From Spirogloea muscicola (lineage: Eukaryota; Streptophyta; Zygnematophyceae; Spirogloeales; Spirogloeaceae), in contig WELB01000020.1 of the NCBI GenBank assembly GCA_009602725.1, positions 1,088,771 through 1,152,770 on the forward strand: a stretch of DNA of 64,000 nucleotides, in the 5' to 3' direction. The notes under the pieces are model-generated. The model ran no database searches. It was not told where the DNA came from and saw only the letters and a program-made list of their open reading frames with translations. Shown here one piece after another: positions 1 through 64,000 of this stretch (position 1 is the first letter of the stretch; every line of letters begins with the position of its first letter). Made by a program: the position numbers and the translations under genes.

Positions 1-193
1 ACCACAGGCCCGATGATCGGTACCCTTACGATTGCGCGCTGATCGGGGCTTGCAAGTGAGGCTCTGAAGCGCCGTTCCCACAGAGATTGCCGTGTAATGT
101 GAAGTATGTATGTATGTGGAGCGTCTAAATACCAACACTCTTGCGATCAGCATAGCACCTGTTAAGCTTTGACGCTCATGTCATCCTTGGCAG

Positions 194-1327
194 TGCTACC
201 GGGGTTTGCCTCTACCATTTGAATTCAAACGCCAACAAATCCTGTAACTACATACCTGGCAATGACTTTTGCAGCGTCCAAAAGTGCAGGTAGGTTGTCA
301 TTTGAGAATATGCTTATGTCTTTAGCTAGACTACATTGGCAGCCCGGATGCGTCTGCTGACTAGTGCAAGGTCCCTATTCATAACAATGTGAAATCTACA
401 CACTTCGCAGTCCTTGACCAGATGAAGTTTTGAGCATGCTTCTTGAGGATACACTGATGTACTGCTAGTTGTGCCTGTTAATCAGGAATGTCACGTGTGC
501 TCAGATTTCTCCGCTACCGAATGCACAGACTGTGCGCGCACCATGGACCCTGGCTACCCATTTGCTGCCTACAAGGGCTGTGCCACAGCTTCCTGCATGT
601 AGGCAACAACTTGCATGCTTTTTAGTTGAGCTTGGATCAAATAAATGAATTTATCTCAGCCATACTAGTGTATCTGCATAGGGGTTACCTCGTGCAAAGC
701 ATCTGCCCGGTATCTTGCCAAATTGCTTCTTCAGTGTCAAGGAACTTCTGTCAAGGAAGTACCTGGAAGCTTGACACTGTCTCAGCACAGCTTCTTGGAC
801 ATGGTACAATGTCGTCAATGTCACAGGAATGGCACATGTGTGCTCACGCTCTTGGCAAACGGCACCTCTTGCAACACCCCCGGATATTCCCCAGAGTGCT
901 CCACCAGCAGCTGCAGGTGAAGTTTTGGCCCATGTGTAGGACCCCCCTTGTTGTGGAGAAATGTGCATGACACCTAGCTGACCTCAATCTACAACAGTTG
1001 AGGGCTTTTGCAATGCATTTGCACAAACGAAGTGCGTACTGGCCATTAAATTTAGCTTCAGCACTGCTTGACATTGGCAAGTTGCTACGTTGCAGCAATG
1101 GGATGTGCCGGCTTGACAGCTTCATGCCGGACGAAACAACACATTGCGGAGGTCAACGTGCCCCTGAGTGCAACTTGCAATGCTATGGGGGCAAATGCCC
1201 TGAATTTGTGGATGAGCCTTGCTGGACACAAGATCCTAGGTTCCCCGGTTGTTCTGGTACCTGCCGAGGTGCCATTTGCGTTACTGAGCCTGGATGTTAC
1301 GGAGAAGGCTATAATTATGGCCCTTGA
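194..1327 (+). pseudogene. LRR-Cys family member E, 3' part (cysteine-rich exons), cut by window edge
   Basis: Four exons can be matched to gene A of the same window: 194-289, 486-598, 827-916 and 1096-1327. Each begins after an AG and ends before a GT, and encodes one cysteine module; 194-289 ends in NDFCSVQKCR, almost as in gene A. The last exon encodes a cysteine-rich domain of about 77 residues (16 Cys) ending at TGA 1325-1327. Exon 486-598 is 113 nt where gene A has 126 nt, so it breaks the reading frame; the second half still reads correctly in another frame (TDCAR, then YKGCATASC). The LRR part must lie to the left of the window. By analogy it would be a secreted LRR-cysteine protein. 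The frameshift makes it a probable pseudogene unless it is a sequencing error. Confidence 0.65.
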
Positions 1328-1362
1328 ACCAGCTATTGAGCACTTTGAGCTCAATAGCTGGT
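1328..1362 (+). other. Perfect 14-bp hairpin directly after the stop codon of gene E
   Basis: The base after the TGA starts ACCAGCTATTGAGC, followed by a 7-nt loop and the exact reverse complement GCTCAATAGCTGGT. It lies in the presumed 3' UTR. A role in 3' end formation or RNA stability is possible but inferred only from position. Confidence 0.7.
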
Positions 1363-2394
1363 GCGAACAATCGTTTGAATATGTAGTCTGATGCTACTAT
1401 GGACAGTGATATCCATGCACAAACTGTAGACTGCAAAGTAGCTGCCCCTGGCAGTCAGAGTAAGCGCTCAGATTCTGATGACAAGTAGCCAGCCGGGCTT
1501 GAGGCGCATGAGTCGCCAGACTGGCACCTTGTGGACTCTGGAATAGGTGTCATGCCACAGGGCATTATACAACATAACCAGAGTAGATCGGCACGAGAAT
1601 GCGGAATGTACCAGAATCCACGTGGCCGGTACAGTCACTACTTACATATTATCTATGAAAAGCAAGACTGCGGAGAAAATCGGACAGCTTGCTCCAAGAT
1701 TGTATAAGCATGACAATACGACAATGAAGCAATGCGGGTCATCTTCGCGAGCCTTATGATATACGTATTCCGTTTTTCGATACAATCGACGAGCAGCGTA
1801 TATACCAGCAACACTAAGGTCAGAACAAGGTCGTTATTCTGTTGGTATGAACCAGATGAGCCTCGTTTTGTATGCAATGTCTTCTTTTCAAGTTCTGCAG
1901 TCCATCCCCCGTGCCTATGGTAAGACCTTATTCTTTGGCGCTTGCATTGCACATTGCCACTAATAAAGTTTATTACTGTTGTGAAGCATGCGAAAACAAT
2001 AAGGTGGATGCATCTGGGAACGGGGGGGAGATGGCTACTTCTTGTTCCTATCACGTGTCTCCTGTGCTTCCTTTTGCTATCTGGTCGATAAAGGCTTTAA
2101 TCAGTCAAAAGCACAAGCCGACTGCAGCCCAACCAGTACAAGAACGTGATAACAATCTAGCATATCAGAAGCTTGCCATCTCATCAATACATAGTAGAAT
2201 GAAATGCTGAAAAAGTGTGCATCTCAGCTCGTACCTGTCTAAAACGCCTTGTGCAAGGTACAGTGCAATGGCAATACGTGTGTTACGTGTGCTCTACTAT
2301 AAGAATCTCTAGTAAGTGCACTGTGCTGAGAATTCAATCTGGTTGAGCACAATCCATGCTGCAGTGATGTGTGCGGCATTCAACACATGGCTTC
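1363..2394. other. Intergenic, no gene recognised
   Basis: The space between the convergent 3' ends of genes E (+) and D (-). Only short frames without exon-like borders or recognisable domains are seen. Confidence 0.5.
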
Positions 2395-5300
2395 TCAGAC
2401 ATTATAATTGCAGAGGCCACAACGCCAACTGCAGTCAATGTAGTCGCAAGTGTAATCGCTATCGCAAATGTAGTAGCCTGTGCACCCATTGCACATCGTG
2501 CAGCTCTCGCCGTCGCTCCTGGAGTCAGTGCAGCTGCCCTTGCCACCGCAGGCCGGGCAGCTCTGGAACAGCCGGGAAAACCCACATGTGTACTGTGACC
2601 CACAGAATGTGCCCTTGGTAAAGTAGCTCTTTCCAACGCAGCAGCCACCGCTGCAGAGCTGTAACAACCACACAAGTCAACATTGTCCCTTATAGTATTT
2701 GAAAAGCTGTTGTTACCATCGACTGGCGAGGTCAGGGACAAGGCTATGTGCTCTTGCAGCAATAGCAGTCGATGGTTCATGCTAACGGATTTAGCCAGCT
2801 TTAGCCATGAGCTACTGTCATGAGCCTCCATGGATGCTGGTAGTAAGTCCACTTAGTAGCATCCTAATCCACTGACACACTGGAACTCGTAAAGCCCTCC
2901 CTGGCTGTGAGGGTAGTTGGGGCCAAGCAGGTCGGAAGGAACGTCCGACTCGTAGGTCTGGGTTGGCGTGTGGTCAGTCCTGTTCAGCAAGCCAGTGCAA
3001 GCTCCGCTCCTGGACATCGATACGGGTGTCACACATTGATGAGCACATGAGACATAAATCACCAACTTGCAGAGGGAAGTCGGCATCCAAGAAATATCCT
3101 GTTTGCTTGATGGAAAATACTTTTTGAGTCAGAAGAAGACATGTTCGTGAGAATAAAGACACCCTGCTCTTTGCAATGGCATCAGTCCCATGTCCTTTTA
3201 ACCAGATGGTGCAGGTCCACAGTGCAAGTTCACGGACTTGCGGGTATTTTGTAGGCACTCCCGAATATTTGAGCCTGTTGTGCAAATGGTACCATCAGGC
3301 TTGTTGACAAGGGCCGTTCCACAGATGCCATCGACTCCACTGCGTCATGGAGGCGGATATCTTGTACGTCAGAGCTTCTTGTCTGCTCTTAGGCTTACAC
3401 GAACCCAACAGTCAAAACCTGGGCTCAAATGAATTTTGTTTATTGAGTAATCTGTCGGACCTTGACAGTGCTTCAAGAAAGGTCCAACTTGCACCTGCAG
3501 TGGCTGATCTTGCAGTCTGGGTATGTGACGCCGGGATCTTGGCAGATAGTGCTGCTGTTGGAGAATGTGATCTGTGTGCAATATCCAGTGCTGCAATCGC
3601 CACATTCATGTCAGCTGATGCTGTGAATCAGATCTGAGGAATAACATTGGGAGGAGCATCTACGTAGATACTGGAGTGTACTAAGCCTGCAGGACCTTTA
3701 GGAGAACCTAGATATCAGATACTGCCCACTAACTGAAGGGTTCACCAGTTGGCTAATGAGGGTGAGCCTCAGATCGGGGTTGTAAGCGACAGCATCAACA
3801 GGTGCCCGGTCGAGGAGATGTCAGATTGCGCACCTGCTGCAGCTGGCCTGATAGCATGCCTCATTCCAGGCAGGCTTGATTGAGCTCGTATTTGCCGTGC
3901 AGGCTTTGCCAGGGGCGTTCTTCCGCATGAAGACGCCGCCCCTGCCCCATGAAAGCCAGCAGCAGATGGCGTGCTATTGCTTCACTGAAGTATATCATGC
4001 GAGGCCCCTCATGACCAACAATTTACTACTGACCAGAGCAGGCCCATTCGCTTGAGACTTCAGCTACAATGGGCAGTACTTCGCTATATCGATGTGCTCC
4101 CGCCACTTTCCAGGGGCCGCTGATCTTCACCACTAGCAAGCCTTGAGCATCCTTGTGACCCAGTCTGTCGCCTCAGCTCTACTGAGCAGCAGTTGTGAGT
4201 GAGCTAGCCGTACTTAAGGTGCCTTGACCGGCCAGGTAATTGTGTGGTGACACTCTGTTCCACTTACTGGCAGTTATTGTTATGGCAAGGGTTGGGGTCC
4301 GTGCTGAGGCACGGCTTCCCGTCCTTGACCGGCAGATACTGGCACAGGCCACTGCCAGCTCACAAACATAGCAGATTTCTTGGCCATCATTACAATAACA
4401 TCACTACTTATTATCACGCATCTAACATAGTCAGTCAAGTCATGCATAACTTCAGCAATGCTCTCATCTTGGGCCTACGCAGGTGAAGTAATGACAAGCT
4501 ATTATACACACATGGAATAAGATGGAGCGGCTTCGTACTCTTTGCAGCCGGCTCGGATGCAGCCCTGACTGGCTGGGTCGTTCTCAATTGTACCTTGTAT
4601 GGGGTTGCGACATTTGATCTTCAGCCCGAGGAAGGCAAAATCGCACTGTCGGTGACTGTGTGACGAGCACACAGTCAGTCCAGTTGATCTTAAGAGCAGG
4701 CCTGAGGTCGAAACAGGGGGCGGAGAGCACCACAATCCACCTTACACTGCTCCACAACTAAGAACTTCACAGTGTGATTGATGTTGTGGGCCACCTGCAT
4801 TGCGTCTATGTCTTTGTGCCTTCCCAACACGGAACCATGGTTGCAACAAGCAGATCCGAACCAGGTTCGTGCATTGACATGTTCATGCCTCCGGACAAAG
4901 GTCCCCTTGATCAAGTGATTCCACAGGCAGCCTCCTCGATCTTCATAGGGAGGAATCACTTACTTGCAGTACAGTGTTGCACACTCCGGAAACTTTTAGT
5001 ATGGCTGCTCCATTGCCCAGTCGTAGCACTCGTAGGGTGCACCAAACGGTTCGCAAGGGGCTGTCTTGGGCGCAGTATCAAAAAGCTTGTCATACTCGAG
5101 GCTCAGCAACATTGCGGCTCGATCTGGAAAAAAGTGAACGCCATGGAGTGATGAGACACATGTCACCATCAAGGTGCCTTCAACTGTCATGTGTTTGCTA
5201 AGTGCAGTTAATCTGCTCAATTAGCAGTTCTAGAGCCACTAACTCTTACGTGGCGGTGGAGGTGGGGGCGGCGACGGCGGCAGTGGTGCGTTGTGCGTGT

Positions 5301-7067
5301 AGAAGTAGGTGCATGCAGCAGTGCTGCGCTGGTTGCTTGCGTGTTGGAGCCAAAGCTGCTTACAATTTCTGGAGGTTTGCCAGCGTGGGGATGTACGGTG
5401 GGGATGGCCCACTCAGCTGGTTCCCCTGGATGTCCCTGAAGGAGGGGAACAAGATGCACATCTGAAGACAAAATAAGAATTAGTCAGGTCTGTCTTCACA
5501 CATGGATCGATATTATCGACGGATGCCAAAGCGCAACATGCAAGGGGTTGTGAAGGCTTCAGTGATTGCGAAGTCAACCAGGTTGTGGCCAGGCATGTAG
5601 CCTTACAAGACCGTTTTAGAATTGCCAGCTTGCCAATAGACGACGAGAGGACCGTTATCCTGTTGTACCCAATCACACTGTAGGAGACACAGTATGAGTC
5701 AGCTCAGCAGCAAGCACAGGCAAAGAGGCGTACAATTGACATGGGGACTGAGCAGTCCATCTATTACATACATGCAACAGTGTAGGCTAGCAAAATTGGA
5801 CGCACAACTTCTGCAACGCCACCAGCCTGTTGAGGGTACTTGGCACCGAGCCCGTGAAGTTGTTGTTGTTCACAATGCTGCAGCCATGCAGAGGGCATCG
5901 ACTGTGCTCATAGAATGTTACTGATTTTGGGAATGATTAAGAAACAATATGGGAGCTCTTGATAGACCAAGGCTGATACAGAAAAAGGCCTCACAAAGAA
6001 AGTATCACAAGCATGCTGCCAGAGCAGGGCACTTGCAGTAAAGGATCACGCCTTTCTAATATGGCTCCGGTTATCGGTAATGAGGTCTGACGTGCCGCAG
6101 GCAGAATCCAAGTGCAGGAGCCTGGCTCTAATGCAACACTTACAAGATGACAAGCTTTTGTATTGCGGTCAGCCCTGACGGGATGGAACCGCTCAGCTTG
6201 TTGTGAGCCAGATGGCTGGCAGACACAGAGCAGCGCCCAGCGCAGAAGACAGTAGAGTTGGCTTAGTCGTCAGTTCCTAGGTTCCAGAACACATCAAGCT
6301 CAGTGGCCCCTTGGCAAGCAGGACTCTTTGATGATATCTTACATTTGTTTCCCCAAACAGCAACTTCACTGGAGATAAATAGTCTTGTAAGCCCTCATCC
6401 AAATGTGACTGAAAATTTAGGCTCTGAGCACGTACTTGGTTCACCACCAAAGAGGGGTGGTGATCGAGTCCTCCACAATCTGCAGCGCTGCTGCTGGCCT
6501 TGCAGAGCTGAGGACTTGTGGTTGGCTGATAGATTGTACGCTAAGAGGCTCTGTCTTGTCTTAAGGGCAGAGAGCCTTGCTCACAGCAGTGTCAGGTTGG
6601 TGAGTTTGGCAATTGATGAGGGCATGGCCCCTGTGAAGGTGTTGTTGTCCATATTCCTGCTTGCAGTTGCAGTAGCTCGATCAATCAGGGCAGCAAAGTG
6701 ATATTGAGCGTACTGACACAAGTGGCAGAAACGGCGGCCGGATGCACGCACACAGGAGGTTGAGGGGGCACACAGGAGGTCGAGGCTTGCAATCTCGCCA
6801 ATAGAGTAGGGAACTGCGCCGCCGAGCTTGTTGTTGTATAAGTGGCTTCCTTTTACGCAATCAAAGGAAGTAGGTAAGATGCAGATTGGCGACACTTCAA
6901 AAGATAGAGTGGACTTTCTTAGCCCTGACCATACACCAATGTCGCTCTGGTGCGAAGCAAACAATTAGCAGCGGAACAACTGGGCTGAGGTCTCACAGCG
7001 TCCTGAGGAAGGTCAGCTGGCCAAGGGTGCTGGGCAGCGTGCCTTGGAGGCCGGCATCAGAATGATG
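2395..7067 (-). pseudogene. LRR-Cys family member D, decayed copy
   Basis: LRR exons on the minus strand: 7067-6997, 6845-6774, 6659-6585, 6215-6144, 5877-5806, 5677-5607 and 5435-5364, most of them 72 nt and encoding one repeat (for example LYNNKLGGAVPYSIGEIASL). Cysteine exons: 5123-4964, 4655-4539, about 3605-3495, 3339-3238, 3009-2857 and the last, 2658-2395, which ends at a stop. Lesions are visible: exons 7067-6997 and 5677-5607 are 71 nt, one short; exon 5123-4964 has an in-frame TAA between PY and KFPEC; the donor after 3009-2857 reads CTAAGT instead of GTAAGT. No signal-peptide exon was found. Family role as for gene A, an extracellular LRR protein by inference. With several independent lesions it is almost surely a pseudogene. 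Confidence 0.7.
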
Positions 7068-7435
7068 CTGCGGGTGCACATGCCGGTGAGCCTTCAATCA
7101 GCTTTGGGACTGGCCCAACAACACATGCAACAGCCTGTCCTGCACCTGATTGCTGCAGCCGCTTCAGAGTGGCAAGTGGGCTCAGTCTGGCAAAGGAATG
7201 GGAGGACATGGGTCGTGACACATTTTCTACGTGTTTTTGTCTTGATTCCTTCATTCAGAGGGCGATGGCCAGCAGCCATCGCTCTCTACTGGTCGAGAAG
7301 GAGAGGAAGAGACAAGTCAGAGCAACAGGCAGGTGAATAGTGCTGGGCTACAAAAACACGGGTGTCGTGAAGGAGGAGGGAAGACGATTTGCAGCAGCAG
7401 GCAGATAGACAATGCTGGGATAAAGGGATTGTAAT
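7068..7435. other. Gene D upstream region with a solo retroelement tail
   Basis: Contains GGGCGATGGCCAGCAGCCATCGC at about 7261, a hairpin of the tail type found throughout the window. No coding exon recognised; the first exons of gene D should lie here but were not found. Confidence 0.35.
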
Positions 7436-7959
7436 CGGTCCAACACCTCCTTGAGGCCTCCACCGCTGAAACCATCCTTCGTGAGGTCTTTAAAAGGCTC
7501 TGTGCAAATAATACCTATGATAGTCACATGTTTGGCAATCTACAAGTAGGTTGTATTTCTCATTTCCTCACGAGCCACCACCAATCCACCTTGTCATCGT
7601 TTCTAGGTGATGTATCATATAATTGACCGACAAGCCAGCTCCGCTGGCACGACGCCCTAAGTGACATTCCATTAATGCCATTCTCTTATCTTTCGTGAGC
7701 CTACCATCGTGTTGTTAAGTGAGGCAAAGGAGGGACAGGAAGTAGGAGAACAAGAGGTGCAAGTAGCAGAGGAGAAGCTACAAGTGAAAGGATGGAATCT
7801 GAGGGCCTGACTACTGAGAGCGGGGTGTCTTAGGCCAGATGCAGCTGACAAATGGCTAGCTAGGGTGAAGCCACTGAGAGACAGCGAGAGGCTCTTGAAG
7901 AGTGGGTAGACGGTAAGTAACACAGAAATGAGGGTTGCTCTCTTAGTTGGCCATTTGTG

Positions 7960-8325
7960 ACCGAGTCCTTAGACATGGGTTAGCAGGGTACAAGCCAGGG
8001 GAGTTGCAATCCTCCTGCTCTGGCTGCTCCCAATGTTGCTCTTGTCCGTTGTGGTAACCGTATTAGCTCCTTCTCTTCTGCACTCAGAGTCCTCATTGAG
8101 CGTTCCGCTCTTCTCCGGAGGACCAGCAGACTGACGTCGTCTCAACGGTACAGACGCAGATCTGCTCATGGTAACATACAGACTTCAATCTAGTAGCACA
8201 CGAAGTTCTGGTCTGGTAGCAAACAATGTCCAGATTAGCGCAAAAGCTCTACCTGGCCGCACACAGAGGGCGGACTAGCGCAGGTTCCGCCTGACCGCAT
8301 GATACAGGTGCCGGACTGACACAGG
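7960..8325 (-). repeat. Dispersed repeat X, copy 1
   Basis: On the minus strand this contains a start codon at 8169 followed by MSRSASV and later AGPPEK and SQSRR. The same start region recurs at 21.8, 32.9 and 62.9 kb. Upstream lies a stretch with repeated CTGTGTGCGGCCAGG and GTGCTAGTCC words. It looks like the 5' end and first codons of a mobile element; the class is unknown. Confidence 0.55.
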
Positions 8326-8364
8326 TCCTTTGTCTTTTGTTTTATGTGTTGCTTTTTCTTTCCC

Positions 8365-8901
8365 TTACATTATCAATCAGATCTGGTCTCTTTTGATTCC
8401 CTGCTGCTATTGCACAAATAGAAGGATATAAATTCTTTGTTCTTGCGCAGCAGCGTATTTGATCTTTTCTTTTTAATTACTTATTTGTGTTTTTGTTCAT
8501 ATGATTTGGTCTTTCTTATATCAATTTCATCAAACAAAAAATAGTGATTTCTTACAAATTCAATTTCAACCAAGCATTTATATATATCTTGTGTTTATTT
8601 TACGAGTTTGCTTGATTTCCTGCATATGATCTCAAATACCTGTGACTCTCATAGCCTTAGTAAATCACATATTCTTTTTATGCAATATCTTGCTCATAAT
8701 CGGAGTAAGATGTTACCTCTTCTTCTTCTCATAGCAGCCTTAATAACACCGCCCGTTTTAATGTGTCAACTGCTTATTTTTTGTCCTTATTGTTTTCTTA
8801 TTAGAAGGTACTATCTTTTATGGTATTTTCCTGGGAAGGAATCAACGAAGCACAAAGGGAATTCGTACGCTCTGAGGCTCATTCAATCAAATAGCATGTA
8901 G
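8365..8901 (+). pseudogene. tatC: Mitochondrial tatC (mttB) fragment in nuclear DNA
   Basis: The AT-rich stretch 8335-9230 stands out against its surroundings. Around 8375 the plus strand reads NQIWSLLIPCCY, and from about 8690 it reads NRSKMLPLLLLIAALITPP followed by VLMCQLL. These match the TatC region with its conserved TPP before the last helix pair; in the family this is a membrane subunit of the twin-arginine translocase. The two parts are in different frames with stops between, so the copy is dead. It meets the rps4 fragment tail to tail, as neighbouring genes would in a mitochondrial genome. Family assignment is from memory of conserved motifs. Confidence 0.75.
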
Positions 8902-8917
8902 GGTTTTTCAGTTGATT

Positions 8918-9163
8918 TCACAGTGGTTGGGCTTTATCCGAGGAATTTGTAGAATCTTTTATGTGATTATTTTTCCATTTTCTTGATCTCGAAAAGGGTT
9001 TTCTGTGTCGATAGGCAAGACCAAATTCTGGAATAGAGACTACTTGACCATCTACACACAGGCTTTTTTGACACATCCATTGTCTTGCTGTGAAAATAGA
9101 ATCGCAAAATAAGATACGAACAAGCAAAACATCTAATCTTTTCTCCAAATTAGAAAGTAAACT
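8918..9163 (-). pseudogene. rps4: Mitochondrial rps4 fragment (S4 domain) in nuclear DNA
   Basis: The minus strand reads LEKRLDVLLVRILFCDS, then FTARQWMCQKSLCVDGQVVSIP, the S4 RNA-binding motif typical of ribosomal protein S4 in plant and green algal mitochondria (RLD..L.R..F....ARQ....K.V.VNG..V.IP). Only the C-terminal part is present; the N-terminal two thirds are missing at about 9170. Ends at TGA near 8918. It shares the AT-rich block with tatC. Not expected to be expressed. Confidence 0.78.
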
Positions 9164-9231
9164 CTTTTTTTTAATTTAAATAAGTAAAAGTTCTCTTTTG
9201 TTGCATTTTAAAAATTGGTAGTCAACCATAT

Positions 9232-10260
9232 AAAGGAAAGAATTCTGTGTATAAGAAACAAATGTAGGCCAAATGGCCAAGTACGAAGGCAAGTACATCT
9301 AAAGATCTACGTAACCTACAGCAGATTGACCCGCTCAATAACCACAGGTCAAAACAGAAAGGTCACTAATCGATGCGTGAATACTAGATGCCAGAAACGG
9401 AGCCCTTCTGCCACCAACCAGAGCTCGCCCAGCTTTCTGGTGCAAGGCACTAGCCTGAGCACGCTGCAAACAGGCCGAAACTCGTCGTAATAGCGACAGA
9501 TATGCAGCTGGCAAGCCCATCTCAGCCGGAAAAACATCTGCACGTCGAGTGTAGCCTAGATTGGCAATGTTTTGAAGGAGGGTGTGGAAACGAGGACCCA
9601 GACAGCCAAAGATGTCAATTGCCGCTGGCAGGAGCTGATCGCGTTGGGGGGAATCGGAGTAGTGCCGCTGTTTTCTTTGTTCTGCACCGCCCACTGCGTG
9701 CCCAGCGATGTGTGTCGATGCTGGGCCTTTATATGCCTCCGTAACAACAACGTCGACCAGGGCCCGTGGTCCTCCACCAGGTTGCACGCGCCACAATGGC
9801 AAGTGTGCGGCGATGATGACGTCCCTGGGCGTCCGTGGTGATAGGCATGATATTGTTGACTTCCACAACCGCACGGTAGCCGGCGTCGCGCATCAAGCCC
9901 GCCAGGGCATTGCAAAAGAGGTTGTGAATGCCCACCACTTCTGCTCCAGTGGGGCATCTCGGCATGTGAGTGGCGAGCTCAGCACCCTGTGCACGGATGC
10001 CGCACTCGTACTGGCGCACCCCAATCAGGCAGTTCGGTGGGAGGCCGAGGAAGAGTTGAAGCGACGTCCGAAAGGCCTCGGAGCTGATGCTGAAGGCGTT
10101 GGCGACGGGGGGAGAGGTGATCCAGTCAGTGGCACCAGGTGTGGCCAGAGAAGTAAGTCTTGCCAAGCTCCTTGGATTGTTCTGAATCTCTGGCAGCCTC
10201 CTCAACCTCCTGCGGCGTTCGTCTTCCACTGCCGTAATCAGTCTGGATTGTGCACCTCTA
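9232..10260 (-). mobile_element. 5'-truncated RLE-type non-LTR retrotransposon, family 2, copy a
   Basis: On the minus strand, from about 10260 down, the reading matches the C-terminal part of the full-length element ORF: FRTSLQLFLGL, GVRQYECG, then MPRCP, VVEVNNIMPITTDAQG, GGGPRALVDVVVTEAY and the final SDLSVLTCGY before the stop. The knuckle cysteine is replaced by tyrosine (QYECG for QCECG). A frameshift near 9830 separates two halves. The 3' UTR holds the family 2 tail with the palindrome GGCCATTTGGCC (about 9270) and ends near 9232 against the mitochondrial block. The opposite-strand 248-codon frame is a shadow. Confidence 0.8.
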
Positions 10261-10736
10261 GAAGCTTGAGCGAGGGTGGAAAGGGGATAGTTTCTTCTTT
10301 CTTTGTAATCGCTTTGCAAAATCTGATTAATTTTTACGATTTTGATTTTGAAGTTTCGACCGCCCGGCCACACACAGAGCCGCATCCAAGGTGGGTGGCA
10401 GCCATAGCTATAGCGCACAGAGCAGCGCGATCGCCCCAAGAATCAGATACTTAGCCCGATGTGCCGGGGCATCCCTTTACCCACTTCGTTGATCTTTTCT
10501 CTGGGCAGGGAGGACCGGCACAGCTGTAATGCATCCCACCGTTTTGGGCGCCAACCAGTGCTCTTAGCGGTCACATGGTTGGAAAAGTTGCGGGCAAGTT
10601 CCACCGAAATTGCCTAACTTTGAGGCCGTCAGCTTCGAGACGCACGAAACATTCCTGTGCCGTTCCGGCAGCCGTCCCCTCATCGTCCTTGAGCGACCTG
10701 GCTTAGCCAGGTGACCCCTAATTTGCTGCCACTCAC

Positions 10737-11455
10737 ATGCCGAGATGCCCCACTAGACCAGAAGTGGTGGGCATTCACAACCTCCTTCGCAATGCCCTGG
10801 CGGGCTTGATGCGCGACGCCGGCTACTGTGCGGTCGTGGAAGTCAACAACATCATGCCTATCACCACGGACGCCCAGGGACGTCATCATCGCCGCGCACT
10901 TGACATTGTGGGCGTGCAACCCGGTGGAGGACCACGGGCCCTGGTTGACGTTGTTGTTACGGAGGCATATAAAGACCCAGCATCGACACACATCGCTGGG
11001 CACGCAGTGAGAGGTGCAGAAAACTGCGGCACTACTCCGATTACCCCCAATGCGATCAGCTCCTGCCAGCGGCAATCGACAGCTTCGGCTGTCTGGGTCC
11101 TCCTTTCCACACCCTCCATCAAAACATTGCCAATCTAGGCTACACTCGACGTGCAGATGTGTTTCCGGCTGAGATGGGCTTGTCAGCTGCATATCTGTCG
11201 CTCTTGCGACGACGAGTTTCGGCCTGTTTGCAGCGTGCTCAGGCTAGTGCCTTGCACCAGAAAGCTGGGCGAGCTCTAGTTGGTGGCAGAAGGGCTCCGT
11301 TTCTGGCATCTAGTATTCATGCATCGATCAGTGACCTTTGTCTTTTGACCGTGCTTATTGAGCGGGTCAATCTGCTGTAGACTATGTAGATCTTCAGATG
11401 TGCTTGCCTTTGTACTTGGCCATTTGGCCTACATTTGTTTCTAATACACGGAATT
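10737..11455 (+). mobile_element. 5'-truncated RLE-type non-LTR retrotransposon, family 2, copy b
   Basis: Starts within the knuckle at MPRCP and reads VVEVNNIMPITTDAQG, GGGPRALVDVVVTEAY, then after a frameshift RADVFPAEMGL to SDLCLLT. The 3' UTR carries TTGCCTTTGTACTTGGCCAT and the palindrome GGCCATTTGGCC at about 11418. It is the inverted partner of copy a, with about 480 bp between their 5' ends. Confidence 0.8.
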
Positions 11456-12074
11456 CTATCCTAGAAGGTCCGCACATGAGGGCCCAGGTGGTTCTCTATT
11501 ACCTCTGGATTGCAGGTCTTCCCGTGGCCCTGACGGGACCTGATGGCGGCAGAGGCGCTGTCCCTAGCAACTTGGCACAGGCGCTTGTCGTACTACATTC
11601 TTGTGGCGGGGTGCCCCTGAAGAGCGGCTGGCACGGAGAAGCACTGGAAAGACAATAAAACTTTAAGAGGGGAAAACAACCACAATACAGGGCGATGGCT
11701 GTGATCGGCTAGCCCAGGAGAAAGGGAATATATACAATTCAAGGGACCAGAATGCGCTGAAGGAAAAGAAGCTAAAGCGCACAGCGAGTGTGTGGTCCGC
11801 TGGGTGCTCAAGATGCCCTGTTGAGCAGCCGAAAATCGGGAAACCAGTCTCCCGGGAAGGACTCCGAATGTAAACCCTGTAAGGATCGGGCCGGGACCCG
11901 GCTGAGGGAGCCCGGAACGGTGAAGCCCAGAAAATCGGTGAAGCCCAGAGAGGCGCGCAGTAACGGCAGTGGCTGGCCCTTGGTGGGCTAGCTGCCGGCT
12001 GGTGCCCAGGAGGTGGAGACGCTGCCTAACAGAAGCGCCACGGGGCACAGTCTTCCACGCCGCCAACAAGCGAG
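11456..12074. other. No gene; solo tail fragment
   Basis: Contains GGGCGATGGCTGTGATCGGC at about 11692, a solo tail in minus orientation. The region is part of the insert that is missing from the right arm of the inverted repeat. Confidence 0.4.
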
Positions 12075-12354
12075 TGCTTCCTTGGACGGGGTTGGCTCCT
12101 AAACCCCCTACAGCCGAGTCTGAGAAGGATAACTCACCCCTGACTGTGTTTGTGAGGGCAGGTTGTCACACCTTTGGACAGTACCCTGTAGACTCAGGTC
12201 ATTGTTATGCCGCTTTCAAGTGAAGCAAGCTGTAAAGCTCATCCAAGAAGGGGCCTTGTCGTCGAAGTGTATGCTCCCACCGGTGCAATGCTTTGGGACA
12301 GATATGCACTTACTTGGAGAGAAGAAGAGCTTCAGTGGTGAAGAAAAATGTGTG

Positions 12355-12600
12355 TAGTGATCAAGACAAGTCTTGCTGCGAGCTTGAAGCAACCGAAAGA
12401 GAATGACAACATTCACAAAGATCGAGAGACTTGGCCCTCGACCTTTCGTAATGAGATTCGTGCTCGCATCTGTGCGCAAGGCTCTGGCTCAGACATCACT
12501 TGAGAATAACGAGTACCGGAAGTCCAATAAGCAATGTATGTTGGATTGAGGCAGTGTTATTTCGATGAGCAAGTTTTGTAGTGGTCAAGACGAGATTCCA
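12355..12600 (+). repeat. Dispersed repeat Z, copy in left arm
   Basis: Shares a stretch that reads AAGATCGAGAGACTTGGCCC and a following CTGTGCGCAAGGC with 22840-23060 (+) and, as the inverted-repeat partner, 31870-32140 (-). One frame reads RLGPRP then QTS in two copies. Class unknown. Confidence 0.5.
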
Positions 12601-13022
12601 ATACTGCGAGCTCGAGATGACCTAAGTGATGCTCACATACATTACAAACGTAAAGAATCTTGACTCGTAAGTTTGATTGACAATCTCACAAGCTCTCTGC
12701 TTTAAGGTCTGCATCTTCTCGCTTGTCATAGCAGCAGCATGTTAAAAAGGAGGGCGAATTTGGAGGACTTGACAAGGGTGTCCTTGAGCAGCCTCAAGGC
12801 TGCAAAGGGTTAGTCCAGAGGTATATATGACTTGCATTAAGGCTTATACATGCGAAGTCCTCTTGGTCTGAAAAAGAGGGTGATCTAAGAGGTGGGCAAC
12901 ACATCGCCTTAGCCTGAGATTGCCATTCCAAATCTCGAGGCTTTTGTGAAGTGAGTAGCCGTCCCAAAGTCGAGGGTCTTGTAGAGCAAGTGTAGACAGC
13001 TGTGTCTTCCGCTCGTGTGATG

Positions 13023-16000
13023 TCAATCCCCTCCGTCAAAGATGCAGCGAGTACCTAAGCATTGGCCACTGTGGCCATTATAGTAGCAAGAGCCAGCGTT
13101 GTCAAAGAGGCAGGTTCCTTGGTCATCACAGAAGGCGCAGCAACCATAGGGGCACGGACCACCGCAAGGCGTGTCGACCGGCTTGTAGCTATCAGTCTGG
13201 CATATTCCCCCACTGCAAAGGCGGCATCACGTCAAGTAAAGCTGGACAGCATTTCAAGAAAATTTAGCAGCTAGACAGCTCAGCCTTGCAGTCATCCATG
13301 GGAAAGGCTATCAACCCAAGACTGAGCTATTTAAGTAATAACTCAGCAATGCTGAGGCCCTGTCACACAGGCTGTGACAGGAAAATGACAAGATACAATG
13401 GAAGCAGCTCAAACTCGTCTCTTCGCTTTACCTGCACTTGCCACTGACACAGTCGGGGTAGGATGTTGTATTCAAGCCAGTTATGTTGCAAGGAGTGCCA
13501 TCTGAGAGGAAGTTCAGCGTGCACTTGCCATTCCTGTAAAATTTAGAACAAGGATGAAAGAGTGAAAGTCAACAGGAAAGCCCAGGTCCTCACGAGGGCT
13601 AGAAGATGATTGCAAGATTGAAAGAGATGCAAACTGATAAGTGGGCGTACTTTTGAAGTCCTTGCTGGGTTTCAGTCTACAACCATGTTTACATGGCTCA
13701 CACGGGTATGTGGCCTACATGCACGAAGCGGTAGCACAGCCCTTGTACTCAGCAAAGGGACCTGGGACGTAATTTATGACGTCAAAGGCCTTTGCGCAAT
13801 CAGTGCCATCTGGAAGCGGAGAGACCTGAGCACAGGTGCCATTCCTACATGAAGAAGCACAGAGGCAAATTAGTACTAGTACACATGCTGATGAAGGATG
13901 TCAGGCTAAACATTGTCACATGTACCACACTATCTGCACAAGGGAAACGTCGTGGTCACACTGCGCATGCATGGGTCGTAGATTGTGCCATTGCATGATC
14001 CTCGCGCATCATGGACGGGTTATTACCTGCACTTTTGGACGCTGCAGAAGTCATTCCCAGGGATGTAGTCACATGTTGTGTTGGCAGTTGCAGCGTAGTT
14101 GTACTTGCAGTGTCCAACACCACTGTCAGTGATGTGTCACCAGTGTTAGTGCCCAGCAGAAATGCTCACGGGTGCTTGGATATGAAGAAGACATGTCTGT
14201 ACAATCTCCTTAATGCTTTGCGAGCCCCTCCAGAAATATTAAGTTACAGATGGTGCCTTACTCGCATGCTCCCTGCAGCCTGCACTGGACATTGTTAGAG
14301 TCGGGGAGAAAGTAGCAGGAAGAACCAGCGGTATAATAGCTCCTGACTGCACAAGACCCGTTCCTGTAGAGGCCGACCACCAAGCCAGCAGCTGCCTTGT
14401 GAGTCCATTGCTGCAGAAACGATCAGGTCATCCTTGCATGCCCAATGTCATGAAGGCTGTGAACAGCTGCAGATTGGCACAGGGTGCCGATCTGCTCAAC
14501 TACTCAACAATAAGGAGCACATTGCTTGGCAAGAATGTTGGAGCACTGACCAGCAGCTGAAACTGGCGCAAGAGGAGTCAACTCCAGCAACAGAAGGACA
14601 ATATCCATCACTGAAGTTAGCCCGCGTGCACCGTAAGGTCGTAGAGCTGGAGAAGGGCAGAAACAACCAAAAACGTGAGGATGCAATACTAGCAACGCCA
14701 TATTCCTGTGATGGAACATTCTTATATCAGGAGGCATGCAGTGTCACTTAGCAAGAAAAAGGTGCTGAAAGAAGACTCTTGTTCTCTGATGTCTCCAGCT
14801 GACAGATAAAGAAGCAGCTGCGCTCAACAGCCGCTCAAGGTCTGCAGTCAGCACTTACTTGCAATCCGCATACGCACAATCGTTTTGGATGCTAGCCAGG
14901 TCCTGGCCAAGCAAACCTGGCTGCCAGTTCTGGCAACTGAGGCCGTAGTTGTCCACCAAGCAGGCTGCACATGCCCAGCGGAGAGACACTTTAACACGAA
15001 ACAGCAATCTTCTGTCACATATACACAATGTTTGTGGAGCAAGCTGCATGGACTGGTCGATATTCATAGCACTCCTGGAGACTCAATGCAATTGCTGTTC
15101 GAGTATCCAGAAATAAAGGGCGCTTCATGCGCTTCACGAGGGTTCACGAAAAACCAGTGGAGCTGGGCCTACGGGCAGGGCACAGGGAGGAGGAAGTGAC
15201 CCCTAAGCAAGGCGTGTTGATAGAGCACGCGGGCAGGATGAGGCTGTTCAAGATGAAGATTTACATTCAGGATTCAGGTTCAAAACTTCAGGGTTTAGGG
15301 TTTAGGGTTTAAGGAGTCGGAACAAGGATAAGGGGAGCATCTATGGTACCCACGTGGTGCAGGTAGGGCCGCACAGACTGAAGCTGGCCTCTGCCACTTT
15401 GTAGGGCGGCTAAAGCAGTTGAGGCTCATGTGAACAGGAATTACCTCCTCTGTGACGTTGTTGGGTGCTGGCCCACTGAAGTAGTTATCAGTGATATCCA
15501 GCCATGTCAAGTTCGTGGTTGAGGAGAAGAAACTCAGACTGAACACGCCCTGGAACTTGTTACGGCAAATGTCTCTGCCACAAAAACGATGATGGCCAAG
15601 ATATATGACTTTGGAAAGGATCACCTGTCTATGATGGACATCCTTAAGTGGCATCATATGCTTCAACACATCTTGTCCCTTACAATTTCCTCAAATTCCA
15701 AAGATTGGAAAAGGGCTTTGCTATCAGATTCGGGTCCGGCAGCGCCCCTCCAAATTGATTCCCTGCAATGTTGCTGCAAGAACAGGGCACACACACATAC
15801 AATTCAGTAGCAGCTAGGTGCCAGATCTTGTTGCGGACTGTACTTTTCGCACATCTGGAGGCCGCCTTGTCCTACTGTGACTCAAGCACTCATGCACACC
15901 TGGTGCCTAACGTGCTTGTTTACTCTCAAGATTTACAAACTACCCGCCATTGTCACGCTGAGCTACATTTGGTGCTTATCTAACTTCCTAGAAGCGTCCA

Positions 16001-18837
16001 TTACAACTGCTGTGCTGCTCAGGCACTGGGAAATCTTACAGGACTCGGAGATAAGCTTTGGTAGAGTCTAACAGATTGACCGGAAATGTTCCAGTGAAGT
16101 TGTTGTATGATAAATCCCTGGATGGGGCAATGCAACAAAGAATGTGCTGATCAGTTGTGCTTCTAAGACCATGTCAGCAGCTCATCAGACCCCAGAGCAA
16201 GGAGCCTGCTTCATCAATTTGTCTGTGGGCAGCTTATGGACTTGAACAACTTCATGCCTGCAACTCAGAAGCTCATGCAAGGCAGAGGGGTATAATGAAT
16301 GGCGAGTCATACACGATTTGGAGGCCGATATTCAAGGTGTACACTTCCGGTACATTGATGGGGCCAGTCAACCGATTGTGAGCCACTTGACTGCATTGGC
16401 AGAAGTACACCACTCATGCGCTTTAGCTGGTGATTTAGCAGTGCACGTGCCAACAGCTACATCTTGGATTCGATCTGTAGAAGCTTGATATAAAAGTTTC
16501 GTACTACATGAAGAGTTGAATTGATCTCAGCATATGTGCTGGTGGCTGGGACGTATGAGTCATGAGTGGACAGGGCTCAAGAGAATGGAAAGCTTTGCAA
16601 GTAAATGCTTGGTTCTCACACTTTCTGAAGCGCTCCCATGTTTTGTATATTGGGGATTCCACCAGTGAGGCCGTTGTAATCCAAAATGCTGTAGAGATGG
16701 AAAATCAGCACTGATGCTGTACAGATGAATGTAAAGGTCACAATGAAGTATGAAGGCCTAGGCTCAAGGCTAACAAGCTGGAGCACCGGCAGCGTGCGAA
16801 ATAACTGTGGAGGATGGGGAAAGATCATCTGCAAGATCTACAGCACCAATCAATTCCTGTAGGGCGAGAGAGAAACTAGCCACACACAAGATGACGAGAC
16901 GAGAGAGTTGTGTGATGGTGGTAGGTATGCTGCCTGTGAGATTGTTACAGCAGAGATGGCTGAAACATTGAGCAACAGAAGTTCACAGTTGAGTGTTTGT
17001 CAAAATCAGGACAAGGATCTGGGAAGGCTACAAAATACGTCTCATAACACTGCACATCATGCTGTGCACCTGCCCCCTAAATCAGCTTGCGTAGGCAGCT
17101 GCAGGACCAGCTTTAACTTGTGATACCAATACAAAGCAGAGATGATGCAGCAGAAGCTCATAGAACTCCACAAATTCGATAGCGTACCTGCTTCTTCTGT
17201 ATCTGCTTTTAAGGTCAGGACAACACATATTTGCACCTGGTTGGTAGCTATGATGCACATTGAGGTGCTTAAGACAAGAACTCACAGCAGGGTCAGCACG
17301 GATAGCTGCCCGATGCTGTCTGGAATGCTCCCACTTAAGTAGTTGTGGTCAAGGTTCCTGCAGGCGAACATGTAACATGAAGCACAGTGACCTTGCTTGA
17401 TCTTCATCTGGCCACTCAAAAGCGCAGCAAGAACAGCAGAGAAGCTCATGCTGCAAGGTGAGCAGAGTTTGAGTTGCGCACAGAAGTTCGAGCTGGGTGA
17501 GAGCACCGACAGTTGGGGGGATGTTTCCTGAGAGCCGATTGCCATATAGGTACCTTGCACAGCATGGACCACAGAATCAAGGTCAGGGTCTCAGTGACAC
17601 TGGTGTGCAATCAGTTGACAAGCACGAGAAGCACCAGCTTGTACATGGCTGCTGCCAAGAGGTTTCTGCTGCGAGTACTGCAAGCAGGAAATTGTGGAGA
17701 GCAGGTCTCGCAAGCACGTCAGGCCCGTCAGATTGCCAATGGAGGCGGGGATGCTCCTGTTGAGGTTGGCGTTCACGACCACTCTGCAATGCACACCCTT
17801 CGCCGCACTCGGATCAACCCATGTCGACAGACCAGAACGGTCTGCATAGCTCTGGCATTTGCACTTGTATGAATGACCTAAGAGAAGCTGTGCTTGCTTA
17901 TTGCCACCAGAGTCCTGGTGGTGACGTTGGACACAGTGCGAGCCCCATCGTGAAAGGCGTGCAGCCCGCCACCAACCTGGGGCTCGGGCGTCTTGCCCAT
18001 CCGAGCGCCTTCAAGGACCGGTATTGGTCTCATACTGCATACTGCATACTCATAGCGAGCTGACGCAGTTGGTGCTCACGTTGCACTGGATGCCGTACCA
18101 GGCGCAGGCGCCACCCGTGGTGTGGCAGCCGGCGCAGGGGTCGAGCCCCACCCAGCTCGCCAGTATTGGTGGATGAAGCACGGCGGCCTGGAAGTCCTGC
18201 AGGGCCGCCACTGCACAAAGGAAAGCGCTCTTGGCGGCGCAGCCTCAGCGGAGCACACTGGACTAGGACAGCAGACAAGGTCTTGCAAACGGGCCCATGG
18301 CTGCAAAGCGCCAGGTCAAGGGGGAAGGACGAGAGGTAGGCCCTTTCAGTGGAGGGCGATGGCTGTGATATGGCGAGCTTAGAAGAAGTTCTGACGAGTA
18401 AAATTCGAAGGGACCAGCAAAGCGCTGCAGCACACAGCTACTCAAGTCCGGAGAGAAACAGCTCTCCCAATATAAGGAAGTGGCTATGGAAGGCCAGCTC
18501 AAAGGATAAGCCCAAAGGAATGTACAAGGTCCGTAAAGGCCGGATGACGCCAAAAGCAGGATATTCTTCTCCACGGAGTCAGCGAGTGGACAGGGATCGA
18601 ACGTCTGGAGGACCGATGGCATGGCTGCGAATCGCCGGGCTGAGAGGGAAGCACGCGGGCCTAACGGCGCCTGACGAGGCTAACGGGGCGCTCACGGCCG
18701 GGGTGCGGCGCGCCGGCCGGCAAGAGCCGCCGCGCAGGGAGCTCCGTGCCGTCAGCCGCGCCGTAACCCGCGGCGGCGAGGAGGGCGACGACGACGACGG
18801 TGGCGGCGCGCAGCAGCAGCGGCGGCGGCGGTGCCAT
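13023..18837 (-). CDS. LRR-Cys family member A, 17 exons, 614 codons, one broken splice donor
   Basis: Exons: 18837-18696, 18210-18054, 17783-17712, 17553-17482, 17357-17286, 16959-16888, 16688-16620, 16390-16313, 16117-16040, 15773-15684, 15574-15354, 14964-14859, 14363-14262, 14122-14027, 13844-13719, 13533-13432, 13212-13023. Summed length is 1845 nt, all phases agree and no stop occurs before the final TGA. Residues 1-30 look like a signal peptide (MAPPPPLLLRAATVVVVALL). Exon 2 is a plant-type LRR N-cap (WVGLDPCAGC...WYGIQC). Exons 3-10 each hold one LRR (LYLYGNRLSGNIPPTVGAL), exon 11 the C-cap, exons 12-16 one cysteine module each, exon 17 a cysteine-rich end. By family it should be secreted and bind ligands; no membrane anchor is visible. 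Odd points: the exon 2 donor is ATGAGT where gene B has GTGAGT, and the exon 3 donor is GC. Retention of intron 2 would stop at once (CTA TGA). Confidence 0.75.
15291..15314 (-). repeat. Interstitial plant-type telomere repeats
   Basis: Three consecutive units of TTTAGGG (last one TTTAAGG) lie in intron 11 of gene A. The corresponding intron of gene B (after 29011) lacks them and carries different sequence at this point. Confidence 0.75.
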
Positions 18838-18892
18838 GGCGGGGGGTTGGCTGGCGGGGGGCGCTCCATCTGCCGGACGAAGGGCCCCATTA

Positions 18893-19381
18893 CTTCTGAG
18901 ACCGGCTACGCTGCGAAGGTAGCCGAACGGAAGAAGCTGCACAAGTACAAGGACCACCCGGCGGGTGATACCTTTTACCCCCTGGCCATGGACATCCATG
19001 GGTGTTACGGGGGTCGGTGGTCCTCGTTACTTTCGCTGCTGGCCTCTCAAGCTGACCAGCGGCGCCGGGAGCAGGGTGCTGCCCTTCCCGGTGGCTCGGT
19101 GCCTTTGGGTCTGGTGTCCTGCTACCGTATGCGACTGTCTATGTCCCTGCAGCGCTCCCAAGCGCTTGCTTTGCACCGCCGCGCTGGTCGCGCCCTTGCA
19201 GCAGCCTCTGGCTTGCGCAGCGGGGTTGCTCTTCCTCCCCTCAGCTCATCTGACTTCTTACTGCTGACACGGGGGTATTGAGGGCGCCCTGTCTGCCTAG
19301 CCTTTGGCTCCGTCATGAACACCTGTATGCATCTGGCTGGCATTTCACAGCCGATTCTTTCATATCAGCAGCCGCTTTCTC
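18893..19381 (+). mobile_element. 5'-truncated RLE-type retrotransposon, family 3, copy a
   Basis: Reads GYAAKVAERKKLHKYKDHPA, DTFYPLAMDIHGCYGGRWSS, then YRMRLSMSLQRSQALALHRR and the end SSDFLLLTRGY before TGA 19279-19281, matching the last part of the full-length element ORF. The 3' UTR ends in CATCTGGCTGGCATTTCACA and a run to CAGCAGCCGCTTTCT; the same 3' UTR is found at 48303-48412. It lies 56 bp upstream of the start codon of gene A, pointing away. A 310-codon frame beginning at 18349 is a chance fusion of antisense to gene A with this remnant. Confidence 0.8.
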
Positions 19382-19639
19382 TTATCTGCGGCTCTGAGTT
19401 GGGGGGGTCGGGGGTTCGACTCCCGGCGGCCGCGGGGGAGGGGGGTGGGGGGGCCTGGTAACAGCTGTGGGCTGCGGAGGAGGGAGGGCGGGGAAGGGGC
19501 GGGGGCCGGCCCGGCTTGTCGCGTGGGTGGTGCTGCCCGTGCGCCGAGCGCCGCCCTGGCTTTCCGGCTGCTGTCGCCCGCTTGCCTCCAACGGATACGT
19601 GCCACTCATGCCACACGAGGAGCAGACTGGTCGGTCCCT

Positions 19640-20295
19640 TTGGGCGGGGAGTCGCGCTTTCTCGCGATTTGGGGCGTACTCAGTGGCTCGACCTCCTGCA
19701 GCGCCTTGCGCGTCGTACAGTGTCCTGCTGCCAAGGACAGCAGATTGAGCAACCCGGCTTCAATGTAGCCGGGTCGCTGGCTCAAGTGTTCCGAATGTGC
19801 CTGGCACTATCCAGGAGCCAAGCTTCTCTGACCTGAGGCTGCTTAGCATGGGTTACTGAGTGCTTCGTAGCTGCTTAGTTTCTTGTTGTGCTTGTTTTAC
19901 TTAGTGCTTCCCCTGGCCCCTTCTCGTACTTTGTTCATTCGTTTTTGGGCTGGCTTGTCTCAGCCTCCATCCTCAGTGGGCGAGCCCTTTTCAATATCCC
20001 TGCAGAGGTCCCTGCCATTGCCGTCCACTCAAATTGGAACCGCTGTTCTATGCCGGTGTCACGTGCGTGCAGGCCGCCCCTTGGCTGCTGCCTCCCGGTT
20101 CCGTCAGGGCGACGCTTTTCCGCCCTATGGTTATTCCGACTTGCACGTACTGATGACTACAGGTTACTGAGAGCCTACTTGCTGACGTCTTCAAGACTAG
20201 TATCCTGCTCCTCAACCCATCCGGCCCTCTCAGGCCTTGTCCATTCCTTTGGGCTGGCCTCTCAATCTACTGCTGTCAGTCTGGAAGAGCTGTCC
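19640..20295 (+). mobile_element. Two nested or abutting retroelement 3' fragments, family 1 type
   Basis: First fragment: QWLDLLQRLARRTV, FNVAGSLAQVFRMCLALSRS, then a 3' UTR at 19857-19960 that matches the family 1 UTR (CTTCTCGTACTTTGTTCATT, GGGCTGGCTTGTCTCAGCC, GTGGGCGAGCCC). Second fragment from about 19990: SLQRSLPLPS, RAGRPLAAASRFRQGDAF, YSDLHVLMTTGY stop, followed by CCTTGTCCATTCCTTTGGGC and a tail near 20250. Both are degraded. Confidence 0.7.
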
Positions 20296-20580
20296 CTCAT
20301 CGTCAAGACTCATGAAGGCGGCTGACGCGGCAGGGACAGCTGGGTACTTCAATGGTGCTGGCAGTGAGTGGCGTGGTACGGTGCTTGCAAGCCTGCATGA
20401 CTTTGATCGTATTCTGATCGCACGCGTACGGCCGACCGGCGACGCATTCCCGAACGGCCGGCGCGGCGCCGAAGGCGAGCCGGCAGCTTCCCCCCTCCTC
20501 GCCCGGGTTCAGGGTCCGACGGCCCGGCGCCCTGCGCCCCACCCCCCGCGGGCACATTACCCCACGGATACGATTCTCCG

Positions 20581-20660
20581 GTGGTCATGAGTATGAACAC
20601 CCTCTGCATACACCTGGCTGGCGTTCACAGCCGCCAGTTGGTTATCACCTGCAGCGGCAA
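20581..20660 (+). repeat. Solo family 3 tail
   Basis: ATGAGTATGAACACC and CACCTGGCTGGCGTTCACAG match the family 3 3' UTR at 19315-19370. Confidence 0.55.
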
Positions 20661-20936
20661 TAGATTTCATTTCTTTCTACGGACTCGATGCCGGGCCGCG
20701 GCGACGCATTGCCCCCACGTTGCGTCTCATCATCTTCTCCCTCCGGAACGGCTGCGGGTCTAACGGCTGTGGGTTGTGCAGCCGGAGCCAAGGCAGCACT
20801 AATGCAGCAGTGGAATGGATTGGGCGTCTGCCAAGAGCTGTCTGATACAAGGGTGGAGCTCGCTATGGGAGAGCCCCTGCCGGCAGATGTCCCACAGCTA
20901 AGCAGCCAGCTGGTCGTGACAGTGCCACCTGCCTGA

Positions 20937-21031
20937 GCCACGTGTCAGTAATGGACACGTGGACCACTACGTGCCGCCACGTGGATCATGACGAGTCTAC
21001 ACGTGGCGCCTTTGCATGTGCTACGTGACAC
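20937..21031. promoter_or_regulatory. Cluster of six ACGTG words (G-box-like)
   Basis: Six ACGTG cores lie within 95 bp, three of them CACGTGG or CCACGTGG. CACGTG is the G-box bound by plant bZIP and bHLH factors. The nearest gene start (A at 18837 or B at 25341) is far, so a regulatory role is only a guess. Confidence 0.3.
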
Positions 21032-21289
21032 TCAACTTATCATCCAACTGTCCTGCAAGCCAGGTGCCTTGTCAATACTATCACTATAACTGTCAGCCCA
21101 TTACGCTGACTGATGCCGCTAAATGACGCAACCGTCACACCTCCCACTCCTCTAGCAGCTCTAGAAGCGGCACAGGTCGAGTCAACATGGCCCCCAGCGG
21201 CACGGCTCCCCTCACTTTGTGGCATCTCCAGCCCTCCTTTCCCCCACCCGCCATTCTTCCTGCCACTGCTGCTGCCTCTCACTCCTCCA

Positions 21290-21385
21290 TGTGCTGACTC
21301 GTGGTTATTGAGCGGGTCAGCTTAGCAGCAGGTGATGAATAGTCATCAATGTGCTTACCTTTGTACTTGGCAACACAGGCCCTCC
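21290..21385 (+). repeat. Family 2 retroelement 3' end with last codons
   Basis: Reads LTRGY-like end (CTGACTCGTGGTTATTGA), then GCGGGTCAGC and TTACCTTTGTACTTGGCAAC, the family 2 3' UTR. The palindrome is decayed. Confidence 0.6.
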
Positions 21386-21739
21386 ATCACTTTCACACTC
21401 CTTCCTTTGCCCACTGGAAGACGGGACGCTGGCTTCACGGCTCCTTCAGACTATTGAATATGGTAATATGGTTCATCAGCGGGTCGGGTGTTGAATGTGG
21501 TAATATGGTGAATCAGTGGGCCGGGCTGGGTGACTATCTCGTCCGTCTCATTGAAAGAAAGCGTGGCATATTGACTGGTGGCTGGGAAAGGCCAGCCCAA
21601 AGGAACGGACAAGGTCTGAAGGAGCCGGAGTGCATTGGGCTGTGAAAGTCTCCCTTGGACTTGGGCACCCATCCAAGAAAAAAAAAAAAAAAACCCCATC
21701 GGGTTCACTCTGCACATCTGAGGCCACGCGGTGATCCCG

Positions 21740-21990
21740 TACGCCCTAGCCATGGATGCCACCCACCTTGGGTGACGGCGGAGCCTGGCTGTCTGTCATG
21801 ACTGACTGTCTGAGATCTGAATCCATGAGCGCATCTGCATCTGTGCTGCCGCGACGAGGGTGGTCTGCTGGGCTCGTGGACTAGGGCAAATGTCCGATGG
21901 ATGACTCCGAATGGAGAGGCAGAATCTGAGAATGATGAAGATAGCAGACAGGAGCAGGTACAGGAGCGGCCACAGCAAGAAATCCAACAC
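21740..21990 (+). repeat. Dispersed repeat X, copy 2
   Basis: ATGAGCGCATCTGCATCTGT opens a frame like the X start (MSASASV, RRG, SAG) and ends among GACAGGAGCAGG words, as in the other X copies. An A-rich tract of 17 A precedes it at 21677. A solo tail (TTGGGCTGGCCTCTCACAGC) follows at about 22009. Confidence 0.5.
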
Positions 21991-22039
21991 AAACCTTGTC
22001 CATTCTTTTGGGCTGGCCTCTCACAGCCACAGTCAACTT

Positions 22040-23354
22040 GGAAGCGCTGATGTGTTGCTCAGTGCCTTTTGTCTTGGACATTGTCCATCGTGTAGAGAGT
22101 TGGCTGCTAAACGCCCTGCAGCCTTACCCAACAAGGACAACTCACCTGTGCAATGGCAGGTTGTTGCAGGCAAGATCCTTCTGGGCTATACTTCAGTGCT
22201 CAATAGTTTCGGATACGATTGCGCATTCAAGATCGTACTCATCTGTGCGCCTCGAGATTGTTTTGGTGCACCAGCATGATGTCGCAATCGTAACCACACT
22301 GCTCAGCGACTTTGGCGTGTGCTGTCAACCTGAACATTCCTATTTTGTTGCATGATCACAGTGACACTTTGTCAGAAGGTAGGCTGCCTTCAAGCGATGC
22401 AAATCAAGTCCGTTGCTGCCACAGCACTGTCAGTATCAAGGAGTCGTTTTCCTAGATGGCTAGCGCTCAACTTCGTCAAGCATTCAATCCTACCTAACGC
22501 TAGACAGCTGTACAACCGACGAAGAAGGTCGTACCTTGGCATATGGGATGCGAGTGAAGTCGCAGACCACAGAGGCCCCCATTGTACCGCGTGCACGACA
22601 ACCTGATTTTCTGTTCGTGGACCAAACCGCGTCCAGTCCCATCGGATCAAGCATTGACGATTCACATAAAGTCACTAATTAGATTTACCACGCTGTGATC
22701 TCGTTCTTGCCTTGGTACTTGGCCGCTTTGGCCCGCCGTCGCCCAGCTCACGCAGCCCTCTACCTCGCAGCCGCGTCTGCCACTCCGTCTGCCTCTGCTG
22801 CAATTGGGCCAAGATGTGCAACGCCCACAATGCAGCGATATCTGCAGTGTTCAAGACATTTTTTGTATGCTGCGAGCTTGAAAGCAACCAAAGTGACGAA
22901 CGACAAGGTACAAAGATCAAGAGACTTGGCCCTCGACCTTTGTTATTGAGTTCTGTGCTACCACCTGTGCGCACGGCTTTAGGTCAGACATCGCATTTTG
23001 ATTAGAGAAATGTAAGTCCGATGAGCACTAATTTCTGTAGTGTTCAATAAGTCTTTATGTAACATTCAGGTTTGTGAGCGTCAAACAGTGTTTTTTAATC
23101 TGTCATGGTGTTTGAATAATCGTGTCCCGGAACTTACCTAGGTATTTTGATTAGCCCGTGCCGGATGGCACGAACTGTCAGAATATAGGCATTGCCTCCT
23201 TTGGATTTCCTTCATATTGACCAAGTGTCCCACTTTGGGAAGCGCCTGTCGCTTCCAGGGGCGGCTTGCCCGGACCATCAGGGTGAGCCGTAAGCAGATC
23301 ACACGTGTGAGATTGGGCCTCACACCTGTGCCCCACACCCTGACCGGCTAGCTT
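22040..23354. other. Spacer between inverted-repeat arms, no gene
   Basis: Contains repeat Z (22840-23060, +) and a family 2 tail-like piece near 22712 (GCCTTGGTACTTGGCCGCTT). No exon with convincing borders was found. Confidence 0.4.
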
Positions 23355-23412
23355 AACGGACACCTTTGGGCTGGCTTGTCCAGCCCCTATCCTCAATGGG
23401 CGAGCCCTTTCT
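23355..23412 (+). repeat. Solo family 1 tail
   Basis: GGGCTGGCTTGTCCAGCCCC followed by TATCCTCAATGGGCGAGC matches the 3' end of the full-length element at 47307-47352. Confidence 0.75.
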
Positions 23413-23674
23413 TCTTTTCTTTGGGCCGGCTCTGCAGCCGGCCTCCTTCGGGCCCCCAGTGGGCTGACCTGCCAAGACCAGCTGTGCTCCGTCTTATTGG
23501 TAATTCTTTCTATTAGTAAAGGGGGTGGGTCAGTGGGCATAAGCTCACACTGCTAACAGGAGCCACCGAGCTCCTTTCACCCCCACCGCTCCTCCTTGCT
23601 TGCCAGCGCCCACGCCACCTGCCTTGAGTCGCTGCCGGCCTGCTTCCTGCCGGACCCTGCCGCCATCACCCGCC

Positions 23675-23804
23675 ATGGGCAAGAAAGCTGTCTTTGCCGT
23701 GGACAAGAAGGCGAGGAAGGAGCGCGGCGCTCCCATCAAGAGCACCGCGTCCTCATCGCCTGAGCCTCGAGCTTCTTCGTCGCCTGAGCCCCAAACGAGT
23801 GATG
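23675..23804 (+). CDS. Possible first exon of an unknown gene
   Basis: ATG in good context (CCGCCATGG) opens MGKKAVFAVDKKARKERGAP followed by a repeated SSSPEP segment, and a GTGAGA donor follows at 23805 in phase 1. The downstream frame is a low-complexity Ala/Arg/Cys stretch with GGCATGCTCGGC repeats (to about 24110) and no domain. It may be the start of a mobile-element protein. No partner exon was identified. Confidence 0.25.
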
Positions 23805-24682
23805 GTGAGACTCTGGGTCCTGGGCATTCAGTTAGCCCTGATACGGCACTAACGAACAGCCCAGCTTTACACGAACCGCCCTGGCACTCGTGCTGTTGTC
23901 GTTTTGTCCAGGCTCGTCCGGGTCGCCTCGCATGCTTCCGGCATGCTCGGCCCAGACATGCTCGGCGGTATGCGTTGGCCGAATGCCCCCGGCGGCATGC
24001 TCGGCCGCGGCTATGCTCGGCAGTGCCCGGCCTCGGCTGTGCCTGGCGGCAAGCTCTGCCGCGGCCATGCTCGGCGCCATGGCGCCTGCTGGAGACAGCT
24101 CGTATTTCCTAGTCAGGCACGTTCCTCGCGGGCGAGCCTTGGGACGACCTCTGAACGCCCTGGAAGGCGAGTGGCACGGAGAAGCACGAGAGTAAGAAGT
24201 AGAGAGAGACCCGACGCGAGGCCGGGGACTCAGTGAAGCTCTGAGAAGCGCAGCTCTGCGGCTGCCCTTTACTGTAGACCGCTGCCCCAGGCGGCTCGTT
24301 GCTAGCTCGATTTGGAGACCTTGGTGGCGTCCCGCGGGAGGTAAGTCTGCAGAGGGTGCCCGAGGGCGGAGCTGCTGCTTAGCGGCAGCACCACAGGGCG
24401 AGTTTTCCGCTGTGTCGGAGTGATTTCTCGTGGCGGTTGGTTGTCCCTAGATCCCCAAGCACTCAATCCTAGTACGGACGCATTCAACTCTAACCATGCA
24501 AGCTAGGGACCCAACGCTACATCGCCGGTCCAAAGTGCTGCCGGGTCTCAGCCCGAGGCTCGTAGTGCTTCCGCCGTGCCACCCCCCCTCCCGGGGTGTG
24601 AGCAGGTCGCCCCGTGGCCTGCCTCGCGGCGGGCCAGAGATCCCCCCTTGACCGGGTGAACCTTGGCGAGGGTTACTTCTGG

Positions 24683-24757
24683 CCCCCTTCTCGTACTCTG
24701 TTCATTCCTTTTTGGGCTCGCTTTTCCAGCCCCTATTCTCAATGGGCAAGCACTTCC
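24683..24757 (+). repeat. Family 1 3' UTR and tail
   Basis: CCCCTTCTCGTACTCTGTTC, then a CGCTTTTCCAGCCCCTATTC and AATGGGCAAGCAC, as in the full-length element. Confidence 0.75.
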
Positions 24758-26654
24758 CCTCTACTTACGAACGAACGGGGCCCGTTGCTAGGCAAGCCGC
24801 CCGCCCGCCACCTGGGCGGATCACTTGTCCGTCAAACGGTTAGCAGTCATGCAACGCTGGAAAGCACCGTGTGGCTCAAGCAAACGTGGTCGTGGTCCCG
24901 GCGGGAAGTACCTTGACGGACCACAAGGAGGCCGTCAAGCTAGTGAACCCCCACGTGGGAGCTTCGGACTCACAGGTGTGATCTGCCACCGTGTCAACCC
25001 AATGGTCCGGGCAAGCCGCCCTTGGAAGCGACAGGCGCTTCCCGATCCCAATCTGGAGACGGTTTCCCAATCTTTCGCTCGAATCACACCCAGATCTGTA
25101 CGTCTCAGCCGCACGAATGCACGTATCAAGCCAGGTCAGCTGAGCCCGACAAGTCAGCTCAGATCGGACACAGATTAGCCGTCGACGTGATAATTGCACA
25201 ACACCCCCGGTACTGCCAAGCTCGTGCATGAGTCCGCCGGAGGTGAAATGGGCGACGGGCAGCTGGAGAGCCACCGGCCCACCCGAAAGGCCGAGGGCCG
25301 GCAGCCGGCCGCCCGCCCCGTCCCCGCCCCCCCCTCCTCCNGGCGCGGCTGACGGCGCGGAGCTCCCTGCGCGGCGGCGCCTGCCCGCCGGCGCGCCGCA
25401 CCCCGACCGTGAGCGCCCCCCCGTTAGGCTCGCCAGGCGCCATTAGGCCCGCATGCCTCCTCCCCAGCCCGGAGGAGCTTCGCAGCCATGCCTTCGGTCC
25501 TCCAGTCCTCCATTCCTTTCCACTAGCTAACGTCCTGGCGAACTGTACTCTGCTTCATGCGCCATCCGGCCTTCGCCATCTCGGACCCTGAGCATCCCTT
25601 TGGGCTGTGCCTTTGGGCTGGCCTTCCATAGCCACTGCCTTATATTGGATTAGCTGTTTCGTTCGGAATTCGAGAAGCTGTGTGCTGTAGTGCTTTTCTG
25701 GCTCATGCCAACTTTGTTCGTCATCTATTCTGGGCTGGCCAATCCGGCCATCGCCAGCTCCTGGAAGGGTCTCCCTTTCGTCCTTCACCCTCAGCCTGGC
25801 GCTTCGCAGCCATGGGCCCCTTTGCAAGACCTTCTCTGCTGTCCTAGTCTAGTGTGCTGCCGCCGCTTGCTCCTGAGGCTGCGCCGCCGAGAGCGCTTTC
25901 CTTTGTGCAGTAGCGGCCCTGCGGGACTTCCAGGCCGCCGTGTTTCACCCGCCTGTACTGGCGAGCTGGGTGGGGCTCAACCCCTGCGCCGGCTGCAACA
26001 CCACGGGTGGCGCCTGCCCCTGGTACGGCATCCAGTGCAACGTGAGCACCAACCGCGTCAGCTCGCTGTGAGTATATGAAGCCCCAAATCCCAGCCCTTG
26101 AAGGTGCTCGAATGGGCGAGACACCCAAGCCCCGTTCTGGTGGCGGGCTGCAATTCAAGATGGGGCTGGCAGTGTCTCCATCGTCATCACCAGGACTCTG
26201 GTGGCAAGAAGCAAGCACGGCCTCTCTTAAGTCTCTCCACAAGTGCACATGCCAAGCTCCGCAGATGATTGTGGTCTGTGGATATGGGTTGATACGACTG
26301 CGGTCAAGCCTGTGCATTGCAGAGTGGTCGTGAACGCTAACCTCAACGGGAGCATCCCCGCCTCCATTGGCAACCTGACGGGCTTTACGTGCTTGTGAGA
26401 CCTGCTCTTCCTGCTCGCAGGACTTACAGCAGAATCCTCTTCGCAGCAGCCATGTACGAGCTGGTGCTTCTCGTGCTTGTCAACTGGTTGCACACCAGTG
26501 TCACTGAGACTCTGACATTATATCTGTTGTGCATGCTGTGCAAGGTATCTTCATGGCAATTGGCTCTCAGAAAACAATCCCCCGACTGTCGGTGCTCTCA
26601 CCCAACTCGACCTTCGGTGAGCAACTCGAGCACGGCTCACCTTGCAGCATGAGC

Positions 26655-26908
26655 TTCTCAGTGATATGAAGTCTTCTCGAGTCAAAAAACCCTTAGCTGC
26701 TTCATTAGACAGTTCTCCATTTTTTGCACAAACAATGCACAAACAAACACGCTTTACGTGGACAACAAGCGTATGCCTTTCTAGAACAATTCGTAACACT
26801 TTTGTCTTTTCATGACTATCCTACGAATATTTCTGAAAACACAATTCTTATTACTCTCTCTCGAGATGTATTGCGATTGTTTCCGGAGATACAGAAATGC
26901 TTTACTCA
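26655..26908 (+). pseudogene. rpl5: Mitochondrial rpl5 fragment inserted in intron 4 of gene B
   Basis: From about 26742 the plus strand reads ALRGQQAYAFLEQFVTLLSF, HDYP, then ENTILITLSRDVLRLFPEIQ, the middle part of mitochondrial ribosomal protein L5. The same intron in gene A (17481-17358, -) goes from GCATGAGCTTCTC through 13 bases straight to GCGCTTTTGAGTGGCC; in gene B these two words stand at 26649 and 26909 with the mitochondrial piece between. So about 255 bp replaced about 13 bp. Confidence 0.85.
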
Positions 26909-29900
26909 ATGCGCTTTTGAGTGGCCAGATAAACACAAGCAAGGTCACTGTGTGCTTCATGTCACATGTTCGCCTGCAGGAACCTTGACCACAACATCTT
27001 AAGTGGAAGCATTCCATCGAGCATCGGGCAGCTATCCCTGCTGACCCTGCTGTGAGTTCTTATCTTAAGTACCTCAATGTGCATCATAGCTATCAACCAG
27101 GTGCAAAAAGTTGTTGTCCAGACCTTAAGCAGAGACAGTAGAAGCAGGTACAGTATCGCATTTGCAGCTCATAGCCATAGCAGAGGTTATGAGCTTCTGC
27201 TGCATAACCCCTGCTTTTTATTGGTATCACAAGTGAAAGCTGATCCTGCAGATGCCTACGCAAGCTGATTTAGGGGGTAGTTGCACAGCATGATGTGCAG
27301 TGTTTCGAGTCAAAGTTTGTAGCCTTACCAGATCCTTGTCCTGTAATTCACAAATGCTCGACTGTGACCTTTTGATGCTGAATGTTACAGCCATCCCTGC
27401 TGCAACAATCTCACGGGCAGCATACCTACCACCATCACACATCTCTCTAGTCTCGTCATCTTGTGCGTGGCTACTTTCTTTCACATCTTACTTGAATTGA
27501 TTGGTGCTGTAGATCTTGCAGATGATCATTTGCCGTCCTCCACAATATTTCGCACGTTACCTGTGCTCCAGCTTGTTAGCCTTAAGCCTAGGCCTTCATA
27601 CTTTGCTGTGACCTTTACCTCCATCTCAACAGCATCAGCAGTTTTTCCATTCGTACAGCATTCTGGATTACAACAGCCTCAGCGGTGGAATGCCCAGCAT
27701 ATCAAAAAAGGGAGCGCTTCTGAAAGTGTGAGAGCCGAGCATTTGCATTCAGAGCTTGCCTTTTTCTTGAGCTCTGTCGACTCGTGACTCATACGTTCCT
27801 GCCACCATGCCCTAAACGCCGGCACTTCGTGTAGTAGCAAATGCTTGTACCAAGATCCAACAGATCGAACCCTAGTTGCAGCTGTCGAGCACGTGAAAGT
27901 CTTCTGATTCACCAGCTTGCGCGCATGAGTGGTGTACTTTTGCCATTGCAGTCAAGTGGGGCACAATCGGTTGACTGGCCCCATCTACTTACCGGAGGTG
28001 TACAGATACTATGGTGTCTACCGCCTCGAATGTCGTGTATGACTCACCATTCATCCTTCCATCTGCCTTGTATAAGCTTTTGGATGCGAAGCATGAAGTT
28101 TTTCATATCCATGAGCTGCCCACAAACACAAGATGAAGCAGGCTCCTTGTTCTGGGATCTGACGAGCTGCTGACATGGTCTTGGAAGCACAACTGACAAG
28201 CAGGTTCTTCGTTGCATTGCCCCATCCAGAAATCTATCGTTCAACAACTTCACTGGAACACTCCCACGCAACCTTTTAGACCATTAAAAATCTAATCTCA
28301 AAGTCCTGTAAGTTCTCCTAGTGTCTGAGCGGCAAGCTTCTGTCAAACAGATCCCGTACGCTTCTAGGAAGTCAGATAAGCAACAAGTGTAGTACAGCGT
28401 GACAATGGCAGGTAGAGTGTATTCTTAGATAACAAGCACATTAGGCACCAGACGTGCGTGAGTCCTTGAGTCACAGGAGGACAAGGTGGCTCCAGGCGTG
28501 CAAAAAGTGGGCAACAAGATCTGGCTCCTAGCTGCTACTAATTTGTATGTGTGTGTGTGCTTGTGTATCCCCTGTTCTTGCAGCAACATTGCAGGGAATC
28601 ACTTCGGAGGGGCGCTGCCAGACGTGTCGATGCTAGAAAACCCTTTAACAACCTTCGGCAGCTGAGAAAATTGTAAGGGACAGTTGTTTTGAAGCATATG
28701 ATGCCAATCAGGCATGCCACTCCTCTCCCATCACAGAAGGAGAATCCGGTTTCCAAGTCACACATCTTGCCCGTTATCGGCTTTGTGGCAGGGACATTTC
28801 CCTCAACAAATTTCAGGGCCTTTTCAGTCTGAGTGTCTTTCGGTCGACCCAGAACTTGACGTGGCTGGATATCACAGATAATACTTCACTGGATTAGCAC
28901 CCAACAATGTCACAATTCAGGGGCGTCCTGTTCACGTGAGCCTCAACTGCTTCGACCGCCCACAAAAATGGCAGAGGCCAGCTTCAGTCTACGCGGCCCT
29001 ACCTGCGCCACGTGGGTGCCATAGATGCTCCCCCCTCTCCTCATCGTACCCCATGCTCCTTACCTCCCTCTACCCTGCCCTGCCCCCTTGTCCCGGCTCT
29101 TCTGGTTCCTCGTAGGCCCTCGTGAAGCGCATGAAGCGCCCTGGATTTCTGCAAAATCAATATGTCAGGTACATTGAGACTGCAAAAGTTGCTAGTAAGA
29201 TCGATCAGTTCATGCAGGATGCTTGGAATGTATGTGACAGATGTATTGCTATTTCGTATTGAAAGTGTCTCTCTACTGGGCATGAGCAGCCTGCTCGGTG
29301 GACGCAGACAGCCTCGTTGCGTGAACTGGCAGCCAGGCTTGGTTAGCCGATCCCTACACAGTCGTGTGTGTCAGCGTCTTGCAAGTAAGTGCTGACTGCA
29401 GACCTTGAGAGGCTGTTGAGCGCAGCTGCTTGGTCATCTGTCAGCTGGAGACATCAGAAAACAGGACTCTTATTTCAGCATCTCTGGCTTGCTAGTATAC
29501 CGCATGCCTCCTGATATTAGAACATTCCATCACAGTGATAGGGCGTTGCAAGTATTGCATCCTCAAGTTTTCACTTGTTTTTGCCACTCTCCAGCTTTAC
29601 GACCTTACGGTGCACGCGGGCTAATGACGATGATGATCGACGTTGTAACTTTGTTGCTGGAGATGACTCCTCTTGCGCCGATTTCGGCTGCCGGTCAGTG
29701 CTTTGACCTTCTTGCCAAGCAATGTGCTCCTTCTTGTTGAGTTGTTGAGCAGATCGGCGCCCTATTTCTACAACAGCGTGCTGGGCGAAAGATCCACTGG
29801 AAATGGAGTTATCTCAAGTTGGAACCTGTGCTAAACAGCCTTGAAGATTTTGGGCATGCAAGGCTGACCTGATCGTATTTGGAGCAATGTACTCACAAGT

Positions 29901-30497
29901 CAGCTGCTGGCTTGGTGATCGTACTGTACAGGAATGGGTCATGTGCAGTCATGGGATATGATTTTGCTGGATATACCTGCCATACATACGACATCAACAT
30001 ATCCTCAGTGCGAGCTGCGTGGAGCATGCGAGTGAGGCACCGTCTGTTTCTAAGGATTTCTGGAGGGGCTCGCAAAGTATCAGTGAGATTGTAGAAAGAC
30101 GTCTTCTGAACATCCAAGCACCCGAGTTAGATGTGAGCAATTCTGCTGGGCACTAACACTGGTGAGACATCGTTGGCAGTGGCGTCGGACATTGCCTGTA
30201 TGACTATGGTCCGACCGCCAACACAACATGTGATATCCCTGGGAGTGACTTCTGTAGCGTCCAGAAGTGCATGTAGATTATCCGTGCATGATGCGCGAGG
30301 ATCATGCAATGGCACATGCCCTTTCATGACCCATGCATGCGGACTGTGACCACGGCATCACCTTATGCAGATAGTGTGATACATGTGCCAATGTTTAACC
30401 TGACATCCTTCATCAGCATGTGTGCTAGTCTTATTTGCCTCTGGTACTTCTTCACGCAGGAATGGTACCTGTGCTCAGCTCTCTCCACTTCTCTAGC

Positions 30498-30659
30498 CAC
30501 TCGGACTTGCATCTCCTGACTAGAGGTTACTGAGCGTTCCCTGGCTGATGTCTTAGTCCTAGTCGTTCGCACTCAGGCTCCCTCAGACCTTGTCCATTCC
30601 TTTGGGCTGGCCTTTCCCAGCCACCAGTCAATCTGGCCGCGCTTCTTATTTCTTCACTT
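30498..30659 (+). mobile_element. Very short 5'-truncated retrotransposon inside exon 15 of gene B
   Basis: Compared with gene A exon 15, sequence is interrupted after CTCTCTCCACTTC and resumes at CAGATGGCACC. The insert begins with the last 14 codons of an RLE-element ORF (SDLHLLTRGY stop), continues with its 3' UTR (CCTTGTCCATTCCTTTGGGC) and ends after the hairpin GGGCTGGCCTTTCCCAGCC. CACTTC stands on both sides, a likely 6-bp target-site duplication. Confidence 0.8.
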
Positions 30660-31468
30660 CCAGATGGCACCAACTGCGCGAAAGTTTTGACGCTATAAAC
30701 TACGTCCCAGGTCCCTTTGCTGAGTACAAGGGCTGTGCTACTGCTTCGCGCATGTAGGCCACATACCTGTGTGAGCCATATAAATATGGCTGTAGGATGA
30801 TACCCAGTCAGGACATCACAGGTATGCCCACTTATCGAATGGCAGCCTTTCAATCCTGCAAACACATTTCTAGCACTCACGAGGACCTGGGGTTTCCACT
30901 AGAGTTTGACTGTGTCATCCTTGTGCTAAACAATACAGTAATGACAAGTGCAAGCTGAACCTCCTCTCAGATGGTACTCGTTGCAACATAACTGGCTTGA
31001 AGACAACATCCTCTCCCGACTGTGGAAAGTGCAGGTTAAGCGAAGACATATATCTGAGCTGCTTTCATCGAATCTTGCCATCAGTCTCCTGCCACGCCTG
31101 TGTGAAGGGGCGAGCTCAGCATTGCAGAATAAATACTTAAGTAGCGCTCTCCGTGAGTTGACAGCATCTTCCATGGATAACTGCTAGGCTGAGCTGTAAA
31201 GCTCTTCAGTTCTCTTGGGATCATTTCTCTTGAGCTTCCTCCTCTCCAGCTTGACTTGACGTTATGCCGTCTTTGCAGTGAGGGCATCTGCCAGACTGTC
31301 AGCTACAAGCCAGTCGACACGCATTGCGGTGGTCCCTGCTCCTATGGTTGCTGCGCCACCTGTGATGAACAAGGAACCTGCATCTTTCACGATGGTGACA
31401 ACTGCCACATTGGTAATTTTTTGGGCACATATGAAGGTACTCGCCGCGTTATAGATATTTGTTGTTAG

Positions 31469-32729
31469 CAATATTGCACGAGCGGAAGAGGCAGCTTTCA
31501 ACACTTGCTTCACGAGACCCTCGAATAAGGAATGGCTACTCAATTTCCAAGACCCTCAAAATATGGGATGGCAATATCAGGCAAAGGCAATGTGTTGCCC
31601 ACCTCTCAGACCACCATCGTCTTTATATCAAGAGGATTTGCAAGTCTAAGCTTCAGCTTGCAAGTCATGGACACCATTGGACGAGACCTCAGCAGCTGTA
31701 AGGCTGCTCAGTACAACCCTCGTCAAGTCCTCCAAATTCTCCCTCCTTTTTGACAAGCTGCTGCTAAGACTAGCAAGAAGATGCAGGCCTTAAGCATAGA
31801 GCTTGTGAGATTGTCATTAGAACCTTAGAGCCAAGATCCTTAACACTTGAAATTCTTGTGAGCATCGCATTGACAATTTCAGCTCGCAGCATTGAAGACT
31901 CATCTTGACCATTACAGAACTTTCTCATTGGACTTACACTATCTCATTCCATCAAACATTGCTCATCGGACTTACAGTACTCGTGATTTTCATTGGTGTC
32001 TGACCCAGAATCTTGCGCACAGATGGGAGCACGAATCTCGAGGGCTGAGGGCTGAGTCTCTTGATCTTTGTGAATGTTGTCATTCTCGTTTGGTTGCTTC
32101 AAGCTCGCAGCCTTCAAGACTTGTCTTGATCACTACACACATTTTTCTTGCACACTGAAGCTCTTTTCCTCTCCAAGTAAGTGATGGTCTGCCCCAAAGC
32201 ATTGCACCGGTGGGAGCACACACTTGGATGACAAGAGCCCTCCTTGAGCGGGCTTCACAACCTGCTTCCATTAAAGAGGTCATCTCAATGACCTGAGTCG
32301 CATACTGTCCAGGTGCAACAACTTGCCCCTCCTCACACAGGCAGGGATGAGTTGTCCTTCTCAAGTTCGGCCGTAAAGGGGTTTAGAAGCCAACCCCGTC
32401 CAATGAAGCGACCTGCTTTAGAGTGTCTCAAAGCTCTCAAAGCTCTCAAAGGACGATAACGGGACGGGTGCCGGAACGGCACAGGAGCATACCGTGCGTC
32501 TCGAGGCTAACGGCCGCAGAATTTGGGTGGTTATGGTGGAATTTGCCCGCAAATTCCCCACACATGCAACCGCTAACAGCACTGATTGGCCCCACAAACG
32601 GTGGGAGCGTTACAGCTCTGCCGGTGCTCCCTGCCTAGAGAAAAGAATCAACAAAATGGTAAAGGGGTGGCCCGGCACATGGGGCTAAGTTGCCGATTCC
32701 AGGGGCGATCGCGTTGCTCGCTATCTCGC
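31469..32729. other. Right-arm sequence downstream of gene B, no gene
   Basis: To 32415 it mirrors 13020-12075 of the left arm, including repeat Z in reverse (31870-32140). From 32416 to 32729 it is unrelated to the other arm and shows no coding signal. Confidence 0.5.
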
Positions 32730-33110
32730 TAGCTATGGCTGCCACCCACGAAGGGTGCGGCTCTGTACGCGGCCAGGTGGAGCCTGTGCTAGTCCGGCAT
32801 CTGTAATTGTGCGCCCAGGCGAAGTCTTGGGTAGTCCGGCCTCTGTGTGCGGCCAGGCAGAGCTTTTGTGCTACTCTGGACTTTGTTTGCTACCAACTAG
32901 GACTGTGTGCTAACAGACGAGAGTCTGTGTATTACCATGAGCACATCTGCGTCTGTACAGCCGACACGAGGGCGGCCTGCTGGTCCTCCGGAGAAGGGCA
33001 ACACTTCTCATGGAAGACTCTGAGTGGAGTAGAGGAGGTAAGACGATTGACCACAACAGATAAGAGCAACATACGGAGCAGCCAGAGCAGGAAGATCTTC
33101 AACACCTCCG
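32730..33110 (+). repeat. Dispersed repeat X, copy 3
   Basis: Inverted-repeat partner of 8325-7960. ATG at 32937 opens MSTSASVQPTRGRPAGPPEK, stopped shortly after; a later frame reads SNIRSSQSRK. Upstream words GTGTGCGGCCAGGCAGAGCT recur in copy 4 at 62.8 kb. Confidence 0.6.
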
Positions 33111-33763
33111 CCCCCCCCCTTCCCCCCCAAACACCCCCGCTTTGACCCTCCTACCCATCTCTTGCGACTCGGTCACAATGGCCAGCTAAGAAGAAAGTGC
33201 TCGCCCATTGAGGATAGGGGCTGGAGCTAAGAGCGCCCCTCGTCTCTATGACCTTTGCGGTCTACTCACACTTTGAGAACTTCTCTTTTTGCTCTCTCTG
33301 AGTGTCTTCACACCAGCTAGCCATCCGTCAACTGCATGTGATTTAAGTACCACCCCGCTCTCAGTCAGTCAGGCCCTCAAAATCATGACCCTTTGCTTGC
33401 AGCTTCTCCCCTGCTACTTGCACCTCTTGTTCTCCTACTTTCTTGTCCCTCCTTCCTTTGCCTCACTTACAACACACATGTAGGCTCACGAAAGATATCC
33501 ATGGAGAATGCCATTCATGAAATGTCATTCAGGGCGTCGTGCCAGCGGAGCTGGCTTATTGGTCAACCCATATGGTACTTCACCTACTACCTACTGACAA
33601 CGTGGATTGGTGGTGGCTTGTGAGGACATGAGAAATACAACCTACTTGTAGAGATTGCCAGTCATGTGAGCTATCGTACATTTTGCTTGCACAGAGCCAC
33701 TTCAAGACCTCACCATTGATGGTTTCAGTGGTGGAGGCCACAAGGAGGTGTTGGACCAACTGC

Positions 33764-34459
33764 GTTCTTGCCAACGGCTGACTCAACTCAGAATTCAAGG
33801 CACCCACACTATACTATTACTGAAAATCGACCAACAAAGCTGCCATGCACAAGACAGCACTGATGCTATACAAATGCAGTGACATATGGTGACCCAAATA
33901 CTCGACCTAGATAGCACCTTAGTCGAGCTCCTGGACAGATATTTTCAATGCACCACAGAAAGAGATTCTTCTTGTAGTAATACAGTAGAGCTGAGGAATA
34001 AAGCAAGCACTATAACATCACCATCACATGTAGGTGCTGCCGGCTTTGGCATGAGGACTTGTTGGATAGGGCAAGGACCTGCAAGGACAGACTCCAATAC
34101 GTAGTCCTAGACGTGTTGAATGACTTCCATTCCAGCAGTCCTACAAGACTATCTTCCTTCGCACAGAGAACTGTAAATTATTTTGATTGATAGCATATCA
34201 TGCAGAGATATCACGCAAAGTCGAAAGATCAACTTGATAGAGCGGTCGTACTTTCTTGGGAGTCATGCAATATGCTTGCTGAAGTTTAGGTTTCATGAGG
34301 AGGAGATTGCATCGCTTCAGAGTCAAGCAAGCCCCAAATGGGGTGAGCCCCTTTCCTCCTTATGTCAAGAACAAGCTTGAAGGACGCTCAAATCAGCATA
34401 CCCTAGTACGTCCATACGTTGACTGAGGGCTTGTTTGCCATTTGGTGACAATGACCACA
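33764..34459. other. Intergenic, no gene recognised
   Basis: Between the outer edge of the inverted repeat and the cupredoxin-like gene. A short open frame at 34183-34380 (+) has no recognisable feature. Confidence 0.4.
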
Positions 34460-35682
34460 TCAATTTTTGATGGCCTTCTTTTTAGGGGGTGGGGGGTTTG
34501 GCTTCTTCTTCCCCTTCTTGGTGGACGTGTGCTTCTTACCCTTCTTGGTCGGTGGTGTGTGCATGCCCTTTGTGGTCGAAGGCTTGGTTGCGGGCTTGGT
34601 TGCAGGCTTGACAATGATGACGCCGTTCATGGTGTATAGGAATACACAGTCCTGGTAATAGTATGTGCCGGCCTGCGCAAAATGCAGAGCACATTCAGGG
34701 GCATAGCCATCATCAGAATTGCCTTACACCATTGTAGAAGCAGAGGGTAACTATTGGAAAACAGGAACCTAGGCAACAACTATGCGAACGGCTGCATGTG
34801 GGTCAGCACTACCACAGTCACGATAAAATTGTAGGCAGGTCAGTACGTGCGAGCATCTCAGGTAAAAAGCATAGACACAATATGGACGCACCGCGGTGAA
34901 CGTATATGAGAAGACACCCTTGCCGGTGACATCAACTGGGGCTTTGATTCTCATGTCAGGCGGCACGGACTCCACGCAGTGCTGGCGAAGTACAGGAGCA
35001 GCATCCATGTAGTACCACGTGCACGTCGTGCCCGGGGCCACTGTGATGGCTGGGACGGTGATAGGGTAGTACCATGGAATGTGTGAGCATGGGGGAACCT
35101 TAGGTAGCACAGGTTGCAAGTGAGGAGGCTTTGGAGGAGGGGCGGCATCTGCAACAAGGCAGCACAGATGATGGTGATCATAAGCGAGGCAACACAAGCA
35201 GAGTGCTTGCTGCCCCTTCGTATAGCCCATCACAGCAGCCCAAACGAGAGACGACCACTGCCGAGACTTCTCCAATGTAGACCCTGCAATGGCCGGCCAC
35301 CACCTCGAGTTAGGGAGACATTGCCACACGGTGGCAAGGGCAGCACCTCCCGTTGATGACATATACCCCAATGCCACTGAGGAGTCGGCTCTTGGCTCTT
35401 CAGGTGCACTCCTCAGCTCCAGTCGGCACCACTTGCCGCCAGCTGCAGAACCCCTTGGGCAGCTGCACTTGGTCGCACTCTGCTACCCAATGGCGGTTGG
35501 ACACTATGCCGATGCTGCTTCGTCTTGCCTTTGCCTCACTGCGCCGTTCTCATCCATCGGCACATGGAATACCAAGCAGTGCGGTGGGGCGGGATGGCGA
35601 CCGCGTGGGGACAGCGGGAGCATCGGGGCTTACCCGAGAGAGCCGCGCAGGTCGCCAGAAGGAGCACCAGGAGCAGCGCCAT
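34460..35682 (-). CDS. Secreted cupredoxin-like (plastocyanin-fold) protein with Lys-rich tail
   Basis: Three exons: 35682-35634, 35148-34892 and 34672-34460. They total 519 nt, join in phase 1 and phase 0 with GTAAGC and GTGCGT donors, and give 172 aa. Residues 1-16 are a signal peptide (MALLLVLLLATCAALS). A proline-rich linker is followed by a cupredoxin core: APGTTCTW at 54-61, H73, GKGVFSYTFTA at 92-102, AGTYYYQDC at 103-111, M117, NGVIIV. In this fold a copper ion is held by His, Cys, His and Met, the last three as C-x2-H-x2-M. Here the second His is Leu114 (C-VF-L-YT-M), so copper binding is doubtful. Residues 126-172 are rich in Lys, Pro and Thr (for example TKKGKKHTSTKKGKKK). The protein is probably exported; partner unknown. 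A further small exon between the first two cannot be excluded. Confidence 0.7.
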
Positions 35683-35789
35683 GGCGGCGGCGAAGGCGGC
35701 GGCGGGTTGACCCTGGTCAGCAAGGCGGGCGGAGGGGTGACTGAGAGGAGACTGGGAGGGTCTGCTGCAGTAGTAGAAGAAGCCCTCCA

Positions 35790-37345
35790 GACAGTGAGAG
35801 ACTCTTCCAGTCGAGGGCAGTGGCTGTGATCGGCCAGCCCAGGGAAAGATTGGACAAAGCTCGAAAGGCGGCAAAACTTAGCCAAAGGGGGCGCGGCTGA
35901 GAACAAAAGCCAGCCAGCCCAGAACGGAAGACTTCCAGTAGAGGGCGATGATTGCTGTGACCGGCCAGCCCAGGGAAAAGAAACGAACGTAGAAAAAACG
36001 GAAAAACAAGGATGAAAAAAGAATGAACAAAGAATGATAGAAAAAGACTTGAGCTCTCCTAAAGGAGGGGGGGCGGTTGTTATTGGCCAAGAGAGAATAG
36101 ATCACGATTCGGAGGGGATGGGCGGACGACTCTGCTAGGAGAGGGCGATGGCTCACGCGGTCCACACGCGCGCCGACCGCGCTATGCTGCCTCGGGTCTC
36201 GGCGGAGTGCCCCTTTTCCTGCTTCGAGTAATTCTGAATTGCTGTTGCTCACTGGTGGATACCGAGCATCCATCTGCATCAATTCATGTTCTGTGTGTAA
36301 CCTTTTCCTTTTCGGCACCATTTTCGGGCCTGTGTGGCTTTGGATATTGTCCATTCATTTCTGGGCTGGCTTTGCTAGCCCCTTCTTCTCTATGGGCGAG
36401 CAATTTCTTCTGATAGCTGTGATTGGCCAGCCCAAACTAAAGAATGGTCAACGGGCTTATGGCCTGGCCTTTCGCCCTCGCGGAGGGGAGCATCTTGGAC
36501 TGGGCGGGGAATCTCCCTCAAGCCCGGTACCGGATCTTCCTCCCCCAGGTAAGAGTCGGTGTGTGTGGTCAAGCCACCTCCCCGCCGACGCGGGGCCCAC
36601 AGACATGGCGGGCACGTCGCTCCGTCGTGGGCCCGGCGGCCGGTCCGCCGCCACAACCACCGACGGCAGGCAGGACCTTCTCTCGCGGTAGTCAAGAGGG
36701 TCGTGTGTGCTACATAGCATTGGCTTGAGATTGGCCACTCTTTCATTTCGTGGGCACCGCGCGTTTCAGCGCTTTTCATGTAGCCCGAAGTTTGCACTAG
36801 CTTTGCCCGAACAATGTATTGGCATGACTCAGCCACCCTTCGATTCGTACGCACCTTCATCTTGGCCCCTGTGAACTTTGTTTGTCCTTGGGCTGGCCAG
36901 TCTGCAGCCATCGCCCTCTACTGAAGAGACTTCTCTCCAGGCCGGCCTCAAGCTGGCCTCCCCCGGGCCTCATTCGCGAGACGCTGGAAACGAAGTATGC
37001 ATTTCCGAAGGCAATTTCCCCAGCCTTTCCTTTGGGATGACCAATCACAGCCATCGCCCACTACTGACAGAGTCTTCTTCCAAACGGGGTTGTCGTGCGG
37101 TCTCCCGTCGGTGGCTCACTTGTATGGCTCATTCGTGTCGACCTGGCAAGGATATTGAGGTGGCGCCACACGGGGCCATCTAACGGGTGGACTAACGTTT
37201 CCGGGTCCAGAAATCGAGCCATAGACCCGAAAGCCCTGGGCACATCGATGGCCAAAGAGAAGCCAAAAAGCCCTTGTAGAAAACAGCTCTTCCATATTGA
37301 CAGCAATGGCTGTGAGAGGCCAGCCCAAAGGATTGGACAAGGAAT
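35790..37345. repeat. Cluster of solo retroelement tails
   Basis: At least six tails without ORF: minus at about 35800-35845 and 35925-35980 (GAGGGCGATG, CGGCCAGCCCAGGGAAA); plus at 36345-36412 (GGGCTGGCTTTGCTAGCCCC, TATGGGCGAGCAATTTCTTC), 36890-36925 and 37035-37080 (CACAGCCATCGCCC); minus at 37290-37345. Otherwise no gene was recognised here. Confidence 0.6.
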
Positions 37346-38319
37346 GGACAAGCCCTTAGGCTCGTCCGCTCCGATGGGCGTGACCCACCTTGACAGTCTT
37401 AACAGATGTCGTTCTACCTATCGTCCGTGGCGGATTCGCGTTCGATTGAAAGGATGCGGAGGTGGCTGCTCACGCGAATCTCCGAGGAACGTCATTCACC
37501 AGCAGGTTTTTTTATTTTGTGGATGTTTTGGAGGGTGTTTCCCAAAGTAGCTTGGTTTGAAGGAATTTAAAAGCGTGGCACCTCCGACCTGGGTCAGGGA
37601 ATGCCGCCCGCCCGTGCCTCTACCTGGCAATCGGCGCGCAAGCCCAGTTTGCGCCCGCGCCGCTCAAAGAAGAGCTCAATGCCAAGCGCGCCGGTCACTT
37701 CATGACGCATATGACGCATATGTAGCTTCGGCGGACCAAATGGTACCGGTAACTTGACTACACCGTATATGTAGCTAAGTAGGATGCCGGGTGCGGAGTA
37801 CGGAGGCTCCGGGCCTCGTGCTGCGCTCCCACCGCCCAGGCGGGCCGGCTCGGTGTGAGACAGCCCCCAGAATCCGTATTTGCCTTTGTAATTGGCCACT
37901 CAGACCCTCCATCACTCAGTATCAGCAGCCGCAATCTTCATCACTCAATACACACCCCAATTTTCTGAACCTGTGCTCTCGGGCCCCCAACGCCCAAGTC
38001 GCGCGGTCCCGGGCAGGTCATTGGACCAGCTCGTCTCTGAGTCCGTGCCTCCTGCGCCGCGTGCCACGCGCCCACTTGACTCACTCCGTGCGCGCACCTA
38101 GAATCGAATTTCCAACGTTCAGCCCGCAACTCCGGCGGTGGACCTTGGGGCTGGCCAATCACAGCCACCGCCCTCCACTGGACGAGTCTTTCTTCTTGGG
38201 CTGCCCTCAACATGTCCTCTGGGGAATTGGAGTGTGGGTTGAGGGACTAAGGGCCTGAGTGGCCAAGTACAAAGGCAAGCACATTGACAGCTGTACGTCA
38301 CCTGCTGCTAAGCGAAACT
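37346..38319. other. No gene; tail fragments
   Basis: Holds a plus tail at 38150-38195 (GGGCTGGCCAATCACAGCCA) and a family 2 tail in minus orientation at 38258-38286. Short frames lack exon borders. Confidence 0.4.
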
Positions 38320-38690
38320 CGGGGGAGAGATGGCAGGCGAAGCGCCTACAAGCAGTGGGCCGAGGCCTGACTCAGCAGTCGGACCAGTGACGCCCCGGGG
38401 GGCACAACCCTGCTGCTGCCTGCTGCACAGCCCGTCGCCACAGCTCATCGCTGCGGGCCATCGCCGGCTCTCTGCAACTGCTGTGGCTGCGCCCCATGTG
38501 GGAACAGCTTCTAAGCCGCTGACCCACAGTAAATCCCTGCGGTCTGGCGGTGCCTCAGGGAAAGACTTCCGCTGCGCTTCGGCGCGTGGGTGCGCTGTGT
38601 GCACTGGCGTTTCTCTCTGTGAGATGATTTTGTCAGAAACCCTCTATGTCCGAACCCCACAAAGGACGCTCTGACCCTGATAGGTGCCAG
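38320..38690 (+). repeat. Dispersed repeat Y, copy 1
   Basis: Shares with 61030-61400 the words AGCCCGTCGCC, CAGCTCATCGCTGCGGGCC, GCGGTGCCTCAGGG, GACTTCCGCTGCGCT and the closing AGGACGCTCTGAC. Both copies can start a frame with M...SSGP. Class unknown. Confidence 0.55.
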
Positions 38691-41569
38691 GCTGTCATCG
38701 TCACAGGTCGGGGGTCAGCATGGTGGAGCGTGTCAAGCCCCAGCAGTGCTCGTACCCGGTCGGCGGTTTCCTGCCGCGCCTGGCGCTGTCTCCGTCCCGA
38801 CCAAGGGACGGCCTCGTCGGACTAAGTTGCAACGGCAGGCGAGTGGCAGGTCACGGGCTGGCAAAGCCGTGCAACACCTATATTGGTCACATGGTGTGCA
38901 CCAACGTCGGCACTGATGGTCGCTTGGCGTGCAGTGACGTTGGCACTGCTCTGTCCAGACACTTTGTGACACCTACAGCGTCGCCTGGCGCACACCAATA
39001 TCAGCACTGGTCTAAGAAGACACATATCTCTCGTCCTGCCGTCAGCTACGCTGGTGCAGGAATTACTCGTTGCTCAGCTGTGGGCAAAGCACATGAGTCT
39101 GCAAAGCGGAGGCGCATTTCTTTTCTCAAAGAGCTTCCCCCTAGACCTTGTCCATTCCTTGGCGCTGGCCGTTGACAGGCTCCTTCTGGACAAGCCTTAT
39201 GTGGCCCATCCGTGGCCCATCGTGGCCAGCTTGACTAGCTACTGTATTCTGCCATGTGAATGCTGTGTTGGCTTCCTCCCTGAAACTTGTCCGCTTGGCC
39301 ACTCGAGTCTATTTGAGCTTTAGCGCTTTTCTGGCCCCTTGGTACTTCCTTTGTACTGGTCTGGGCTGGCAATCACGGCCATCGCCCTCTACTGACAGAG
39401 TCTATCCGACTTTGGGGCTGGCCTTCGCAGCCACCGCCTCTTCTATACGTGCTTCTATCTCCTTCAAAATGAGGCCTTTAAAGGGGGGGCAACACAGGGA
39501 TAATTACACCGGGTGATGACGTGCCGCTGTGCTGCCACTCTGACAGCAATATCGGGAACGCGCCGAGGCCGAGGACCGGCAAGTTGGCTGCGACGAAGAG
39601 CGCCAGGTGGGACACTGGCGTGTGCCGCAAAAAGATGGCTCGCTGACTACCACTTCAAGCCTGTATTGAACACTAAAATCCTAAAGCCGTAGTAGTTGTA
39701 ACAACAGAAATTTTCATCTGTACAATGCACGTATCTCTAGTAGTACCTAGCGGATCCGACTTCTAAGTTCACCTAGGTGACGTGTCGAGTGGGTCTGGTG
39801 GGTGACGATGTGGGCGCAGTATGCATGTCGGGTTCCTGTGCTGGCTCCTAAGACGGGGGCTTCCGCACTTGTTTGTGGAGATCACCCGCCTGGCCTGCGG
39901 ATGTCTGAGCAGGCACCCTTGGTGGTTACATTTGATCATGCTCCTAGGCCCACTACTTAATGCGATCTGCATTTGCTGACTAGAGGTCATTAAGCGTCCA
40001 TTCGCAGAATTTACAGGGAGTATTTAGGACTTTCCTGCAACTTCTGGCCATTCGCATGCTGTTCACTTCGTATAGGCTGGCCTCTCACAGCCATGGCCTT
40101 ACAATAGGGTAATCATCTCGTTTCCGGGACTTGTTGCAGCTTTGCCGGTCTGGCTTCCCATGGCTCTCGCCCCCTTCCAAAGAAGTGAGCTCTTCCAGCG
40201 GGGGCGAGGGCTGCGAAAAGCCAGCCCCATAAGATTGGACAGGTCTGAAGGGGCCAAGAAGCGCTGAAACACACTACTAAATAGTGTACTCTGTAAACTC
40301 TTGACTACTAGCTTCATATGGTCTAGGTCTAGCTGTCTTGTGTGGAGCTGCGTCTTGGGGATGCTCATCACGGACAATGGTAGGCGATACATAGGAGGGC
40401 TCAGGTATTATCCCAGCAGGTTGGTAGATCGATGGATCTCCACCGTAAGGTTTGGAGTCGACCCGTGGAATCCAGACCGTTGGGCGCTAGGGGGCGATGG
40501 TGTATTAGAAAGAAATGTAGGCCAAATGGCCAGGTACAAAGGCAAGCACATACCAAAATCTACATAACCTACAGGTTATGTAGGCGCGCTAGGGCGCGCC
40601 GCCGGGCCGGGGTCATCAGACACTGGAGGGAAGGCGCGCGGTGCGCATGGAATTTAAGCGAGGCCAATTCAAGCCAATACATTGTTCAGGCACTGTGAAG
40701 TACAAATGAGCTTTTCATCCACTTCAGCCAGCGCGTAAAGCACTCCTTCCCTGTACGCCCTTACTACACAGTTCAATCATGCCACTGACAAAGTGCGACT
40801 GTTAGCAAACCGGTGATCACTTAAGTAGAGCTGTGAGGAGCAACATACTGCTTCCGGTCTTTGCCACAGGCCATGAGAAGGTGAAAGATGGCCTCTGGTG
40901 ACACCATCACCACCCCAACTGACTTCACAACCGGCAGCTGCAAAACAAAGAAGAACTGGGACTGTTGGAGAGGGCACAATCAACGTACTACTACCGAAAC
41001 CAAGAGGTGGTCGATTTTTGACATTATAATGTATATGCATCATAATTCAAAAGTTCTCTATCTTCCTTCTACATCAGCCAGGGAACGCTCAGTAACCTCT
41101 AGTCAAGAGATGCAAATCTGAGTAGCTAGCTGGCGGAAAGACGTCGCCCTGACGGAAGCCGGAGGCCGCCGCCAAAGCTCGGCCTTCTACAGAGCATAGA
41201 AGGTCAGTCCTGCTGCTCCAGCTGTCCTAAGAAGGGCAGTTGGCGCTTGCTCGTCTCAACACGTGCGGGCCCGCCTCGTCCGGTCGCTCCCCAGTTGCCG
41301 CCGTGTCGGTCACCGCCGCGGTCGCCGCCGCTGTGGCCGCCGTTTCCGCCACGCCATGGCTCAACAAGTGGGACGGTAACACTTGTCAAGGTCAGCTAGG
41401 CATGAAAACTCCCCTACTTGTTTTGATCTGCCCTTGCTAGGTAGAGATTGTAATGCGCCCACATGCAGAGGTCACGGCTAGTGACTTAATGCTTTTCTGC
41501 GCCTTTCGGCCCTATCAGACCTTGTAGCTTATCGTCGAAGAGTCGTTCTTTTTACTAGTAGGTCACTCA
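38691..41569. other. Retroelement tails and last-codon remnants, no gene
   Basis: Tails at 39135-39180, 39355-39445, 40070-40110 (+) and 40175-40260 (-). Remnants of the ORF end: CDLHLLTRGH stop at 39963-39992 (+) and SDLHLLTRGY stop at about 41120-41088 (-). A family 2 tail in minus orientation lies at 40513-40550 (GGCCAAATGGCC). Nothing else coding was recognised. Confidence 0.5.
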
Positions 41570-41735
41570 TTCTATTACTGGGCTGGCCAATCACAGCCAT
41601 CGCCCTTTACTGGAAGAATCTACTTTCCCTTATACATCCCGTTGGTCTGGCCTGTCAGAGCCTCTCATCAGAAGAAAGTGCTCGCCCATAGAGGAGAGGG
41701 GCTGGCAAAACCAGCCCAGAAAGTGTAACGAATTT
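41570..41735. repeat. Two opposed solo tails
   Basis: Plus tail at 41575-41625 (GGGCTGGCCAATCACAGCCA, CGCCCTTTACTGGAAGA), directly followed by a minus family 1 tail at 41670-41730 (AAGTGCTCGCCCATAGAGGA, GGCTGGCAAAACCAGCCC). Confidence 0.65.
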
Positions 41736-41899
41736 ACATGGCTGGAATGTCAATGCAGCTGTAATGTATTGACAGATGCCTGGAGATTAGATACCTCATC
41801 CGGCTGATAAATAAATTGACTGTCAGTGCCGCAGGAAAGGCTTGACAGATGCCTGGAGACGGACAATTTCACCAGGCTGGGCAGCGTGGCTTTGATATA

Positions 41900-42847
41900 G
41901 AAGAAAGTGCTCGCCCATTGAGAATAGGGGCTGGAATAACCAGCCCGAAAAAGAATGAACAGAGTACGAGAAGGGGGCCAGGGGAAGCGCTAAGTAACAG
42001 AAACAAAGCTGCTACGAGACACTCAGTAACCCCTGCTAAGCAGCCGCAGATCAGAGATGCTGGGCTCCTGGAAGTGGGTCCCCTGGCCAGAGCCAGAGGC
42101 AGCAGCGAGGGCTCTGCCGGCACGAAGGTGCAGCGCCCGGGCCATGGACCTCTGCAGCGAGACGGCCAGGCGCATTCGATACACTTGCGCCAGCGACCCG
42201 GCTGCAGGGAAGTCAACCGGCTCCCCATGGAAGCGCCGGGCGATGGTGTGGCGGGCGAGCTGGGTGAGCAGCTCGAGCCACCGAGCGCCCAGCGCCCCAT
42301 GTGTGTCGATGGCCAACGGGAAGAACTCGTCTTCCCGCGGATGATCCGCGTACTTCAGCTCTTTGGCCCGAGCAGCGCAGGCGACCGCATACCCAGCCGT
42401 GGTGGCACATTTGGCTGGGTGTGAGCGGTCATAGGCATCAGTAGTCACCACGTCCAGGAGAAGACGTGGCCCGCCGGCCTGTCGGGTGGCCACCAGGTCT
42501 ACACGCCTGGCATGGAGACCGTCGGCCCTGTGCTGGATTGGCATGATTCCGGAGTGCTCTGCTGCCACGGAGAAACCAGCCTCCAACAGGATGCCATGCA
42601 TTACGTCGCGGAGGCGGTCGTGGGCCGCTGTCCGCTCTCCGCCGTGGGAACAGCGCAGAACATGAGCAGCCAGCTCTCCAGGCTCGGTCCCGCGCTCGCC
42701 ACACTCACATTGACGCACACCCTGGAGACATGGCGGCAGTAGGCCCAGGAGCCGGTGGACGGCACTTCGGAATACCTCGTCCGGGAGGGTGAGGGCGTCG
42801 TAGAGGGGGAGGGCCTGGAGCCACGCCGCAGCCCCCGGGGAAGAGCA
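41900..42847 (-). mobile_element. 5'-truncated family 1 retrotransposon, near-identical to the full-length copy
   Basis: Minus-strand ORF end (to TGA at about 42024) is residue for residue the same as the last 230 residues of the full-length ORF as far as compared. The 3' UTR differs at one base in the hairpin loop (GGGCTGGTTATTCC for GGGCTGGTTGTTCC). It ends with CACTTTCTTCT, after which both copies diverge, fixing the element's 3' terminus. The 5' break lies at CTCTTCCCCGGGGGC, matching 46407-46421. This is a recent truncated insertion in opposite orientation to its relative 500 bp away. Confidence 0.85.
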
Positions 42848-42994
42848 TGCAGAGTCTGCTAAAAGAGAGAAGCGCTAAAAGCTCTGAAAGCCTACAGGCA
42901 TATACCAAGATGACGACATGCCAAGCGGGGGAAACGAGATCCTGTAGCCGACAGGGGAAAAGTAGGAATCACGTGAAAGGTTCCAGGGCTTGAG

Positions 42995-43060
42995 ACAAGA
43001 GAATGAGCTCGCCCATAGAAGAGGGGCTGGCAGAAGCCACTCAGAAAAGGATGGACAAAG
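42995..43060 (-). repeat. Solo family 1 tail
   Basis: GAGCTCGCCCATAGAAGAGG, GGCTGGCAGAAGCC, then AAGGATGGACAAAGTCC: a diverged tail in minus orientation. Confidence 0.55.
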
Positions 43061-43126
43061 TCCAAAGGGCCACAACAGGTGCCGAGAGATAGGGCTAGGT
43101 CCTGAATAGGGTTCAGGTGTGGTTCT

Positions 43127-43238
43127 CCGAGCGACTCGTAGCTGCTTTGTTTCTGTGTGTGCTTGTTTTTCTTAGCGCTTCGACCAGACCCCCTTCTCGT
43201 ACGTTGTTCGTTCTTCTTTGGGCTGGCTGCAGCGCACA
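43127..43238 (+). repeat. 3' UTR-like sequence forming the 5' flank of the full-length element
   Basis: CGACTCGTAGCTGCTTTGTT, TTAGCGCTTC, CCCCTTCTCGTACGTTGTTC and GGGCTGGCTG align with the family 1 3' UTR at 47229-47318. No ORF remnant precedes it. It is either the remains of an older copy or part of the element's own 5' UTR. Confidence 0.65.
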
Positions 43239-43328
43239 CCATCCATCTGGTCGCGGGCGCCGCCGCCGCGGCCGCCACCCCTCTTAAACCCCGGGCCGCC
43301 GCCGGCGCCGTCGCCGGCGGCGCCCGCC

Positions 43329-46300
43329 ATGGGGTCCGCGGCGGCGTGCAGCTCTCGGCGCCGCCCTCGGAGCCGGAGTCCCGAACTTCCCCCGGCCAAG
43401 TTCGCGTGGGCGCAGCGGTTTCTCACCCTCGCCGCCTTCCATGCCGCCACCACGCCACCTCCGCCGCAGCCCCCCCTTCTTCCGCCGTCGCCACCCTCGC
43501 CTGCGAAGCCCCCGCGCGCGCCGTGCCCCACCTGCCCGCGGGATTTCGCAACTCCCCATGGTGTCTCTGTGCATCGGCGACACTGCAAGGGGCATGCCAG
43601 CCCCACCGGCCCGCCGCCCGCAGCGGCCGTCGCGGCTTGCAGCCCCATCGTCCAGGCCCTGGCATCCACTCGGGCGGAGCATTCCACGGAGCATTCCACG
43701 GAGCATTCCACGGAGGCCACTACTCTATCGCCTCCCGCCCGAGAGAAGTGTCGGGCACCAACGTTATCGCCTCCACCCCTGAGAAGCGAGGGGACCCACG
43801 AGGTGACCACGCTCCTCCATCCTCAGGGTACCATGTCCCATGTGCTCGGCCCTGACGCCCCTGAGTGTGCTTCTCCGGCGACAGTGGTGCGGCAGCCGCT
43901 ACCGCCCGCCGAGCCGTCGTCACCACAGCCGCCGACGTCCCCACCGCCCCCACCTCCTCCGACGCCGCCTTCCCGATCATCCGCCATCCCGCCTCTCGAG
44001 CCGCCCAGCCTTCCACAGTCGGCGCCATCGACGCCCCCCCCATCTCCGCCGCCTCCACCCCCGCCGAGCGAGCCGGCTCCACCGCCGTCGCCCTCTCCTC
44101 CCTCGCCCGACCCGCCTCGGTGCCAGCTTTGCCAGAGGACCTTCACCACGCGGTCCGGCCGGTCCAACCACCAGCGAACTTGCGCGGGCAACATCAACCG
44201 TGCGGAGCAGGCGCGGAGCGCAGCGGCGGCGGGTGGTCGTCGGGGCAGACCAGGCAGGCCTCCCGCGCCGTCCCCGCCCACGCCTCACCACTGGCAGTGG
44301 CTGGCCGACCTTGACCTGGCCGCAGTTCACCGCCAGGCGGCCCTGCCGCTCCTACGCCATGTTCCACGCTGGGCACGCCCACACCTCCGCCGCGCGCTCC
44401 GCCCGGTGACACAGCGGATCGTCGTGGACCACAGAGACGAGGCGGCGTGGAAGCTGTTCATCCTCTTCCCCCGGCTGTTGCTCGGGCGGGTCTCTCTCGA
44501 CAGCCGCAAGCAGGGCCAGCAGCCCCTCTTGGAACGCGTCCAGTTGTTCGAGAGCGGGCACTGGGAGGAGCTCCTGGCGAGGCACGACGCAGCCGTGGCG
44601 GCATCCGAAGCCAACCGTGGTGGTCGAGGGGCAACACACGACCGGGCCGCCAGCGTCCGCAGGGCTCTTCGCTACGGCCACGCGGGCGAGCTCTCCCGGG
44701 CTGTGCAGGCCCTGGACGATGCGATGCTGGCGCCGACCAATGCGGCAACCCGGGCGGCTCTGGACTCCCTCCACCCCCCGTCCAGCTCCCCCCTGCCACC
44801 GTGGTTGGCCGCGTTCGCCCCGCCGGAGGAGGTGGTCTTGGACGCCGACGCCCTCATGAAGGCTCTCCAGACCAGCCGTCGCGCAGCCGCCGGCGGCCCC
44901 TCCCGCATGCTAACTGAGCACCTGCGGGAGATCTTCCTTGAGGGTGAGGCAACAGACTTCAACGCGCTGCTGCAGATCTGCCAGCATATGGCCCGCGACA
45001 ATGTGCCGGCCAGCATCCGCGGCGTACTGTGCACCAGCACGCTGCTCGCCCTCGACAAGCCGAGCGGGGGAGTCAGGCCCATTGCCATTGGGGAGGTCCT
45101 GTACCGCCTGGTGAGCCGCGTACTCTGGCAGCAGCATGCGGGGCCGGCGCAGGTGCACATGGCGCCACACCAGTACGGCGCGGGGCTGCGGAGTGGGGGC
45201 GAGGCCGTCGTCCATGGGGTTCGTGCGACCTTGGACCAGCACCCGGGGTGGCTGGTGCTGGCCGTTGACGTGAAGAATGCCTTCAACACTGTGGAGCGCG
45301 CCAGCATTGCGGAGGAGCTCCGGGCATCCTTCCCCTCCCTGGTACCCTTTTTCCGCTTGGGGTACGGTCAGCCCAGCGACCTCCTCTGGCGGACAGGGGG
45401 AGATCAAGTGGAGGTCCTGCAGTCCCAAGCGGGCACGCGGCAAGGAGACCCCCTCGCCGGCTTCTACTTTGCGCTCGCTCACCACCGGGCCCTGCAGGCA
45501 ACCGCCGCGGCACACCCAGGAGTCCTACTCCCCTCCTTCGCGGACGACACCACCATCGTCGGCCCTCCGGAAGACGTGGCGGCGGCCTTCATCACCCTTG
45601 AGCTGCAGCTGGCCACCCTCGGCCTGTCCACCCGGGCGTCAAAGTGCGCGGCCTGGTCTCCCAGCGGCCTCCCACCCAACCTGACGCTGCCCACCGGCTG
45701 CCAAACTCCAGCAGATGGCTTCACCCTGCTGGGGGTCCCCATCGGCGCGCCGTCCTTCGTGGAGGGGCAGCTGCGAGCCCGCCTGGCGGAGCACCTTCAG
45801 CCTGCGGCCCGGCTTCCCGAGCTGGACGACATGCAACTATCGCTGGCCATGTTGACCAGGGCCATTGGGCAGCGGCCCCAGTACCTGACGCGGGCCACTC
45901 CGCCGTCCCCTGGGGCGTTGGCAGCGTATGCAGATTTCGATGCAAGCATGGTGGCGAGCTTGGCGGCCCTGGTCCGCCACCAGGGCTTCCTCCAGTCGCC
46001 AGCAGCTATCCACCAGGCGGCGCTACCCCTCAGCCACGGTGGTCTCGGCCTGCGCCCGCTCGCTCGTTCTTGCCGGGCGGCATACCTCGGCAGCTGGGCG
46101 CAGACTGCCGCCTCCGTGGCCCAGCGCTTCTTGGTCCACGGCCGGCGGGCACTGGAGCAGGCGGTGGCGGAGGTCGACATGGGCCCGCTGCCGTTCCAGG
46201 TGTCGCTTCGCTCCGCCCACCAGGAGCTGCTCGCGGCGCACCCGGACCTGGCCGGCCAGGCGGTATCCTTTGCGCACCTCGCGCACACCGCCGACTTGCG

Positions 46301-47228
46301 CGTCCAAGCGCGCATCGCGGCAGTGGTCGACAAGGCCGCCTACACCACCGCCGTGCTCCAGCTCCCCGAGGCCGACTTGCGCGGGCGCGCGAGACTCCAC
46401 TCGGCCTCTTCCCCGGGGGCTGCGGCGTGGCTCCAGGCCCTCCCCCTCTACGACGCCCTCACCCTCCCGGACGAGGTATTCCGAAGTGCCGTCCACCGGC
46501 TCCTGGGCCTACTGCCGCCATGTCTCCAGGGTGTGCGTCAATGTGAGTGTGGCGAGCGCGGGACCGAGCCTGGAGAGCTGGCTGCTCATGTTCTGCGCTG
46601 TTCCCACGGCGGAGAGCGGACAGCGGCCCACGACCGCCTCCGCGACGTAATGCATGGCATCCTGTTGGAGGCTGGTTTCTCCGTGGCAGCAGAGCACTCC
46701 GGAATCATGCCAATCCAGCACAGGGCCGACGGTCTCCATGCCAGGCGTGTAGACCTGGTGGCCACCCGACAGGCCGGCGGGCCACGTCTTCTCCTGGACG
46801 TGGTGACTACTGATGCCTATGACCGCTCACACCCAGCCAAATGTGCCACCACGGCTGGGTATGCGGTCGCCTGCGCTGCTCGGGCCAAAGAGCTGAAGTA
46901 CGCGGATCATCCGCGGGAAGACGAGTTCTTCCCGTTGGCCATCGACACACATGGGGCGCTGGGCGCTCGGTGGCTCGAGCTGCTCACCCAGCTCGCCCGC
47001 CACACCATCGCCCGGCGCTTCCATGGGGAGCCGGTTGACTTCCCTGCAGCCGGGTCGCTGGCGCAAGTGTATCGAATGCGCCTGGCCGTCTCGCTGCAGA
47101 GGTCCATGGCCCGGGCGCTGCACCTTCGTGCCGGCAGAGCCCTCGCTGCTGCCTCTGGCTCTGGCCAGGGGACCCACTTCCAGGAGCCCAGCATCTCTGA
47201 TCTGCGGCTGCTTAGCAGGGGTTACTGA
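43329..47228 (+). CDS. RLE-type non-LTR retrotransposon polyprotein (reverse transcriptase plus endonuclease), full length
   Basis: A single ORF of 1299 aa from the first ATG in good context (CCGCCATGG); the open frame extends upstream without ATG. The N-terminus has two C-x2-C-x12-H-x3-C fingers, at residues 66-86 and 265-285, separated by a Pro/Ser-rich region and a 12-nt tandem (EHST three times, about 43677). Reverse transcriptase follows: AVDVKNAFNT with Asp647, QGDPL, and FADD with Asp739 and Asp740. The C-terminus has a C-x-C-x12-H-x3-C knuckle (Cys1072, Cys1074, His1087, Cys1091) and a restriction-like endonuclease core (RRVDLV...LLLDVVTTDAY), the order known from R2-like elements. 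There is no N-terminal AP endonuclease. No stop or frameshift was seen, so it may be active. GC content is far above its surroundings. Confidence 0.9.
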   Translation: MGSAAACSSRRRPRSRSPELPPAKFAWAQRFLTLAAFHAATTPPPPQPPLLPPSPPSPAKPPRAPCPTCPRDFATPHGVSVHRRHCKGHASPTGPPPAAAVAACSPIVQALASTRAEHSTEHSTEHSTEATTLSPPAREKCRAPTLSPPPLRSEGTHEVTTLLHPQGTMSHVLGPDAPECASPATVVRQPLPPAEPSSPQPPTSPPPPPPPTPPSRSSAIPPLEPPSLPQSAPSTPPPSPPPPPPPSEPAPPPSPSPPSPDPPRCQLCQRTFTTRSGRSNHQRTCAGNINRAEQARSAAAAGGRRGRPGRPPAPSPPTPHHWQWLADLDLAAVHRQAALPLLRHVPRWARPHLRRALRPVTQRIVVDHRDEAAWKLFILFPRLLLGRVSLDSRKQGQQPLLERVQLFESGHWEELLARHDAAVAASEANRGGRGATHDRAASVRRALRYGHAGELSRAVQALDDAMLAPTNAATRAALDSLHPPSSSPLPPWLAAFAPPEEVVLDADALMKALQTSRRAAAGGPSRMLTEHLREIFLEGEATDFNALLQICQHMARDNVPASIRGVLCTSTLLALDKPSGGVRPIAIGEVLYRLVSRVLWQQHAGPAQVHMAPHQYGAGLRSGGEAVVHGVRATLDQHPGWLVLAVDVKNAFNTVERASIAEELRASFPSLVPFFRLGYGQPSDLLWRTGGDQVEVLQSQAGTRQGDPLAGFYFALAHHRALQATAAAHPGVLLPSFADDTTIVGPPEDVAAAFITLELQLATLGLSTRASKCAAWSPSGLPPNLTLPTGCQTPADGFTLLGVPIGAPSFVEGQLRARLAEHLQPAARLPELDDMQLSLAMLTRAIGQRPQYLTRATPPSPGALAAYADFDASMVASLAALVRHQGFLQSPAAIHQAALPLSHGGLGLRPLARSCRAAYLGSWAQTAASVAQRFLVHGRRALEQAVAEVDMGPLPFQVSLRSAHQELLAAHPDLAGQAVSFAHLAHTADLRVQARIAAVVDKAAYTTAVLQLPEADLRGRARLHSASSPGAAAWLQALPLYDALTLPDEVFRSAVHRLLGLLPPCLQGVRQCECGERGTEPGELAAHVLRCSHGGERTAAHDRLRDVMHGILLEAGFSVAAEHSGIMPIQHRADGLHARRVDLVATRQAGGPRLLLDVVTTDAYDRSHPAKCATTAGYAVACAARAKELKYADHPREDEFFPLAIDTHGALGARWLELLTQLARHTIARRFHGEPVDFPAAGSLAQVYRMRLAVSLQRSMARALHLRAGRALAAASGSGQGTHFQEPSISDLRLLSRGY

Positions 47229-47352
47229 GTGTCTCGTAGCAGCTTTGTTTCTGTTACTTAGCGCTTCCCCTGGCCCCCTTCTCGTACTCTGTTCATTCTT
47301 TTTCGGGCTGGTTGTTCCAGCCCCTATTCTCAATGGGCGAGCACTTTCTTCT
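47229..47352 (+). mobile_element. 3' UTR and hairpin tail of the full-length element
   Basis: Follows the TGA; contains CCCCCTTCTCGTACTCTGTT, the hairpin GGGCTGGTTGTTCCAGCCC and ends CAATGGGCGAGC, ACTTTCTTCT. Terminus set by comparison with the copy at 41900. Confidence 0.85.
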
Positions 47353-48118
47353 CCTGGACCCTTGCCCCTGCAGTAACCGTTGCTCATTTTACCGTTGCGG
47401 CCCCATCCCAATGCCTCCCGCTTTTCCTTGCGCCGCCGGCAGCCCGGGCTTGGCGATCCACAGCATTCGTTACAGAAAGAGTGGACCATCAATGTCCAGA
47501 GCCCAAAAGAGGAATGGAAGAGGCGTCGGAAAAAGGACTACACTACAAAAGGACTACACAAGACGCCCACTTCTGGAACGGAAACAGTGTTGTTGTCATT
47601 CACTTTTAGGCTGGCTTTTCCAGCCCCTATTCTCAATGGGCGAGCACTTTTCTATTCCAGCCCCTATCCTCAATGGGCGAGGCACTTCCTTCTTTTGTCC
47701 CACTACTTCTGCCTTGCAGGTGCAGCCGCTGGACGATCACGCCCAGGTCACCGACTGGCTAGCTGCCGAAACTTGGTGGCGGTGCGTCAGGCCGGCACGT
47801 CACAAGTCAGCTGACGCTCCCGCAAACCTGCCGCGTCATGCGACGTGCCGGCCGACATCGTCGACACATCTCTTGATTCCGCAAAGCCCGCCGCGTTGGG
47901 CGCCGTGCCGGCCGCGGCGGCGGCGCCCCCCCCCCCGGGGCAGCTCCGAGGCGCGCAGCGAACAATCTGCGGATCGTAAGACCTGGGGGACGGGGCGGTG
48001 GTCAGCGCATTCGCAGAGCTTTGGACGCGGCGCAGCTCATCCGCAGGACCGTAGATGTGGCCAGCACCCCCCTCCCCACCGAAAGTCGGAGCGCCGCCCG
48101 GCCCCGCGGCATCCCCTC
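47353..48118. other. No gene; further family 1 tails
   Basis: Two tails in tandem at 47605-47655 and 47655-47690 (each with CCAGCCCCTAT, CTCAATGGGCGAG). No exon recognised in the GC-rich rest. Confidence 0.5.
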
Positions 48119-48412
48119 ACGTGCCTTTGGGTCTGGTGTCCTGCTACCGTATGCGACTGTCTATGTCCCTGCAGCGCTCCCAAGCGCTTGCTCTGCACCG
48201 CCGCGCTGGTCGCGCCCTTGCAGCAGCCTCTGGCTTGCGCAGCGGGGTTGCTCCTCCTCCCCTCAGCTCATCTGACTTGCTACTGCTGACACGGGGGTAT
48301 TGAGGGCGCCCTGCCTGCCTAGCCTACGGCTCCGTCATGAACACCTGTACGCATCTGGCTGGCATTTCACAGCCGATTCTTTCATATCAGCAGCCGCTTT
48401 CTTCTCACCGCC
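48119..48412 (+). mobile_element. 5'-truncated family 3 retrotransposon, copy b
   Basis: Reads VPLGLVSCYRMRLSMSLQRS to SSDLLLLTRGY stop, then the same 3' UTR as 19282-19381 up to CAGCAGCCGCTTTCT. Ends 33 bp upstream of the start codon of gene C, so it supplies the immediate 5' flank of that gene. Confidence 0.8.
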
Positions 48413-48444
48413 GCCGCCAGCCGCCAGTACCGCCGCCGCCGCCG

Positions 48445-51400
48445 ATGGCGCCGTGGCTTCTGGTGATCGCCGCCGCCGCCGCCGCCGCCCCGCCTGAGGG
48501 CCTCGGAACGGGCGCCGTTGCCGAGGTACGCGGCCGCCGGCCCGCTCGGCAGCGCCCGCAAAGTCCTGCTTTGCCAAGTCCTCGTGCAGCACGACCCACA
48601 GAGCCAGGACCCAGAAAGACACGAGTGCCTGACGCGGCGGCTGCGGCGGCGAGCGGCGGCCAGGAGCCCTGGGCTGCCGGGGTGGTGGCGCGATTCTCCG
48701 CCGGGCGCCGGCTGCTCTCAACGCACCCGGACTGTGAGCCAGAGTCGCTCCGGCGCCCGAGCCGCCGCCGTCGCTCGCCGTCGCGGCGTGCTGAGTGCTT
48801 ACGACTTCGCCAGCCCTGACCACTGCAAGGTGCTTCCTGACGGCTGTGGCGGCGCGGTGTTGACTCGGCCCAGACGGGGCGCTGGTGTCATTCAAGGCCG
48901 GCGTGAAAAACCCACCGCTGCTGTCCAGCTGGACGGGGCCCAACCCCTGCGCCGGCTGCAACGCCACCGGCGGCAACTGCGCCTGGTTCGGCATCGAGTG
49001 CGACAACAGCTCCGAGTCAGCTCCCTGTGAGTGGCCATCTGACTCGGTGGCCCTCAGACAGCTTGCGACGTTGGTTTGGGGCAGACACCAATCAAGTGCT
49101 AGGTTGACTTTGGCCCTCTCCCTGCACACTCACCAGGGCCCGTGGTTCTCAGCCATTGTGTTTAACTGGCTTCATTGACTTCGTGACTGATAATTGGTAC
49201 ATTAGCTTGTAGCCTTTAACTTTTTTGTCTGGGACAAGTTCTCAGCAGAATGCGCCTCCAGCTTTCTCAGGCACTGCTGAGTGACTGAAGCGAATGTGGC
49301 TGCTGACTTTCCTGGAAGCATGCCGCCTGAACCTAAGGAAAGGACTGGTGGTGCATGGCTCTGTTGTTTCTCAGAGTGGTGGTGAACGCCAACCTTAATG
49401 GGTCACTCACCTCGCCCATTGGCAACCTCACCAGCCTGACGCGCCTGTAGGACACTCTTGCCTCTGCTACTCACTGGTGAATTTTCTAGGTTGTGCAATT
49501 GAGACGACTTGCTTACAAACTACACTGTACTGTTTATGTGCTATGTTGGTCGGTTATAGGTATTTGTATGGGAATCGCCTGACAGGACCGATTCCTCCCA
49601 CCATCGGCAACCTGGCCAAGCTCGACCTCCTGTACGTCAGCTCTCACCAAAGCCCTCTCGACTGCAACATTCGCTGGCTTCAGCATTAGGCCTGTGACGA
49701 CAATCGAATTGCCAAAACAAGTCAGGTCATAGCGCCCTCACTTGCCAAGAATTGGTTTGTGCAGCAATTTGGACCACAACTTCCTGACAGGGAGCGTTCC
49801 AAGTACCATTGGCAAGCTTTCGCAACTAGAACTGCTGTGAGTCTGCCTGAGCTTCATGACAAATACTCATGAAAAAAGCTCTTCTACATTTAGAAGTGCG
49901 AATCTGCAGGAAGCACAATGTTGGGCTCTGTTAATGCTCATCACCCTTTTGGCTAGATCACCGAACTTGCTCAGCTGAACTTGGTCAGGTGGACTTGCTA
50001 TATTAAAAAATGTGTCAAATCAATATAGCTGGATGGGGCTGCTCAAATCAGCTTGTAAGTTGGCTGTTCCTTCCAGCCATCTCTGCTGCAACAATCTGAC
50101 GGGTCCCATACCGACAACCATCACGAATCTCACAAAACTCGTCATCTTGTTAGTGGTCACCCCCTACCAACTTCTCTTGCGGCGGTGACTTGTCACATAC
50201 CATGAAGATTTGCCATGAATCTACAGTCGGCTCTGAAGACTCCTTGATACTGGATTCTGCACACTGCGTATGCTATGTATATGTTGCAAATTCAGGGGCA
50301 GGCAGGCGCGCAAAGTTGACCAGATCTGTGGTCGACATTGTTCAGCATCATGGACTACAATGGCTTCACCGGCACCATACCTCCTGACTTCCAGAGCATG
50401 CCGTACTTACAGAAGATGTAAGGGAGTCCGGCGAGCTAGCTGCTGGTGGATTTGTGCCTTTGACTGTGCAAACCTTCTGAAGCGAGCTCTTCATGCGCCA
50501 TGGGTACAACCACTTCGTTTCCTGTCAGGAACATACAAAGTGCCGGGCTCCATAAGTGTATGCTGCATTCCCATCACTGGCTGACATGCAGTCTTTCACA
50601 TCTCTTATATTGCAGTCAGTTGGCGCACAACAAGCTGAATGGCGGGATCCCGGCCATACCTCTTAACTACCTCACTCACTTGTAATTGCTGATCACCACT
50701 TGCATATGCTCATCGAGAGCCATCAGTGTGCATCATTGTGTGTATGCCAAAGTGCAAAAGTCAAGGAGGTTTCTGCAGCCAACTTTGGGACAATATGCCA
50801 GCAGACTGACCACGTCAACCATGCCACTATGCACAGAGACCTGTCATATAACAACCTCACGGGGCTCCTCCCATACAATCTCGGGATATTTGGAAGATCC
50901 TTGCAAGTTATGTAAGTGGTTGCTATCTCTTAAGTAGTGCATGTGGTCAATCTGACGGCTTGTGCTGCTCATGAGATGGCTCCCTTTTCTAGAGACGAAT
51001 CAGTGACACTGTTGGCTAATTTGTCTTGTGAGTGAAAGCCACAAGCAAATGATCAAAAGACAATGTCAGCAAGCAGTTGTTACGGGGCTGAGAGGATACA
51101 GGCCCCGTGAACGTGGTCCACAGCCTTAGTACATACCTGATGCTACTGGTGGTATGTGCTGCAAATGTGTGGCAGAAATTTGGCCTCGAACAGGTTCTAT
51201 GGGACCATATCCACTTACTTAGGATCCTCACCATCACTTCGGAAGTTGTAAGTCAAGCTGTGCCTCTGGAGCTTACTGCTGTCCACAGTCAACGACATCA
51301 GAGGCATTTCCTGAAAAGCTCCATGATGAAATTGTTATTTCCCGCATCAATAGATATTCTGAGAAGCTTGTACAGCAGAGTTGTAGTTCTGCTGACAGTT

Positions 51401-54400
51401 GAATCTTGTGGCAGCGATGTTTCCAACAACACTTTCCAGGGAGGGTTTCCAGAATCGTTACTTCCACCTTTCAACACGGCATTGAAGTGGATAGACGTCA
51501 CCGGCAACTACATGACGGGCCCAGCCCCGAATGTCTCCATCCCAGGGCTCACGGTCCGCACCTCCACCAACTGCTTCAAGCTCCCTGCTCGCTTCCAAAG
51601 GCCAGCCTCAGTGTGCGGAGCCCAGCTGTCACCGCGTGAGTCTCTCTCTCTCTCTCTGTCCCCCCCCCCGCCCCCCTCTCCCCGCTGCTTTCCCTCTCTA
51701 TCTCCCTCATGTTAGCCCCTGGTCCTTTCTCTTGAGCATTCCTGATTATGACTCTTTCTTGCATCACGCCGCTCCTAACAGCCTCAAGTCATCCCAGGCC
51801 TTCACTCCTGCTTCCTGCTAGCCCTTCCACTTCACCCCACCCTCACCACCTTTCTTCTGATCTTGACGAATCTGGATATTTGTTGGCAAGTGGATTAGAG
51901 GTTCTCAGATTCTAGAAGTTGTGGCATGTCAGTGGAACAGTGCTCCACAAACACGCATGGCCTTATTGACATGAAGAGCACCGCACGTAGATTAGAAGCA
52001 TTGAATCTTTCAGTATTTGGTCTGCGTGACCTCCAGAAGGTAGCTTGTAAACGACTTGCTGTGGCATGTTGTACACAGCCTGCTTATCGAGCTCGTCGAG
52101 CGATATTATTTCGAGCGAGTCCATTGTGACTTGTTACAACCTTGGAAAAGACTATGACACCAGCTGCAACAATGCCATGTGCAGGTCAGCATATATACAT
52201 GTTAAGCCAAAACCTTGGACCCTGATTCACTGATAGAGAGATTCAACTCCCGGCAATACTGTACTCGACTGCTGTGTAGCATGCTGACCAATGCAACGTT
52301 GAGTAATCTAGGCAACGTACATACCAAGTTATGATTAAAAGCCGCATAGAAAAAGCCTGTGGAATGTACAAAGCTGTCAGGTGCTGAAGCCAAAATTGAG
52401 AGCTGAGGTTGATAAGAAGCCACTGACGACGGTTCCACATGGCTGTCCAGCTCCACAACCTCGCGTTGTGAGCTTGACCGCAGGGCTGATGGTTTTCGCT
52501 GTAACGCTGCAAGTGGGGGCTACACCAACCAATGCGCCAACCTCACCTGCCAGTCAGTCCTCTCCAGCCCACAACCTGAATCTGTTACCCACATTCCATG
52601 AGCTGCGCAGACCTTGGTCGAGTCGAATGTTGGTCACTTTGACAAACGCCTTTGTATGGTCCATCCACATAGCACTTGTGAGCATCAGCCACTGCTGTTG
52701 AGCATAGAGTGGCCTTTGCAAAAAGTTTCTGGCAGAAGATCTCCTGATTTTGCCCCACAAAGCTACGCACAGACCCTGGCAGCTTGCAGGGCTTCCACCT
52801 TCCTCACACTTTTTCTGCATGTCTGTGCAGAGCTGGCATATGCACTCTTCACAATGCTCTCCCAAGGGCCAACCACACGTGCACGGACCCTCCCGAGCGT
52901 AACAGCCAGTGGGATCCGCTGTGCTTTGATGCTCGCTGCTCAAGGTAGTCAGCCACCTGTCACAAGCGATCACAATATGCTCTTATTCTGCTCTCATTCT
53001 CAGAAAAGCAGGGTCTGTGAGGCTAAAACATGAAAGGTCATTGATGAGTATTCAGCAGGAATCAGGGGGTGATGTGTTGGTCAAGAAGAGCAATGAGCAT
53101 TCGACCAAGATCATCCATCACAATGTGTCGCTGACAAGCCCATTCCCTTGTTTTTCTGCTTGTCTTGCTAGTGACGGGAGATGCCTCTTCAAGACGTTCC
53201 AAAACTCCTCCAAGGACTGCTCTGAGAGCAATAAGGGCCTGAGGTGCTCCAGCTATTTCTGCAAGTAAGCCAATCTCTTAAATTCGAAGCCACCAAACAC
53301 TAGATTGTAAACTCTGAATCTTGGTTATACAGCTCCTCGCAGTCTGTAAGTAAATGTTATGAGTTGCCATCACAAACATATTTGTCTGTATCGTGGGCAG
53401 GGCACAAGCGAGCAGAAAAAAGCAGGCTCTATGGCTCTCTGTCTGTCTGAGACTTGAGAAAGTTCTGCAGCTGCTTCTGTTGAGCCTTGATTTGTTAGGT
53501 TTCTTCAGCTGTCATTCATGGGAATCCCGTGCATTGTTTAATGGTTTGCCTATGAAGCGCGTGAACACCCAAACTCCTCCAATCATAGTCCTAAGTCTAC
53601 CTGCCTACGACATGCTCAGCTTTCGCTGATGGTAGCTCCTTGTTTCTCCATTGACCAGCGGGAACGGCGTATGCAGTGTTCCAAATAATTACACTGATGG
53701 CACACCATGTTACTCACATTCAGCTGACTACCAGTGTGCAAATACGTCGTGCACGTGAGTATATGGTTGGTCCTCTTTTGACAAACTAGACTTATTCTCT
53801 AAGGTAGACTAAGAGCAGCTTTGGAATCCAAATAGTTGCTCATGCGGCGTGGAAACAGCCAGACTCAAGGCATGAATGCTGTCGCATTATCATCTGCTCA
53901 GATGTTCTTTTTCAGCCTGCGAGCTGCAATTGTGCTGGTGTGTGCATATTGTCAGGCATTCTTGAATCTGTCTAGTAAGGCGGCAGCACAGGTGCTGGAT
54001 AAGTGCATCATAGTCCTTCACGTGATGTCACAGGAAGGGCGTCTGCGTTGGGGCGTACAATGGCAAGTCGAGCTGCAACCTTGCCGCTCCAAATCCTTGC
54101 TACATCTACACGTGCAACTCAACGTCGGTTCCTCTCTCCTATCCCTTTGCCCTTCAATGTGCCAATGGCTTGAGGTGCTCGCGGTCATGACCCTTTGCGC
54201 TACTGCCTGCTGTGATCTTGACGGCTTTCCTGTGGTTGCCTCAAGACAGCACACAAACGTGCTCCAACAAGAAAGTGGCCCCAAATACGACGGCATGCGC
54301 AAATGGTGACAAATGCGATTTAATCTATCGCTGCAAGTAAGTCCGCAAGTGGGCTGTTCAAAATCGCCCTCTTTGACAGCCTGCTCAAAAAGCAGCAGCA

Positions 54401-55644
54401 GCAAATTATACCAGTGATAAGTAAGATAGATCCTGAAGTTCTAAGAAAGCAAGTGATACGCCTACCCACTTAGCCTCAGTACCCAAAAGTGCCTCCATGG
54501 TCGCATCCTTGCTCCTTGTTGTGGCCCGCGATGAGCGCAAGATTAGGAGATATATCTAGGCACTTGATCAAAGGTACCACATAACTGCGTGAATATTTGT
54601 CAGACAGCCATCACCGAAGACCGTCTCTGATTTAAGCAAAGCATGTTGCTGTTGCATGCAGCGGCCATGGCTCCTGTGACTATAGCAAATACTACACTGC
54701 GGCCAATGGCACCATGTGTGGCTCTACGTCGGGAATGGGATGCGCTAACATGGCATGCAGGTGGGCATTAAGCACTGACGCTCACTCGCCATTCCACAAT
54801 TTGAATAAGCCACCAGTCTTTCAGGACTCTGATCGTGTCCTCCTCCTTTGTCAGAGAGGCCCATTGCCTTTGCATCCATGCATAAACCTTCAGAGCTACT
54901 ACCAGTGAGATGCTCTCATGCTTCCCACGTACTTGCTGTAATTGACAGTAAACCTTCTGTTGCACTTGCTTTTCAGCGCCGGTCAATGTCAGATCTCGAA
55001 TGTATATGCGAATGGCACCATCTGCGACATTCATAATCCCAATGCAATAGATGACCGCTGCCAGGTCAGCTCGTGCAGGTAAGTGTTGCTGGTCTTGCCA
55101 TGGTCGGTAGATTCTCATTGATGGTGTTCGATGCCTCTCGGTCCGATTGTCATCATCAGGTAGTCATAGTTACCTCTTCAAAGAAGCATGCGGTCAGCTT
55201 GTCTTGGCAGCCTGGCTTCAAATGGTTGTTTGATTTGGTCATGTCACAGATGTTGCTCCTTGTCAGGTCTGCCGTACACCACATGACATTGTCATTAGTT
55301 ACACACATCTGGTCTTGGCATCTCACATGTTCACTACTTTCTCCTTCATCTGCAGTAATGGTCAGTGCTCGAATGTCGTGAGCAACAAGCCAGCTGGCAC
55401 TGTGTGCCTTCCAACACCTACCGGATACGAGGACAATGGCTATTTCTACATCGATGGAACCTGCGAAAGTGACGAATGCTGCGCCCATTGTGATGGTGCG
55501 GGTAGTTGTGATGAGAACATCAGAGACGGGTCGACATGCAACACATGCTCGACTGGCAGTGGATGCGGAGAAGGGCCAAGCGGCTGCGAGCCCGATGGCT
55601 GTTCCTGTCACAGGACTCGTTGCACCTTCAACTATTTAATGTGA
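48445..55644 (+). CDS. LRR-Cys family member C, 20 exons, about 788 aa
   Basis: Exons: 48445-48733, 48874-49026, 49375-49446, 49560-49631, 49765-49836, 50077-50148, 50346-50417, 50616-50681, 50837-50911, 51415-51635, 52079-52184, 52484-52552, 52831-52944, 53172-53264, 53659-53754, 54034-54183, 54250-54336, 54662-54760, 54977-55078, 55356-55644. The N-terminus MAPWLLVIAAAAAAAPP resembles a signal peptide. Exon 2 is the LRR N-cap (ALVSFKAGVKNPPLLSSWTG). Five LRR exons are exactly 72 nt (LYLYGNRLTGPIPPTIGNL). Then come the C-cap, nine cysteine exons such as NYTDGTPCYSHSADYQCANT, and a Cys-rich end closing at TGA. Exon 2 is 4 nt shorter than in gene B, which breaks the frame at the junction; using the AG two bases further on at 49375-49376 restores it over all remaining exons. 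Probably secreted; function unknown. Confidence 0.75.
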
Positions 55645-56585
55645 CAGAAATTAGCACAGGTTTTGGACACCTCTGAGGGCTTATGTAGTACCACGTACAT
55701 GAGATAAGAGCAAGAGTAGGCTGAACAACCACAGAGCCACCTCGAAGATGGTGGTGCAGGTTCACATTGCTAAGACAATGGGCACAACTGTGAAACGTGT
55801 GCTGAAGTTCACAGGCGCCTCTCTCTCTTTAGGCAATGCATCTGCGTCGTGAGGTCCATGGGGCAAGCAAACAATTACTGCATTTGCGGTGAATTTATTC
55901 GTTGGATTTTAACTGGACTGGATTATGGGATTGGAATTGGAATGGAGTTCAATCAGTATGGAGCCGAATCTCTCTGAGTCCAAAAAGTCAAGCAGTAGGC
56001 AGGCCGCAATCGCCATAATTATCCCTCTATGTTGCTAAGAATCTGGGTGGTCAAATAAGGGTATAATCTCACATGAGCTTTTACTGCAATCGAGGAATGT
56101 CATTCAAGAGGAGCAGCGGCATGGGATACGTGCTATCATGTGCAGGAGGCAGAACGCATCTACGAGCATGCAGTCCTGTAGCGCGCTGAATTGGTGCACA
56201 TACATCAATATCTTTGCCTCTGAGTTCATGCCACGACCGCTTGAGTTGGTCGAGATATAGGTTTGACTTGCAGTGTAGCCTCACTGTGTCATACTAGGTT
56301 GCGGTTGAGGTGACAAGTGCTGCTTCAGTAGAAGGAGCTCCTTGATGATCAGCATTCTGAAGGCTGAGCTAGAGCCACATCGTCGGCTCTTCATGTCGTT
56401 GTTGACAACAATCAGTGGTCATGTATGTGGGCAAGTATTTGTTCTGCTGTACCTGCCCGAAATGGCGCTGTTGCGGTGGCCAGCGCTTTGAAGGTAGGGA
56501 GCGGAGCTGGCACTGTGCAGGATGTGAGTGTGGTGATCCGGTGCACCAGCGACTAGGGCGGGGAGCCATGACTCAGCCCAGTAGG
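54745..56585 (+). repeat. Tandem segmental duplication, unit 1
   Basis: From the end of exon 18 of gene C through the last two exons and about 0.9 kb of 3' flank; matches 58305-60078. Ends where a retroelement tail begins at 56590. Confidence 0.8.
55645..56584. other. 3' flank of gene C, no gene
   Basis: Duplicated at 59189-60078 with many small changes. Holds words such as AGGAGCAGCGGCATGG and CCCGCCCTAGTCGCTGG on the reverse strand but no conserved frame. Confidence 0.5.
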
Positions 56586-57096
56586 CCGTAGGAAGAAGGT
56601 GCTCGCCCATTGAGAAGAGGGGCTGCAAAGCCAACCCAAAAAGAATGGACAATGTTCAACGCCAAAGAAAGAGGTGCTGAAAAAGGACTACACTACAAAG
56701 TGCAAGATGGTGCAGAGGGAGATGCAGATGGCTGCTCAGTATCCACGTGTGAGCAACAGCAGATCAGAGTAACTCGGAGCAGGAGAAGCGGCACTTTGCC
56801 GAGACCCGGAAGCAGCAGCCATAGCACGGCCAGCCCGCGCGTGGACCGCATGAGCCAAAGAGCGCTGCAGCGAGACCGCCAGCCTCATCCGAAAGACCTG
56901 CGAGAGGGAGCCGGCAGCATTGAAGCCTGGCGAACCCTGCCGCCGCTCGATGGCCTCCCGGGCAAGCCGCTGGAGGAGATCCAACCAGCCACTGCCAAAT
57001 GCCCCGTGTACGTCAATGGCCAGTGCCGCGAAGGCATCGCCTGGAGGGTGGTCAGAGTACTTGCGCTCCTTACTCCGAGTAGGAGCGCTCCCTTGC
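56585..57096 (-). mobile_element. 5'-truncated family 1-like retrotransposon
   Basis: The minus strand reads RKYSDHPPGDAFAALAIDVH, WLDLLQRLAREAIERR, FNAAGSLSQVFRMRLAVSLQ and SDLLLLTRGY stop, then a 3' UTR and the tail at 56650-56590. Its 5' end lies close to that of the next element, which runs the other way. Confidence 0.75.
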
Positions 57097-57186
57097 GAAG
57101 AGAAGCAGCTTCCAAAGCGGGCGAAAAATGGTGAAATAACGAAACTAATGGAAAGAACAAAGAATGAAGTAGCTCTTCCAACGAAG

Positions 57187-57835
57187 GCGGGTTTGATGCG
57201 CGACGCCACGTACCCTGCGGTCGTGGAAATGAACAACATCATGCCTATCACCACGGATGCCCAGGGACGTCATCATCGCCGCACACTTGACATTGTGGGC
57301 GTGCAATCTGGTGGAGGACCACGGCCTTGGTCGATGTTGTTGCTACGGAGGCATATAAAGGTCCAGCATCGACGCACATCGCTGGCCACGCAGTCGGCTG
57401 TGCAGAACAAAGAAAGCTGCAGCTCTTCTCCAATACCCCCAATGCGATCAGCTCCTGCCAGCTGCAGTTGACATCTTTGGCTGTTTGGGTCCTCGTTTCC
57501 ACACTCTCCTTCAGAATGTTGCCAATCTAGGCTATGCACGACGTGCAGATGTGTTTCCGGCTGGGATGGGCCTGCCAGCTGCATATCTGTCGTTCTTGCG
57601 ACGACGCGTTTCGGCCTGTCTGCAGCTTGCTCAGGCTAATGCTTTGCACGAGAAAGTTGGGCGAGCTCTAGTTGGTGGTAGAAGGGCTTCATATCGGCCA
57701 TCTGGTATTCAGGCATCGATTAGCGACTTTCATGTATTGACCCGTGGTAACTGAGCAGGTCAATCTGCTGTAGGTGATGTACGACTCTAGATGTGCTTGC
57801 CTTTGTACTTGGCCATTGGGCCTTTCTTTGTTTCA
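57187..57835 (+). mobile_element. 5'-truncated family 2 retrotransposon, copy c
   Basis: Starts at GLMRDATYPAVVEMNNIMPI, continues TTDAQGRHHRRTLDIVG and, after a frameshift, RADVFPAGMGLPAAYLS to SDFHVLTRGN stop. 3' UTR with CTTGCCTTTGTACTTGGCCA at about 57797. Confidence 0.75.
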
Positions 57836-58304
57836 AAATAACGTAAATCCTCTTACAATGCGAGGCAACGGTTGTGAGAGGCCAGCCCAAAGCTTTAATT
57901 CTGGGCCGCAGCACCCTGCTGCCCATGGAGTTTTACGGTTAGTGCTAGGAATGAATGGAGAGGTAGTTGAACGTGCAGAACCCCGTTCTGGATTACTTCA
58001 TCGAGGTACAGAAAAATTGATCGAATGCAAGAGTTACTCACTAGCTTTGCCTTCTTTTGATCGTTAAGACTACGTTTCTATGGTGGCACAAGATCGTGTC
58101 CAAATTTGGAGTGTCTCAGGCACATTGGGCTTATTCTGAGTACGAGACAACCATGCTGCTCCGGTGCGCCCTAGCTATGGCGGCCACTTCAGTGCAGGCG
58201 GAGCGTGTGCTAGCTGGTCCTTTCTGCCGCAATCTGCCGATATTCAGTCTGCACCTCAACAGCTGAGTATGTATGGAGAAACGCAACAAGATCGTTGTAG
58301 TAAT
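57836..58304. other. Solo tail and X 5' fragment, no gene
   Basis: Minus tail at 57862-57895 (GTGAGAGGCCAGCCCAAAG). At 58150-58260 a piece with GCGCCCTAGCTATGGCGGCC and GGCGGAGCGTGTGCTAG, like the start of repeat X; a second copy is at 60395-60520. Confidence 0.45.
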
Positions 58305-60078
58305 ATGACATGCAGGTGGGCACTAAGGACTGACGCTCACTTGCCATTCGACAATCTGAATAGGCCACCAATCTTTCCGAACTCTGAACGTGTCATACTT
58401 CTCTGTCAGAAGAGGCCCCTTGCCTTCGCGTCCGCAGATGCCTTCAGAGCTACCAGTGAGATGCTCTCATGCTTCCTGCATACTTGCTGTATGACAGTAA
58501 ACCTTCTGGTGCATTCGCTATTCAGTGCTGGTGAATGTCAGATCTCCAGGGTAGCTCCAAGTGGCACCATCTGCGACATTTATAATACCAATGGAATAGA
58601 TGAGCGCTGCCAGGTCAGCTCGTGCAGGTAAAGTTTGCTGGTCTACCATGGTCCGTACTTTCTCATTGCTGATGTGCGATGCCTCTCGGTCCGCTTCTCA
58701 TCATCAGGGAGTCATGGTTACCTCTACGAAGAAGCATGCGGTCAGCCTGGCTTGGCAGCATGGGTTGGAATGGTTGTTTGATATGGTCATGTCACAGACA
58801 TGTTGCTCCTTGTCAGGTCTGCATTATACCACGTGACATCGTCATTAGTATCAGTCTTTTGGTCTTGGAATCTCACATGTTTACTACCTTCTCCTTCATT
58901 TGCAGTAATGAAGAATGCTCGAATGTTGTGAGCAACAAGCCAGCTGGCACGGTGTGCCTTCCACCTCCTCAAAGGATTGGGAGTTATTACTACGTCGATG
59001 GAACCTGCAAAAGTGACGAATGCTGCTCCCATTGTGACGGGAGGGGTAGCCGCGATGAGAACATCAGAGACGGATTCAGTTGCAACACATGCTCGACCGG
59101 CAGTGAATGTGGAGAAGGGCCAAGTGGCTGCGAGCCCGGTGGCTGTGTTTGTCACAGGACTCGTTGCGCCTTTACCTATGGAACATGACAGAGTATGGCA
59201 CAGGTTTTGAACAACTCGAAGGGCTGAATTAGCACCACTTACATGAGATAGAGCAAGAGAAGGCTGAGTAAATACAGAGCCAGCTCGAAGGTGATGGTGC
59301 AGGTTCGTAATGCTCAGGCAATGGGCACAACTGAAACTCTATATCGAAGTCCATCGAAGTCCACAGGCAGCTCTCTCTCTTTTTGTAATGCAGCTGCTGC
59401 GTCCTGAGGTGCATGAGCACCGTGGGGCAAGCAAACCCTTACGGCAATAGATTTGATCAGCCAACATCGTCTGATGTCTTAAAAGGGAAGCAGTAGGCAG
59501 GCCACATTGCAGTGATTTTGCTCTCATACTCTTAAGAAACTGGTGCCATAGAAGGTATAATATGATACGAGGTTGTACGAGTACTGCAGAATGGTCTTTC
59601 ATTCAAGAGGAGCAGCGGCATGGAAGACGTGCTGTTATGTGCAGGAGGAGAACGCTTCGTCTCTACAAACATGCACCTTTGTAGCGTGCTGCGTGGGTGC
59701 GCATCCATCAATGTCTGTTGCCGCTGCATTCATGCCATGATCGATTGAGTCGGTCGAGATATGGCTTTGACTTGCAATGTAGAATCGTGTCAGACTAGTT
59801 TGCGGCTGAGGCAAGAAGCATTGCTTCAAACGAAGGAGCTTCGTGACGATTAGCACATCGAAGGCTGAGCCGAGCCGCATCTTTGGCTCTTAGTGTCGAC
59901 AACAATCATTGGTCATATATGTGGGCAAGTACTTGTTTTGCTGTAGCTGCACAAAATGGCAGTGGCCAGCGCTTTGTAGGTAGAGAGCGAAGCTGACAAT
60001 GTGCAGGATGTGAGTGTGGTGATACGGTGCACCAGCAACTAGGGTGGGGAGCCATGACTCAACCCAGTAGGCCGCAGG
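58305..60078 (+). repeat. Tandem segmental duplication, unit 2
   Basis: Copy of 54745-56585, about 3.56 kb downstream, including the last 10 or so bases of exon 18, the last two exons of gene C and their 3' flank. Confidence 0.8.
58526..59188 (+). pseudogene. Duplicated last two exons of gene C
   Basis: Exons 58526-58627 (102 nt, as in gene C) and 58906-59188 (ending at TGA) keep open frames and splice sites. They encode GTICDIYNTNGIDERCQVSS, then NVVSNKPAGTVCLPPP and DGTCKSDECC. One cysteine of the terminal domain is Arg (GSRDEN for GSCDEN). No upstream exons exist for this copy, so it can only be used as an alternative 3' end of gene C or is a relic. Confidence 0.65.
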
Positions 60079-60174
60079 AGCGTAAACGCTGGCATTTGTT
60101 TCTTGTACACGGAATTTCAAAGGAGGAAAATAAATGAATTTTAAAAAAAACTTGAAAAAGATTAACAAAAGTAG

Positions 60175-60360
60175 CTCTTCCAATGCAAGGCAACGGCTGT
60201 GAGAGGCCAGTCCAATGCATTGTACAAGTACGGAGTGTCTCGGCACATCAACTAGAATGGAATGCGGCTGTTGATATAAAAGGAGCGGCTGTAAAATGCC
60301 AGCCAGGTGTATACAGGTGTCCGTGGTGGAGCCACAGGCTAGGCAGACAGGGCGCTCTTA
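60175..60360 (-). repeat. Solo tails, one of family 3
   Basis: 60183-60215 is a tail with GGCTGTGAGAGGCCAGTCC. 60258-60360 is, on the minus strand, CGCCCTGTCTGCCTAGCC, ACCTGGCTGGCATTTTACAG and CCGC, the family 3 3' UTR. Confidence 0.65.
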
Positions 60361-61029
60361 GTGTCTCGGCACATTGGACTTATCCTGAGCATGAGATGAC
60401 CATGCTGCTCCGGTGCGCGCCCTAGCTATGGCGGCCACCCCCCCTGATTGCAGGCGGAGCGTGTGCTAATCTGGTCTTTACTGCCGCAATCTACCGATTT
60501 TCAGTCTGCACCTGTCACGTTTCCGCCGTTTGAGGGTGCCAACGGCGCGCGATAACCTTACATGAGCGTAGCGTATCCACCGTTTGGAGTCCCAAACGGT
60601 GCGGGTAGCTTGGCTGCACTCCGTGTAGCTAAGTACGGTTCGAGGGTCCCGGGCTCCGTACCCTGTCCGCACGCCTCGGGCTCAAGCCCTGCAGGCCGGC
60701 CGGGTGGGTCAGCTCTCCCTCAGGACGGCGCCCCGCGGGCCGACCGGATTGACCAGCTCTCTCGGCCTCATGGCTGCGTGGCCTCGGTCCTGTGTCCGCA
60801 TGGCCTCAGTCCCTTGGCCCCGTGAGCCAGGCTATTGGCCTGGCGCTAGTCACACTGCAGCGCGCCAGTCCCTTGGACTCGCGCGCCGGCCTCTTGGCGC
60901 TAGTCCCATGAACTCGCGCTACAGGCCTCTGGCCCTGTGTGCCAGCCTGTTGTATTTGTCGTGTCCCCTTGTCAGGCCCGCCCCTCCGGGCTGCGGGGGA
61001 GGGCCCTGGGGGCGACCCTCGTCATACCC
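60361..61029. other. X 5' fragment and GC-rich unique sequence, no gene
   Basis: 60395-60520 repeats the 58150-58260 piece. The rest has GCGCGCCAGTCCCTTGGAC-like short repeats without a convincing frame. Confidence 0.4.
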
Positions 61030-61400
61030 TCAGGGGAGGGGTGGCAGGAGAACCGCTATGAGTAGTGGGCCTTCGTCAGACTCGGGAGTCGACCAACGCC
61101 CGAGAGAGACACAGCCCTAGCCAGCCCCGCTGCTGCCCAGCCAGCCCCGCTGCTGCCTGCTGCTGCCGCCGCCGCCACAGCTCTGCTGCTGCCGGCTGCT
61201 GCCAGCCCGTCGCCGCAGCTCATCGCTGCGGGCCCTGCCGGCTCTTCGTAAGTCTATTGGTAGAGTCACCGCCCTAGGGCGGTGCCTCAGGGTAAGACTT
61301 CCGCTGCGCTCTGTGCGCGTATGTGCGTTGGCGTTCTCCTGTATGAGGGTTGTCTCCAAAACACCCTATGCTCGAATGCAAACCAGGACATTCTGACTCT
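61030..61400 (+). repeat. Dispersed repeat Y, copy 2
   Basis: Matches 38320-38690 (see there). Contains CAGCCCCGCTGCTGCC units in tandem and the perfect 18-bp palindrome at 61267-61284. Confidence 0.55.
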
Positions 61401-62689
61401 AACTGTGTGATTAGAGCAGAGATGTCACAAAATCTCATCAGCAGAAGTTATATGGATTGACAATTTCATGGAAGTGTACTCGCTAACTGGTGTCAATACA
61501 AAGATTGACTACAGTGGTGGTCTGACTTCATGCGCTTGACGATTTGCGTATCTTGCCGTGCAGATTCTTGACGGTTGCTCGTATTTGTCAATTTACAACG
61601 GCGACGAGGTGGCTGCAAACGTTGATATAATGGCGGACCACATCTTGATCTGTTGTTGAACAAGTCGTTAGCACGGCACCTCCGGCTCATCTTCGCTCCA
61701 GGCTTATACCCTGTCTACCCCCCACAGATGGCATCGGGGCACATCTATCATGCCGCCAGTGTTGCTAACATAGAAGACCACAAGATAGCCGAAAGCCCAT
61801 GAACCCGCTATGCAGGGTGTGACCCACCTTGACGAGTTGTGGCGGGTACCGGCTAGACTGCGGCAGAGTAAGAAGGTAAATGGGTTGAAGTGATGGTCCT
61901 TGAACCGCAACTGAAGCAAAAAAGGCGATCCACCATAAACTCCACGTCGTCACTAGATTCGCTAGTTAGTACATCTTGTAGATCTGTGGGTCACAGGCTA
62001 TACTGGCCGCTGGGATCTGGAATATAAACGAAAGAAAGCTTTTCCAACAGGGGGCACTGGCTGTTAATGGCCAGGCCAAAGAAGTTTGGACAAGGTTCGA
62101 AGGGGCAGAAAGCACAAAATCATAATACTACGGCAGAGACTACAACGACTTGGTGTTCAGTAACGCCATGTCAGCAGCCGAGAGACAGAGTAGCGTAGGG
62201 ATGACTGGCACATTCTGGTAGAATTGCAGAGCTTTTCTTAAGCGCAGCGTGCTGCGCTTGAGAGAGCTGGGTGTGATAGACTTGTGGGCTCCTAGAGGGC
62301 TCCTGGTCTGTGATGCTCTGAAGCTCATGATGGTCTGTAGCTGCACTTTGGAGGACGCCAGATACATAGTTGGAAGGTAAAGCGTGGCAGGTGCCAGCTT
62401 CGACACGGAACAAAGTTCCGCTGGCTCGCTCGCCACAGGTGTTCTGCATGTGCTCACCAGTCTCGCTCCAGCGTCCCAGGATATTGCCTGCACTTGCGGG
62501 CAGGCCGTGCTTTGGCAGCTGCTTCTGGGTAATGCCGTTGTAACACTTTTCGGGCAATCGTTTCTTCTGACTTGCAGCTGCTGACTGAGCACCCACTTGT
62601 AGTAGCCAATTGCGCAGCTGTGTGGTCTAGCGCTGCCACGTCGGGCTTTATCCTGATGCGACTGCTTTGCTCGGCTGCGCCCTAGCTAT
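61401..62689. other. No gene recognised; one solo tail
   Basis: A minus tail at about 62045-62105 (GGCTGTTAATGGCCAGGCC). Minus-strand open stretches at 61704-61953 and 62140-62596 show no domain or confident splice borders. Confidence 0.4.
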
Positions 62690-63040
62690 TTGGCCTTCCA
62701 TTATTGCAATACACGTAAGTCCTTGCTGTAGCTACCGGCCAGGGGTGCCGCTCTGTGTGCGGCCAGGCGGCACCCGTGCTAGTCCAGTCTCTGTGTGCGG
62801 CTAGGCAGAGCTTTGCGCTACTCAGGCCTTGTGTGCTACCACACTGACCTCTGTGTGTCACAATGAGCGGAACTGCGCTTGCACCGCCAACACGAGGGCG
62901 GTCTGCTGGGTTTTGGAGAAGGGCAAACGCCCAATGGAGGACTCTGAGGGGGGAGGAGAAGGAGCTGAGAGGTTTGATTACAGAAGACAGGAGCAGGAGC
63001 AGTAGCAGCAAGATCAAGAAGACTTTCGACCACCCCCCCA
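62690..63040 (+). repeat. Dispersed repeat X, copy 4, longest open frame
   Basis: ATG at 62863 opens MSGTALAPPTRGRSAGFWRR and stays open for 124 codons to 63237. Upstream words GTGTGCGGCCAGGCGGCACC and GCGCTACTC match copy 3. The protein is basic and Ser-rich early on and shows no domain that I recognise. Confidence 0.55.
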
Positions 63041-64000
63041 GCCCAAGCACTACGTGGACCACCGATGCAGCAGAGCTGCCAGCCATGCGCAACGACCGAC
63101 CAGGCTCCACAGGAGCACCAGGCTCTGTAGGAGCCCTAGTCCGTTGGTTCGAGAAAGCGCAGCCAGCTAGCCAGATCCAAGGGCGGAGTCCTCGCTTCGG
63201 GACTTGGTTCAGTACTTTTGAGCTGTCGCCACTATGACATCGATAATTTGAATATGCCTTATCATCGTTATGTGTCATTCCTTTATTTGACAAGATAGAT
63301 TGAATGAAAGGCTTCTCTTCTGCCAACTCTATGATCTTGAGATGAGAAAAGATTAAGAATGTTGAAGAAAAAACTCTAGTCGTGAAGATGACGTGAATTT
63401 CTCCACAGGGTATGTGGACTTTTGCTCATTAAGACATGTAGCCACTTGCATAACTGTGTGGATTCGGCCTCTCCGACCATTTCCAGTTCCTATAAGCTGG
63501 CATTCCACAGCCCTCGCCGCCACTGGAAGAGCGACTTCCTTTCGCGCTGGCCGCTGGCAGCCATCGCCTTGCTTTGGTAGGGCTCTATCACTGTCAAAGT
63601 CGGTTGGTTGGTTGGTTGGTCGTTTGGTTGTTCTCTTTTTGGTGAGCTGGGCTTTGACAGCCCTCGCTGCCATCGTAAGAGCGGCCTTTGGTTCGGTTGT
63701 GCGGCCACGCCCATCCTTGACGTGCTCAGGTCGCCATGGGGTGAATGAGCGCCGAACGAGCTCAGTCGGAGCAACCGAGCACGTAGAGATGGAGCAGCGA
63801 TGGCGGGGATGAGCGTGAGCTAGCGGGGCCAGGCCGCCGCAGTTACCGTCGGTACCAACGATGAGGCGACGGTAAATCGTGGACGTCTCTTAACGTTGCG
63901 GGCTCCGTCGAGCGCGGGCCGCAGGCCAGCCGCCCCCGGAGCCCCGCCGACACGCACGTCACGCTGACCGGGGCTCCGGCTGACGTGGCACTTTGGGAGG
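63041..64000. other. Three solo tails, no gene
   Basis: Plus tails at 63493-63530 (AGCTGGCATTCCACAGCCC), 63545-63580 (GCTGGCCGCTGGCAGCCATC) and 63640-63690 (GAGCTGGGCTTTGACAGCCC). A GGTTGGTT run lies at 63602. Nothing coding recognised to the right edge. Confidence 0.45.

Follow-up and report, generated by a model that had tools for sequence, protein, structure and literature searches.

In plants, a good part of wall sensing and immunity depends on secreted and membrane LRR proteins. In LRR-extensins (LRX), a secreted LRR domain precedes a tail that associates with the wall, and polygalacturonase-inhibiting proteins are secreted plant LRR proteins with about ten repeats. Brown algal ROCO genes are described as having one LRR in each 72-bp phase-2 exon, with exons that are shuffled and alternatively spliced and concave sites that are positively selected, and the gonadotropin receptors are given as an animal parallel for the LRR-per-exon design (PMC11378527). 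Other reports describe 90-bp phase-2 LRR exons in Tetrahymena (PMC6564038) and an LRX1-like secreted protein in the Penium secretome (PMC6027541).

Here we describe an algal gene family that joins LRR exons to a tail of cysteine modules, most of them one to an exon. The window, by which we mean the whole 64-kb stretch of DNA that was analysed, is the final 64 kb of contig C20 and contains gene C and several relatives (Table 1). The earlier note knew of no described family with this architecture in green algae. Of that architecture, the placing of each LRR in a 72-bp phase-2 exon has a precedent in the ROCO genes (PMC11378527). The cysteine tail has no match in the catalogues searched.

Table 1. 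Family members and their exons, in window positions.
Feature	Position	Strand	Remarks
Gene C	48445-55644	+	ATG at 48445; stop codon ends 55644
Gene C exon 1, signal peptide	48445-48525	+	ATG then MAPWLLVIAAAAAAAPPEGLGTGAVAE, GT donor; protein's most hydrophobic stretch; signal peptide called by eye
Gene C exon 1b (E1b), linker	48664-48733	+	Ends RRLLSTHPD, phase-1 donor; paralogs have a similar RRLLA..P D before a GTGAG donor, 5' of the LRR cap (by eye)
Gene C exon 2 (E2), LRRNT-like cap	48874-49026	+	4 Cys; WTGPNPCAGC..CAWFGIEC; also in paralogs
Gene C LRR exons E3-E10	49377-51247	+	Pfam LRR_1 and LRR_8 matches; order conserved in paralogs
E3	49377-49446	+	70 nt
E4	49560-49631	+	72 nt
E5	49765-49836	+	72 nt
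E6	50077-50148	+	72 nt
E7	50346-50417	+	72 nt
E8	50616-50681	+	66 nt
E9	50837-50911	+	75 nt
E10	51176-51247	+	72 nt
Gene C E11, final two LRRs and C-terminal cap	51415-51635	+	221 nt; cap with 2 Cys; phase-1 donor
Gene C cysteine exon C1	52079-52184	+	4 Cys; asymmetric (acceptor phase 1, donor phase 2)
Gene C cysteine exons C2-C9	52451-55078	+	Symmetric phase 2, 4 Cys apiece
C2	52451-52552	+	
C3	52831-52944	+	
C4	53172-53264	+	
C5	53659-53754	+	
C6	54034-54123	+	
C7	54250-54336	+	
C8	54662-54760	+	
C9	54977-55078	+	
Gene C terminal cysteine exon C10	55356-55644	+	289 nt; 14 Cys, stop included; 12-sequence alignment A1
C9- and C10-like exons of truncated gene C paralog	58524-59188	+	Identity 73.5% and 75.8%
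Gene B	13023-18205	-	LRR cap, LRR exons, five 4-Cys exons, terminal exon
Gene B 4-Cys exons	14551-14646, 14262-14363, 14027-14122, 13719-13844, 13432-13533	-	
Gene B terminal exon	~13211 to stop at 13023	-	
Gene A	25916-31468	+	Decayed-looking gene B relative; terminal exon from ~31280
Gene D	2398-6845	-	More distant member; absent from tail-search matches of gene C and gene B
Gene D LRR exons	6774-6845, 6585-6656, 6144-6215, 5806-5877, 5364-5435	-	
Gene D module-like exons	4268-4351, 3489-3590	-	Low scores
Gene D terminal exon	2398-2649	-	
Solitary gene-B-type module exon	194-289	+	Left end of window

Gene C is predicted, from exon borders and paralogs, to encode a product of 757 residues from 22 exons, closed by a stop. 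Its splicing is inferred from the sequence and the paralogs, and all predicted borders are GT-AG. The protein would run from a signal peptide through an LRR cap and about ten plant-type LRRs to nine 4-Cys exons and a 14-Cys terminal exon, with 58 cysteines and 18 N-glycosylation sequons in total. From E3 onward every intron is in phase 2 except that between E11 and C1, which is in phase 1; thus, C1 is an asymmetric bridge exon. C1-like candidates were found in five paralog stretches (L055, L039, L042, L041 and L051) and were absent from five of the 11 stretches examined. Exons C1 to C9 span 87-114 nt and carry exactly four cysteines each. Because the cysteine count is even in all cysteine-bearing exons of gene C, each cysteine exon would code for a disulfide-closed unit.

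Several claims about these exons can now be made more precise. The count of nine cysteine exons in gene C was correct if C10 is counted apart. The claim that every LRR sits in its own phase-2 exon of about 72 nt holds for E3-E10 (66-75 nt), but fails for the last two LRRs because E11 carries both of them plus the cap. An N-G-x-C motif near the module start occurs in its strict form only in C5 and C10, whereas a G-x-C near the start is found in seven of the ten exons. The C-K or C-R that had been placed at the module end is an artefact of reading across the donor site and is absent from the spliced protein: in predicted spliced gene C the residues after the last cysteine, from C1 to C9, are S, Q, S, N, T, N, N, S and S.

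Two alternatives to the gene C model were discarded. An apparent break of the frame from exon 1 to exon 2 is resolved by exon E1b, and for C2 the longer exon was preferred to a short form. At the E2/E3 junction, gene C is one base off its paralogs and keeps its frame only by using the second AG of CAGAG. Thus, gene C may carry an assembly error or may be decaying at this junction. Downstream, a scan of 55701-59800 for more exons of the truncated paralog yielded no other convincing one. Gene A has the five cysteine exons attributed to it, in the form of five module exons plus the terminal exon, with an insert of about 160 nt (30492-30650) interrupting the fourth module. The two halves (30460-30491 and 30651-30753) match gene B with a 10-base overlap, which may be a target-site duplication.

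The cysteine exons do not look like chance matches. A strict module pattern placed between scored splice sites found seven phase-2 exons at 48001-56000 but no exon in phase 0 or phase 1, in agreement with the claim that these exons are phase-compatible. In 200 dinucleotide shuffles, the mean number of module exons was 0.005 in phase 2, 0 in phase 0 and 0.01 in phase 1, with a maximum of 1, and nine control loci (29 kb, both strands) gave none. On the sense strands of the 22 other stretches, 51 module exons were in phase 2 and a single one, in L053, was in phase 0, with phase 1 empty; three of these stretches were without any. Of two antisense matches, one is the family exon at window position 194. 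For this test, gene C itself served to train the splice-site weights. Most paralog stretches allowed open phase-2 exons to be modelled, with phase 2 imposed on the models and phase tested separately by the chance control just described. Exactly four cysteines were present in 97 of 106 modelled cysteine exons, for which candidates had to have at least three.

A search with the tail of gene C returned 58 exon matches, comprising 18 loci with a terminal exon (hand count) and two more (on C453 and C357) in which the terminal exon was unmatched. The tail of gene B returned 74 matches, with 11 loci that have a terminal exon and five that have at least two modules (hand count). Counted by hand across the genome, the tails of the two subfamilies match about 36 loci, which are spread over 19 contigs. 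This number is a lower bound, from which gene D is excluded and in which haplotypes may be included. Copies cluster on contigs C20 (~995-1148 kb) and C99. Module numbers differ, from 5+1 in gene B and 9+1 in gene C to ~10+1 in L044 and L045, the last being nine modelled modules plus a C6-like match. The earlier note's picture is thus borne out in that many genes, clustered on this contig and differing in module number, code for LRR and cysteine-module proteins with predicted secretion. Some copies look broken, among them gene A and, by their terminal exons, L040 and L054. A special link between the retroelement and the gene family was rejected, as a protein search found fragments of the element in ten of the 18 longer family stretches (L039-L056) and also in three of the eight shorter controls (L001-L008).

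The order of the exons is largely fixed. Paralog exons were chained without an imposed module order and labelled by their best match to gene C. Neighbouring cysteine exons ascend in 73 of 83 pairs, a count that none of 20000 permutations reached (gene C, L040, L052 and four window stretches were omitted, and L050 has no modelled cysteine exon); neighbouring LRR exons ascend in 72 of 84 pairs, again reached by 0 of 20000 permutations. Part of the exceptions are accounted for by a C4-C5-C4-C5 run of labels in L044, L045 and L056, which we read as a duplicated exon pair; in L056 the C4 labels are weak (0.24 vs 0.23 and 0.29 vs 0.28). Frequent gain and loss of exons is not supported as the source of variation: the arrays are largely colinear among paralogs, and the clearest gain is one C4-C5 duplication. 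Because order is kept among paralogs and gene B has five modules and a terminal exon, module number shifts mainly between subfamilies rather than within them.

Conservation is concentrated in the cysteines and in one face of the LRR domain. In alignment A1, which holds 12 of 18 terminal exons (L040, L045, L049, L050, L052 and L054 were omitted), 12 cysteine columns are invariant and two further ones nearly so. The open frames of the paralog terminal exons stop soon after, within ~30 residues of the last conserved cysteine. In seven modules (C1, C6 and C10 omitted), identity was 0.95-1.0 in cysteine columns and 0.36-0.51 in other columns, among exons that match gene C well. For LRR exons E4-E10, we took three inward-facing positions per repeat to be the concave ones. 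Identity was 0.81 at these presumed concave residues, 0.66 in the scaffold and 0.39 at other exposed sites, a comparison made on 13 of 23 stretches (10-13 genes per exon; E3, E11 and gene D omitted). Exon E4 opposes the pattern (0.45 vs 0.52), and a first pass, in which three E4 exons were misassigned, E3 was included and other position sets were used, gave a weaker contrast of 0.72, 0.69 and 0.58 in the same order. A vicinal cysteine pair in E6 is conserved in 13 of 13 genes compared; gene D, which lies outside this set, has HLAHN at the closest exon.

We estimated dN/dS (NG86) separately for the LRR part and the tail. The LRR/tail values were 0.14/0.38 for L039-L055, 0.67/0.73 for L041-L042, 0.37/0.60 for L044-L045, 0.35/0.82 for L056-L045 and 0.36/0.48 for L039-L042. 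With dS above 1, gene C-L055 gave 0.18/0.27; with dS above 1.5, the tail was not faster (0.16/0.13 for gene C-L042, 0.26/0.22 for gene C-L045). The LRR part alone gave 0.37 for L050-L051 and 0.46 for gene B-gene A, and the tail alone gave 0.42 for L043-L045, 0.74 for L047-L049, 0.29 for gene C-L049 and 0.22 for L046-L054; no exons were paired in the comparison of L048 with L050. Thus, dN/dS was below 1 in all 14 pairs that yielded an estimate, as an average over whole domains that may mask single diversifying sites. The tail exceeded the LRR part in five of five pairs with dS below 1 and in six of eight overall. The close pairs (dS 0.09-0.18) may partly be haplotypes.

The two halves of the protein differ in how they match known sequences. 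In Pfam, gene C matched LRR families only (LRR_1, 6.1e-25; LRR_8, 3.2e-17; LxLxxNxLxGxIP-type repeats). LRRNT_2 (PF08263) had no gene C match at E ≤ 1, though the cap motif is visible, and had four matches on C20 outside the window. The solved sequences closest to the LRR part are the plant receptor ectodomains GSO1, MIK2 and FLS2, and LRX2 is among the 60 matches listed. The predicted gene C exons gave no Pfam match to a kinase domain, and the predicted protein has no membrane span: no stretch matches the N-terminal hydrophobicity, and the stop lies in the terminal exon. Profile searches for known families, as had been suggested, thus succeeded for the LRRs and failed for disintegrin/ADAM cysteine-rich profiles and every other Pfam family, none of which matched three tails and 12 terminal exons at E ≤ 10, a search in which HMMER filters may hide weak Cys-rich matches. 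Two tails matched no NCBIfam family at E ≤ 1. PDB sequences gave nothing at E ≤ 10 against the tail and alignments A1 and A2, as single sequences or as profiles. Terminal-exon relatives sought in viral and bacterial or archaeal contigs came down to pattern matches, none of which was confirmed, and a fold prediction for the terminal exon (four rows) was unusable, with a mean pLDDT of 38. Titles and abstract openings in the literature named no algal family that combines LRRs with 4-Cys modules. Judged by sequence comparison, then, the family has an LRR exon design that is already known and a tail that is absent from Pfam, NCBIfam and PDB sequences. As to the host, modest evidence points to a streptophyte, so that the 'green algae' of the earlier note may need to be narrowed. 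PsaA from contig C392 scores highest against 6l35/7ksq (Physcomitrella photosystem I; 1573 bits), ahead of 7d0j (Chlamydomonas; 1538) and 6igz (Bryopsis; 1492), but pea-type chains such as 5l8r (1529) rank below 7d0j. The presence of plant-type LRR receptor kinases in the genome is consistent with a streptophyte.

Based on these results, we propose that the family consists of wall or matrix proteins built on a logic similar to that of LRX, in which the LRR domains share a partner and the disulfide tail evolves faster; we give this reading about an even chance of being right. The conserved concave face of the LRR horseshoe would bind one common partner, for which a wall polymer, a peptide and a co-receptor are candidates. 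In the cell wall or extracellular matrix, the disulfide-rich tail would serve as a stiff, faster-evolving stalk or as a second surface for binding, with disulfide modules taking the place of the extensin tail. Copies would have arisen by gene duplication, and module number would have been set mainly at the subfamily split, with one visible case in which a two-exon unit was duplicated. A bolder form of this proposal, which we put forward tentatively, is that the 4-Cys module represents a disulfide domain family not described before and that the proteins are a new wall or matrix LRR class of streptophyte algae. In this class the LRR face would stay fixed, and diversity in recognition or mechanics would reside instead in the ordered, exon-coded tail.

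Alternatively, the locus could produce variable secreted binding proteins, as the earlier note inferred, of an immune or decoy type; phase-2 exons would be gained, lost and shuffled to diversify them, in the manner of brown algal ROCO genes. The clusters of copies on C20 (~995-1148 kb) and C99, the symmetric exons with their one two-exon duplication, and a tail dN/dS that reaches 0.82 are consistent with such a repertoire. However, the order of module and LRR exons is conserved, none of the 14 pairs has a dN/dS above 1, though domain averages may mask single sites, and the LRR face, which an immune-type repertoire would be expected to vary, is the most conserved surface. We therefore consider this explanation rather unlikely. 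Less likely still, the proteins could act in gamete or cell recognition or adhesion, in which the disulfide tail would provide the species-specific contacts; predicted secretion, the 18 sequons and the higher tail dN/dS in recent pairs would fit this role, but the many dispersed copies argue against it. That the family represents receptor-kinase ectodomains left, mostly as relics, after kinase loss is very improbable: plant-type LRR-RLKs are present in the genome, candidate 72-nt phase-2 LRR exons occur in the RLK loci L004 and L005 too and several family copies are broken, but dN/dS is below 1 in every pair with an estimate, the tail modules are conserved and end in a stop close behind the last conserved cysteine, and in L057 the LRRs of the RLK part share a single long open frame.

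If our proposal of LRX-like wall or matrix proteins is correct, a conserved LRR face combined with an uncatalogued disulfide tail built one module to an exon would show another way to make LRR proteins for wall sensing and immunity, in an alga that may be close to the lineage of land plants. The family also offers a clean test of whether arrays with one module per exon imply shuffling; here, they mostly do not.

The family can be placed against each of the systems with which we began. It resembles the brown algal ROCO genes in that gene C exons E4-E7 and E10 are 72 nt long with phase-2 borders. Unlike those genes, which have a ROC-COR core, it shows neither ROC nor COR in Pfam, the order of its LRR exons is conserved (72 of 84 pairs) and its concave residues have an identity of 0.81. 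It shares tandem LRR exons, phase-2 introns and family expansion with the Tetrahymena LRR genes, whereas those exons are exactly 90 bp, occur scrambled in thousands of genes and come with no mention of a cysteine tail in the part of that report considered here (PMC6564038). The plant LRR receptor kinases (GSO1, MIK2, FLS2 and ERL1) have LTGxIP-type repeats as well, and an LRR cap to which the LRRNT-like motif of gene C would correspond, but predicted gene C has a cysteine-module tail in place of a membrane span and kinase. Polygalacturonase-inhibiting proteins are also secreted plant LRR proteins of about ten repeats; they are not known to carry a cysteine-module array. With LRX, the family shares an LRR domain followed by a tail, and LRX2 is among the listed PDB matches of the LRR part, but 4-Cys modules stand where LRX has a proline-rich extensin. 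In sum, the gene C family is real and conserved; by the features tested it is neither LRX, LRR-RLK nor ROCO, and in its working it would be most like a secreted wall LRR protein.

The vicinal cysteine pair HLCCNN, carried by LRR exon E6 of gene C, was retained in all of the genes compared (13/13), and it sits on what is presumed to be the binding face. In two paralog-bearing loci, L040 and L054, the terminal cysteine exon could not be read through in a single frame.

Gene A contains a module exon that is interrupted by approximately 160 inserted nucleotides. The two halves of this exon overlap by 10 bases, which may represent a target-site duplication. Near exon E11 of gene B there is a short internal run of the telomere-type repeat TTTAGGG, with three matches observed compared with 0.03 in shuffled sequences. 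Upstream of gene C, at a distance of about 1.2 kb, lies a reverse transcriptase open frame. The window also contains a 3' fragment of this element that is 99% identical, and many further fragments occur in other places.

Positions of the features discussed
Feature	Sequence	Position	Strand	Detail
Exon E6, gene C	window	50077-50148		
TTTAGGG run	window	15287-15314		
Split module exon, gene A	window	30460-30753		
Reverse transcriptase frame	window	43176-47228	+	1350-residue ORF, RVT_1 8.4e-16
3' fragment of RVT_1 element	window	42026-42850	-	
LRRNT_2, LRR and kinase matches	G000:C2	~194-575 kb		
LRRNT_2 matches	G000	C16:1002455, C137:91588, C21:179113, C427:10084		within ORFs of 3425-4706 residues
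Candidate LRR exon	L004	2596-2667		72 nt, phase 2
Candidate LRR exon	L005	2597-2668		72 nt, phase 2

Elsewhere in the genome, matches to the LRR cap profile LRRNT_2, to LRRs and to kinase domains lie close to one another on contig C2, and this proximity suggests that plant-type LRR receptor kinases are clustered there. LRRNT_2 was also matched within very long open reading frames on four other contigs. Among the receptor-kinase loci, L057 reads as LRRs followed by a membrane span and a kinase, and L004 and L005 each contain a candidate LRR exon. The repeat register of these two exons differs from that of the cysteine-module family.
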